A stretch of DNA of 64,000 nt, taken from assembly GCF_032854445.1 (NCBI RefSeq), contig NC_088303.1:6517501-6581500 (forward strand), read 5' to 3'. Position 1 is the first letter of the stretch. Each line of letters begins with the position of its first letter. A program made the translations under genes and the position numbers. The notes below the pieces were generated by a model. It had not been told where the DNA came from and made no database searches. It worked only from the letters and a program-made list of their open reading frames with translations. Shown here piece by piece: positions 1 through 64,000 of the stretch. The DNA comes from Liolophura sinensis. Its lineage: Eukaryota; Mollusca; Polyplacophora; Chitonida; Chitonidae.

Positions 1-48
1 TGAATATCTTATGGCCAACAGGTATCTATTTTAATACATTTCCATCCA

Positions 49-116
49 GAAGTGTATGATACAGCTGTCATATATATATATATATATATATAATCCAGAA
101 GTGTATGATACAGCTG

Positions 117-177
<61 letters not shown>

Positions 178-205
178 CCAGAAGTGTATGATACAGTTGT
201 CATAA
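49..205. repeat. (AT)n microsatellite interleaved with a 29-bp unit
   Basis: Two (AT)n tracts, about 69-92 and 119-175, are separated and flanked by three copies of a unit beginning ATCCAGAAGTGTATGATACA. Copy B has the same design at about 3930-4005 with only one tract. It lies just upstream of the JmjN exon. Confidence 0.9.
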
Positions 206-1023
206 ATACATATATATATAATTTGTATATAAACGTGTACCATATTTGGTGTTTCTTTGCCTCTCCCCAGCTCTCAGTAGCACCCCTTCTAAGGAGAAAG
301 CTGACACCCCTACACATTTCCCAGCCCCAGAGGATGGAGGCCATATTGTGGAGGTACCTACATTCTATCCCAGTGCTAAAGAGTTCCTGGACCCGCATCA
401 GTACATAGCATCCATACGATGTCAGGCTGAGCCGTATGGGATGTGTAGAGTTGTACCCCCTGCCTCGTGGAAGGTGAGCTCAGTGTTACTAGGTGATGTT
501 CACATATCGGAAACAGCCCTTGCCCACCAGTGTACTGAAGTACATTGCATGCATATGCCCAAATTTTCAAAATCTTGGACATTCTGAAATTTTCAGCTGT
601 AACTAAGCAGTTGTATTTGTCAGTTGTTCTGTCTGTCAGTAGATCTGGCAAATTTTTGATATCTCATATCTTTTTAATAAGGCCTCCAGTGTAATTAGTA
701 GTGCTAACAGAACATATGTTGGCCATCTTTACCACTTGCTACATGTAGTAATGCCTATTAGCATGGAGTAACATTTATGAATGAGTAATTAGCAGTAGCA
801 CTGAACATTGCTGAAGTATGTTTTATGGCTTCTTTAATTTTCAGGTTTATATCTTGACTTTTCCAGAGATCAAAGTATTAATAAGCATTTCATTGTAATG
901 TTTTAGAAATAAAATATGTTCACTCATCTAAATTTTCTGATTAATATTTTAAAATGAAAATGCGAGACTTCGTCTTAAAGTCTGTTCTTTCACAAAATGA
1001 AAGAAGAGTATTCTTCCTCCATA

Positions 1024-1279
1024 GATATAACTGACCGTGACGCCACACGTGGATGTAACTGACCGTGACACCACACGTGGATGCAACTGACCATGACACC
1101 ACACGTGGATGCAACTGACCATGACACCACACGTGGATGTAACTGACCGCGACACCACACGTGGATGTAACTGACCGCGACACCACACCTGGATGTAACT
1201 GACTGCGACACCACACATGGATGTAACTGACCAGGACACCACACATGTGGATATGACTGACCACAACACCACACATGTA
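1024..1279. repeat. 28-bp minisatellite in a JARID2 intron (copy A)
   Basis: About nine 28-bp units with the core AACTGACC..GACACCACACGTG. The ACACGTGG segment contains an E-box-like CACGTG in most units, decaying to CACATG at the right end. The same array lies at 4827-5082 in copy B. Confidence 0.9.
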
Positions 1280-1563
1280 AAAAAATTTTAAGTATGGCCA
1301 TAAACAACTGTCCAGCAAAATAAACGTTCATTTGGTTGTCTTTGTAATATTTGTGTTTTGCACCTATGTTGACATTGTCTTAATCATAATTTGCAATTTT
1401 GTATCTCCAGCCTGAGTGTAAGGTGAATGATGAGTTACGCTTCACCAGTCAGTTGCAGTACATCCACAAAATGCAAAACAGGTGAGGCAATACATAAAAC
1501 ACATTACTAGTACATGGACACTGCACATGCAACAGAGTAGTTCATGGAATGGGCTGGGCATGT

Positions 1564-1826
1564 ATAATATCAACCCAACCATGTTTAATATGAGCCCACC
1601 CACATGAAATATGAGCCCACCCACATGAAATATGAGCCTACCCATGTGAAATATGAGCCCACCCCCATGAAATATGAGCCCACCCACATGAAATGAGCCC
1701 ACCGATGTTTAATATGAGCCCACCCATGTGAAATATGAGCCCACCCACATGAAATATGAGCCCACCCATATGTAATATGAGCCCACCCATATGTAATATG
1801 AGCCCACCTGTGTGTAATATGAGCCA
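1564..1826. repeat. 21-bp minisatellite in a JARID2 intron (copy A)
   Basis: About a dozen units of ATATGAGCCCACCCACATGAA with small variants. The sequence after it (2040-2220) continues with looser units of the type AATGTGTGCCCA. Copy B has one unit fewer. Confidence 0.88.
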
Positions 1827-2512
1827 CTTGAGCGTACTGTAATTCTTCAACCTTTTCGTATGTTTGCTAGTGTTTATTCAGGCATATGGTGAAGGTATTA
1901 TTCTGTGTTGGTTGATAAAATTGTATTTTTGTGAAACCTTAACACTGGCCAATCCAACCAATGTAGTTTTGTCATAAATTCATAATTGCACTGAAAGTTG
2001 CTCTTTCATATGCAAAAAGGTGAGGAAGTGTGTGGAACTACCTGTGTTTAATGTGTGCCCACCCATATTTAATGTGTGCCCATTTATGTTTAATTATGTG
2101 TGCCTAGCTGTGTGTAATTTTTGGCCAACAACGTTTTTATCCTGTTATCAACCTAAGGCTACATGTGATTACCATAAGGCTGCCTGTATTTATCCAATGC
2201 TAATCTGTATTAACCCATGTTAAACTGTGTTTAGCCTTCTGCTACCTGTAATCACATTTGTTTGATGTTACAGGTGGGGACCAAATGTCCAACAGATGGA
2301 GTGTATCCCGTAAACACCTGGCCTCAATTAATGTGGAGCTGATCAGCCTCCTCTGGTATGTCAGCTTCCTCCATGTACCACAATAACAACAAATTTGATA
2401 ACTGCACTGGAAACTGTTCAGTGTTCACTACACATATCGACTTCTTACAGCTGGTACAGCTAACTGTACCAAGTGTTTGTGGCTTAATGTTCAGTTTTTT
2501 AAGTTTTCTTCT

Positions 2513-2710
2513 CCCTTTAAACAAAATTTTAGGGGTGGTATCTCAATACGGCATGTATTGAGCTGAAGTTTGATGTGGTTATAAAGCACAATGTCGCATG
2601 GGGGATGTACCATCGCTCATGCTGTGTGTGCACATTAATTGATGTAATTTACCAAATTCCACAATTTCAGTACTTTATGTAAGGGCCAGGCCTGAAGTTG
2701 TGCATTAATG
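2513..2710 (+). repeat. Dispersed ~190-bp repeat in a JARID2 intron (also 6296-6500)
   Basis: The segment from AACAAAATTTTAGGGGTGG to GTGCAAATTC shares a chain of blocks with two tandem units in an intron of the V-ATPase gene at about 34795-35150: TTAGGGGTGGTA, TATTGAGCT, AAGCACAATG, GGGGGATGT and ATTCACAATTTCA. It has no coding potential. It is probably an unclassified non-autonomous or satellite-like repeat. Confidence 0.6.
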
Positions 2711-3133
2711 TGCAAATTCTTTGGTAGCCTTGCTGCCAAATCTAAGTTCAGCATAACAGTTTGTACTGGTTACACCATTAGTGCTGATTTTAAGTTACAT
2801 GTGCTATGAAACATGCCTGTGTACATTGCTGGTCTGTATTCCTAATACTCCCATCTCATGACTTACAGATAGGTGGGATTGAAGTGGACCTGCCCAAACT
2901 ACTACACACCATGCAGGTGTTTGGAGGGGCTCAGAACGTTGGTGACAAGAAGACCTGGATCAAAGTCGCTGATGCCATGAAAATTCCTAAACTTGTAAGC
3001 TGTATAGTTGCTGAGGGAATAATCCCTCGAATAGTCACTGCACATGTCCAAATCTTAGGCATTAGGTGACCTTAATAAGCCTATACTAGAGATTTTTGTC
3101 AAAAAATCACTCTCTGTCCAATAAAATAGCTCA

Positions 3134-3333
3134 NNNNNNNNNNNNNNNNNNNNNNNNNNNNNNNNNNNNNNNNNNNNNNNNNNNNNNNNNNNNNNNNNNN
3201 NNNNNNNNNNNNNNNNNNNNNNNNNNNNNNNNNNNNNNNNNNNNNNNNNNNNNNNNNNNNNNNNNNNNNNNNNNNNNNNNNNNNNNNNNNNNNNNNNNNN
3301 NNNNNNNNNNNNNNNNNNNNNNNNNNNNNNNNN
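3134..3333. other. Assembly gap of exactly 200 N
   Basis: Two hundred consecutive N separate the two duplicated blocks. A round length of 200 is typical of a scaffolding gap of unknown true size. The sequence on the right (3334-3883) is intronic and has no partner inside the window. Confidence 0.98.
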
Positions 3334-4073
3334 ACAATAATGCTAAATTTTAAGCGGATGATTTCCAGTCCATGCATTGCGATGGTCTAACCTCTAGGCC
3401 AGAGGCAAACATGTGGCCTTTGATGTGCAGTCTCATTTTGTTTACCCAGGGCAGTGATCTTCATGCCGTCTTCACAAGGTATTTTGTTGCAAAAATTTGT
3501 TTGAGCTGCAAAGATGAGGGCCTACAATTTTTCAGCAAGCTGTTATAATATAGATGTATTTTTGTAGGTTTATTTCAATAAGTTCACTGTAGGCCCTAGG
3601 CATAGCTTTTTGAGGGGAAATAAATGTCTTTCGACAAAAGTGTATCGCATGTCCAGTAAAATTCGGATCTAATGAAGCAGCAGAAAAAATATGGAAGGTT
3701 GATTCCAAGTACTCTGCTACACCATTATTTTTGTGACTTTTTTTTCCTAAAATTTTGCGAGATACCCCCCCCCCCTTGCACTCTCCCCCTTTGCAACCTC
3801 TTGTCTAAACACACTCAAAATTTATTGAGAAACCCTGTTGCATTTCTCAATACCTCTCTAAGGGGAAGGGCATAGCTGTTGTATGAATATCTTATGGTCA
3901 ACAGGTATCTATTTTAATACATTTCCATCCAGAAGTGTATGATACAGCTGTCATATATATATATATATATATATATAATCCAGAAGTGTATGATACAGTT
4001 GTCATAAATACATATATATATAAATTTGTATATAAACGTGTACCATATTTTGTGTTTCTTTGCCTCTCCCCAG

Positions 4074-4276
4074 CTCTCAGTAGCACCCCTTCTAAGGAGA
4101 AAGCTGACACCCCTACAAATTTCCCAGCCCCAGAGGATGGAGGCCATATTGTGGAGGTACCTACATTCTATCCCAGTGCTAAAGAGTTCCTGGACCCGCA
4201 TCAGTACATAGCATCCATACGATGTCAGGCTGAGCCGTATGGGATGTGTAGAGTTGTACCCCCTGCCTCGTGGAAG
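4074..4276 (+). CDS. JARID2: JARID2 exon with the JmjN domain (intact copy)
   Basis: This 203-bp exon begins with the last two bases of a codon and ends in phase 0 before GTGAGC. After a Ser/Thr/Pro-rich start it encodes the JmjN core ([20 protein letters not shown], then GMCRVVPP and SWK). JmjN packs against JmjC in jumonji proteins. The acceptor follows a clear pyrimidine tract (CTCTCCCCAG). An almost identical exon lies at 271-473. Confidence 0.93.
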
Positions 4277-7200
4277 GTGAGCTCAGTGTTACTAGGTGAT
4301 GTTCACATATCGGAAACAGCCCTTGCCCACCAGTGTACTGAAGTACATTACATGCATATGCCCAAATTTTCAAAATCTTGGACATTCTGAAATTTTCAGC
4401 TGTAACTAAGCAGTTGTATTTGTCAGTTGTTCTGTCTGTCAGTAGATCTGGCAAATTTTTGATATCTCATATCTTTTTAATAAGGCCTCCAGTGTAATTA
4501 GTAGTGCTAACAGAACATATGCTGGCCATCTTTCCCACTTGCTACATGTAGTAATGCCTATTAGCATGGAGTAACATTTATGAATGAGTAATTAGCAGTA
4601 GCACTGAACATTGCTGAAGTATGTTTTATGGCTTCTTTAATTTTCAGGTTTATATCTTGACTTTTCCAGAGATCAAAGTATTAATAAGCATTTCATTGTA
4701 ATGTTTTAGAAATAAAATATGTTCACTCATCTAAATTTTCTGATTAATATTTTAAAATGAAAATGCGAGACTTCGTCTTAAAGTCTGTTCTTTTACAAAA
4801 TGAAAGAAGAGTATTCTTCCTCCATAGATATAACTGACCGTGACGCCACACGTGGATGTAACTGACCGTGACACCACACGTGGATGCAACTGACCATGAC
4901 ACCACACGTGGATGCAACTGACCATGACACCACACGTGGATGTAACTGACCGCGACACCACACGTGGATGTAACTGACCGCGACACCACACCTGGATGTA
5001 ACTGACTGCGACACCACACATGGATGTAACTGACCAGGACACCACACATGTGGATATGACTGACCACGACACCACACATGTAAAAAAATTTTAAGTATGG
5101 CCATAAACAACTGTCCAGCAAAATAAACGTTCATTTGGTTGTCTTTGTAATATTTGTGTTTTGCACCTATGTTGACATTGTCTTAATCATAATTTGCAAT
5201 TTTGTATCTCCAGCCTGAGTGTAAGGTGAATGATGAGTTACGCTTCACCAGTCAGTTGCAGTACATCCACAAAATGCAAAACAGGTGAGGCAATACATAA
5301 AACACATTACTAGTACATGGACAATGCACATGCAACAGAGTAGTTCATGGAATGGGGTGGGCATGTATAATATCAACCCAACCATGTTTAATATGAGCCC
5401 ACCCACATGAAATATGAGCCCACCCACATGAAATATGAGCCCACCCATGTGAAATATGAGCCCACCCACATGAAATATGAGCCCACCCACATGAAATGAG
5501 CCCACCCATGTTTAATATGAGCCCACCCATGTGAAATATGAGCCCACCCACATGAAATATGAGCCCACCCATATGTAATATGAGCCCACCTGTGTGTAAT
5601 ATGAGCCACTTGAGCGTACTGTAATTCTTCAACCTTTTCGTATGTTTGCTAGGTGTTTATTCAGGCATATGCTGAAGGTATTATTCTGTGTTGGTTGATA
5701 AAATTGTACTTTTTGTGAAACCTTAACACTGGCCAATCCAACCAATGTAGTTTTGTCATAAATTCATAATTGCACTGAAAGTTGCTCTTTCATACGCAAA
5801 AAGGTTGAGGAAGTGTGTGGAACTACCTGTGTTTAATGTGTGCCCACCCATATTTAATGTGTGCCCATTTATGTTTAATTATGTGTGCCTAGCTGTGTGT
5901 AATCTTTGGCCAACAACGTTTTTATCCTGTTATCAACCTAAGGCTACATGTGATTACCATAAGGCTGCCTGTATTTATCCAATGCTAATCTGTATTAACC
6001 CATGCCAAACTGTGTTTAGCCTTCTGCTACCTGTAATCACATTTGTTTGATGTTACAGGTGGGGACCAAATGTCCAACAGATGGAGTGTATCCGTAAACA
6101 CCTGGCCTCAATTAATGTGGAGCTGGATCAGCCTCCTCTGGTATGTCAGCTTCTCCATGTACCACAGTAACAACAAATTTGATAACTGCACTGGAAACTG
6201 TTCAGTGTTCACTACACATATCGACTTCTTACAGCTGGTACAGCTAACTGTACCAGTGTTTGTGGCTTAATGTTCAGTTTTTAAGTTTTCATCTCCTTTA
6301 AACAAAATTTTAGGGGTTGTATCTCAATACGGCATGTATTGAGCTGAAGTTTGATGTGGTTATAAAGCACAATGTCGCATGGGGGATGTACCATCGCTCA
6401 TGCTGTGTGTGCACATTAATTGATGTAATTTACCAAATTCACAATTTCAGTACTTTATGTAAGGGCCGGGCTGAAGTTGTGCATTAATGTGCAAATTCTT
6501 TGGTAGCCTTGCTGCCAAATCTAAGTTCAGCATAACAGTTTGTACTGGTTACACCATTAGTGCTGATTTTAAGTTACATGTGCTATGAAACATGCCTGTG
6601 TACATTGCTGGTCTGTATTCCTAATACTCCAATCTCATGACTTACAGATAGGTGGGATTGAAGTGGACCTGCCCAAACTACTACAGACCATGCAGGTGTT
6701 TGGAGGGGCTCAGAACGTTGGTGACAAGAAGACCTGGATCAAAGTCGCTGATGCCATGAAAATTCCTAAACTTGTAAGCTGTATAGTTGCTGAGGGAATA
6801 ATCCCTCGAATAGTCACTGCACATGTCCAAATCTTAGGCATTAGGTGACCTTAATAAGCCTATACTAGAGATTTTTGTCAAAAAATCACTCTCTGTCCAA
6901 TAAAATAGCTCAAATAATTATGATTCAAAAAATGTCAAAATTTTCTAAAATTTATATTACAAAATTTTGAAACTTTAGGATCATCTTAAGTGTTACATGG
7001 ACTGAAAGGCAATAATTTTAGCTATTATAGGCAAATACAGAAAATTTGAATGGAGTAACGAATATGGAGTTTTCACCAAAAATCTGTGATTTAGCTTCTT
7101 CAATGTTTAAGATAGGGCTTGCTTTGTGTATTTAAGAGTTCAGTTCAACTGTAAACAAATGAGATACATGTTCTCTAGCTGAACTCTGTGACTACATATC

Positions 7201-10200
7201 AGAAACTACATAACCCAAGGCTGGAGTACAGACACGACAGCCGCTCAGAGTACAGACACAACAGCCATTCTTAGTACAAACATGACAGCCACCCTGAGTA
7301 CAGACACGACAGCCGCTCTGATGAGTACAGATACAACAGCCGTTCTGAGTACAGACACGACAGCCATTCTGAGTAGACACAACAGCCATTCTGAGTACAG
7401 ACACGACAGCCGCTGTGAGGAGTATGGACACGACAGCCACTCTTAGTACAGACACGACAGCCGCTGTGAGGAGTATAGACACGACAGTCGCTCTGAGTAC
7501 AGACACAACAGCTGTTCTTTTTTTGAGCTGCCTAACAACTGAGTAACCCTAAAATCACACATGCATGTATACATAACAGGTGTATAGAGTTAGTGTAAGA
7601 ATCAAACCCCTATACATAATGCAACCCTGGTCGAAAATAGAACATGCCTGGCATTAAAAAAAAACAGAGATAAACCACTTGTTTTTGCGTCTGTATTACA
7701 TTCCTAATGATTGTCAATCTGGATAAATTCTCTGGAAAAAGCATGGAGCTATTCTGTGCAAACATGTATCGTACACAAAACAGAGAACATTGCTGATTAC
7801 AGTGTTCCGTATTCGTATGTTGAATAGTACAACACCAGCAACATGATAAAAATATATATTTGTCAAATAACTGTTGTGCTGAATGACCATTAGTGCCTTA
7901 TCAGGCCTTTATAGAGGCCTTGCATGCATGCCAAAATGCGCCCCCTAGGGACCACTCTGTACATCAAGAGAACATAATTTCTCTGTAATTCATCCCTCAA
8001 CTAGGAGAAACTAGATCATAGACAGTTAATTACATTATCCTGTTACCTGTAGTCAGGCAAAAAGTGCAGTTGACTTTGTTTGTAATATTCATCTCACTTG
8101 GCACAAGGAAAAAAATAACAACAAAAATCAGTACAATAAGCCTACCCTGGATAGGAAGAATAACAATGGATGGACTGTGTTCTGCTTCAGAGATAAACAT
8201 GTAGAGCTGATTATGAAATTAAGAACTTCTTCATGGTTTCTGGACTTATCAAAGGCCTGTGCTTTTTAAGCATTTTCTACAGTTTAGACCCTTCCTCTTT
8301 ACATAATACAAGTACTTCCACCATCTTGTACTCCACCTTTACACAACTGCAAAGCACATGATGCAAAGTGTGAGGAGACAGTGTCGTAGTGTAACTAATC
8401 CTAAACCATAGGGCGCAGGTTCAATCCCAGAGAGGGAGTTGGTAGATTCTCTCACTCTTTAATACTTTGAAACAACAAGTTTGGAGCAGTTTGCGCAATC
8501 TATAGTTGGGGGAAAATGGCTTGTCTTTCATGCAGGTTTGTACATCACATGGGAATGTGCATCAGTAACTTGTCAATTACTCTTGTGTCCTCATTCTGTA
8601 TGTGTTCGGTTTTTAAGGAAAACATTTTTGAGTGTGAGATTAAAAAACCAATCAGTTGATCAAGTAACCATAAAGCTTCTTGTCTTGGCGTATATGTATA
8701 TATTGTTATAAAAAAAACTACCATGTTTTTTTTTTATAGGCACAGGATCGAGCCACAAAGTTGTATGATGCTTACTGTAAATATCTACTGTCGTATGATA
8801 CCTTGTCGTATGAGGAGAAAACAAAACTGGAACATCAGGTCTGGATGGAGAGACAGAAAAAACTGAAAACCCAGAAAATGGTGGATGATTCTGTTGTCAA
8901 GGTGATAGAAGCAGCATGAAAATGAAAGAGACTTTAGCTCAGACAAGTAAAAAGGAAATATCTATTTATTTACTTATTTGTTTGATTGATTGGTGTTTTA
9001 CGCCATACTCAAGAGTATTTCACTTATACGATGGTGGCCAGCATTATAGTGGGAGGAAACCGGGCAGAGCCCGGGGAGAAACCCATGACCATCCGCAGGT
9101 TGCTGCCCAACCTTCCCATGTACGGCTTCTGGGTCAGTACGCGAAAAAATGAAATACACAATTAACATAAGGAACACAAGAATATCTTTGCTGATTACAT
9201 GTAAGTTGTGTTATATAGACCATTAATGTTATGTTGTGGTTTGCTACTAGCCTTGACCTTGGTGCCAGCATGCAGCCAGTGATGCTTGTGTGACCATTTA
9301 TACAGTCTAACATTCACTGAAGACCGCTTGTCTTCCACCAATATGGGGATATGAGCATGTCTGTACGTGACATGGGAAAGTTCGTCCATGACTTCGAAAA
9401 TGTTGGTAGTATAACCAGGGCAGTTTCTTCCACTCATAAAACTGATCACTGTCGCTGAAACAGCAATAAAATAGATATCCAAATGTTAAGGGTTTGCATA
9501 TGTTATACATGTACTTGACTTTCAGATGGAACATTAGATTACATGCAATGCTTAATTTATCATAGCCACATGTGTATGCTTGTAGGGAAGATCTACGTCA
9601 CTGGGAGATTTCAACCGTGTGGCACGGAACACCGTGTCCATGTGGTTCAAGGAAGAACCGTTTGTGGAACAGGTGGAGGTAAAGAAATTTGAACAATGGA
9701 CTTAACTTAGGTTAATTGATTGGTAATATTGTAATACAGTGAGGTTAGTTGAGTGATACTATTGTAATAATTTGAGGTGGATACCATGGTGACACAGTAT
9801 TAACTCTTGATTTCCCATGGCAACATTGAAACAAATTGAGGCAAATACATGTACCATAAAACAATGTAATGAGATGAGTTTTATATGTGTGTGTTGCAGT
9901 GTGAGTATTGGAAGCTTGTACAAGAAGGACAGGGTCACGTCGTGGTGCAGTGTGGACATGTGGACACAAGATTACAAGGCAGTGCCTTCCCTGTCCGCAG
10001 GGACTCCCCGTGTTCCAGGTAATACAGACTGTCATGACTGTTGGATCACAAGCATTCAGTGCTGGAAAAAAGCCACTGAATTGCTGGCAGCCTGTTGGTG
10101 TGTTAAAGGTTAGGTGAGAATTACAGCTTAGTGCTGTCCTATTGCAGCGTGAACCAACTTGTTAAAATATATGGACACATTAGGCACTGAAAATACAGCT

Positions 10201-13200
10201 ACTGCGTACTCTGTTCACTCAATAGACGGCACACACCATATATTTATTAACAGAAATATGCATCAAGCATAAGAAATCATGGAAAAATTGCTGAATTAAG
10301 GCCAAAGGTTGGTATTTTCTTCAGTAAAGATGTATCTATTACATTCAGTCACAAAGCCTTCATCGGCTCCAATCTTTAAAGGTCTGACACGTGTGAATGT
10401 CACGTGATTGACCAAGGAGGTTTGTCGGGTAGAAGTAAATATACATGTACATGGCAAAAGGGAAGAGGTTGACCCCAGGCACTCTGCTTATCTCGAGTCA
10501 AAAATCTGACCTCTACATCACAGTAAAACATTCCACAGCACAGCGTTAAACACCGTACAAAGAAAATATTAAATTAACTCCCAATTTCAGCTGAGAACGT
10601 CACATATAGATGTGTTGAATATGATGATGATGATTCCCAGTTCCATGATCATGTACAGAATTTTGCGTACTGTAAAATAACACTCGTTTATACTTACATG
10701 TGTTTATATTTACATGTACTTATATATACACGTGCATATATTTACACGTGCATATATTTACATGCGATTAATCACTGTCTTGTATTTTTATTCAGGCATG
10801 GTTGGAACTTCAATGTTTTACCTCAGAACCCCAAATCATTGTTAAAGTCCATGGGCCCAGTGACAGGTATGGATGTTCTTGTCATACATATGTGTTTAAG
10901 ATCATTCTAAAATAGAAATGTACCTGCTGCCTCCGATGAGATTAAATCTCTAATATTCTTGGGTGCCATGCTTCTTACAACAGAGACGTTGAAGGCGAGG
11001 CTCGAGCATTTCGTGACCTTATCTCAGGCGACTACTTTCGCCCTGTGTAAACAATTGCACGTGATGGTCAACGTATCGAACTGTTGAGCAGTGCTCTATT
11101 TACAGGCATTCGTGGCTATTATTAACATCTCCGTCTGTGCTCAAGCTGAACCATAGCAATTTAAATACATTTACACACTTGATTTTGCATAACACAATTC
11201 AGAGGGCAGACAAGAATAGTTTTTGTGGGTTGTTCACTGTGTTCTCTGCGCTTGATGACCCAAGGCATAAGGTGATGTGCAAGACTTTTACCATATCCAG
11301 TCAGTTAGACTGCAATGACATCGTGTTTCTCATGTGCCACACGAAGAGCGCTGACCTGCTTTGCCTTCAGCTCTACAGAAATGCCACAGCTTACCATGGC
11401 ATACGCTATTACTTCTTAGAACTCTTCTTTCAAGCTGTCTTTCATGAGCGCCACCATGTTAAATAACTTAATATTTATTAGCTAATACGTGAGTAAATTT
11501 ATTTTGGAGGTTTTTTGATTTTTAATTCAGATACAGGTAGGTGCTTGATTTTTATACCATTGGGAGAGGTTTGGACTCAAGGAATCTGAAAATACTTACT
11601 AAATATCTAATACTCCTCTATCAACAATGAAAACAAATTTTGGGGGAAATCACTGCGCTGATGGCGCCCATCTAAACACGAGCCTTGTCTCGGTACTGTA
11701 GGATCACGTAGAAAGGCGTGTGATTTTGAATGTGTGAAACATAATATGTGCAGTGATACTGCAACACTGGACAGTAATAGTCAAGTTAGCAAAGGGCTTG
11801 AATGCAATCTAAGATAAATGTAAATCGATTAAAAACCAGGGAACGATACATAGCTTTCACTCACTTGCGCATAACCTGGCTGTCTCTCCACAGTGGGCTG
11901 CTTGCACACCAGATCCCAGGTGCGATATATTTTGTGGGAATGTCTGGTTTTACAATTGTGACAGACCACAACCTCCATATTGGGTTAATAAGCGGCTCTT
12001 TGTTGTTTTTACCTGTACATACATGTAACATCCCCCTCCCTGTTATTGATTCTCTTTAACCAGGTGTAACAATTCCCACCCTGCACATTGGGATGCTTTT
12101 CACCACCTCCTGTTGGTCCACAGATCTCCACCTTCTCCCTTACATCCAGTATCTGCACACCGGTGCAGACACGGTCTGGTGAGATTTACACCTTTTTCTC
12201 TGTGTTTAATATTTAGGAATTTTAGCTCGAGATCTGATATCAACAATACTGATTCTGTAGCACATTCGGTTGTTGGCCTTGCGTTTTGGTGTATCATAGA
12301 TTTTGTTCAGGTAAAGATTTGTAACACCTTGTGATACAGGGCAACCAGATACCAAAAAAAGGGATCTCATCATATTGGTTTGTTGAGATTCCATTTTTCA
12401 AAGTTTAACTTTGTTGAAAGTATGTTTATATATCCCAATGTTAATTTCGTTAAAATCCCAAAAGATTTCATTAACCAGAATATAAAAACACTTTGTTACA
12501 GACATCCCTGTTTTGTGACAAGTTCTGGTTTTGACAACAACAAAAAGTTTAGCTGGCCTGTGGGCTTATGGCATACATATCCATGTACCCCTGTTATAAC
12601 ATAACTTGTTTTCTCCTGCGATGTTATGACCAGTTGTCTCCTGTTATATTGTGACTGGTTGTCTCCTATTATGTTATGACTGGCTGTCTCCTGTTATGTT
12701 GTGACCGGTTGTCTCCTGTTATGTTATGACTGGTTGTCTCCTGTTATGTTGTGACTGGTTGTCTCCTGTTATGTTGGTTGGTTGTCTCCTGTTATGTTGT
12801 GACTAGTTATCTCCTGTTATGTTGTGACTAGCTATCTCCTGTTATGTTGTGACTGTCTGTCTCCTGTTATGTTGTGACTGGTTGTCTCCTGTTATGTTGT
12901 GACTGGTTGTCTCCTGTTATGTTGTGACTGGTTGTTTCCTGTTGTCTTGTGACCGATTGTCTCCTGTTACATTGTGACTAGCTATCTCCTGTTATGTTGT
13001 AACTAGCTATCTCCTGTTATGTTGTGACTAGCTATCTCCTGTTATGTTGTGATTGGTTGTTTCCTGTTGTCTTGTGACTGATTGTCTCCTGTGATGTTAT
13101 GACAGGTACAGTGTCCCACAGAGTGAAGAGGAGAAGTTCAAATCTGCCCTGACCACCATTGTCCCTGATCTGGTCACTGACAATGACACCTGGCTGTCAG

Positions 13201-16200
13201 AGGACACCGTCATGGTAATGAGACTTCTCCTGCTTTTGTAAAGTAAAAGAAAGGTGATCATAAAATGTGAAGTTATGGATCATCAGATTAACAGCTACTC
13301 TGTACTTGTAGAATCTATGTGCAAATAGACGTTCATTGATTTTCTTAAAGTTTTTTTTCAAGATAGTTAAATTCATTCAGATGTTCAATTCTATGGTTGG
13401 ATTTGTGAATCAGATGATGTAAGAGTACCTAAACACAAGAAGTTTTCCCACTATATATATTCATGTAGCTTTTAATGGTATAATAGCTCGTTTTTACCCG
13501 CAAGTGAAAAATGGCGAAACTAATTTTCTTGAAAATTTATCTGTAGGAGAATGTATAGATAAATGGTGGTGTGAGATCAGAGAACATGTACAGCACAGCC
13601 GGATCCCAGCTGAATATTCTACAATCATTGTGGCCGAATCGTACGCGGATTGTCAGGCCATCCTAAAGGGACGATCAATTCTCTACTGCCATTCTGACGC
13701 AATCGTTTGCCCATGGTGGGACCATTACATAGTGATGAGAAGTATTTTGTCCTGCTAGACAATTTCTTACAAAATTCAACCCCATAACACAGGTGTTTGT
13801 AGCCTGCTACTGTGGACTTCTCTAATAAAGCGTACGTCAAGCATATATAATACAATATAATTTTGTTCTTTAACACTTGTACAGATTGGAAACATAAGCA
13901 AATGATGCAGTGACATCATCATTAGTTACTATAGATAATCTGCAAAAAGTTGCATTGTTGTAGGGTTTGCAGACTTTGTACAGGATATGTACATGTAAGT
14001 AAACCTTGAAATTGAATGTTTTTTTAGTGACAGATTCTACAGGCATGCGGTCTCCTTGATTTTAGTACAGTTTTACAATTGATTAGCACTGAAAAATGCT
14101 GACATGGATGAAGAACTGCAAAGTATTATATGTACAAATTTGTTTGTATGTTAAGGGCAAGCCTCCTGTAACAAAAGGCACAATTAGATATGTACATATA
14201 CTTGTTTTAATGTCACAAATTATTATGGCGATCATGCAACCATGATGGTATCATGATACACACATCTGATCCTGTGCTCATGATGTACGGAGAATGGAAA
14301 ACCATCTGAGCATCTTTTACCCCTGTACAAGGACCAGCCAGTGAAGACTGGCGCAGGATATCCGCTTAGCATCCAGCTGTGCTGTACAGGTAGCTTGCCA
14401 TACGGGCCATGAAGTCAACCCTACAAATCCAACATTTTTGACTACATTTGATCCAATGAAGAAAAATGTCTGAAAAAATAAGTAAACATTTTGAAGACAC
14501 TATTTCCTTTTGTCCTGATGATCACTTCATGTATCTATGTGGCCTTCTCCTTTAAGATAATCACTTTTTGTTACCAAACTGCTTCAGAAACACTTATTGA
14601 TACTGCACAATTTAGTATATAATTTAATAGTAGTCATTTCAACGAAAAAGCAAGTATTATTGTCAGAATTGGGGAGGAGATGATTTTGACAATTGCTAAT
14701 AATTGAGTATCATAGGATAATTAGCTCAAATTCCATGTTCTGTGCAGTGATACGAGCACCCATTGTGTTTGTGTGTGTAAGTTTAATAGTATCCCATACA
14801 TTGGCAATGTCTATTGATCTCGGAAAATCAAATTCGTCTGACATGTAATTGAAATATGAAAGAGTAGATTTGAGAGTATTGTTGAAAAGGTAATTAAAGG
14901 AACAGTGTGATTGGTTGAAAATATGATATTAGCTGGGATATTGACATCTAGAGGAATGTATGTTACTTTAATAACATTTGGGATTTCTTTTTTGGTCCTA
15001 TGGGCAGCCTATTTTCTAAGCTGACCCTGATATATCGGTGCTATGTTGAAAATAACAAGGTGCAGAATCTTGCTGTATACATTTATGTAAATCAGTTTTA
15101 AACCCATGTCAGCATGGTTTAAAATATACGTGATATACAGCACACTGCACTTGATACATGTTATAGGAGCATGCACATGTATCTCCGGTGTGACAGATCA
15201 CCCGGTCTTCTCCAGGTGTCAAACATGTACACTCTACAACATTACAGGTATCCCCAGATGCTATGTCACAGAAAGGTGTGTCACTCGACAAGTGTGTGAC
15301 AAAGCATCCTGTCAGTTCATGGTCGTGTCCTCCAGGTGTCAAACATGTACACTCTACAACATTACAGGTATCCCCAGATGCTCTGTCACAGAAAGGTGTG
15401 TCACTCGACAAGTGTGTGACAAAGCATCCTGTCAGTTCATGGTGGTGTCCTCCAGGTGTCAAACATGTACACTCTACAACATTACAGGTATCCCAAGATG
15501 CTCTGTCACGGAATGGTGTGTCACTCGACAAGTGTGTGACAAAGCATCCTCTCAGTTCATGGTCGTGTCCTCCAGGTGACAAACATGTACACTCTATCAA
15601 CATTACAGGTATCTCCAGATGCTCTGTCACAGAAAGGTGTGTCAATCGACAAGTGTGTGACAAAGCATCCTGTCAGTTCATGGTAGTGTCCTCCTGTCAG
15701 TTCATGGTGGTGTCCTCCAGGTGTCAAACATGTACACTCTACAACATTACAGGTATCCCGAGATGCTCTGTCACGGAATGGTGTGTCACTCGACAAGTGT
15801 GTGACAAAGCATCCTCTCAGTTCATGGTAGTGTCCTCCAGGTGACAAACATGTACACTCTATCAACATTACAGGTATCCCCAGATGCTCTGTCACAGAAA
15901 GGTGTGTCACTGGGCAGGTGTGTGCAGAAGCCCGGTCAGTTCATGGTGGTTTTCTCTAACTGTCACACAGCCACAGTCAGCTGTGGTTACAGCATCTCCG
16001 AGTCCGTCCACTTTGCCTACGCAGACTGGATACCTATTGGAGTGGAAGCCTCGAAGGTTAGTACCCTTACATGTATAGTTATTTACATGTAGTAGACAAG
16101 AAAGTCTCAAAGCTCTCTTGTTGCTTAACTCACTTTAGAGTTAGAGGACTCACTTAGGTTGAACAACACATTGATGTTAGGTGACTCATTTATGTTGAAC

Positions 16201-19200
16201 AACTCATTGATGTTAGATGACTCATTTATGTTAGATGATGCACTAACGTTAGACGAAACCTCATGAGTTGTCTCAGGATAATGTTCTGTGGACATATTTG
16301 AAGGAACAGTAACTATAAAATGACATAAGCATAATTAGATGACCATTGCAAACTGTGAGTATATGAATATATTTTCACTTAATTTTTTAAAATGATTTCA
16401 ATGCAACAAAATATTTTCATTGTATGGGCTATATCGTTAACGTAGAAGGTTAATGTAGAATGACATCATGGCATCTTTTAACTGGACGTAAAGCAGTTAA
16501 TTAATTAATGTCAGATTTGGTATTTCATGCTCAGTCACACTTTATGTAAATATATTTTTCAAGAATTTTATTCAGAACTGAACATAGATGTTATAAAAGT
16601 TTCATGCGTCAATGGTCCAGAAAGTCCACTATGCAATCAACACAACCTTGACTACATTTATCATTAAAAACTCAATTTAATCTTAATAAATAAATAAAAT
16701 TATTTTCGGATACAGTATTGAGTGGTTTATCTGTACTAAGCTTTTCCCGTTTACCTCAGAAAAGATACCACTGGATGATGAAACAGCTAGGAGCTGGGCT
16801 GCTTAAGTTTTTCTTCTTTTAATGCAAATGCAAAGAGGGGTGTATAAAAACATTATTTTTTGACAGTTGCATTTCATGTACGCTTAGTCTGGGATAAGAG
16901 AGTATTTACTGCCTAAAGGATTCTCCTCAATAAATAAATGTGTCTGATTCCTCTCAAATGAAAGTATATTTCCTCAGCCTGTAAAACTGTCTGCCGTGTA
17001 AATGAGAAGTTCCTCAGTATGACATGAGGCAAACAATCAAATGTAAATGTGAAGATATAAAGCTGTTTTCTTGCAGTTGTTTCTTGTGGTTATCGAACTG
17101 TAATATGAACCATAATCATTTATTAATTCATTTTGAAAATTGTGAAAATGTTTATTTTTCAGAGGCTGAACCAAATGGGCGAGCCAGAACTATTTTCTGT
17201 GGAAGGATTCCTATGCAATTTGATCAAAGAAAGCAGCAGCTTGGACATCTTAGGTGTAGCTCTCCCTCAGCTGAAGTCAATCATGTGAGACGCACATTAG
17301 GATTTTCATATTTACTTGTCTGAAATGTACTTTCATGTACATGTGTGTATGAGGGAGGCTGAAATGTTCCCTGCCTGAAGTACTTTAAATGGAACAGTTA
17401 GTCATAGAAAATCACATTCAGTTATACAGAGAGCAGCGATCTTAATGACTGTATTTGTGTATTGATATGGAAGTGCTCATTGAGTGACCTACATAACAAG
17501 CAGATAGAAGGACGAGTACTACCTCAGGCCGAGAATGTTTCCGCCTCCCCTCATATACTGATGTGTGTGTTCAAGGTCAGATCCATATCTTTAGGGTTTT
17601 GATTTTTGCTTTGTGTCCTGTGAGTTGGCTGGCTGGACTTTCTTTGTTGTGTGTCATTTTCCGATATACCCTTTACTGGTCAAAGAATCTAAGAAAAATC
17701 TACATCCAGGCTTTGTAGGCATTCGCAATTTACACATGCCTTGCACACTGTTCTTCTGTCTAACATACAGTAAACATGCACTGTGTGATTGTCAGCTATT
17801 ACCAAACATACATGTAGTTCTCAGAATGTCATCAAATGCTGCTCATTTCTTTATAGGTATACCATCTTGTGTTATCGCTAGCCACGTGTAAATGCTGAGA
17901 TATGTGCAGTGTCAAACAAGGTTGTTAAAGGCATGAAAGATCCTATTACTAAAATGCTGAGAAACTTTGATACTTGCAGTAAGATCCTGGAATATTGGTA
18001 AGTTTCTGTGTAAAACTGTGTTTAATGTTTAATATAGTGACTGCGAGACGGGGAAAGCTCAGCAGCTGATTGAGGATGGACTGAAGATAACAAAGCAGAT
18101 GGCCGTGGTAAAGGAGAGTGTGTCCCCAGCTGGGTCAGGGAAGAGGAAGACTTTGGAGAGTGTTGGCAGAGACGACTGTGTGTGTGACATATGTAAGAAA
18201 GTCTGCCATCTCTTCATGGTAAGTCTGCAGTGTGAAGGTATTGAGATACACATGTATTTGTATAAATGCCATAATTATACATGTAGTTTTAGCAAAACAC
18301 TGTTTTTGTTGTACCCACATATGAATGGAATGCATCTTGATTTGCAGCAGTCCAAGGGGCCATGCTTGTGTCAGTTAAAGGAGAAGAAAACTTAAAAACA
18401 TGACCCTATAGGCTGAAAAGAGCACACTTTTTCCTATCTGGTGGTGCCTGCTGCATAATTTTGCGATTTTTCCTCGCCATACACATAAAGCCTGAAAATC
18501 GCAAAGCTGGCATAAATCGCTGAGTCCATCACGTCCCCCATCTTTAACACCCTGTAATTTATGCTGGGGGTGTGTTGCCTCGGCCAATGAGAGTCGTTAA
18601 AACTGCCGGCTTGTTCGTGTAAACTCGAAATCTACATCCAACATTCCGGTTTCCTGATTGTCAAGCGGAAAACAAACTGTACTGTTCACTACCCTATGGG
18701 AAGAAGAGTTCTACCGGAAATGTACGAACTGCACTTCGGCGGTTTCCGACGGCAATTCTCCTCCTAACACAGAAGACTCCAGGACTAGTTCTTAGGCAAA
18801 ATGGAGTCTCCCACAGCAGATTGTAGCGCTGACTTTATTTATAATTTATCGACTTGAGTTACATATTAGAATTTTTTTATGCCATGCACCTGCAAGGAAA
18901 TGCATACTCTTTTCAATGGTATTCGTTTCATATTTAAATGTTCTTCTCCTTTGAATTTGTTTTCCTGTTTGTGGGAAGGTCTGCCAGCAACATGCAGGTG
19001 CAGAAAAGAACATTTGCTTTATTTTTTTCTGTAACCAGGTTTTATTTATTTAGAAATTAAATAAGGTTTGTTTCCTTGTGTTTTAGCGTCTAGTTTGTTG
19101 TGTATCAGTTTGTTATCAGTGTACATGTGAGCATATCGTGGCTTGACTGAAACATTATGTTGTTGTTGCTCATGCCAGGTGGTGTCAGACCCAGATGAAA

Positions 19201-20148
19201 GTGTATTTTGTTTAGACCACGCAGCTCCGTTTGTGCAGAGGAAGAAGAACTTCAAAGGGTGTCGCTTGCTATATAGGTACACCGAGGTAAGTGCAGCCAC
19301 AAACGTGAATGTCATTATGTAAAAATAACAAGCGCAAGTTTAAAATAGAGGGTGTGAATTAATCAAAGCTATTGTTGGTCTTTTTAAACTAAGTGTATTA
19401 TTTTCTCCTAAAGTTCAGTATTTTTCAAGTGACACATTTTACTTCATTCTTATGATTCATCCAGCTTTTTAGGGCCACTACAACAATTTTGTGAAGTTTG
19501 ATTAATTTCTTATAAGGAAAGCCTTAGTGTTGACATCAGAATAGTCATTTTCACATCTTCTTGTGTTTCTGAAAGTACATTTATACAGGCCAAATTTGAG
19601 TGGAAATACAGTTTGTAACCCATAGTGAATGGATGCTTTTCAGCTATGCTCCATTTATTCACTTGCCTGCAATACAGCTGTGACATCTAATGATTTTTGG
19701 CACCGAGGCATCCTAATTAGTGGATGACTCTTATAAGTCGTTTGTCACAGCTAAAATGGTGAAATATACCATATCATAAAACTAATCCAGTAAATTTACA
19801 AGATGTACATGTAGGTGTGTACTACACAGTTTAACATACAATTGTTGTGCTATAATTTCATGTGTACATGCAATTCTGATATGATTTAAAGGTTAAAGAA
19901 TAGAAGACTGAATTGATGGAAACTCACATGGCTAACCTTTACTCCCTGTATTTGTTTCAAATCTTTAAGCTCTAGATATTCGTACCTGGTGTGATTTTTT
20001 CGTACAGGAGGAGCTTGCTGCAATTGTGAAGTCAGCTGAGGATAAGTTGGAGGAGGCAGTTGAAAGAGAGGCACCAGAGAAGCCAAGCTCTGGCCCAAGG
20101 CGGAGGTCAGTTAGTTTGAGGTCTGCTGCCAACTCGGGTTCCTCATAA
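4074..20148 (+). CDS. JARID2: JARID2 (jumonji and ARID domain protein), C-terminal part, 15 exons
   Basis: This is the C-terminal 627 residues of JARID2, a nuclear DNA- and nucleosome-binding accessory subunit of Polycomb repressive complex 2. The coding exons, all bounded by AG/GT with matching phases, are 4074-4276, 5214-5284, 6059-6140, 6648-6773, 8740-8901, 9586-9678, 9900-10018, 10796-10866, 12064-12178, 13106-13214, 15874-16056, 17163-17284, 18038-18218, 19179-19286 and 20008-20148 (stop TAA at 20146). The domain order JmjN, ARID, JmjC, C5HC2 finger matches vertebrate JARID2, and signatures such as [25 protein letters not shown] and [11 protein letters not shown] support JARID2 rather than KDM5, because no PHD finger is present and the JmjC iron ligands are missing. 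The N-terminal exons, which carry the PRC2-stimulating region in vertebrates, lie upstream of the window. The ARID-JmjC linker appears much shorter than in vertebrates unless an exon was missed in 8902-9585. Confidence 0.95.
4827..5082. repeat. 28-bp minisatellite in a JARID2 intron (copy B)
   Basis: Same nine-unit array as at 1024-1279, nearly base for base, which supports a very recent or artificial origin of the large duplication. Confidence 0.9.
5214..8901 (+). CDS. JARID2: JARID2 exons encoding the ARID DNA-binding domain
   Basis: Four exons (5214-5284, 6059-6140, 6648-6773, 8740-8901) form the ARID, a helical AT-rich DNA-binding domain. Landmarks in order are [56 protein letters not shown] and [16 protein letters not shown]. 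Each aligns by eye with vertebrate JARID2 without a gap. The last exon ends with a lysine-rich helix (RQKKLKTQK) and VVK, then a GTGATA donor. The following exon starts GRS, which corresponds to the KGRS of vertebrate JARID2, so the intervening vertebrate linker of roughly 80 residues seems absent. Confidence 0.92.
5368..5608. repeat. 21-bp minisatellite in a JARID2 intron (copy B)
   Basis: Same 21-bp family as at 1564-1826. Copy A has one more unit of the type CCCATATGTAAT, so the two copies differ by a unit-length indel, as two alleles of a minisatellite would. Confidence 0.88.
7220..7512. repeat. ~24-bp minisatellite in a JARID2 intron
   Basis: About twelve imperfect units of GAGTACAGACACGACAGCCG. 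It lies in the 1.97-kb intron between the exons ending at 6773 and starting at 8740. Open frames across it on the minus strand come only from the repetition. Confidence 0.85.
8379..8440 (+). repeat. tRNA-derived repeat relic
   Basis: The stretch GTGTCGTAGTGTAACTAATC followed by GGTTCAATCCC at 8418-8428 resembles a tRNA head with a good RNA polymerase III B box. The A-box region is weak and no cloverleaf closes, so a SINE head or tRNA relic is more likely than a working tRNA gene. Confidence 0.4.
8963..9150 (-). repeat. tRNA-derived SINE, tail and body, inverted
   Basis: It reads TTTGATTGATTGGTGTTTTA, then ACGCCATACTCAAGAG, GGAGGAAACCGGGCAGAGCC and CCATCCGCAGGTTGCTG. This is the reverse complement of the family whose near-complete copy lies at 52335-52602. 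The tRNA-like head is truncated. It lies 60 bp after the end of a JARID2 exon. Confidence 0.85.
9586..16056 (+). CDS. JARID2: JARID2 exons encoding the inactive JmjC domain
   Basis: The exons are 9586-9678, 9900-10018, 10796-10866, 12064-12178, 13106-13214 and 15874-16056. They read [47 protein letters not shown], then SCWSTD with [10 protein letters not shown], and finally [17 protein letters not shown]. Active JmjC demethylases have His-x-Asp/Glu and a distal His that bind Fe(II). Here the first ligand position reads Ser in CWSTD, and the distal position reads Ser before CGYS, so no HxD/E...H triad exists. This matches the known loss of catalysis in the JARID2 family. The exon at 15874 is preceded by five partial tandem copies of its own 5' part. 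Confidence 0.93.
10907..11629 (+). mobile_element. One-armed copy of a foldback element in a JARID2 intron
   Basis: It starts CTAAAATAGAAATGTACCT and runs through blocks that match the reverse complement of the right arm of the foldback element at 42640-43761 (for example CAACAG..ACGT, ACTACTTTCGCC, CGAACTGTTGAGCAGTGC, CTCAAGCTGAACCATAGCAA). It ends with the same loop sequence (GAGGAATTTGAAAATACTCA-like). It has no second arm. No transposase is seen. An open frame of 109 codons inside it has no recognisable domain. Confidence 0.75.
12609..13105. repeat. 25-bp minisatellite running into a JARID2 splice acceptor
   Basis: About twenty units of TGTTATGTTGTGACTGGTTG plus TCTCC. The last unit reads GATGTTATGACAG, and its final AG is the acceptor of the JmjC exon at 13106. 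The pyrimidine-rich tract of that acceptor is therefore made of repeat units. Confidence 0.9.
15211..15960 (+). repeat. 120-bp tandem array spanning an acceptor and half a JmjC exon
   Basis: Six acceptor/exon starts (AG before GTATCCCCAGATGCTCTG or close variants) lie at 15248, 15368, 15488, 15609, 15753 and 15874. Spacings are 120, 120, 121, 144 and 121 bp. Each unit holds about 88 bp of exon and 32 bp of intron. Only the last copy (15874-16056) runs into the full exon with GHTATV-like sequence after the CAGTTCATGGTGGT junction and a proper donor. The 144-bp unit has an internal 24-bp repeat of CAGTTCATGGT. Long open frames on both strands here are by-products. Confidence 0.9.
16135..16262. 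repeat. Short imperfect tandem repeat in a JARID2 intron
   Basis: Four to five loose units built on GTTAGATGACTCATTTAT and TTGAACAACTCATTGAT. No gene content is seen around it, from 16057 to 17162. Confidence 0.6.
17163..20148 (+). CDS. JARID2: JARID2 C-terminal exons with the C5HC2 zinc finger
   Basis: Exon 17163-17284 encodes the helical segment after JmjC ([20 protein letters not shown]). Exons 18038-18218 and 19179-19286 share the C5HC2 zinc finger: [14 protein letters not shown] in one, and [16 protein letters not shown] in the other. The last exon (20008-20148) gives an acidic helix ([20 protein letters not shown]) and a basic Ser/Arg tail ([16 protein letters not shown]) before TAA. 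Phases 2, 0 and 0 join without a break. The finger and the final LLYRYTEEEL align with vertebrate JARID2 (LMYRYDEEQI). Confidence 0.93.
18410..18840. other. CpG-richer insert with two hairpins and a CCAAT box in a JARID2 intron
   Basis: This block is visibly richer in CG dinucleotides than its AT-rich surroundings. It contains an 11-bp stem (18460-18470 with 18495-18505, TTTGCGATTTT) followed by an 8-bp stem (18510-18517 with 18557-18564, GCATAAAT), then CGGCCAATGAGAG and several CGG-containing motifs. It sits between the exons that split the zinc finger. It could be a transposed element or an internal promoter or enhancer; the sequence alone does not decide. Confidence 0.35.
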
Positions 20149-20396
20149 TTCATAGCTTACTAACTACAGGGCTCGATATTCGCAGCTCCGGCTGGATCAG
20201 ATCCTCACAAAGCATTAACAGTGATTCCCTGGATCACCTTTGCCCACTTTCACAAAGATTTGTAACTTTGCTCAGATACACGTTTCATGTGGCGTGGTGT
20301 GGTTATTTATGCCTATCAAAAGATCTGAGCAGTAGCAACTCCTTTTAAAAGTTGGCCAGCTCATAACAAACTTCCCCAACATCAACTCATCTGAAA

Positions 20397-20527
20397 TCTG
20401 GCCAGCAGCAACTTATTACAAAACTTGGCCATCAGTAACTTATCACAAGCCAACACAGAAACTCATCATAAAACCTGGCCAACACAAACTCATCATGAAA
20501 CCTGGCCAACACAGAAACTCATCACGG
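20397..20527. repeat. ~28-bp tandem repeat just after the JARID2 stop
   Basis: About four imperfect units of AACCTGGCCAACACAAACTC and variants begin some 250 bp downstream of the stop codon, within the probable 3' UTR. Confidence 0.7.
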
Positions 20528-20940
20528 CAGCAAATACTAGTAGCCAGGTATGTTAACTACATGTACTTCAACTTTGCCACCAGTCATGGGTCTGTCTAAC
20601 AGCTACACATCGCAAGAGTTTGGCAGCATTTTAACTTCTAACACCTATTGGTCAACTGAAATGCCCTTTAGGATACTCAGGAATTGGCGGGAATCAGGGA
20701 CTTGTTTTGGAATTATGCATAACTGGCCTGATATGTTGGTATGCACAGGCTGTTGGCCAGCAACTGCATCAGGAAGTGCAGACATTTACACTTACTTATC
20801 ATGTTCACACATGACACTACTGTGAGAATCAGAGATGATCCCACAATGAAGTTCTTAATCATTGTTAGTGAAGGCTTTTCGTAGATCAGGACAAGCGGAG
20901 CCACACATGTACACAGCAAACAGTAACAAATACACAGATC

Positions 20941-21935
20941 TGCGGGTATGCTGCATACAATAATGAATACAAACCTACAGGTGTGCAGTCATACAGGTAT
21001 GGCGCATACAATAATAAGTACACAGACATACAGGTATGCTACATACAGTAATAAGTATACACACCTACAGGTATGCTGCATACAATAATAAGTACACAGA
21101 TATACAGGTAAGCTGCATACAGTAATAAGTACACAGACATACAGGTATGCTGCATACAGTAATAAGTACACAGACCTACAGGTATGCTGCATACATAATA
21201 AGTACAGACATACAGGTATACTGCATACAGTAATAAGTATACAGACGTACAGGTATGCTGCATACAGTAATAAATACACAGACGTACAGGTATGCTGCAG
21301 AGAGTCATAAATACACAGACCTGCAGGTATGCTGCATATAATAATGAATACAAACCTACAGGTATGCAGTTATACAGGTATGCAGCATACAATAATAATA
21401 AGTACACAGACATACAGGTATGCTGCATACAGTAATAAGTACATAGACCTACAGGTATGCTGCATACAGTAATAAGTACACAGATCTACAGGTATGCTGC
21501 AGACAGTAATAAGTACATAAACATACAGGTATGGTGCATACAGTAATAAGTACACAGATGTTGCATACAGTAATAAGTACACAGACATACAGGTATGCTG
21601 CATACATAATAAGTACACAGATCTACAGGTATGCTGCAGACAGTAATAAGTACATAAACATACAGGTATGGTGCATACAGTAATAAGTACACAGATGTTG
21701 CATACAGTAATAAGTACACAGACATACAGGTATGCTGCATACATAATAAGTACACAGACATAAAGGTGTGCTGCGTACATAATAAGTACACAGACATACA
21801 TGTAGAGGTATGGTGCATACAGTAATAAGTACACAGACATACAGGTATGCTACATACAGTAATAAGTACACAGACGTAAAGGTATGCTGCATACAGTAAT
21901 AAGTACACAGATGTAAAGGTATGCTGCATACAGTA
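20941..21935. repeat. ~37-bp minisatellite downstream of JARID2
   Basis: Roughly 26 units of the type GTAATAAGTACACAGACATA followed by CAGGTATGCTGCATACA. Units vary by small deletions (for example GCATACATAATAAG, or units missing the CAGGTATG block). Open frames on the minus strand (Tyr, Cys and Leu rich) are products of the repeat. Confidence 0.92.
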
Positions 21936-23575
21936 AAAAAACACAACATACATGTACACCACAAACAAAAATAAATACACACACGTACATGTACATTATA
22001 TACATACAGTAATAAAACACATACACTTGCGTGTACACTACTGCACATACAATAATAAATATGCAGACCTACGTGAACACTACATGTGTACATCATTATC
22101 AGAGGGACATCCCCTGCAGATATTATACAAACATACATTCTGTGTGTACATTGCATTCATGATCATTATAAACAGAAACACACAACAGTGGTTTGCATTC
22201 CCATTACATTGTGGTTTGCTTTATGGTACACTTTAACCTGAAAATTGAACATGTTGAGTATATCATTAGCCATGTGTCAGCACATGTAGGTGAAAGTGAT
22301 ATGTGTTTTCAACAAGGACACAACTTTTTTGTTATTTTGCCTGCATTACTTTGAAAAAGTAACAGGATTCTTGCTTCAAAAGTGTTTCTTCTTAGCCAAA
22401 TCTAAATTTTTATGGTGAATCGCTATTGGTCTGAAAACTAAATGTATAGCCTGGTAGATATTATTTTTTCAAGGTGACATTCTGATACGTTTATATTTCA
22501 TGGCTTCTAGCAAAACATGTGTATATTACATGGGTATATATATATACATTCCATGGTGCTTCCTGTTGGTGAATACTGGTGCTTTGTTAACTTGTAGACA
22601 GGGAGGACATTTTATTAATCTAATTATGCAATCCATTATTACATCCAAGTTGCTAGGTGGCAACCTGTATGAGTTAGAATGTTTTAATTACATATATTCA
22701 CAAGTTGACAGTTTGCAATAAATAATACTATGTAGGTCAGTCTACTGTTTGAAGAAGTTTGCCAGGTACATGTGTACTGAAGGGAGATAATTTTTTAGTT
22801 GTTATTATTGCTTGGCCTACATAAGAAAATCATATTATTTGTAATTATTTTTAGTTGGCTTAGTGTGAGATCTTACAAACACTGTGCGGGTAATTCGGGG
22901 ATAGGTGTGCACAGTGGTGTGTAATTTTTGTCAGATTATGAAGACGTAAGGTAATCATGTTACACATACTTGTCTATTTGGACCAGTCTGTACGTTGTAG
23001 TAATTCTTTAAAGCTTTCTTCAAAAATACAGACGGTACCTAACACAAAAGTCGAGTGCAGTAGCCCACATTGATGTGCACGCCTCCTGTCTCCCAATCTA
23101 GGTTAATGAGTTCTGCTGTTAGTCTTGGAAAACATCACAATTATCTGCTCCTGTGTTGCAAGTTCAACATGCACAAGAACATGTGACTGTAACAATTTTA
23201 TAAGTAATTTGACATGTATTTGGATGAAAGATTCTGTACTTTATTGACATAAAAATGTGACGATGTGTGTACACATGTACATGTACAGCTGTAATTATAA
23301 CCTGTATGCAGTTGTACCCTGTACAAAGTACTGCGTGACATATTTTTGAAGACCTGAGTGCCTTAACACAAGTCATTCAAGGACTGCTGTAACATTACAG
23401 AATTTGCCATGAAAGTTTTGTTTTTATAACTAATGGACAAAGATAAATGGGGCTGTCTTTCATTGTGTGTGTGGCACTCAGCTGCAGTTTAGTATACACA
23501 TGCACATGCATACTGTGTAATCATCTCTTCTCTTTTTAATGACATTTTATAACTGTATTTTGATTGTTACTTGTA

Positions 23576-26500
23576 GATGTATGTGTCCCAGTGTGCTGAC
23601 ACATGTATATGATGGTCACCCAAATCTCACATGTACATGTATGTGTCCCAGTGTGCTGACACATGTTTATGATGGTCACCCAAATCTTACATGTACATGT
23701 ATGTGTCCCAGTGTGCTGACACATGTGTATGATGGTCACCCAAATCTCACATGTACATGTATGTGTCCCAGTGTGCTGACACATGTATATGATGGTCACC
23801 CAAATCTCACATGTTGATGTATGTGTCCCAGTGTGCTGACACATGTATATGATGGTCACCCAAATCTCACATGTAGATGTATGTGTCCCAGTGTGCTGAC
23901 ACATGTATGATGGTCACCCAAATCTCACATGTACATGTATGCATCCCAGTGTGCTGACACATGTATATGATGGTCACCCAAATCTCACATGTACATGTAT
24001 GTGTCCCAGTGTGCTGACACATGTATATGATAGCCACCCAAATCTTACATGTACATGTATGTGTCCCAGTGTGCTGACACGTGTACGATGGTCACCCAAA
24101 TCTTGCAGGTAGATGTATGCATCCCAGTGTGCTGACACATGTATATGATGGTCACCCAAATCTCACATGTTGATGTATGTGTCCCAGTGTGCTGACACAT
24201 GTATATGATAGCCACCCAAATCTTGCAGGTAGATGTATGTGTCCCAGTGTGCTGACACATGTATATGATGGTCACCCAGATCTCACATGTATGTGTCCTA
24301 GTGTGCTGACACATGTATATGATGGTCACCCAAATCTCACATGTAGATGTATGTGTCCCAGTGTGCTGACACATGTATGATGGTCACCCAAATCTCACAT
24401 GTACATGTATGCATCCCAGTGTGCTGACACATGTATATGATGGTCACCCAAATCTCACATGTACATGTATGTGTCCCAGTGTGCTGACACATGTTTATGA
24501 TGGTCACCCAAATCTTACATGTACATGTATGTGTCCCAGTGTGCTGACACATGTGTATGATGGTCACCCAAATCTCACATGTACATGTATGTGTCCCAGT
24601 GTGCTGACACATGTATATGATGGTCACCCAAATCTCACATGTTGATGTATGTGTCCCAGTGTGCTGACACATGTATATGATGGTCACCCAAATCTCACAT
24701 GTAGATGTATGTGTCCCAGTGTGCTGACACATGTATGATGGTCACCCAAATCTCACATGTACATGTATGCATCCCAGTGTGCTGACACATGTATATGATG
24801 GTCACCCAAATCTCACATGTACATGTATGTGTCCCAGTGTGCTGACACATGTATATGATAGCCACCCAAATCTTACATGTACATGTATGTGTCCCAGTGT
24901 GCTGACACGTGTATATGATGGTCACCCAAATCTTGCAGGTAGATGTATGCATCCCAGTGTGCTGACACGTGTATATGATGGTCACCCAAATCTTGCAGGT
25001 AGATGTATGCGTCCCAGTGTGCTGACACATGTATATGATGGTCACCCAAATCTCACATGTAGATGTATGTGTCCCAGTGTGCTGACACATGTATATGATG
25101 GTCACCCAAATCTTGCAGGTAGATGTATGCATCCCAGTGTGCTGACACATGTATATGATGGTCACCCAAATGTTACATGTACATGTATGTGTCCCAGTGT
25201 GCTGACACATGTATATGATGGTCACCCAAATCTTACATGTACATGTATGTGTCCCAGTGTGCTGACACGTGTATATGATGGTCACCCAAATCTTGCAGGT
25301 AGATGTATGCATCCCAGTGTGCTGACACATGTATATGATGGTCACCCAAATCTCACATGTAGATGTATGTGTCCCAGTGTGCTGACACGTGTATATGATA
25401 GCCACCCAAATCTTACATGTACATGTATGCATCCCAGTGTGCTGACACATGTATATGATGGCCACCCAAATCTCACATGTACATGTATGTGTCCCAGTGT
25501 GCTGACACATGTATATGATAGCCACCCAAATCTTACATGTACATGTATGTGTCCCAGTGTGCTGACACGTGTATATGATGGTCACCCAAATCTTGCAGGT
25601 AGATGTATGCATCCCAGTGTGCTGACACATGTATATGATGGTCACCCAAATCTCACATGTAGATGTATGTGTCCCAGTGTGCTGACACATGTATGATGGT
25701 CACCCAAATCTCACATGTACATGTATGCATCCCAGTGTGCTGACACATGTATATGATGGTCACCCAAATCTCACATGTACATGTATGTGTCCCAGTGTGC
25801 TGACACATGTATATGATGGTCACCCAAATCTTGCAGGTAGATGTATGCATCCCAGTGTGCTGACACATGTATATGATGGCCACCCAAATGTTACATGTAC
25901 ATGTATGTGTCCCAGTGTGCTGACACATGTATATGATGGTCACCCAAATCTTACATGTATGTGTCCGAGTGTGCTGACACATGTATATGATGGCCACCCA
26001 AATGTTACATGTACATGTATGTGTCCCAGTGTGCTGACACATGTATATGATGGCCACCCGAATCTCACATGTAGATGTATGCGTCCCAGTGTGCTGACAC
26101 CTGTATATGATGGCCACCCAAATCTTGCAGGTAGATGTATGCGTCCCAGTGTGCTGACACATGTATATGATGGCCACCCAAATGTTACATGTACATGTAT
26201 GTGTCCCAGTGTGCTGACACATGTATATGATGGTTACCCAAATCTCACATGTACATGTATGTGTCCGAGTGTGCTGACACCTGTATATGATGGCCACCCA
26301 AATCTTGCAGGTAGATGTATGCGTCCCAGTGTGCTGACACATGTATATGATGGCCACCCAAATGTTACATGTACATGTATGTGTCCCAGTGTGCTGACAC
26401 ATGTATATGATGGTTACCCAAATCTCACATGTACATGTATGTGTCCGAGTGTGCTGACACCTGTATATGATGGCCACCCAAATCTTGCAGGTAGATGTAT

Positions 26501-27033
26501 GCGTCCCAGTGTGCTGACACGTGTATATGATGGCCACCCAAATGTTACATGTACATGTATGTGTCCCAGTGTGCTGACACATGTATATGATGGTTACCCA
26601 AATCTTGCAGGTAGATGTATGCATCCCAGTGTGCTGACACATGTATATGATGGTCACCCAAATCTCACATGTAGATGTATGCGTCCCAGTGTGCTGACAC
26701 CTGTATATGATGGCCACCCAAATCTTGCAGGTAGATGTATGCGTCCCAGTGTGCTGACACATGTATGTGATGGCCACCCAAATCTCACATGTAGATGTAT
26801 GTGTCTGAGTGGCTGACACATGTACATGATGGCCACCCAAATCTTGCAGGTAGATGTATGCGTCCCAGTGTGCTGACACATGTATATGATGGCCACCCAA
26901 ATCTTGCAGGTAGTAGATGTATGTGTCCCAGTGTGCTGACACATGTATTGGATGGCCACCCAAATCTTACATGTAGATGTATGTGTCTGAGTGGCTGACA
27001 CATGTACATGATGGCCACCCATGGTGGCCATCT
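23576..27033. repeat. 3.4-kb array of 60-bp units
   Basis: About 57 units built on ATGTGTCCCAGTGTGCTGAC, ACATGTATATGATGGTCACC and CAAATCTCACATGTACATGT. Three main variants alternate in the last third (CTCACATGTACATGT, CTTGCAGGTAGATGT and GTTACATGTACATGT). Since 60 bp is 20 codons, frames stay open over 300-430 codons on both strands. A 57- to 58-bp variant (ACATGTATGATGG) marks repeats of a larger block. No start context, intron or conserved protein supports coding. Confidence 0.95.
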
Positions 27034-28049
27034 ACATGCATCTACAACTGGAGTCTTAAAGAATTTTTGAAATGTAACTCTAAAAGCATGATTTTAAAGG
27101 AAGTTAAGATAATTATGGCCCTGAAAGAAACTGAATATTTTTATGCACATTGTATATGTCTCAATTTAACACAGCTCTGTTTTATTCATATTTTCTGTTT
27201 CTGTTTGGTAATTTTTTGGAAGTGATGCCAATGATGAACTGGTTCGGAATATGGGACCAGTTTATTCAAACACTTTTAACAAATATTTGTTACTGTTGAC
27301 GTCACAACTGCAGACTAAATGATTTCCAAACTGGCCCCTGTGGCCTGGGGAAAACTGTAGTTTAAAGCATTTTTACCCCCAAGACCAAAGCGTAGTTTTT
27401 TTTTTTTTTTTTCAAATCTGTGTTAGAACAAATCCTAAACTGCATTTTAAAATAGGAATGTCAAATATTTCAGGATTTCTGAAAGATAATTTATGATATT
27501 CATAATAACTACACATGTGACTTACAAGAGATAAGTATGACTTGAAGATGCATTGTCAGCTGTTTAAGGTTATGTGGCAGCAAGAATTATCGGTACTATG
27601 TCTGAAAACTACTGAATATTATTGTTATTCTGTCAATCTTCCACAAAAATTTGTCATTGAAAAGTGTCTTCATTTATTTGAATTGTGATTGAAATAAGTT
27701 GCACAAACTTCAGTGTTTCAGCAAAAGCTCTTGTTTTCTGCAACAAGAACAGTAAAAATAGACTAAATATTACTCTTTTGCAGTAACTATTTGTTCAGTT
27801 TTGTGTCTGAGAAAATGTGGCCTGTTATACAAGAAAATATAGAAATACGCACATTTATGTTTTTTATGTGGTTTTTGTAAGTTTACAGCATAGACATATG
27901 GTGAGATGTGCAGGTACTTAATGCACAGAACAAAGTGAAGCAGAAGATTGATCTTTTTTCTATACAAACAAAAATCTACATTTGCCAAATATTTTTGGAG
28001 TGTTTGTGGTGGATCTTTTAATCTTAACCTACACTTGTTCAAAGGTCTA

Positions 28050-28203
28050 GCCATACGTGGCAAGGCCTGTAAGCAACCTGCCGATGGTCGTGGGTCTCCC
28101 CCAGGCTCTGACGGGATTCCACCCACCATAATGCTGGCTGCCATCGAAGATGTGAAATATTCTTGAGTACGGCGTAAAACACCAATCAAATAAATAAATA
28201 AAC
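28050..28203 (+). repeat. tRNA-derived SINE, 5'-truncated
   Basis: It starts at CCATACGTGGCAAGGCCTGT, then has CCTGCCGATGGTCGTGGG, CACCATAATGCTGG and TATTCTTGAGTACGGCG, and ends ATCAAATAAATAAATAAA. The sense orientation is given by the A-rich tail. Confidence 0.88.
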
Positions 28204-29194
28204 TCTGGATGTAAATGCAAAGCATTCAAGTGTAACCATTAAAGACTTTTGACCATTTGAGATTTTTGGCAAAACCATTCGGCTAAGTATTTTTTGTGTT
28301 GATTCATTTACCTGACCCAGAGTTTATGTCCTTACCAACATGAAGGATTTCTGGATGTAATCGTATATTGTTCAACTTGTTTATGATGTACTTACTTCAT
28401 TCTCACTTTTGTTAAGCTTTTTGCTGAGATTTAATATACTGTTAATTTGTGCATAGGTACTTTGTTTTGCTCAGTATTGGTATCAATATCCTTATCGATC
28501 ATGTGTATTTTTTGTCACATTGTTTTGCACTCGATGTATTATTATTTATGCTTTTGTATTCTCCTAAGTGGATGAGGAAATCCGACCAATAAACACATTT
28601 TTACATCAGCGAATTTGGCCTTTTCTTTGCTCTATGACATGCAGCTATTGGGTTGTAAAACCTCTACCAAACAGAGACGTAGAAGTTTCCACTTGTGTAC
28701 ACATTACATAGTCAAGTTTAAGTGGGAGAAGGGTTTTCTGCATACACTGAGAAATATCATCAGATATACATGAACTCGATGAAACAGCGAACATCTCGAC
28801 CCTACAAGCAAGGTGAACCTATCTTCTGGGAGGAAAACAAACAAATTCAACGTTTGAGTCCGAGATTGGACTTTTGCTTTATGTTTAGGAATTGCGTACA
28901 TTACTCACTGCGTAATGGCAGACTTGCATATCCTGTTAGTGTAAAACACGCGGCCATCAATCGATGCAAATGAATGCTCTTCAAATTGCATTTAGCAAGT
29001 CTGTTGTATTGAAAGTTACCCATTGCAGGTGTGGGACATGATCATTATAGGCCTACGCGTAAATTAATAAAGACACAAAAAATGAGTGACACTATTTCGG
29101 CGAGTGACAGTAAAGTAAGAGCGAATAAATAAGCAGAACAAATCAACGGAAAACTTCAGACATAGACATGAAGTTGGTTGGGAAGATGTACACG

Positions 29195-29351
29195 TAGTGC
29201 GAAAGAACGTGAGAAGGTGTGCAACAACCTGCGGATGGTCGTGGGTTTCCTCTGGGCTGTGCCCGATTCCTCCCACCATAATGCTGGCCGCCGTCGTATT
29301 AGTAAAATATTCCTGACTACAGTGTGAAAAACGTATCAAATAAAAATAAAT
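29195..29351 (+). repeat. tRNA-derived SINE, 5'-truncated, upstream of the V-ATPase gene
   Basis: It contains CCTGCGGATGGTCGTGGG, CTCCCACCATAATGCTGGCC and a tail GTATCAAATAAAAATAAATG. It is diverged in the TTCCTGACTACAGTGTG segment. It ends some 320 bp before the V-ATPase start codon, so it may border the promoter. Confidence 0.85.
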
Positions 29352-29399
29352 GTAGGGCGAAAAAAATACGGTCGCGGGTTGAACGTATGATTTCGATCA

Positions 29400-29674
29400 G
29401 CCCACCGTTACATTGACATGTGACATAAATTGCTTTTTGGATATATCAGGATCTTCTTAAGTTGAAAAGTGAGTACTGCAAGAAATGTTATCAAGTTGCT
29501 GGTGTCATTACGCTCAGAAAGCCGACAAGCTGTTCGCGGAGCTGTGATTGTCGAAAAGTAGGTCACAGTGAACTCGAGACAGATGCCAGCTACCAGAACG
29601 AGGCTTGTCATGTGACAGCTGATCACTTGTCTTCAGTTTTCATCAGCAGTCACAAAACTTAGAGTTCTGTCAAA
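29400..29674 (+). promoter_or_regulatory. Probable promoter / 5' UTR of the V-ATPase d gene with CLEAR-like sites
   Basis: GTCATGTGAC at 29607-29616 differs by one base from the palindromic TFEB/TFE3 (CLEAR) site GTCACGTGAC known to control lysosomal and V-ATPase genes in vertebrates. A second match, GACATGTGAC, lies at 29415-29424. No TATA box is obvious. The start codon context is CAAAATGG. The match is seen; its use is inferred. Confidence 0.4.
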
Positions 29675-32600
29675 ATGGAAATGTATTTCAACACCGACCA
29701 TGGGTATTTAGAAGGTTTGATAAGAGGTTTTAAAGGTGGTATCCTGAAACAGTCGGATTATTTGAATTTAGTCCAGTGCGAAACATTGGAAGGTAAGGTG
29801 TCCCTGTGCGTGCTGTGATTATAAAGTGTCCATAATTCGATACACCGATAATGTATTATAATTTATTGTTCATTTCTTGGGTTTTAGGTCTTGGTTTTTA
29901 GCAGTTACTGGTGATAAGTAGTTTGTAATTGTTATCAGTTATGTTCGCGCTTGATGTTGAAATAAGATGTTCTTTTTTTTTTTTGGCTCAAGTCGTACAG
30001 ATTCTTCTGTTGTTGGGTACATATCACTAGTGGGGCCACATGTCTCTTTGGTCTCTGCTAACTGTCTAATACCTTGCTTTGCGGCACAGATTTAATGTTG
30101 ACTTTGAGATAAAGTTGCTCTTTGTCGTGGCGTTAGGTTACTGTCCATAGTACCAGTGCTATTTCCCTATAGAAAATGTTGGTTATTTTATACATTTATT
30201 CCGTCGAATAAATGGTTTTCACATGCATTTGTCAAATACAAATTTGAAACGCTTCTTAAGTAGTCATTGTAAAGAATTTGAACATTTACATATGACTGTA
30301 TTTTGAATGTTACTCTGAAGATCTAGGTACCATTCTACTTCTATATCATTTGTGAACCAAACATTGTGTTTACATGTAGGTCATAGCTGACACTATATAA
30401 CAGTTGTATTAGTGCTAGGTCATTACTGTGTGGCTTATGTACCAGTATCTATCAGCACACACATTCATTTGGTAAATAGCAGTAAATACTCCAGCCAGGA
30501 GTACATAAATATAAACTAGTTTATACATTGTAATACATGTTGTACTGTATTTCTGGTTGAAAACAACTCATTTAAATTAAAAGTTAGAAGGATCTATGTG
30601 CGTAATTTATTATTGTCTGCTGTATTTATTACTATTTACTTGACTTGAGTTTTGTACAGTAGTCAAGAATATTTCACTTACATGTATACAATTGTGGTGT
30701 GCATTATGGTAGGAGGAAACCGGGCAGAGGCCCGGGGAAAATCATCGGCTGTAAACACAGTTGATAACTCTATCACTTGTAACTTAATATCACAGTCCCT
30801 CAAATTCCTGTTTTTCTTAAACACTTAATAAGGTCACCAAACTGCATGCTTGCTTTGGCAACCTTGTGTTGATGAACAACTTTACAATTCTAAGTGATCC
30901 ATGTTGGAAATCGCCTTAGGCTGTTGGGAAACCTCGCTGGCTCTGATGGTTCAAGTGCTGGATTGCTGTGACTGCAAGTCTCAGGCCTTTTTCCAATGCG
31001 GTTACATGTTCAAATCCAGCTCTTACTACTTTGGCTGTGGATTGTCTAGACGTTTGTCAGATACATGTATCTGGCTTACGTGGGCCAAATGCCCACTGGC
31101 TTTGTTGGGCCGGCCCAGGAGTTACATGTATATATGCTAACTGGGAGAGTGAAGTGTTTTCTTCTGGATTGTTTTTCTTGAATTCATAATTTTTTTAAAT
31201 GGATATGCAGCATAGAGTTCTTATTTTTTATTGGGCATCTCTTTTCCAACAGATTTGAAGCTCCACCTACAGAGTACAGACTATGGCAGTTTTCTGGCAA
31301 ATGAACCTTCTCCTCTGACTGTGTCTGTCATTGATGACAAGCTGAAGGAGAAGTTAGTTGTGGAATTTACCCACCTGCGAAACCATTGCCTAGAACCTCT
31401 CAACATGTTCCTGGACTACATCACGTGAGGAAGTAGATGTAGTACACAAGTCATATATAACTACCAATACATGTACATACATACCATTACATGTATACAT
31501 GTACACAAGTCATATATAACTACCAATACATGTACATACATACCATTACATGTATACATTTACACAAGTCATTCTGCTTGGAAAACCAGCTCTGATTTCG
31601 AGCTCTCTGGATTGCTTGTGATTTGTTGGGTACATATTTGTGATGAAGGGCTGTGGTTGTTCCGTAAATGAATGAACATGTCCACTCTTCAATACATCAG
31701 GAAAAATTCTTGAGTAGGGTCTTTTCATTATTAAAGTATTAAACCGATGAAATGAATATACTGTGTTACACCTAAAATTTAGAATGTAAATGCGCATTTT
31801 CAGAAACACTTGAAGGCCTTAAATGATACTTTTGATGCCAACACCTGTGAAATTAATCAAATTTTATAGAAACTTCTGAGCGGATGAATCAATCAGAATT
31901 AAGAAAAATTTGTCACTTGCAAAATACCAAAATTTAGGTGGATTACCATCTACTTGGTGTAAAACCGACATGGTTCACGTATCTGTTCAGTATGATGCAT
32001 TGTTCTGAAAAGTTACTACATGTGATCTTCAGTCAGTCTATTCATTGCTGACTTAAGAGACAGATTGAACTCTGATGGGTGTGGCTTTTTTCTGATTAAC
32101 ACCTGTGAGCAATACAAAACATAAAATGCTACATGACCATCTTGTGTAAAGGGTAAAATAGTATTACACAATGTTCCTGGATATTGGAATGTTGAGCAAA
32201 TGTATTAGCTTGTTAGACACAGTGACACAGACGGTCAGAATGTCCGTGTTGAAAGGCTGACGTGGACAGACATTTATATGAACAAAAATCAAATAAGTAA
32301 AAAAATTAATACAAGTTTGTCATTTGATTTGTACAGGTACAGCTACATGATTGACAATATCATCCTGCTGATCACAGGCACCTTACACCAGAGGTCCATC
32401 TCTGAGCTGATAGCCAAATGTCACCCCCTGGGCAGCTTTGAGCAGATGGAGGCCATCCATATAGCCAGCACCCCAGCTGAGCTGTATAATGCTGTACTAG
32501 TGGACACCCCTCTAGGTCTGCTATCATCCACCAAGACTGCTATTAGTGGCAGTTGGTTTGAAGCAACAATGTGTTGTTTATTCAGATAGGAAATATGACA

Positions 32601-35600
32601 ATGTCATTTTCTTTTTGTGTCAGATTGTTAGTTGTAATATATGTGGTCTGTGCATGAAAGGGAACCTTGGGGTGGAAGTATTTCTGAGACACCTAAAAGG
32701 AAGAAATTAATATGGGAGACTGACTAGCAGAGGGAAAGACAAGTAAAAGTATTCTTGACACACACAGAAACCTGTCCTTCCCATCCCTAACTAGTACATG
32801 TGTTCATGTAGGTTTGTTGTAAGTAAAATCCTTCAAAGCATTTCATGGAATTATCTCGGAGTGACCCATTTATTACATGTATAATGCTTGTGGGGCTTCA
32901 GTGGTAAACAACCATTTTGCCACTCACATGGCCGTTTGCACAGTGTAACGTTTGCTGAAAACCACCTGTCTTCCTTCGTAAAATTGACCACCTTCTTATA
33001 CATGTATAACTATAAAGTGAAAAATCAAACAACAATGAAAATGTCAGTTTATAAATTTATATCACAGACATTTGTTATTGAATGGTTAGGTATGATGTAC
33101 ATGTAGCTTTTAATATAAGTTGTTGAGGATTATATCTTATTTTTCCACTGTAGTTGCTCATGTACTTTCCCTCCCTCAGGCCAGTTGTGAAAGAACAAAG
33201 GTCCTCTTTCCAAGTTTAACAAGATTATGGCTTTTTTTTTTTCAGCTCCATATTTCATCGACTGTATCTCAGAGCAAGATTTGGATGAGATGAACACAGA
33301 AATTATCAGAAACACACTTTATAAGGTAACAACGTTTGCAGCACATTCTGTATGATATGGATTTTTACTAGCAAAATGTGTAGGTACATTCTGAGTGTGT
33401 TATCGCGGTAGGACATCCTTACTCCGGTCTGCCGGAAAAGAAAAATTGGTTCAGGTTGGTTCAAGAAATTGTTCCAAAGAATCTAGGAGAATAATGTTTT
33501 CAAAATGTATCAATATTTTTATAAGGCTAGTATTCCAAACTGTTCAAGAATACGTCGCCATATTTTTTGAGGTATGACAAGAAAAAGAGGATTTCTTTCT
33601 GAGACTGAAACTTCGTTGGACAATTTTATAAAAGAATCCAAAGACATTTCCATCATGAAAGTCCATTTAATTATGCTCATCTGGAAAAATGTTTTTCATG
33701 TAGGCATATTTAGAAGATTTCTACAACTTCTGTCGTGAACTGGGTGGTGCTACTGCTGACGTCATGTGTGAGGCTCTGGCTGTAAGTTCACTGTGTTGTA
33801 CGTACAATAGGTACTGAATTGTGTGATTAAAGTCATTGTTCTTTTATTTTAATTGCTTTAGTTTCACAATACATTGGTTTTAATGCATCTTGCTGTTGTA
33901 CCATTGGCAAATTGGCAACAAATTTGAAAATTTTTCTAATGTTCTTGCTTCCTGAACAAACTGAATTCTGATTATTTTACCTCATGTTTTTGGCAAAGCA
34001 AGGGATGTTAATTTGGATCTTTCAGTCTGTCTGTCATGGTTTTGCTTGTTTGCAATAACTACTGCAAATTTTGTCTCATTTTGATAAAATTTTTGTGCAG
34101 TTTCAATGTGGGAAACCTTAGGGCAAGTTTGAAAACCATCCATATCTGTGCATAAGATTATATTTAATGATTTTGTAATTCATTAGTTATGATTGATCTC
34201 ATATTTCTGTAGATTATGTGCGTAAAATATGTCATCATTTTCATAACAATTTTATTTTTAGATTTATTTTCTGGTCTCTCAGATCAAGTTTGAGAATTGT
34301 GTGATCCATGTGTAAGTTTTGTGGATTTAGCATAAATTCTCTGAATGAGATCTTTATGATTTCAGTTTGAAGCTGACCGCCGAGCTCTGATCATCACAAT
34401 CAACTCTTTCGGGACAGAGTTGACGAAGGAGGATAGGGCAAAGCTATACCCTCGCTGTGGTAACCTGTACCCAGACGGTCTGGCCCTGTTAGCGCGTGCC
34501 GATGACTACGACCAAGTGCGATCTGTGGCTGATATGTATGCGGTGAGTGTCTGTGATACTTACAGTGCTGTGAAGTTGAAGCAGCTAAAGGCATGAATGG
34601 CATCATGTGGTTATATCTGTTTAAAGGATTCATGAAAAGTAATGTGTTTGTACTCTATCGTTAATTCATAATACGTAGACATAGCTCTTGTCTAGCTGCT
34701 TTCGCCTGAACTTGGGCTTATTATTAGCCTGCCTGTACAAATTTCAGGCGTAACTTATGTCATACCCTGAGCGTTGGAGTCCAATAACCAGGAAAACAAT
34801 GTTAAACAAAATGTTGTGGGCGGCATATTCGAAAGTACTGCATTTATTGAGCTCAGGGTTTGCACACATGTATAGTACAACACAAGAGGGATATTCCATC
34901 GTTGATATTGTGTTAAACATCATTAACTACCAAATTCCTGACTTAGCGTATTGTGTATTACAATCGAAGTTAATCAAAATGTTAGGGGTGGTAATTCAAA
35001 AAGTTCAGCACATATTGATGTGAAGATTTGCATGCATATGAAGCACAATGACACAAGGGGGATGTTCCACCGCTGGTGCTCGGTAAGTTAGCAAAAATTC
35101 ACAATTTCAATACTTTAAGTATTTAGCTGAAGGTTTGCATTCATGTGTCTTCTAGAGGCGAGCTCAAGTTTTTATAACATGCATTCATTTCTTTCTTTAT
35201 TTGATTGGTATTTAACACTGCATGTAAGAATATTTAACTCCTGCAACTCTTCCAGATAACTTCATAGGTGGAGAAAACCACCACCTTAGGCCAGTTGCCT
35301 GACAAACCTCCAACTTGAAGCTGCAAATATATCAAAAGAAGCTGATATTGAGCTCTCGACCTCATTGGAGAGGAGGCAGATATGCTGTAGTGTGACAATG
35401 GCTTAGATAATACATGCAGCTAAAGTTTTGCAGATGTACACTAGAAGATAATTTGTTTGGTTCATTATAAAAAATGGTACAGTATTCTAAAGAATGATGT
35501 AGATGTGTATTAAGAAATAAGTAATCAGTTGCTGTGATTTCAGTTTTAATCCCATTTCAGAAATATTTTCAAAAATGTATTATGATTTGTTTTTTTTAGC

Positions 35601-36155
35601 AATACAAAGAACTGTTTGATGGAGCGGGTACCAATCCAGGGGAGAAAACTCTTGAAGACAGATTCTTTGAGCACGAGGTGAGTACATTCCCTTATCCACA
35701 GGGTATGTGATAAGATTACTCTTTTCAGGGAATGTAAATTTTGTACAAAGGAACATCTTTTTTCAGGTCATATTGCTAAAATCGTCTTATTGTAGAGTTG
35801 ATTTTCCATCTTTTGATGCTAGAGCTTATCTCAGTCTAGTTGGCTTCATGGCCTAAGAAATGTTTTACAATTTCATTGTCTGATTGTAGCTTAAAGAAAC
35901 AAGCCATATTTTTGTTAGAACTTCTTTTTACCTGCTCACTTCTCTTTACCTGCTCACTTTAAACTAAGACACATTTCTTCATTATCTTTTCAGGTCAAAC
36001 TGATGAAGAATGCATTCATGCAGCAGTTCCACTTTGGCGTCTTTTATTCGTATGTGAAGTTGAAGGAACAGGAGAATCGAAACATCATCTGGATTGCCGA
36101 GTGTGTTGCCCAGAGACACAGGGCAAAGATTGACAGCTACATTCCTATCTTCTGA
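29675..36155 (+). CDS. ATP6V0D1: V-type proton ATPase V0 subunit d, complete, 8 exons
   Basis: This encodes 347 residues of subunit d, the cup-shaped non-membrane protein of the V0 sector that couples the central rotor stalk to the c-ring of the proton pump on endosomes, lysosomes and the Golgi. The exons are 29675-29792, 31253-31424, 32337-32515, 33246-33325, 33704-33781, 34366-34542, 35600-35677 and 35994-36155 (TGA at 36153). All join in phase. Family landmarks run the whole length: [111 protein letters not shown] and [14 protein letters not shown], ending YIPIF. Human d1 is 351 aa, so the length is normal. The start ATG at 29675 follows CAAA and gives [14 protein letters not shown], matching the family. 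Whether it corresponds to d1 or d2 cannot be decided; invertebrates usually have one d gene. Confidence 0.97.
30636..30745 (-). repeat. tRNA-derived SINE fragment, inverted
   Basis: It contains GTAGTCAAGAATATTTCACT, GCATTATGGTAGGAGGAAAC and CGGGCAGAGGCCCGGGG, in the first intron of the V-ATPase gene. Both ends are truncated. Confidence 0.75.
30910..31165 (+). repeat. Second tRNA-derived SINE-like family
   Basis: The head TGGCTCTGATGGTTCAAGTG with CATGTTCAAATCCAGC resembles A and B boxes of a tRNA. It is followed by an unrelated body (TGGGCCAAATGCCCACTGGC, CAGGAGTTACATG). It lies in V-ATPase intron 1, just before exon 2. No other copy is seen in the window, so the family is proposed from the tRNA-like head only. 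Confidence 0.5.
31447..31566. repeat. Two direct copies of a 60-bp unit
   Basis: Two nearly identical units start CAAGTCATATATAACTACCA and run through TACATGTACATACATACC. They lie 20 bp after V-ATPase exon 2. Confidence 0.85.
34795..35150 (+). repeat. Two tandem units of the dispersed ~190-bp repeat
   Basis: Two diverged units, each beginning near a GTTAAACAAAATG- or AAAATGTTAGGGGTGG-type block and followed by a CACAATG/CAACACAAG..GGGATATTCCA or GGGATGTTCCACCGCT block and an ACCAAATTC/TTCACAATTTCA block. The order of blocks matches the JARID2 intron copies at 2513 and 6296. Confidence 0.55.
35190..35410 (-). repeat. Degenerate SINE, inverted
   Basis: It begins TTTGATTGGTATTTAACACT, the reverse of the shared SINE tail, then has GGTGGAGAAAACCACCACCT and CCTGACAAACCTCCAAC. 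The body differs from the main family, so this is an old or distinct family with a related tail. Confidence 0.55.
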
Positions 36156-37190
36156 GCCTTTTAGTGAGCCCATCTGAATGTCTGTTGTTTGATCTGTGAA
36201 TGACTGAGTATATATGTACATAGGAAGAAAATAGAGTGTACAAATACCTATTGCTATATTTCCACTGCTTTGTTTCTGTATGATTTACCCTGTCTGTAAG
36301 ATGATTGCCACATAGGGCGTACTGAAGTTGTCTCTGCAGGCAGTGTCATAATAGGTTGTTCTGTTCATTATTAAAGGTTTCAGCATGATGGCAAGGTAAA
36401 TTAAGAAGATAATCTGTACAGTTTTATCATAATAAGAAAGGAAGGGATAATATAAGCTAGTGGTATAACATAGTTATATGCATGTAGTTGAAAATCCTGC
36501 ATTCTCGTGTACAGTGTATTTTGCATTCCATTATTAGTTTTCCTATATATACATGTATGTAGCATGACAGGTTCATGTGCAAATTTCCTTTATACTTATA
36601 TGTTATGAGTGATATTACAGATTTCTTTTGGACAGGCTAACCAAGATATTAGATGTGTTTCCACTGGATAGAAGGCCAGTTACTCTGGACTTTGTATTTT
36701 GATTGGTTGTTTGTGCCATTTTTGTAAGAAGTTGGTGCATTGGTGTTGAAACCTAATCTACATTAATACAGAAGAGATAGATGCCTTTGGACTAAAATAG
36801 ACAAGATTTCTAAAGATACATGAACTGATAATATCTAGGTATACATTGAATTATGAAAAAATACTTAACATGCTGTGTGTTACTGTTGTGGTACATGAAT
36901 TGTGATCACGGACTTATTAATGATGTTCTGTATGAAGTGAAGGCAAATCGCACGCTGAAAAGTGTGAAACCATTTGATCTTGTATTTAACAATTGCTATG
37001 GGAGACAATTTCTGTAAGAGTGACCTGTTCAAAATCAGTTAAGGAAGTTGAAAAGGCTACAAACTTTAACAATGACTAGTCACGTTTATGTTATTGGGAA
37101 GTTTTCCCCTAATGGTTATTTTGAGTATACAAAATTGGGGTTTCTGGAGCACAAATAAACTACTGTGAACATTTTGTACCATGTCTTGTG
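36156..37190 (+). terminator. V-ATPase d 3' UTR and poly(A) signal
   Basis: About 1 kb of AT-rich sequence without open frames follows the stop. It ends with AATAAA at 37154-37159 and a downstream GT/T-rich stretch (TTTTGTACCATGTCTTGTG), the usual arrangement of a cleavage site. Confidence 0.75.
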
Positions 37191-37784
37191 TTTGCTTTAT
37201 TCCACTGGAAACCTGTCAACTGACTGATCAAAGCACTTTACAGTGGACAAAGGACATGGGTAGCTTGAGGTTATGGTATGTTATCTTAGTGAATTACTCA
37301 TGAAAAAAAATAAATACTGAAAATGTAAACACAAATACCAAGCAGGAGAAATTACTATAAAATTCTATTTATTTTATTCCTTTGAGTGATGCAGTATGCT
37401 GAAAAAATTCATCACATATACCATGGCAGTTCATTGCTCTGCACAGGAAACAAGTGCCTATGGTAAACCACTGAGTTAGCAAGTTATTGAAGAACTTTCC
37501 CAATGTGTGATGTAGCCTTCACAGTTATGCTAACAATATACATGTAGGTCATTTTTGGCAATCAGCCACCCAAGTGCCACTGACCTTTTACTGTCATATT
37601 TTATTGAATATAAAGGTGGAACCATAAAATTTGTCAGAAATTCTAGATTTTGATCCTGATCTCTGCAACCTGCTGATGGAAACATGTTTTGTGTTGGGCT
37701 GCTTGTTACAAATACTTGTACCAGGTGGAATGTTGTGCTTCTATCAGCTCAAAATCAGTTTCAGTTACAAGTACATGTGGCTGG

Positions 37785-37995
37785 ATTGGCACAGTTGGTG
37801 TAGTGGATAGAACATATGCGTCATAAACAGTAGTTCTGAGGATCAATCTCGAATCACGTCCTACCCAAAATAGGCATTCTTGGTACTTGCTGGTCCCGTG
37901 TCAACTATCATAATATCATTGGGTGGTGTGTTGTGTCTGGTGTCTGACATTCCAGTGAGGTAGCACTATATGATGAATGTCATCACTGGCCTGCT
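37785..37995 (+). repeat. tRNA-derived SINE of another family
   Basis: The head TGGCACAGTTGGTGTAGTGG is a clear tRNA A-box region, and GAGGATCAATCTCGA stands where the B box would be. The body (TGGGTGGTGTGTTGTGTCTG, GTGAGGTAGCACTATATGAT) is unrelated to the main SINE family. It abuts an inverted main-family SINE at 37998. Confidence 0.6.
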
Positions 37996-37997
37996 AC

Positions 37998-38226
37998 ATT
38001 TATTTATTTCATTGGTGTTTTACGCCATATACCCAAGAATATTTCACTTGTGCGATGACAGCCAGCATTATGGTGGGAGGAAACCAGACAGAGCCTGCGG
38101 GAATCCTGTGACCATCAGCAGGTTGCAGAGCTCACGTATGGCTGGGTAGGAAACCAGCATGACTGGAACTTTAACAAAGCGAATGCATTGGTGACAGGTT
38201 CCTCAGCCATTGTGCTGTGCTGGCTA
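37998..38226 (-). repeat. tRNA-derived SINE, near full length, inverted
   Basis: It reads ATTGGTGTTTTACGCCATAT, CATTATGGTGGGAGGAAACC, CCATCAGCAGGTTGC, GTAGGAAACCAGCATGACTG and GCATTGGTGACAGGTTCC, covering the tail, body and decayed tRNA head of the family in reverse. It ends at a long run of C (about 38227-38252). Confidence 0.85.
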
Positions 38227-38260
38227 CCCCCCCCCCCCCCCCCCCCCCCCCCACCCCCTC
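38227..38260. repeat. Poly(C) run
   Basis: About 26 consecutive C followed by ACCCC and TCCCCC. It marks the end of the inverted SINE and is a likely site of length error or polymorphism. Confidence 0.95.
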
Positions 38261-39339
38261 CCCCATAGACATAGGCATAGACACTGTTATATGACCAAAT
38301 AATGTTGACAGCAGCACCAAATCTCAATCAATCAAACAAACACAGTTGGACTGTGGGTATAAATCCAGGCATTGTTAGTACATTACCTGATGCATGATGC
38401 AGTTGTTTAGTCCACCTGCATACTTGTAATCCTAACCTCTGTAGAATAGGTTAGCAAGTGCTAGTAAGTAAATAAATGCTTTATTGAAACCTATATTGAA
38501 TGAGTAAATAAATGCATTTAATACAGGAATTAATATAGGAATTCATACAGTGAAGTCAAAAATATTAAGTATATTTCAACCTATGATAGCATCTCAATTC
38601 AGAAAGTGATACAAGAATACCACATATTTAATGAGGCCAATAGGTAATTAAATTAAATGTGCGATCAGTCTTGAATAATTCTTGTATGTAGACATTTATG
38701 CACATGTAACTTGATCTGCCTAACTAAATATAGATCTGAATTAAACGCCATTAGCTTTGATTTCCTTTCAGGAGGGTAATTGAGACAGGGGAAAGGGGAG
38801 GGGGCATGTGAACTGTATTTTTTTTATTTTAAGTACAATAAAATACCTATGACCAAAAGAAAAATTATTTCCATCGCGGTGAAAATATTTTTCCTTCAGT
38901 GCGGTATGACTATGAAAAAAATATTTTCTTCTGTAAAATATATCTTTGGCATTTACATGTATATAAAAAGACTGATAGTGTATGTAAAACAAAATAAACT
39001 TTAATTGTAAAATAATAATAATAATAATCTTTTACCATAATAAAAAAGAAATTTAATCGCGTTTGATTGACCACGATGCCGCAAGGAGTAGCCCTACCCT
39101 ACATGTAGGCCTACCATGCGCACGGGGTATATAGAAGAGAGAAAAAATTCCATTGAAGTAGCATGGTACCAATAAGCCACTGTACATAAGCAGCCTAAGT
39201 ATGCTTTTCTCTGGTAACTTGAAAGAGGCCTGACGGGGCTTGTTCTTCTTGTTTTGTGAGGTAAACGGGCAGCCTCTGTCAGTTCTTTTTGTTGTTTGTT
39301 GTTATAACGACTACGGAAATTCACGACATTTACCGAGGC

Positions 39340-39447
39340 CTGTTAAAACGGAAGTGACGTTTCCCGGAAAGGGTTTATAACGCATGCCAAAACTTCGACC
39401 GTAGCAACGGCAGACTGTCATTTCTGTGGAAGCAAGAAGCAAACAAG
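39340..39447 (+). promoter_or_regulatory. Probable promoter and 5' UTR of the roadblock gene
   Basis: CGGAAGTGACGT at 39349-39360 combines an ETS site (CGGAAGTG) with a CRE half (TGACGT), a pair often seen in TATA-less housekeeping promoters. A second CCGGAAA follows at 39364. A TTATAAC stretch lies at about 39376. The start codon is 88 bp after the ETS/CRE element. Function is inferred from motif and position. Confidence 0.5.
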
Positions 39448-41598
39448 ATGGTAAGTGACCATGCAGTTAGTTATTGTACAGTATTTTGCGCAGTTTTTCA
39501 AGAAAAGTTATTCATTTGAGCTACTGTCAAACAGCGATTGGCGTGGTGGCCCGCTGAGTATTGAATCAAGACGTTTTCAAAGACGTCCTGTGATGTCGCG
39601 ATGACTAATTCGCCTTGGTGGGCTCTGAAATGGGACACGTCGTGTTGTAAATGTTGTGTTTTGTTGTGGAATTCTGATCTGATTTACACTGAATATACAG
39701 TGATAATTCATGGTTTGTTTTGGTTAGTACTTTAAATGTTGCAGCTGTCACTTTAATGAGAGGGGACTCTGTTTTCTGTGAGATTTTCACTGCGTTCCAT
39801 CACATACTTGTGGGTGCCAACCACTTCACCAAGTTGCTCAAGGCACTTTTTATCTACATGGAATTTGACTTGAGAGATTGTAATGCATATACATGTGAAT
39901 TTAATTCAGTACGACACCATAGCTCTGCGTAAATGTGTAGGGGATTGCACATGTATTATAGCTGCCAGATTGAACTCCGCTGCATCGGTGATTACCTGCG
40001 TGCAGTACCCTATCCGATGCCAAATTCACCTTGGTTACACTCGGGGGACTTTTCCCTCCAATTGTCTACTGTACGAACTGAGGATGGTGCTTTTTTTAAA
40101 GTCTGACATAAATGTTATTTGATGATTATGAAGCACCACTGCAGCTTATATTAAGATAGTACATATATTGTACTTTATTAATATTGTAATACAGTTTGCA
40201 AAGCAGACGTAAAATTAGAAATTTTGTACAATGGCTGCTCATGTAAACATTTTGAGGTGCTCTGTCTGAAAGGTTGGTGCGCCTGTGAACCCAAACACCC
40301 TTGACTTCAAACCCTGCAGTTGCTGAAATCTGACAAGTAGAAGATTGAGTAATTTTCATTTTCAGTGTCCATTTTTTTTCACTTTTTACTCTATTAATCT
40401 ATTAAATAAAGGTAATTTCTGTTTGCCTTTGTGTTTCAGTCTGAAGTAGAAGAAACTCTTAAGAGGATTCAAAGTCACAGAGGTGTAATTGGAGTTATTG
40501 TGGTCAATAGTGAAGGTATTTATGATCACTTTGCATTTATGTAGCAGCTTAACATAAAATCAGTTTTGACAAGACTTAAGTAAAGAGTGCAAGTGGCATT
40601 CAGCAATGATTTTTGTAGAATTACATGCTTATGTTGTATATTTTGTCTCCAGGCCATTTTTACAAGAGTTTATGTACAGTTTAAACTGTAAAATTTAGAC
40701 ATGGATGCAAAATTGCAGGTTTCATGTACTTGTGAATTGTAATATGAACCAACATGCACTTCACATGTTTACGTCTGCATTTTGTCCACTAAAATGTTTT
40801 AGAATGTTGGAATGAATAACCATCTTGTCATGCAGTAGTCTGGATGTGATTAAATTGACTCAGTTGTCATGTACAACCTGTTACTTGTATAAATTGATGG
40901 TGCCATTCACAAACTCATTGTTTGTGTGTAAAGGTATTCCAATCAGGACGACATTAGACAATGCAACCACAGTACAGTGTGCTGGACTGATTCATCAGTT
41001 GACAGCCAAAGCCAGGAGTGTTGTTCGAGACATTGACCCTCAAAATGACCTGACATTTCTTCGAGTGAAGTCAAAGAAGCACGAGATTATGGTAGCACCA
41101 GGTAAGAGGCTATTTTATTTCTCAAAACATTCTGTAAAATGGAATATATATTAAAGAAAACTAAGTTATAATTTACTTGTTATAAGCTTGATTTTATGTT
41201 AGAAATAAGAAAAAAATTCTATATGCAGACATTTAAAAATTTAATTAAGTGCTTATCAGAATTTTATTTTCTTATGCAAAAGTTGTGAAGTTTGGAATTA
41301 GTAGGAAATAGGATAGTACTTTTGTCATTCAGATCACTCTCTGCTCGAGGACAGTAATATATTGTGAAATACTTTTGATCACTAATGTCAGTGACTATCA
41401 TTGTCTTTCATGTTTAACATGCTATGAGTAGCTGGCTTTGCTGCATGAATGTCTTAAAATTACTATATATATATATGTATGTATATACTGTGCACCTGTC
41501 TGTCCCCAGTCCATCAGTTGCTGATTCCCTCTCTCTTTTCTCTCTGTACAGACAATGAGTATTTGTTGATTGTGACCCAGAACCCAGATGCTTCATAA
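39448..41598 (+). CDS. DYNLRB1: Dynein light chain roadblock-type, complete, 4 exons
   Basis: This encodes 97 residues of the roadblock/LC7 light chain, a non-catalytic cytoplasmic dynein subunit that dimerises on the intermediate chain. The exons are 39448-39450 (only the initiator ATG, followed by GTAAGT), 40440-40515, 40934-41101 and 41552-41598 (TAA at 41596). Landmarks are [65 protein letters not shown] and [15 protein letters not shown]. Human DYNLRB1 is 96 aa, and the alignment by eye has no gaps apart from the tail. DYNLRB1 and DYNLRB2 cannot be separated in an invertebrate. A homologous alternative last exon lies downstream at 42054. Confidence 0.95.
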
Positions 41599-42053
41599 AG
41601 CATGAGGTGTAGCTGATGAAAGCCTTGTTACTGATAATCTACATCATTGCCAGTTATCTGTCAACCACATCCTTCAGCACCAGTTCTGCCCAATACTACT
41701 CGTTTCATATAATTTTTTACTAATTGCTTGCCTTTTTTTCTGTAATTAACTGCTTTCTGTCTGTGATATATTTTCATTTCCTCTCATTATTTCATTATTT
41801 TCAGTAGCTTATTCACTTTTACCCTGTTTGTTATCTTGGCAGTTTGATGTGTTAGAGTTTACCATGATGCAGACCCTGCTCTGCCAGTGTCTGTCATTGG
41901 TGTTTATCCATCATTCTATTTGCTGTGACATAGACAGCTTTGAGCTTTTGTGTGTTCCATGCATTTTACCAACCAAGTTTTTAGATTTTTATGTGTTTTA
42001 ATTGTGGCTCTTTATTTAATCTTGTCCTTGTTTTGTTTTCTTATTACTTACAG

Positions 42054-42088
42054 ACAAGGAATACCTCCTTATTGTCTTGCAACAGTGA
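42054..42088 (+). CDS. DYNLRB1: Alternative terminal exon of the roadblock gene
   Basis: After TTATTACTTACAG the sequence AC AAG GAA TAC CTC CTT ATT GTC TTG CAA CAG TGA reads (D)KEYLLIVLQQ and stops. Its phase is the same as that of the exon at 41552, whose product begins (D)NEYLLIV. Spliced from the donor at 41101 it gives a 93-aa protein that ends LLIVLQQ instead of [11 protein letters not shown]. The first eight residues cover the last beta-strand of the roadblock fold. No frameshift is seen. Its use needs transcript support. Confidence 0.65.
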
Positions 42089-42500
42089 TGTCCATTTAAA
42101 GAGCAGATCCAATTCCACATTGAAGTCTCCAAAATATTTGTATGGCTACTTCCGAGTACTCCCACTTTTGATCTTTGTACATATTAAATCTTTTCTTCAT
42201 GTATTACATCTTGCATAAACAAAGTTAAGATGTCATGCCATCATATAGAAGTCCTGAGTAATGTAAACAGAACAAATTGTGTTGCACGCATATGAGATCT
42301 GTTGGTATGTCATTTATTTGGAATATTAAGATGCAGTCGCTGATGTCATCAGCCAGAATATCCAGCCTTGAGAAAACATGTCAAAATGGAGGACCATTTA
42401 CACAACATGTTTCATTTTAGGTGGCAATTTGTTTGGGAGTATTTATTTATTTTCCAAAATGTCTTCATTTGTTGTATTACTATGAAATAAATCTCGATGT
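42089..42500 (+). terminator. Roadblock gene 3' UTR with poly(A) signal
   Basis: AATAAA at 42486-42491 (within TATGAAATAAATCTCG) is the best signal after either terminal exon. The region is AT-rich without coding features. Confidence 0.6.
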
Positions 42501-42639
42501 AAAATACTGAAGTATGTTTTAGGTGGTACGATCTCAGAATTTGTGAGTGTTGTATAAAGGGGAAGAACTCCCGAGTCCGCGTGAAAGTTTGTGAATGAAG
42601 AGTGTTCTCCCTTGAAATCAGATTCTAATGTCCACCCAT

Positions 42640-43761
42640 CTAAAATAGAAATGTACCTAATGCCTCCGTTGAGATTACACCTCTAATACACTTGAGCGCT
42701 ACAAGGATAGTAGTCATGGGTTCGTCAGTCTTCCCGACGCTGGATGACGCGAGGCATAAGCTGATACACGGGACTTTTAGCATACCCAGACGATGAGACT
42801 CCAGTTTCATCCTTTTTTTGTCATTTGCCAAACAAAGAGCGGTGACCTGCTTTGCCTTCAACCGTACGGAAACGCCATCGCTTGCCTTGGCACGCGATAA
42901 CATCTTCGAACTCTCTTTTCATGCTGTCTTTTGTAGGCGCCGCCATGTGAAATTCATTAGTTAATACGTGAGTATATAGTTCATTTTTATTTTGTATGGT
43001 TTGGATTGAGATGCAGGTAGGTGCTTGATTTTTTTACCATTGGTACGGATTTAGACTCGAGGAATTTGAAAATACTCATTAAATATTTGATACTCTATTA
43101 ACAATTATCCCCAATGGTATAAAATCAAGCAACTACCCGCATTGAAATAATCAAAAACATCCAAAATAATAATAAAACTATTTACTCATATATTAACTAA
43201 ATATGTTAAATATTAAGGTATTCAACATGGCGGCGCCCACGAAAGACGGCATGAAAAAATCGCGTATGCCAAGGCAAGCAGTAGCGTTTCTGTAGAGTTA
43301 AAGGCAAAGCAGGTCACCGCTCCTCCGTGCGGCATATAGGAAAAGGGGTGTCACTGCAGTCTAATCGACTGGGTATGGTGAAGGTCTTGTATATCAGCTT
43401 ATGCCTTGTGTCATACAGCGTCGAGAACACGGTGAAGAACTGACGATAACTGTTGTAGTATGCCCAGTGAATTCTGTCGTGCAAAATCAAGTGGTAAGTG
43501 TGTAAATGTATTTAAATTGCTATGGTTCAGCTTGAGCAAGGACGGAGATGGTAATAATACCCACGGACGCCTGTAAATAGCGCACTGCTCAACAGTTCGA
43601 TATGTTCGCCATCACATGCAGTTGCTAACATAAGGCGAAAGTAGTCCTCTCAGATCGATTGACGTAATGCATGCGCCTCGCTTTCGACGTCGCTGTTGTA
43701 AATAGTATGGTGCCCAGTCTATTAGAGATTTAATCTCGATGGAGGTGCTTCTCTATTTTAG
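42640..43761. mobile_element. 1.1-kb foldback element with long inverted arms
   Basis: The left end CTAAAATAGAAATGTACCT and right end AGGTGCTTCTCTATTTTAG are inverted repeats. The left arm is about 42640-43043, the loop about 43044-43110 and the right arm about 43111-43761. Arm blocks that pair include GGTAGTTGCTTGATTTTATACC near the loop, GGCGCC..CATGT, GGTCACCGCT..GCAAAGCAGGTC and the terminal GAGATTAAATCTCTAATA. The left arm lacks some 250 bp present on the right. There is no transposase. Clear target-site duplications were not found. Confidence 0.8.
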
Positions 43762-45009
43762 AATGCTATAAATAAAGATATCTTCTCGTAGCAGTAGCCT
43801 ATGTATTTCAGCCGGAAGCGTGCGTGCAGTTGTAAGGAGTATTGGCTTTTCATCGCATACGTGAAGTGACCTACACTTTCGCCCCTGAACTTAATTACAC
43901 TTTTTGCCTGATACTGAGTGTTTTAAGGATCTTGGAAAGTTGGTTTTGAAGTTTGTTTGAAAGGTAGGAGATCAGCAACAAAAGTGTGTGACGTCTTGTC
44001 TTATTGTTTTGTGACCTAGAAATGTAAACGTCTACTGTAAATGTATATTATGAGCTCAGATTGGAACGTCTCGAAACATTTCTTTTTCAACGTAATGGCG
44101 ATTGGTTGTAAAATATAAAAAAAAGAAAAATGTAAAAACAAAAGAGATGTCTATGAACTGTGCGAAATAACACTTTTATCACTAAAGTAAATTTCCATAT
44201 TACGCCATTATATAAATCAAGAAGCAAATATAACAAGTGAAATAAACAAGTAGACAAACCCAGTTCTTTTATTTGTAGACATAAACAGCATTAAATGATA
44301 TCCGGTGAGGTGAATGTACCGGACTGTGTTGCGTGACACATGGTTCGAAAGGTCATCTTTATTTAATATGTATACTAACAGCTTTGGTAGAATTATGGTG
44401 TAACGGGTCAAAAAGTTTCCTAGATCACCGGACAATTAACCATATACTAGTTGTTTCCATTATGTGTTCAATTTTCTGTTCCATTATGCACCCAGGCCAT
44501 AACTAGATGGAACCCGATTTTTCCCTCACGTAGGCAATGGCGCTGATACATTACCTGTTTGCCGACGAATCGTCGTCACGAAGGCGGGACTGAACGAGCT
44601 AGGTGCACTGGCCGAGAAAAGCAGATAGTGTACTTTAATGGACTGAACATCAGACCACACAGTTCTTAGGCCTGAATTACTCCGGAATTGGGCTTATGTG
44701 GTGTCGTATCCAGTTGAATGTACTTGCATTCATGGATTGGAATTTTCGGAGCTTCAATGCAAAAGACTCCTAGGCCTCTACATACAGTTTTAATATTAAA
44801 CTGATATGTTAGACGAGAAAGAGTGTATGTAGGCATTTGTGGTTGTCCGACCATGGACAGGGTATTACAGATTCTCCCCCTCTTACTGTATTGTGCGGCA
44901 TTGGTGACAGTAAAGGATTGATAACGTTCATGTTGTCGTGACCAAAAGTTAGCTGATCACCACGTGTCTACCATCTATAATATAGTGTGCATGCCTGTAT
45001 ACGTCACAC

Positions 45010-45165
45010 GTGGAAAGGCTTATCAGTAACTTGCCGATTAACGGTCGGTGGTTTATTTTGGACAGTTCGATTTGAACATTTCCTTCACCTATGAAATCGT
45101 GCGCCATCATATAAGTGGACAATTCTGGAGTATATTGCTAAACAACAATCAAAGTAGTCGATAAA
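45010..45165 (+). repeat. Decayed SINE tail
   Basis: It matches the main SINE family in order but with many substitutions: GGAAAGGCTTATCAGTAACT, CGATTAACGGTCGGTGG, ATAAGTGGACAATTCTGGAG and ACAACAATCAAAGTAG. Confidence 0.55.
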
Positions 45166-47794
45166 CATTTTATTCCCAACTTGCAACAGTACTGTAGCGG
45201 GCCTTTGACGAGTAGCCATGTATAACTTGCCGCACCGGTTCCCGCAACCATCTATAGAACTTGCCGACATCGTGTGTACAAAATCTAGGGATTTCTTCCA
45301 TACCAGCATACATGTACGACTGACCATCACCACACATACGAGAAAAACTCTTGATTATGGTGCTAAACTGCAATCATGAAAACATGAAAACGGACGCATA
45401 ACAGCATAAATTACAACAATTAACACTTTTATTACTTTGCAATACACCAGGGAAATTCTTAAAGGAAATATTCGTTGGTTCTGGGAGAAGAAAACACGCT
45501 GGGATTGAGAAGGAATGTAAAGAATTAAATAGTTGTAAAAAGGTTTCACAGTCGTGGAATTATCCATACATCCACACCCACACACAGTTGGCATTTCGAA
45601 AATAAGTCTATATTCAAGGTGCAAAAGTTTACCCTTAGTTTTACATACAGGCTAAGCTCACAATCATGTGCAGATTCTAATCTGCGTTACGTATACATGT
45701 ATATCACAGTGCACCGACAGAGCTAGATTTCCGCGATACAGTAGAGCAGTGCAGGTTATGGGCAACAAGAATTAGGCCCATGGAGTGCATATATCATCTA
45801 CCGACCATGTGCATTAAGTAAAATATTAATCTCTTAACATTCCTGTTACAATACCGAGAGCATTATATAACTCGTGTCCTGGCAATTCTCGTATAGGCGA
45901 GCTTTCAACTCGTGTGTAATGCAGATTGTCTCGGATGTCAGTTATAATGTTACATGAAGAAGAAACTACAGTGTTTCACTGAGGCAAATGAAATGATACA
46001 AGGCAGCATTTACCTATTTTCTGCGGCTGCATTGGGAAATTCAGTACAGTAAACATGGGCTCACATGAATGAGATTGTGTGACCAATGAGTACAAACATC
46101 ATGTAAACGTATGTGATGCCATAAATGCATCCTGCAAAATATTTCCTTTTCATGATTTCAGTTTTTCATATAAAAATCTCAACAACAAAGTTAATAGTGC
46201 GTATGGTGCAAAAGTGACAAAAAGCGTAACAATTAACCGAATTCGTTTGGTGTATATATGTAATTTGCATAAAACGTTGAAAAATTGGTCACAAATGAGC
46301 AAATGAAACCCGTGAGGTTGGTGGGATATGCGTGGTGGTGTAAATAACTCGGGGGTGATATATCCGGGTTGTATTAACAAACTTCCCAACTTATAGAGTA
46401 CTTTAGAGGGGAAATATTAATAAATGTATTATTAATAATAATATACAGTAACAATAATATACAGGTAATAAGTGAAAATGAATTTGATCATCAAGGACAG
46501 AAAATTGGAAGCTACACTACACGGTTAATGTCTTAGATTTTATTTTCACATTAGTGAATGGAGTCAAATGTTTATTGTCTACGAAGGACAAAACTGACCA
46601 ATATGCATGTATAATCGTTGTACTCGTGAAGTACATGCATATGTTAAACATGAATAAAATACACAAAGGCTAAAAGAATGAGAAAAGTCAACTGTAGCTT
46701 TACTGATATGGGGTAAGTTCACCCTATAAAAACTCAAATGTTTGACTCAGCCCTGAAAAAAATTCTTTCTCCCTGGAATGGCATAAATACGTGCATAATA
46801 CATAACACTTAAGTGATGCGAATAAAAAAAACACAAGAACGGTGAAACTACAATGCATCTGATAGCAAACCATGTTTGGGAGGAGGCGCTTTCATATGCC
46901 AGTGTTTACCAACCGTACCGATAAATTTCTATAGGCTGGTGCAGTTTTTTCGACAGTTTGTTGTATCATATCGCACTGAAGTGAGTGTGGTACATAGGCC
47001 TATACAACACAAGAGGCCTGAAGCAGCTCGATTCGCATTCCGCCAGGGATTCTGTTAACATGTAGAAATATGACTTAACATATGTATTCTCACGTACATC
47101 GGAAACGCTTCGTTTACATACTACAGACCATTCGATAAGCATTTCATCGATGAACACATATATTTGCTGTGCGAATCGTTTCCAACATGCAATGCATACA
47201 CCCGGAAACTTTGAGCAAGACTTCTACACCTGCGGTCTGAACTGATTTAAATTCATTGATTTCAGTTATTTTTACATTCAAATTCACATGTAAACAGACT
47301 TTCATTTCCGCGGCGTCCCCGAGTGTTGTACACGTACATGTATGACAAAGCAGACATCTTGGGCTTAGCCAATCGTTGGTGAATTCTCAAATCTGTCTAC
47401 GGTAGAGATCATGTCAGCCAGAGCTACAACCCATACATTCTACCGCTTTCATCATCTGTAATGCTAGAACTAAATTCCCAATATCTGGAGAAAAAAAAAA
47501 CACTGTGAAATGTTACCGCCATATAATGGTACAACTGTACAGAAAAGCATACTGTATCTTGATACATTCGCCACTGTTGAGATTCTGTACATGTTAGTAG
47601 TGTACATGTAACATTTTAATCGTGTGCAAAGTTCAAACGCTTTGGAATGAATTATTTATTACACTGTTTAAGCGACAAAGGCCTTTACATTAGGCTATGT
47701 GTTCAATGGGTTATCTTTTCACCTGCAATACATGGCAACTCGTGTCGAAGCTGAACTGACAATTGTTCTACTACAATGCTTGGGTATACTACGT

Positions 47795-47970
47795 TACTCA
47801 TGCTGGCTTCCTCCCCAGCCGTAGTTGGGAAGGTCTATCAGCAACCTGCGAATGGTAGTGGGTTTCCTCCGGCCCCTGCCCGGTTTCCTCCCTCCATAAT
47901 GCTGGTCGCCGTCGTATAAGTAAAATATTATTGAAAACGGCGTAAAACGTCAATCCAAGAAATGAATAAA
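47795..47970 (+). repeat. tRNA-derived SINE, 5'-truncated
   Basis: It contains CATGCTGGCTTCCTCCCCAG, GGGAAGGTCTATCAGCAACC, TGGTAGTGGGTTTCCTCCGG, CTCCATAATGCTGGTCGCC, and a tail GTCAATCCAAGAAATGAATAAATA. Confidence 0.85.
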
Positions 47971-48604
47971 TATAATACATGACTGGTTTACCTACAAATC
48001 GTCATCGTAGGAATGAACAATACATAGCTTTGACCTGAAGTCTTTAGGTGGGAACCGTTATCCATTGTTCGACAGTTTTCAAATTCCAACCTGCTTAAAG
48101 AGCTGATTGTTTTTGCTATGATAAGGAAGATATTGAGATGTACTAATGTCTAAAGCTTTCTCATATTTCTTAATTTCATATATTTCGAGCGATGAAAGAA
48201 ATAGAGCTGGACTTTTGACATATTGAAAAACGTTTGGTCTATGTCAAAAATATTGTCAAGAGTTGCACAGGAATTAGGTACAACTGTTTTTGTGAAAACA
48301 ATACAGCACGAGTTTGGCTTTCAGATGGGCTGAAATTACATGTGTGTGACAGGAAACATGGAATAAAATGGCAAAAGCAGCCATGGAGCCAATACATAGT
48401 GGATTGACAGTCAAAAGTACTCAAATACTAGTATCTGAAATGGATACGTTTTTAATTAATCCTTGATACTCTCCTTGATCATTGCACACTGTATTGAACA
48501 CTGGCAGTATGACGATATGGTAAAAAAGTGACTTTCCGCCGTCCGTGTCTGCCTATCCCTTGTCTGCATCACAACGGCTGATTATCAGCCTCTGCCCGTC
48601 GTGT

Positions 48605-50963
48605 TTAGCCGTCTTCGTCCTCCTGCCCACACCTCAGGTATCGGTTCTTCGTCCCTTTCTTGCCGATAGACTGTTGGTAACTGTACAGCTGTTTTTCCAG
48701 AGCATAATTCTCAGCTTGTAGCGCCAGGATTTCACGTCTGTTAGAAAACAAAGGCAATCAAGTGTGTTATAATTGGGCATATATGAGCACATAGGGCTTG
48801 TAGCACAAGTCTGACTCGATTCACGCGAAAAAGAAATGAACAAATTCAGAAAATTTGCATCCCACGCTAAGCACGCGAAATTTATGGATTGATCAAGAAT
48901 GCTGTCGAATGTACTTGATCTGATGGGTCACAAAATGAAATAGCGCACGAACTGTAATCGAAATGGGATAATATTTGAAGCAGTAATTGCACGGTAACCA
49001 AAGCTTGACAGTGGAAAAAACCTAAAATACCTTCCTCACTAGTATATTTTTTTTGTCCATGAATAGTTTTTACACGTCCTTGTGGTTCGTTGGTCAGATG
49101 GACACCAATGCAGCTTACCTATAGTAGCCTAACTGAAAAGGTATCTGACAGTTAAAGAACTGGTTCGTTACAATTTTTGATGCCCTTGACAAGTGAGGCC
49201 GTATGGTGCGAAATCAACTTTTGCTTCCACTCCGGGCTTAAGTCAAACAGTTTGTCATATACCTAACGAAGGCCAGTGGTTTTCTCTGGTCACTCTGGTT
49301 TCCATAACTCTGACCGCGGTAAAAATATTTGTGTACAGAATTAAACAGCACGAAGATGAATACATAAATGTCAAAATCCTGGCGTTAATCATTTGTAACC
49401 ATTTGCCTGTCTTCAAATCAGAATGAGGTATGGCTAGGCTTGTGCTATTTTAGTAACCTTAATGGTGAAGAATATTCACACGTGTTCGGTGGTAGAACGT
49501 TTTAAGCCCCTATACCTGTGCAGGTCGTTTGTTCGATTTATTAAGTCCAAAATCCTAAAATGACTTAGTTACAGCATGAGGTAGAACGACAGCACCCATA
49601 TCATTGGATAGGCTGTCCTTGGGTTTGGAGGTGATCAATAAAATGCTTAATCGTATGATTCAAATTTGATATAATTTATCATGTGATATGACGCACGGGA
49701 AATCTTTACATAATAAAACAGGTTGGCCAGGTATAAAATATTTATATTATTTATAGTGACCGTCTCAATGATGACTGCAATCGACCCTTCATGTGTCTTT
49801 GCATGGAATGGGACACCAGAGAGTACGACCAGCTCTGGATAGCGACAGTGTTGGAAACTTATTTGAATTCGCATTAGCTCTGTCCAGTGATATACGTAAA
49901 TGTTGTCACCAAGTCTGTGCCACTATGCAAGAAATTTGCCATCATGATGTTTCACTGTAGGTAGATTATCCTTCTCTCTCTTTATTTTTTTTCTTCTTCT
50001 TTTATGGGAAGAAATGCCAGGTGTAACACGGGTATAAGATAGAGACAGCCTGATTAAGGTATTCCGATTAACAACAACCCAAGTGCACTTTTCTCCTTGA
50101 AGAGAAGATCGCAACTCATGTACACACATGCATGTATGTAAAAAGGACAGGAACATTTGAATATACATGTAATGCCATTTCTTCTCCGTAATGCAGTATG
50201 TTGACGAACGCGACAGGACATCGTCTAGCAGAACTATCGTCACTCACATGTGCATGTATGCTCAATGTCTCGTGCTTTGGTGGTAGTTTGGCATGGTAAA
50301 CATTGGCTTTACAGTTAAACATGCGTAATGTAGATTTGCCCTAGCATTAAACAGTTCTGGGCCACTGATTCGGTAACAGTGCCACAAATACATCATGGGT
50401 TGTTGACAAAATGTGATAGAGTTTTGTCTTTTCATTGACAGAACTGAGAAGTTTTGCCCAAGAATACAACATACACTCCCACTGTACCACTTCTTACATG
50501 CAGGTTACCTATGACCTTTCTTACAGAAGAAATATCGCTAGACTGAATTTTTGTGACAGTGTTGCACAGAAAAGTGCAAGGTTAACGTGGTGGTAAGGCA
50601 AATAAGTACTACAAGAATTTTTGTTACAAAGTTGTACAGAAAAGTGCAAGGTTAACGTGTTGGTAAGGCAAATAAGTACTGCTCGAATGTTTGATTCAAA
50701 AATATTTATTTACTTGAAGTTGACAATGTACTATTTAAATACTTGGAGTTATAGTAAGAAAAATCATTAGGATAGTATAGCAAGGCTTCCTCAACATTCT
50801 GACCACATGACTGTACTCACAACATCTGATGCCTCTGGATCCTGCTGACGTCATCGAGCCTGTGGTAGGTGGGGCCCATCAGTAACAGTGACTCGATCCA
50901 CTCTATCTGTATTGTCATTCGTCTCTCCTCCGCGTCCAGGTATAAGCTCTCGGGGTGGGTGAT
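48605..50963 (-). CDS. C-terminal two exons of an unrecognised coiled-coil protein
   Basis: Two minus-strand exons join in frame. The upstream one, 50963 down to 50821, follows a CTTGTAG acceptor and ends before GTGAGT. The downstream one, 48737 down to 48605, follows TTCTAACAG and ends in TAA. Together they read ITHPESLYLDAEERRMTIQ, WIESLLLMGPTYHRLDD, then QMLREILALQAENYALEKQL, YSYQQSIGKKG, and end RCGQEDEDG, in all 91 residues. The heptad-like run of L, I and A predicts a coiled coil. The first exon must be preceded by an exon ending in phase 0, which I did not find; the gene continues to the right on the minus strand or lies outside. I do not recognise the family. The clean splice phases are the main evidence that it is real. 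Confidence 0.6.
50546..50689. repeat. Two direct copies of a ~72-bp unit
   Basis: Both units read GAATTTTTGT..CA, then ACAGAAAAGTGCAAGGTTAA and CGTG..GGTAAGGCAAATAAGT. They lie in the intron between the two coiled-coil exons. Confidence 0.85.
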
Positions 50964-52334
50964 CTACAAGTATCAGACAACCCACAGCCATTATACATAC
51001 ACCTCGCTGAGCCCCCAATTTGCCAGCCGCCAGCACTTATCTCCGACCTAATATGTAACGGATTCCGTGACGCTCACATTGACAGTGTGCCCGCCTAATT
51101 TGAGAAGACAACGTCGGCCACGTCTTGACAGAGTCTGTGGGAGATATCAAGACAAGCCTTACTTTTAATTATTTTTGTCTTACAAGTTTGTCGAAACTCC
51201 CTTAAATCAAGTTGACTTTTTCTGTGTCTTGTGGGCAGGAAGATGAGATATGTTAAGAAACAAAAATGGCGCATGAGTGGTTCCTTCCACATACTGTCGA
51301 TAATCTTTTAAGAGTCCGATTTCCATAGTACACTTCTGATGTATTTTTTCTGGTTATGAAAGGTAGTGGATAGTGGGTTGTGTTGGAGTGCTAGTGATGG
51401 TGCATTGCTTTGAGTAGCTGGACACAATTCAACGATTTGGGTCAATCCCTGCTGGTGATGTGGTTTTCGAGAATCACGTGGTGCAGTAGTGGGGATGAGT
51501 TGGTCTTACATGAATTTCTTACGATATTACATGTACTTGCCTTCCATCAATGTGGCATGCAAGCAAAGTTGGTGGAAAGTACAAATTTGCGTTTGTCGGT
51601 GAAGTGTTTGCTTAGAGTAATTGAACCAATTTGTGTCGGTTCTCCGAAGCGTTCTTTGAAACAAAAATAATAAAATTTAACATATGCTATAGCCTAGCCT
51701 TGACAACTGTATTCACAGTTCATGCCGCCAACCGGTAGGATGAGCCTAGCTCAAAGTTAAAGTCTCTTGGCACAGAGCCACAAAATCACTTTGTGGGCAC
51801 GCATATTAAACACAACCCTAGACAGATATGTACAGGTTTTATTGGTTGGACCCCTGAGCGACTCTAACATCACTGATTAATGTTAGAGAAACTACACGAA
51901 CTATGCTACCTCAGGCTGTTCCCCAAATTCCTGGAAACGTCATGGATACATGTAGAACACAGGGCAATCAGGTGTGCATTGTACGAATATGTAGGAGTGT
52001 ATGCACAACAGGCTGTGAGTAGATGGGTCATAACCGCACAGGGATGGTTTTCATGTGGCATACAAACGGTGTCCAGTGTACAGGTGGTGCAATGGGGCAT
52101 GTAGGGTGTAAAGGTAACTGTAAATATATAACTCAGATTCGAGTGGCGAAACAAGGAGAAACGCTGTCATATTCGCTGTATTTCTTTAAATACATGTAAA
52201 AACAACACCTACATCCACACCTGTCACTGATGGTTCTGCGTTGTACTTCAACATTTACCGGAATTAAAGAGAAATCTCACCCACAGTATCTCATTTTCCC
52301 CCTCATCATTGTTGTCTTGTTTATATCCCAAGCG

Positions 52335-52602
52335 GAGACCTCCGTGGCTCAGTTGGTTAGCGCGCTAGCGTAGCGTTATGACCAAGGAGCCTCTCACCAG
52401 TGCGGTCGCTATGAGTTCAAGTCCAGTTCATGCTGGCTTCCTCTCCGGTCGTACATGGGAAGGTCTGCAGCAACCTGCGGATAGTTGTAGGTTTCCACCG
52501 GCTCTACCCGGCTTCCTCCCACCATAATGCTGACCTCCGTTGTATTACTGAAATATTCTTGAGCACGGCGTAAAACATCAATCAAATAAATAAATAAATA
52601 TA
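52335..52602 (+). repeat. tRNA-derived SINE, near full length, reference copy
   Basis: The head CTCCGTGGCTCAGTTGGTTA has a good A box and GAGTTCAAGTCC a B box. The body runs CATGCTGGCTTCCTCTCCGG, GGGAAGGTCTGCAGCAACCT, CCCACCATAATGCTGACC and TTGAGCACGGCGTAAAAC, and the tail is ATCAAATAAATAAATAAATA. This copy defines the family. I believe similar elements (bivalve or metazoan tRNA SINEs with a conserved central domain) are known in molluscs, but the exact name is not certain. Confidence 0.9.
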
Positions 52603-54321
52603 TCCCAGCGTCTTCTGCGGAGCCACCACATAAGAGGTTAATGCAAGGTACCAGACATTACTATTCTGCACAGACGAGGAGCCCAAAAAATCGTACAGCA
52701 CATTTGATTTCGTTTCACATTGTAACTTTGCCATTCGAATCGAGGTACATGTTTTCAACTATGCAGATAGGTATGTAGCCAGTATACAAGCGGTGCTCAG
52801 ACGGTATGTAGGCGATGGATGGCTTAATACAATATTAACTGTAGCGTCGGGCTCTTCTGATGCTATATTCTTATTTCGACAGTTCTGACATAAGCTCGAG
52901 AAAAGCGCATCCTAGATACCACAAAATTATCGTGATTATTTTGAGCTATCCATTGGGAAGGATAACAGAACAAAGAAACCAGTAAATCTTGCTTGGACAT
53001 CCTTATGATGTGGCTGAGCTTTATACAGTGCTAGTCCCAAAACTGCATTATACATGTACCTCAGACCAGTGAAATCCGTGAACGGCGGAGCGGCCGGAGT
53101 AAATGTCTGTCTGGGGAATGGTTGGCGTGTCAAGCAGCGATTAGCAGGGATCACCGGAAGTTCATCCTCCCCAGGAGTCCCAAGTGACTGGAGATGCGAA
53201 GACCACCTTGTCAATGGTGGACAATTTAGGAGAACTCAGGACATATTAGGACTGCTAAAATGAGCCAAACAATCGTACTAAGATGACTGGATTGGGGTCT
53301 CGGAGGGTATTTACGTGTAACTGAGATTTTTGCATTTCTCATGCCTGATGGAAGCGTTCAAGAAGTTTGGAAGTTTATTCCTTCTCAGGTACCTGCCCTA
53401 AAACACTGTGGTTCGAAGATGGCCATTTTCGGAGCGGTACAAAAAATCAATACACAGCGTTAAAATGCTATACTTCGTGTCTGAGTTATTTAGATCGGGA
53501 TTGTTGTATGCTTCGTGGGGTTTGACTGAAATGTACCACTGGGTATCCGACACAAAATGTTCAGGGCATTCTTGGAATTAGTGTAGAAGTCTTCTAATCT
53601 CATTTGTCATGGTGACGGAGTGATCTCACATAAGTTACACTTCCTTTGATTGACAAGTCCGTGTTTTTATTGTGCGCTATAGCCAAGAACCTCAGGTATT
53701 GAATTAGCATTCGTAAACATGTAGATACCCACAGGAGGAGGGATTTTCTGCGAAACCTACACGGATATGGGTTTACTGATGACAGTCATATTCTGGCATA
53801 TGGTGAGCTTTCTCAGTGTAAATACATCATTGTAAAAAGTACACCATCGCTGTAATCTATCTGACGCTGGCCATCTTCTCGCCACCAGAGACCTGAACCG
53901 AGGGACAACCACGAGGGAATGATGCTTGCATGCTTTGTTTGTTTATTAGTGTGGTGAACTTTTCTGTTTTTATCTCCATCTATCACTCTGTTTTCTCTGT
54001 CATTATGTGGTTAAATGTAACCTTCACTATCGTGTACAGCTGTGTATCCATGAAAAATAAGGAATGCCACAGAAAATTTCATTACTCATACTGGAGACAA
54101 TGTTACCACACGTACCGGGATCACTTACGGGTTACGGGAAGCATACAGTTGTCTATAGCTTTACCGTTATTCAGTGTTATTTGTGCAATTGCTATTTCAT
54201 TTCAATTCCAATTTAAATTATCACCACGCAGGAATATGTGATCGGCCTAATTTACTAAATGAATCGTAACAGCATGCTGTAAAATGAACTCACATTTACA
54301 CGCACAACAGCGTAATGCAAG

Positions 54322-54480
54322 ACGGGGCGTAATCACCTGATAAGCGATCTCAGGCATTACGTCCTATACTGCAAGTGCCGTTAAATAGACAGGCAGTCAG
54401 CGGGTAAGACATCTCAGGCGTTACGTCCTATACTGCAAATGGCATGAAATAGACGGGCAACCAGGGTGAACGTTTCAGGC
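54322..54480. repeat. Two direct copies of a ~79-bp unit
   Basis: Shared blocks are CTCAGGC(A/G)TTACGTCCTATACTGCAA and AATAGAC(A/G)GGCA. The unit is CG-richer than its flanks. Confidence 0.75.
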
Positions 54481-55888
54481 TTATCTTGATGTAAACTATA
54501 TGTACGGACTACATAGTGACTTAACGCGACATTGGAACTTCTAGCGAAAAACGTAACGTTGGTAAATACCTCGTTGCCGAATCATTTGCCACATCGTAGT
54601 CTAGGTGTAGTCTGACCGCCTTATAACCGTGCTATTGGTCCTCACAGGAATATGCCCGCGAGCGTCCTCGTAACTCAATCATTGCCCTGTTTGCTGTCAT
54701 CAGAGTTAAAGCATTTACATGGTCAGGATTAATCTTCTTCCGTGTACGGAGTAAAGTTTGTTTTCCAGTCTGCTGATCGGCCAGTTCAGCGCACAAATAC
54801 CATCGACCATGATAATACTATCTAACGGATTTACTCACTTACGAAACATCAATTTTGTGGAATTTTTGGTGAATTCCGTTTACCTGGGCTAAATCTTGTT
54901 TCGCTGCTCTTGTTAAACTCTTCAAGACACAAACCCTAAATAGCCACACGTGAACAGAAAGATGAAAGACACATTTATGTCTTAAATATCATCCCACGTC
55001 CCACACGCGTCTGTAGGAGGTGCGAATTAAATTTTACATTCACCTTTACTTTAAATATATATACACGAATTCCAAGAAAACAACTGCAGAATATAAGTAT
55101 ATAAGTAGTATGAGCAGCGTTTCTCTTCCCTGGGCGTTTGTAAGAAAAGGGAAAAGAAAAGCAAATCGGTTGTAGTCTCGTGAGAGTTCCAATAGCGAAG
55201 GTCACTTAACTAATATTACAGTCCCTTGCGTCACTACCGGATAGACGGTTAGCTATCCTAAAGGCGAACTTAATGCTGATTAGGCCATGACAATTCCCCA
55301 AATGAGCGGGAACAGTGGTGAAAATAACCTACAATCACTTATTGATGCTATATAACCGCAATTACCGATCTGAATGTCAGTCTTAACAGAGCGAATGACA
55401 GCCCATACTCGGGCGTGTATGTGCACCCAATAAAAAACAAGTACAAGTTCAAGATTACAAGAGGATCTAATAAATTTATGTTACCTCGTAATTTTGATTT
55501 TATTGTGATCGACATTTTTGCCAGTAAATGAAACTTTTCGACAGCTTTTTTGGAACCGATCTAGTCTGTGACGTAAAGAGCGTTTTTGGTGAATACTGTA
55601 CCAAGACAATCTGCATGACCCAGTCACATCATAAGGAAGAGCTTGCCAGTAATATGTGGTAAAGCTTGGTTTACAGGTTGCTGCTCTCACACGTTAAGCT
55701 CGCTGAACAAATACCGTGTGATTGTAACGGTACCAGTTACCAATTCTTGTCACTACAAGGATTGTACGTCTTAAAAAAAATCAGAGCATGAAGAGTAAAA
55801 GCAGAGCAATGAAGAAAGAATGATAGTTATATTTAACCGGTCAAATTCGGCCTCAATTTCAAATGTAAAGAGAAAAAAAATAAGGACT

Positions 55889-56080
55889 TTATTTATTTGA
55901 TTGTTGGCATGTCCAAGGAAATTTCACTTGTACAATGGTTGTCAGTATTATGGACGAAGAAAAACTGAGTGCCACGGGTAAACCACCGAATTTTACAAAT
56001 TACCTTCCCAAGGACGGGTTTGAACTTGCACTTCCTGTGTTTCAACGTGTGAAAGACAAGCACAGTAACACCGCTGGCTT
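55889..56080 (-). repeat. Degenerate SINE, inverted
   Basis: It begins TTATTTGATTGTTGGCATGT and shows AATTTCACTTGTACAATGG and GTCAGTATTATGG of the main family tail in reverse. It then diverges into a different body with a possible tRNA-like end (GGGTTTGAACTTGCA). Confidence 0.6.
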
Positions 56081-56452
56081 AAAATAAATGCCCTGGGCTG
56101 TTCTTATATGCACTGGAATGTTTGTTCATCATTGATGAACGAGACATTATACTCATGATTATGTTGACTGTCACCTCTGTATTACTTCATGTCAGCGAGT
56201 CCTATCGTGAGACGTGTCCTCCATGGATTTACGTTATTTACAATCATTTACTCAGAGTGTTCCGATACCTTAGGCTATGGCTGTTGCCAATATGATATGA
56301 TATGAAATATTCACCTACAAACAACATTTATAGATCTTTCCTTTTGAAAGTGTACCATTCCACCCAGAATATTTTACATTAATAATGAGCTAGTATAGAC
56401 AAGCGTTTCATCGGGGGGGACTGGAGGGGGAGGCGGTGGAAGAGGTAATTTC

Positions 56453-57601
56453 TCACTGTCCCCTCGGGGTGAATAGGTTTACTTGTATTGATCTACCTAC
56501 CTCTTTAACTGGGATGGCTGTGTTCACAAGGAAGCCTTCATCAAGGTCCTGTTGGACAAAGTACTTAGAGTGAGGACCTTTTCCCATCTTGAACTTGGCC
56601 CCCGAGGGCAAAACTGAATTGATATTCCAGCAAACGTATCGGGCAAACTTCCTCGGAACATGGGAAATGTCCGTGTAATAGAGTCTGAAGCTCAGTGTCT
56701 GGCCGTTCAGATCGCTCTCAATAAGCCAGGCTTGTTTGTCACGATCGTAGAAGTGAGCACGGTTTCGTCCATGGGTTATCGGTTCCAGAATGACTTCGCT
56801 CACAGCGGTCACCGACAGCATGTGCACCCGTATTTTCATTTTTGATCTCCCTTGGGTGACTTCGTGGAGGGGCGCGCCAACCACGTAGCCCATACCCGAT
56901 CCCGATATGTCAAAGGTTTCTTCGAGGACATTGGAATCGTATTCATACTCCTCTCCCAGAAATATTTGATATCTTAGGTGACTGAGATGGTCGAAGCTAG
57001 TGTGACGGTGTAAATGAACGACGGCCTTACCCTCGGTCTCGCCCGAGTCCCCAAATGGATATAGCGACACACCCCAATCATCAAGGCCAAACGAAAAATA
57101 AGTCGACTCAATGTGGTTATTGTAACCAGGTTTCAGATGATTGTCTTTTGGCAGTGCAAGAAGGCACTCGAAGGACGTAATAATGTTTCTCATTTCAAGC
57201 TCTACAAGAAATTCTCCGTTTTCTTGCATGAAATTCCTTACGGCCAACTCGTTCAAACATATAAACGTTTTGCGGCCATGAATGCAGTTCTCTATAGTAA
57301 AATCACAACCGGTTTCAATGAAGGATTCGTTTTTGGTAAAATGGTCTTTGTTCACCATGGTGAAAGAGTAATCCAGTTTGCAGGTCATGCCGGCTGCTAC
57401 CGTCCTTAGCTTGAGGTAAGAGCCTAGGTGCTTCTCCCCTTTCATAAAGGACACCGTCCATTTCTGATGACCGTAAGTGAAATCCTTAGAGTAAATGTCA
57501 TGAGCAAACTGCTCCTTGACCACGCGGTTTGGCAATAGGAAAGTGAATACCTGTGTGTCGAATCTGTCGTTGAGCTTCACATAACGGTACAATTTCGCCA
57601 T
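56453..57601 (-). CDS. MATH/TRAF-like beta-sandwich protein, single exon
   Basis: This is an uninterrupted 382-aa frame. I chose the ATG at 57601 (MAKLYRYVKLND), since the more upstream in-frame codon is only GTG and a TGA lies further upstream. Residues about 40-145 look like a MATH domain (W48, GEKHLGSYLKL, F80/N84, then FMQENGEFLVELEMRN). Residues about 168-270 form a second sandwich-like segment (DDWGVSLYPFGD, HRHTSFDHLSHLRYQIFLG). Residues 280-375 form a third, less clear. No BTB, RING or transmembrane segment is seen. MATH domains bind peptides, often as adaptors in signalling or ubiquitination. The pattern resembles expanded lophotrochozoan MATH-like genes and perhaps the C-terminal part of BTBD17-like proteins. 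It has no introns, so a retrocopy or an intronless family member are both possible. The specific function is unknown. Confidence 0.75.
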   Translation of the reverse strand: MAKLYRYVKLNDRFDTQVFTFLLPNRVVKEQFAHDIYSKDFTYGHQKWTVSFMKGEKHLGSYLKLRTVAAGMTCKLDYSFTMVNKDHFTKNESFIETGCDFTIENCIHGRKTFICLNELAVRNFMQENGEFLVELEMRNIITSFECLLALPKDNHLKPGYNNHIESTYFSFGLDDWGVSLYPFGDSGETEGKAVVHLHRHTSFDHLSHLRYQIFLGEEYEYDSNVLEETFDISGSGMGYVVGAPLHEVTQGRSKMKIRVHMLSVTAVSEVILEPITHGRNRAHFYDRDKQAWLIESDLNGQTLSFRLYYTDISHVPRKFARYVCWNINSVLPSGAKFKMGKGPHSKYFVQQDLDEGFLVNTAIPVKEVGRSIQVNLFTPRGQ

Positions 57602-58052
57602 GCTGTCCACGCTACTACAGTCTCCTTTTAATGCACTGCTTGAAACGAGTTTTCACAACGAACTGCTGCCCTCCTGGTGTGGTTTTACACACACAAAAAA
57701 TAATGCATTCATCAATCATTTATCTCAGTTCTCACCAACAACATCCTTGCCTGGTTATTCTTGCCAAAACCGTTTCCTTAGCGGAGACTTCGATGTCTGT
57801 GAGATTGTACTGGTGGGAGCCAGCGGCGGTGTTGGGATTACTGAAGGATAATACCCCTGTGAGCGACGAAAGCATCGATTCGTCGACACCTGGAACGTCG
57901 GCCTCTCCACCTTAACGTGTACACAAATGCCGCTTTTGACACTGGGCTGCTGGTTGGTTATAACACACGGGATAGTCCACCACATCTACCATTCGCTCAT
58001 CTGTCTTGTACGCCTTAATATGCTTTGCTCTTTCTCCGGGCTCCGGGAGGCG

Positions 58053-58059
58053 CTTTATA
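58053..58059 (-). promoter_or_regulatory. Possible TATA box upstream of the MATH-like gene
   Basis: TATAAAG on the minus strand lies within a CG-rich context (CGCCTCCCGGAGCCCGGAG) about 450 bp before the start codon. The distance implies a long 5' UTR or an untranslated first exon. This is a motif match only. Confidence 0.25.
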
Positions 58060-60218
58060 CTTAGGTGTGTAACAGGACACGACGAAAATCGTCAACGATC
58101 GGCCATCTGGAAGAAATAAATGAATTATTAATCTATCTCTCATCATTGCAAACGTAGAACCGTACCGATATCAAATCAATACCACATACACAAATGATTC
58201 AGGTTTGAAGATAACGGAAGTCATGGTTGGAGTTTCCATATACTTGGTGTTCGAGCAATCCGTGTCCAGAACGGTGAGGATTTCTCATTGGTTATACATG
58301 CCAGTTAAAACCAATATCAAACAAAAGGAAGGCGATAAACATGAATAACTAATAACTACCACAGAATCTGTCTACCCAGAAACTATACTGAGAACGGGTT
58401 AATTCTTAATATGAGCCTGTTAATAATAGTCTTTACATAAGATGATCCGCCTATATTCTGCATGCCCCTACCCATTCTCATCAATGTGTTGGGTTTATCC
58501 CGCACGGGCTATTTTGTTCATATGCAATGTACAATGTATGCAGTATACCAGAGTTACAAACAACAGCCTTTCCATGCTTCAGACTGAATTGTGAATTTAT
58601 TTTTAATTCCCCCATAAAATAGTAATTTAGCTTCATATTCTTTAAGACCGTTTAAGTTCAGTAATTTTGAAAAACTTTAATTACTTGGTTTTTGACTAAA
58701 CCACAAAACAGAAAAAAAAACACAAAGCGAAATGAAGACGCCGTAGAAAATCACTAAATGATGACCACAGGGGTGTCTACTAACCGGTGTAGCCTACATG
58801 TACAACAGCTTTTTGTGTTGGAACTTGATAGCAAATGTCATCAGGATACTCCCATATAACGAACTTATCAACCAAAACATCTTTTCAGATCGAACAAGCA
58901 GGGAACCAACCAGGGAATCATGTCCCACCTAACACTCACATAAGTTCCGTATCGATTACAGGAGATTCATTAGGTGGAATACAGAAGAAGCGCATTCACA
59001 GCTAATCCCTGTCAATGACCCCCCAATATTATTGCCAGAAATGTTTGGACCTGGTTTTATCCAGAAGCCATTAAATAGGCTAACCGGAAATTGGATAATC
59101 TAGGATGGGAACAGCGCTTTTATTTACCTTACTGATTGTGTTCATGAGATTGGGTCCTTAAGGGGGATAATCGTTGTTGAGGTTACGCCAGGTTTTGGAC
59201 GGTGCGATCTGTTAACGTTTACCAAGGGAACTCTGTCTGTAAGAGAATCCGCCATACGTGATGGTGCTGAATTAGAAAAAACCGATAAAGGCCGACCAAT
59301 TCCAGATTTTTTACGTAGAATAATAATGTATATCCCACACCGCAGACGTTTTAAGCCATACCTGCCAGTAGAATTTATTTCCACATGGCAGAATTAGAAA
59401 AACAAAACTAAACGTGGTTTACACTGCAGTCCTTTGTATTTCGTGCTTACTGTATGTGTAAATGCATCTTCCTTAGGGTTAAACTTATCTCCTGAACTTT
59501 CCTCATGTAAGTGGACTTTTAAACTGGTAGTTAAATAGTAAGGAACTTATTATTCACCTCTATTTAAATATTGTAAACGTCTAAAATTTGAATCCATGCT
59601 TTGACACAAAATATAGCACCAAATATGTGTGATATTTTACGGCGACATTGATCTAAAGCGACTTGACATGACAGATTAGTACGAGATTCTTATGAGCTCC
59701 TTATAAAGCAGAATATGGCTGTCAGGGATTATGCTATAAAGATTCAACATTACAAGGCTACAAGGTTTTTGGTTGCACTCAGGACTGGTTTCTGGCTGTC
59801 ACAAGGCGGACATGAAGTAATTGGACAGCCTGTGTTTAAGTAAGAATATTACACTTATTTTCAATTAGCATTTTGGATACCGAACACATGATTCTAGCAT
59901 TGTGGACCAATTCGACTTGAGAGTTAGGCATGTAATCGTCAATACTACATGTCAAGCGTCTAGACCATTTGGCTAAGAGCCTTCTCGCCATAACAGGATG
60001 CAGCTGACCTATAGACTTTACAGCAGTTTATGTGCCTGGGTCAAAACGACACAAACTGTTCGTTGTCGTTTACCCAGAGGTATTAGCGGTGTTATTTAGA
60101 AGCACATCACTGATATTAAAGATAGCACTACATGTGTTATCTACGATTATCCTTATAACCAAACATATGCAGCTATTCATTTATCTTTCATACTTCACCA
60201 CATTCTCTTTCTTGACAG

Positions 60219-60360
60219 ATCCTTGAGGCAACATGGAGTCAGAAAGTGGGGCTGATCTGAAACTGATTGCATATCTACAGTCTAATCTAACATTTGCAGA
60301 GGAGAGACCAGCTGGAAATAAAAGAAATGTCATTAGATTTCATTTAGGTCATGTGCTGAC
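60219..60360 (+). CDS. Weak candidate first coding exon
   Basis: After TTTCTTGACAG an ATG at 60233 in good context (GCAACATGG) opens a frame reading MESESGADLKLIAYLQSNLT, then FAEERPAGNKRN and FHLGHVLT, with a possible donor GCTGACG|GTAAAG at about 60360. The composition is protein-like, but no downstream exon was found before the window end and no family is recognised. It may equally be chance. Confidence 0.25.
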
Positions 60361-60429
60361 GGTAAAGTCGGCACAGTATATAACATATGTTCACTTAAAT
60401 GGCGATAAACTACATATGCATACATTGTC

Positions 60430-60572
60430 TCGTTAGTTACCAACATATGCTTCCAACGTCTCATTAATTACCAACATATGCTTCCAATGTCCCATTAATT
60501 ACCAACATATGCTTCCAATGTCCCATTAATTACCAACATATGCTTCCAGCGTCTCATTAATTACCAACAGCA
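60430..60572. repeat. ~31-bp tandem repeat
   Basis: Four to five units of TTACCAACATATGCTTCCAA and GTCCCATTAA. Confidence 0.88.
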
Positions 60573-61879
60573 GCGGATTATTGTTTCCATCAGTCAAATA
60601 TACTGATACACTGGGAAATTAAATCGCACTAAAAATACGCCATGCTTCTAAACACATAGTCAAGAGTCTGCCATTTTTAAAGGCATTTTTGCATATCCCA
60701 AAAAGGCTTTTTGCTGCTAAGAGAGAGGGAGGGTGTTGAGTGTTATGGTTGTGAAGCTATGCTCAGAATCTTTCAAGACTGTCCATGGAGTTGTTACCTC
60801 CGCATTTATAAGTGAACACTAACAAATGATGTTGATGTGTCAACTGACATGTCGTGATACACTAGTCCACGGAACTGAAATCTGGCACAGATTTACATAT
60901 CTACGTCCAAGACGAAGGCATCACATACATAACAACGTGCTGATCCAAACTTAAGGCAGATGGCGTCACATGTTTTTTCCCAATAAAAAGCATACAACGA
61001 ATGATTCATTTCTTTTTTCAGACAATACCTTGACAAGACTATGACCGTAAATCAGATCTTACTCGTCGTGGGTCGGCAACGACTTTATCGAAAGCCCGTG
61101 CAGTATGAATTTATGGAGAGAGCTCTGTAATCTATTGCCTTTATGTAACTCCATTAGACCACTACTCCCCAGACAGATTAAAGGGAACAACCTCATTTGT
61201 CCGCGGAAACATCATGTATTTTATGTAGCTGTCATATATCTTATGATTAACATGACAATGGTCTGATATGGGCAAATTAGACAAATATGTGAATGTGTAT
61301 ATATGGGAAACGGCAGATCAATTAGGTTCTATCACGGCTTAAACTGCCACGCTGGGACTGATAATTTTCCCTTTCTATCACGACAGACAGATTATATTAC
61401 TGTGTAATCGCTGAGGTATTCCAAGATGAACTGCTGAAACTATAACATAATTAGAATTGCTTCCCACACAAAAACTGACAGAATCTCTTCTCCCACTAAG
61501 ATATTCATAATCGAAAACGTGTACTGTTGTATTCATTTCTGTGGCCTTTCAGGTGTTTTGTAAAATTTCTATTCCTATTGCACTTCAGATGCATTCGTTG
61601 TTTCAAGTACTTTCCTCTATATCTGATCCGTGAGGATTTCCATCTGGATATGTCGCTCTCGAGTTTTCAATATACATAAACAGTGAAGCGGCAGCACTTG
61701 TTTGGAAATGTCCTTACATACACGAGTCAATTAGATATTGGAAAAACATAAACGTTTACAAACAGCATTCCAAGAGAACATGTGGAAGTGTGTATTTGAT
61801 GGAAAGGGAACGCTGAAATAATTATAGAAGACCCCTTCTTCGATAGCATTCCGATTAACACTCCACTAATATAAGTTTT

Positions 61880-61970
61880 ATTATTTAATTGATTGGTGTT
61901 CCACGGCGCATTCAAGAATATTTAACTCAAGGCAGTCAGCATTATGGTGGGAGGGGCCCACGACCATTCG
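61880..61970 (-). repeat. SINE fragment, inverted
   Basis: It contains AATTGATTGGTGTTCCACGG, TTCAAGAATATTTAACTC and AGCATTATGGTGGGAGG, followed by CCCACGACCATTCGCA; a segment of the body is deleted. Confidence 0.75.
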
Positions 61971-62609
61971 CATTTTCACTCTACTAATAAACGATTTGCT
62001 TCTTGTCATACACCAGTACATTACTTTCTTAATCATGTACAGAGGGCGCTGGCATTACGTTTCATACAAGCTTTTGATTTGAGTTATTTATTTTATACTG
62101 ATATTCTAGGTATATTGACAATTAGAGTACATGTTCATCATCAGTATGAATTAATACAAGTGGAGCTTTAGAATCAATGGATTTCATTCCATTAGAACTA
62201 TCATACCCTTGTCGAACTTTCATGCAAATACTACATAAATTGATTAGAACAGGGAAGAAACATGAATCGTAAGATTACTATGTTCCCCGTTATCGAAACC
62301 TTTGCTTTACAAAATTTTCCTCGATATCTGACATTTCCTGAAGTCTCTCCTATTTTGTTTATTTATTCATCTGGTCAGCACCCATGCCACCTACACAAAT
62401 CACTCTAAAAACGTCCAACAATAGTTACAGGATGAAAAGTTAATCACTGTATAGAAAGTACACAAAATTGTAATGCAACTGTTTTGTTGCGAGGAGTAGC
62501 TGTGCTGCCTTTAGTAGAAGTAGATGAGTAATGGCTGAATTGCCCTTTTCGTGTTGGATTTCATTTTATTGTGATACTTCGGTGAGGTGTGCCATGTGAT
62601 ATATCCGAC

Positions 62610-62735
62610 ATTTACCGGGCTCATTCTTAACATCTAGAGACCCAAGTACTGTCAAGACAGAGCAACATATTTGACCTTTACCAGACCCATTCTTAACACC
62701 TAGAGGCCCAGGCACTGTCAAGACACGACGAAGGC
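62610..62735. repeat. Two direct copies of a ~60-65-bp unit
   Basis: Shared blocks are ACC(A/G)G(A/G)C(T/C)CATTCTTAACA and CTAGAG(A/G)CCCA, then ACTGTCAAGACA. Confidence 0.75.
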
Positions 62736-64000
62736 TTTCCTCCAAGGCAACACATCTGACACATTTTTAACATATATATATATTTACATGAAAAGACTTT
62801 CAAACAAAGATCGTGTGTCTGATTACGCCTACCGGTACATTGTGTATGATTGTTGCTTCTTTAACACGACAGTTTCTAATACCATTTTTTTCTCTTGATC
62901 AAACCTCGGGCACCATATATCATAACCCTTTTGAAGTTGTTGTCCGCGCAATGTCAGACAGGAAATATGGGTTATAGCAAATTGTATGAGCCATATATAA
63001 AAGCATACATGAGTATGTTAGCCATAATAAAGAAAAAAAAACACTTGTCTTTCCAAAATTTAGAACATCGCGAGGTCATACGGCTTTAAAGCAGTTTGCA
63101 CACATGGTTTTTAGTGTCTGCTTCAGAACAAATTTGTTCCATACTCTCTCAACGACAGACCATTGGAATCTATTGATTTTATGCTCTGTCGAAAGGCCCC
63201 AGGTTTAATGATACAAGAACATGTTTATTCGTGTAAGCCAATGAAATGTCCGTACCAGCAAAACACCTTGGCAAACGAGTGCAAATTTTCATTAGTCAAA
63301 GTGGATGTGTGTCTTCATTAATATTCACATAACTTACACGAAGGGAGCGAGCCGACTACTAAGTCTCGTATTTCCAACTAGATAAAAACTACTTCAGCAA
63401 TACCTGGCGTCACGATTTCCCACAAATAAACAATAAATAGTATTCATACTCAAAACCAAACTCAATGAATTTGGTAACGTTTGGCCCGTACTCACGTTTC
63501 CGTTTCGTTCAGTCACAGAAAATTTATAACAACAACATGCGTATAGTTGTTTCCATTTGTTATTCTGGATTACGTTAATCATCCAAGTGCATCAAATTTG
63601 TGAGTTCTTTCAGCAGACGTGGTAGGTGAAGACTCCAGACCTTGCATGAAGAGAGTAGCAGCCTCAGATCATGACAATGTAACAGTCGTTAAACATTAAA
63701 GCGTCATTGGTGTGTTGAGACAAACAGCCGTATAACTGCTGTCAGCTACAGACTAAACGGCCTATATACACGTACTTGTACCGATTATACAACCGCAGCT
63801 AACATTGATCTAATGGCGTGCTCCCGATAAACGTACACACTTCTGCTATAAAACAGGATGTATTTGGGCTGGGAATATAGTTAAGCTCAACCATGAGCAT
63901 TTCAGATATAAAAGAACTTGGGCTGGGGACGCGTGTATGTTATTCGGTTGAGCTATGCACAATTTCATTTGTAAAAAGCGCTGAATATAACAAGTTTTAA

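Follow-up and report, generated by a model that had tools for sequence, protein, structure and literature searches.

Similar terminal exons used as alternatives to one another are, as such, already known. In human CDC42, where the similar last exons 6A and 6B swap the C-terminal residues of a small protein, PTBP1 is described as repressing one of the two terminal exons via CUCUCU at -25 to -20 (PMC4745753). In Drosophila, pip and PGRP-LC are described as having tandemly duplicated 3' terminal exons or regions of which only one is chosen, and competing RNA structures are reported for such 3' cases (PMC9013439). A survey of human mutually exclusive exons had an internal focus and, as its method is described, sought partners for terminal exons only toward internal exons (PMC5740500); a copy behind a last exon would thus be missed by that method.

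In animal dyneins, according to a review, roadblock clamps two intermediate chains together, and a roadblock heterodimer is reported there for two human axonemal dyneins, outer-arm and inner-arm f (PMC10886578). Vertebrates carry two roadblock genes, DYNLRB1 and DYNLRB2, given as 75% identical (PMC10886578, PMC10042829), and the effects of differences among roadblock forms are still poorly known. Like the original prediction for this DNA, which knew of no described roadblock gene with a duplicated last exon, we found no description of a duplicated or alternative last exon of such a gene in openly licensed PubMed Central text; this search covers such text, and a predicted isoform may already stand in gene annotation databases. 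Here we analyze a 64-kb stretch of chiton DNA, called the window at its full length, that holds a roadblock gene with two possible terminal coding exons, A and B. We judge that B is probably an alternative terminal exon of this gene and in use, and infer that it would be spliced today and share its 3' end with A.

The roadblock gene and its 3' end

The roadblock (DYNLRB, dynein light chain) gene extends on the + strand from position 39448. The coding part of its exon 1 is the ATG alone (39448-39450) and is followed by a GTAAGT donor from 39451, with a donor score of 13/15. Exon 2 lies at 40440-40515, matched at 100% across residues 2-28 by tblastn, and exon 3 at 40934-41101, within an open reading frame that matches Pfam Robl_LC7 with an E-value of 9.3e-13. 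The donor after exon 3, CAG/GTAAGA at 41101, is common to the two terminal exons. Exon A (41552-41598) begins at the acceptor TGTACAG/ACAATGAG, encodes (D) and 14 further residues, and ends with the stop TAA at 41596-41598, while exon B (42054-42088) begins at CTTACAG/ACAAGGAA, encodes (D)KEYLLIVLQQ, and ends with the stop TGA at 42086-42088. Once spliced, the A form would be 97 and the B form 93 amino acids long. The A protein, whose best PDB match is a roadblock-type 2 chain (E 1.8e-49), shows 84% identity with the roadblock-type 2 sequence and 75% with that of 3l7h, a chain that we take to be from fly. By these matches the A protein is clearly a roadblock protein, with a full-length Robl_LC7 domain close to DYNLRB1/2 (~96 aa). 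The gene itself and the GT-AG introns between its short exons fit an origin of the window in animal DNA. Rfam over 38000-45000 and ARAGORN over the whole window gave no matches.

To grade the acceptors we used the pyrimidines at -20 to -4, the base at -3 and the AG-free distance, on a simple scale made for this analysis. With the three features taken together, both acceptors fell within the top 0.3% of 3497 AGs: sites at least as good numbered 4 of 3497 for A and 8 of 3497 for B, its own site being counted in each. When the AG-free distance was dropped, A was matched by 5/3497 AGs and B by 59/3497; thus, B's tract alone is good, not rare.

The sequence between the two exons bears on how their transcripts would end. 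None of 11 poly(A) hexamers tested was found from A's stop to B (41599-42053), and a CATAAA at 41594 overlaps A's stop codon. AATAAA or ATTAAA occurs only twice in 41552-42800, each time 3' of B: the ATTAAA at 42183-42188, found by hexamer search, is a possible poly(A) signal common to A and B transcripts, and the AATAAA at 42486-42491, which is followed by sequence that appears T/GT-rich by eye, is the likely main one. Furthermore, no good donor was found between A and B, where the best candidate scored 7/15 on a simple consensus scale (maximum 15), the three donors of the gene itself scoring 13, 9.5 and 13.5. Strict alternative last exons would have a poly(A) signal between A and B; judged from hexamers only there is none, and A and B are therefore not classed as such. 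Most likely, A and B would compete as acceptors within a single terminal region and share its 3' end, which would place B inside the 3'UTR of A transcripts. If cleavage is taken to occur some 17 nt past one or other hexamer, the estimated 3'UTR is ~610 or ~910 nt after A and ~120 or ~420 nt after B. The 455 nt from A's stop to B would leave room for an uncommon signal, and A and B might then be two true terminal exons with their own poly(A) sites, chosen by alternative polyadenylation plus splicing. Given that none of the 11 hexamers lies in this stretch and that the CATAAA overlaps A's stop, we regard this arrangement as quite unlikely.

These observations agree in part with the original prediction. 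It had proposed two exons with good acceptors, the same phase after 41101 and their own stops, and the coordinates, phase and stops are as it gave them. It had also called them mutually exclusive terminal exons; homology and an exclusive choice hold, the latter because one donor can join one acceptor only, whereas the picture of separate terminal exons needs refining, with neither a hexamer nor a good donor between them.

The window contains several further features. Upstream of the roadblock gene and on the same strand, an open reading frame at 32209-32589 matches the V-ATPase C/AC39 (subunit d) family (Pfam E 7.6e-14), and directly 3' of the gene lies a palindromic element of ~720 bp (42720-43440; 70% self-complementary) that looks like a foldback or MITE-type repeat and to which a sequence at 10903-11628 is related at 74-77%. 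A dispersed repeat of ~130-210 bp, which we read as a short interspersed element, is present in both orientations and with 73-84% identity at six places (8960-9127, 28049-28202, 29207-29354, 37994-38203, 47798-47980 and 52385-52603), one copy being ~1.3 kb upstream of the roadblock ATG, and has shorter matches at 30623-30741 and 61874-61954. A tandem array at 23567-27021 comprises 57.9 copies of a 60-bp unit with 90% matches, and the long open frames on both of its strands are most likely by-products of the repeat. A direct repeat of ~3 kb (151-3133 and 3953-6912; 98% identical), the second copy of which includes a JmjN match at 4160-4261 in an open reading frame at 3887-4390, reflects either duplication of the segment in recent times or the assembly itself. 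Finally, a 399-aa open frame on the - strand (56453-57652) matches the MATH domain weakly, with E 5.3e-07 and 30.4 bits against a Pfam cut-off of 32.

Origin and past selection of exon B

After the 41101 donor, A and B are homologous short frames in the same phase, each with its own stop. We scored the in-phase peptide after every AG by BLOSUM62, with A's peptide and the roadblock-type 2 end as references. Among 3505 AG sites on the + strand, A ranked first and B second against both references. Against A's peptide B scored 38 and the third-ranked + strand site 23; the highest score among the 3433 - strand AGs was 22. Simulation of 60 first-order 64-kb sequences, with one strand scored in each, gave a top score of 30, so that B's 38 was reached in 0/60, and within the first 1500 bases of these sequences no score exceeded 24. 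With only 11 codons, B could in principle be an AG whose following open frame resembles A by accident; set against these scores, such a chance resemblance is scarcely credible.

Within the exons 18/32 nt are identical between A and B; over the 11 codons 14/33 nt differ, and 8/11 residues are identical. Being adjacent, apparently of common origin, in the same phase and with their own stops, A and B fit tandemly duplicated 3' coding exons. The intron flanks gave only short, chance-like matches and no duplicated flanks that could date the event; thus, the duplication would be either old or limited to the exon. A broader event can also be imagined, in which a second tandem roadblock copy lost its other exons and left B as its final remnant, now either borrowed by the intact gene or unused. 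Some animals do multiply roadblock genes, five to eight extra ones being given for Drosophila species (PMC2674883). However, tblastn over the 64-kb window found exons 2 and 3 only once (other matches E >=1.1), and the position of B, 0.5 kb past A and still ahead of the poly(A) signals, is what duplication of one exon would give; a decayed second copy is very improbable. Beyond the window, no relative was confirmed among viral contigs (4 + 145 pattern matches) or prokaryote contigs (267), where none are expected.

The codon pattern of the two exons was used to assess past selection on B. In the six codons of the core EYLLIV, 7/18 nt differ between A and B and 0 residues differ; path-averaged counting over the core gave 5 synonymous and 2 non-synonymous steps, the latter arising since leucine codon changes can go through other residues. 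Counted over all 11 codons, pS was 1.05 (saturated) and pN 0.28. When 14 random differences were put on A, EYLLIV was kept in only 24/400000 trials. We also simulated drift from A's own codons with a fixed mutation bias and with A held to synonymous change. With B neutral and A constrained, EYLLIV was kept with at least 7/18 nt different in 0/20000 runs at each of six depths. With A and B both constrained, at least 7 differences arose in 13, 117, 728 and 1717 runs per 20000 at 0.3, 0.5, 1 and 2 mutations/site/branch, respectively; the observed pattern is thus uncommon even with both copies constrained, at most 1717/20000. Because neutral drift yields the pattern in 0/20000 runs at each depth, we conclude that selection acted on B as a protein during most of its past. 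The original prediction had argued that diverged nucleotides with EYLLIV kept point to selection on both exons, and past selection at the protein level is supported by these counts and drift runs. The estimates are averages over history based on 11 codons, in which a recent retirement of B would leave no trace, and the pattern, while it supports B having been held as protein for most of its history, says nothing on its present use.

This distinction between past and present defines the chief rival of our reading, namely that B is a retired exon, long used and selected, and now an unspliced stretch of A's 3'UTR or one spliced only at noise level. B's tail stops short after LQQ, the 3'UTR inferred for A transcripts includes B, and retirement, if recent, would be invisible, 5562/20000 neutral runs keeping EYLLIV at 0.1 mutations/site. 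However, a longer decay would break the core, which was kept in 1641/20000 runs at 0.2 and in 45/20000 at 0.5 mutations/site, and in B no damage is seen to the core residues, the phase, the polypyrimidine tract or the AG. We therefore consider retirement unlikely, and favor a roadblock gene in which an old tandem duplication of the short last coding exon would have left two exons that remain in use. The 41101 donor would join either acceptor A (41552) or acceptor B (42054), transcripts of both kinds would end at the shared poly(A) signals 3' of B, and either choice would complete what we take to be the last core strand (EYLLIV), with a different tail and 3'UTR.

Splice choice and the two protein ends

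A's acceptor tract carries a possible basis for regulating the choice. It is CU-rich (41527-41551) and contains three CTCTCT words, a PTB consensus word, at 41529, 41531 and 41540, two of them overlapping. Two or more CTCTCT words within 40 nt upstream were found at only 3/3504 + strand AG sites, namely A, a second AG 8 nt past it with the same tract, and a site at 50012; no CTCTCT was found within 40 nt upstream of the acceptors of exon 2, exon 3 and B. Thus, as in CDC42, CUCUCU words lie just upstream of the acceptor that would be the candidate for repression, and by that analogy our hypothesis is that a PTB-like protein bound to A's CTCTCT-rich tract might repress A and allow B. The short PTB-like words TCTT/TTCT number 3 in B's tract vs 5 at A; since B's tract also has such words, selectivity for A would come from CTCTCT alone.

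We also looked for RNA structures. An inverted pair between the intron (41192-41216) and the B acceptor (42033-42057), 80% complementary over 25 nt, was set aside because its duplex energies do not exceed those of resampled introns. The fraction of 200 resampled introns that paired at least as strongly was 0.105 for A and 0.80 for B, so that the intron showed no element that pairs with the two acceptor regions more strongly than expected by chance, as competing RNA structures would require.

The two proteins would differ only from residue 84 on, the A form ending in TQNPDAS and the B form in LQQ. In the roadblock fold, the order of strands in the sheet is 2-1-5-4-3, and we take the last exon of this gene to encode the central strand 5 and the tail. 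Its place in that strand would explain why EYLLIV has been kept. The original prediction had put roadblock C-termini at the dimer and intermediate-chain interface, which this fold does not confirm: it would not of itself position the tail at the seam of the dimer. Of its first 10 residues B shares 9 with roadblock-type 2 and A shares 8, and B retains a K found in the aligned solved chains. B does not have the NP of the tail, which A shares with the solved chains; its absence could be a sign of early decay. In the solved roadblock-domain chain 7f8f_A, the match spans residues 6-93 of 94; since this chain ends one residue beyond the matched stretch, short tails do occur in the roadblock domain family. 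For MglB, a roadblock protein of bacteria, stimulation of MglA nucleotide exchange is ascribed to one protomer's C-terminal helix (PMC11016934), so that, by analogy only, roadblock tails can matter.

If B is used, the gene would provide a natural isoform pair differing in the last residues only, and with it a clean test of the role of the roadblock tail. It is a long shot that one gene here supplies two roadblock subunits, with the B form as second partner in a heterodimer like that reported for outer-arm and inner-arm f dyneins and the splice choice marking ciliary versus cytoplasmic dynein. In vertebrates, the heterodimer role could be filled by DYNLRB1 and DYNLRB2.

Comparison with known systems

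The locus is related to the Drosophila 3' cases in that, as in pip and PGRP-LC, the choice would be an exclusive one among duplicated 3' terminal exons or regions (PMC9013439). It differs from them in two respects: competing RNA structures are reported there, whereas no pairing was found in the roadblock gene, and pip is given as a UTR example, whereas A and B change the coding end (PMC9013439). In having two roadblock proteins for dynein in one animal, the chiton would resemble the vertebrates with DYNLRB1 and DYNLRB2 (PMC10886578, PMC10042829); there, two genes make the two proteins, whereas here it would be one gene with alternative ends.

The closest parallel is CDC42. There, similar alternative last exons swap the C-terminal residues of a small protein, as A and B would here, and in both genes CTCTCT stands just upstream of one acceptor, that of the exon repressed by PTBP1 in CDC42 (PMC4745753). 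Unlike A and B, between which no poly(A) signal was found, both CDC42 exons carry poly(A) signals according to the same paper (PMC4745753). Furthermore, the use of the CDC42 exons is backed by RNA evidence, whereas A and B are known from DNA alone, and the CDC42 swap alters lipid attachment, whereas the roadblock swap would alter a tail. For the roadblock tail, we know of no modification. Should B be in use, the small proteins that exchange their C-terminus through similar alternative last exons, CDC42 among them, would be joined by a motor subunit of high conservation.
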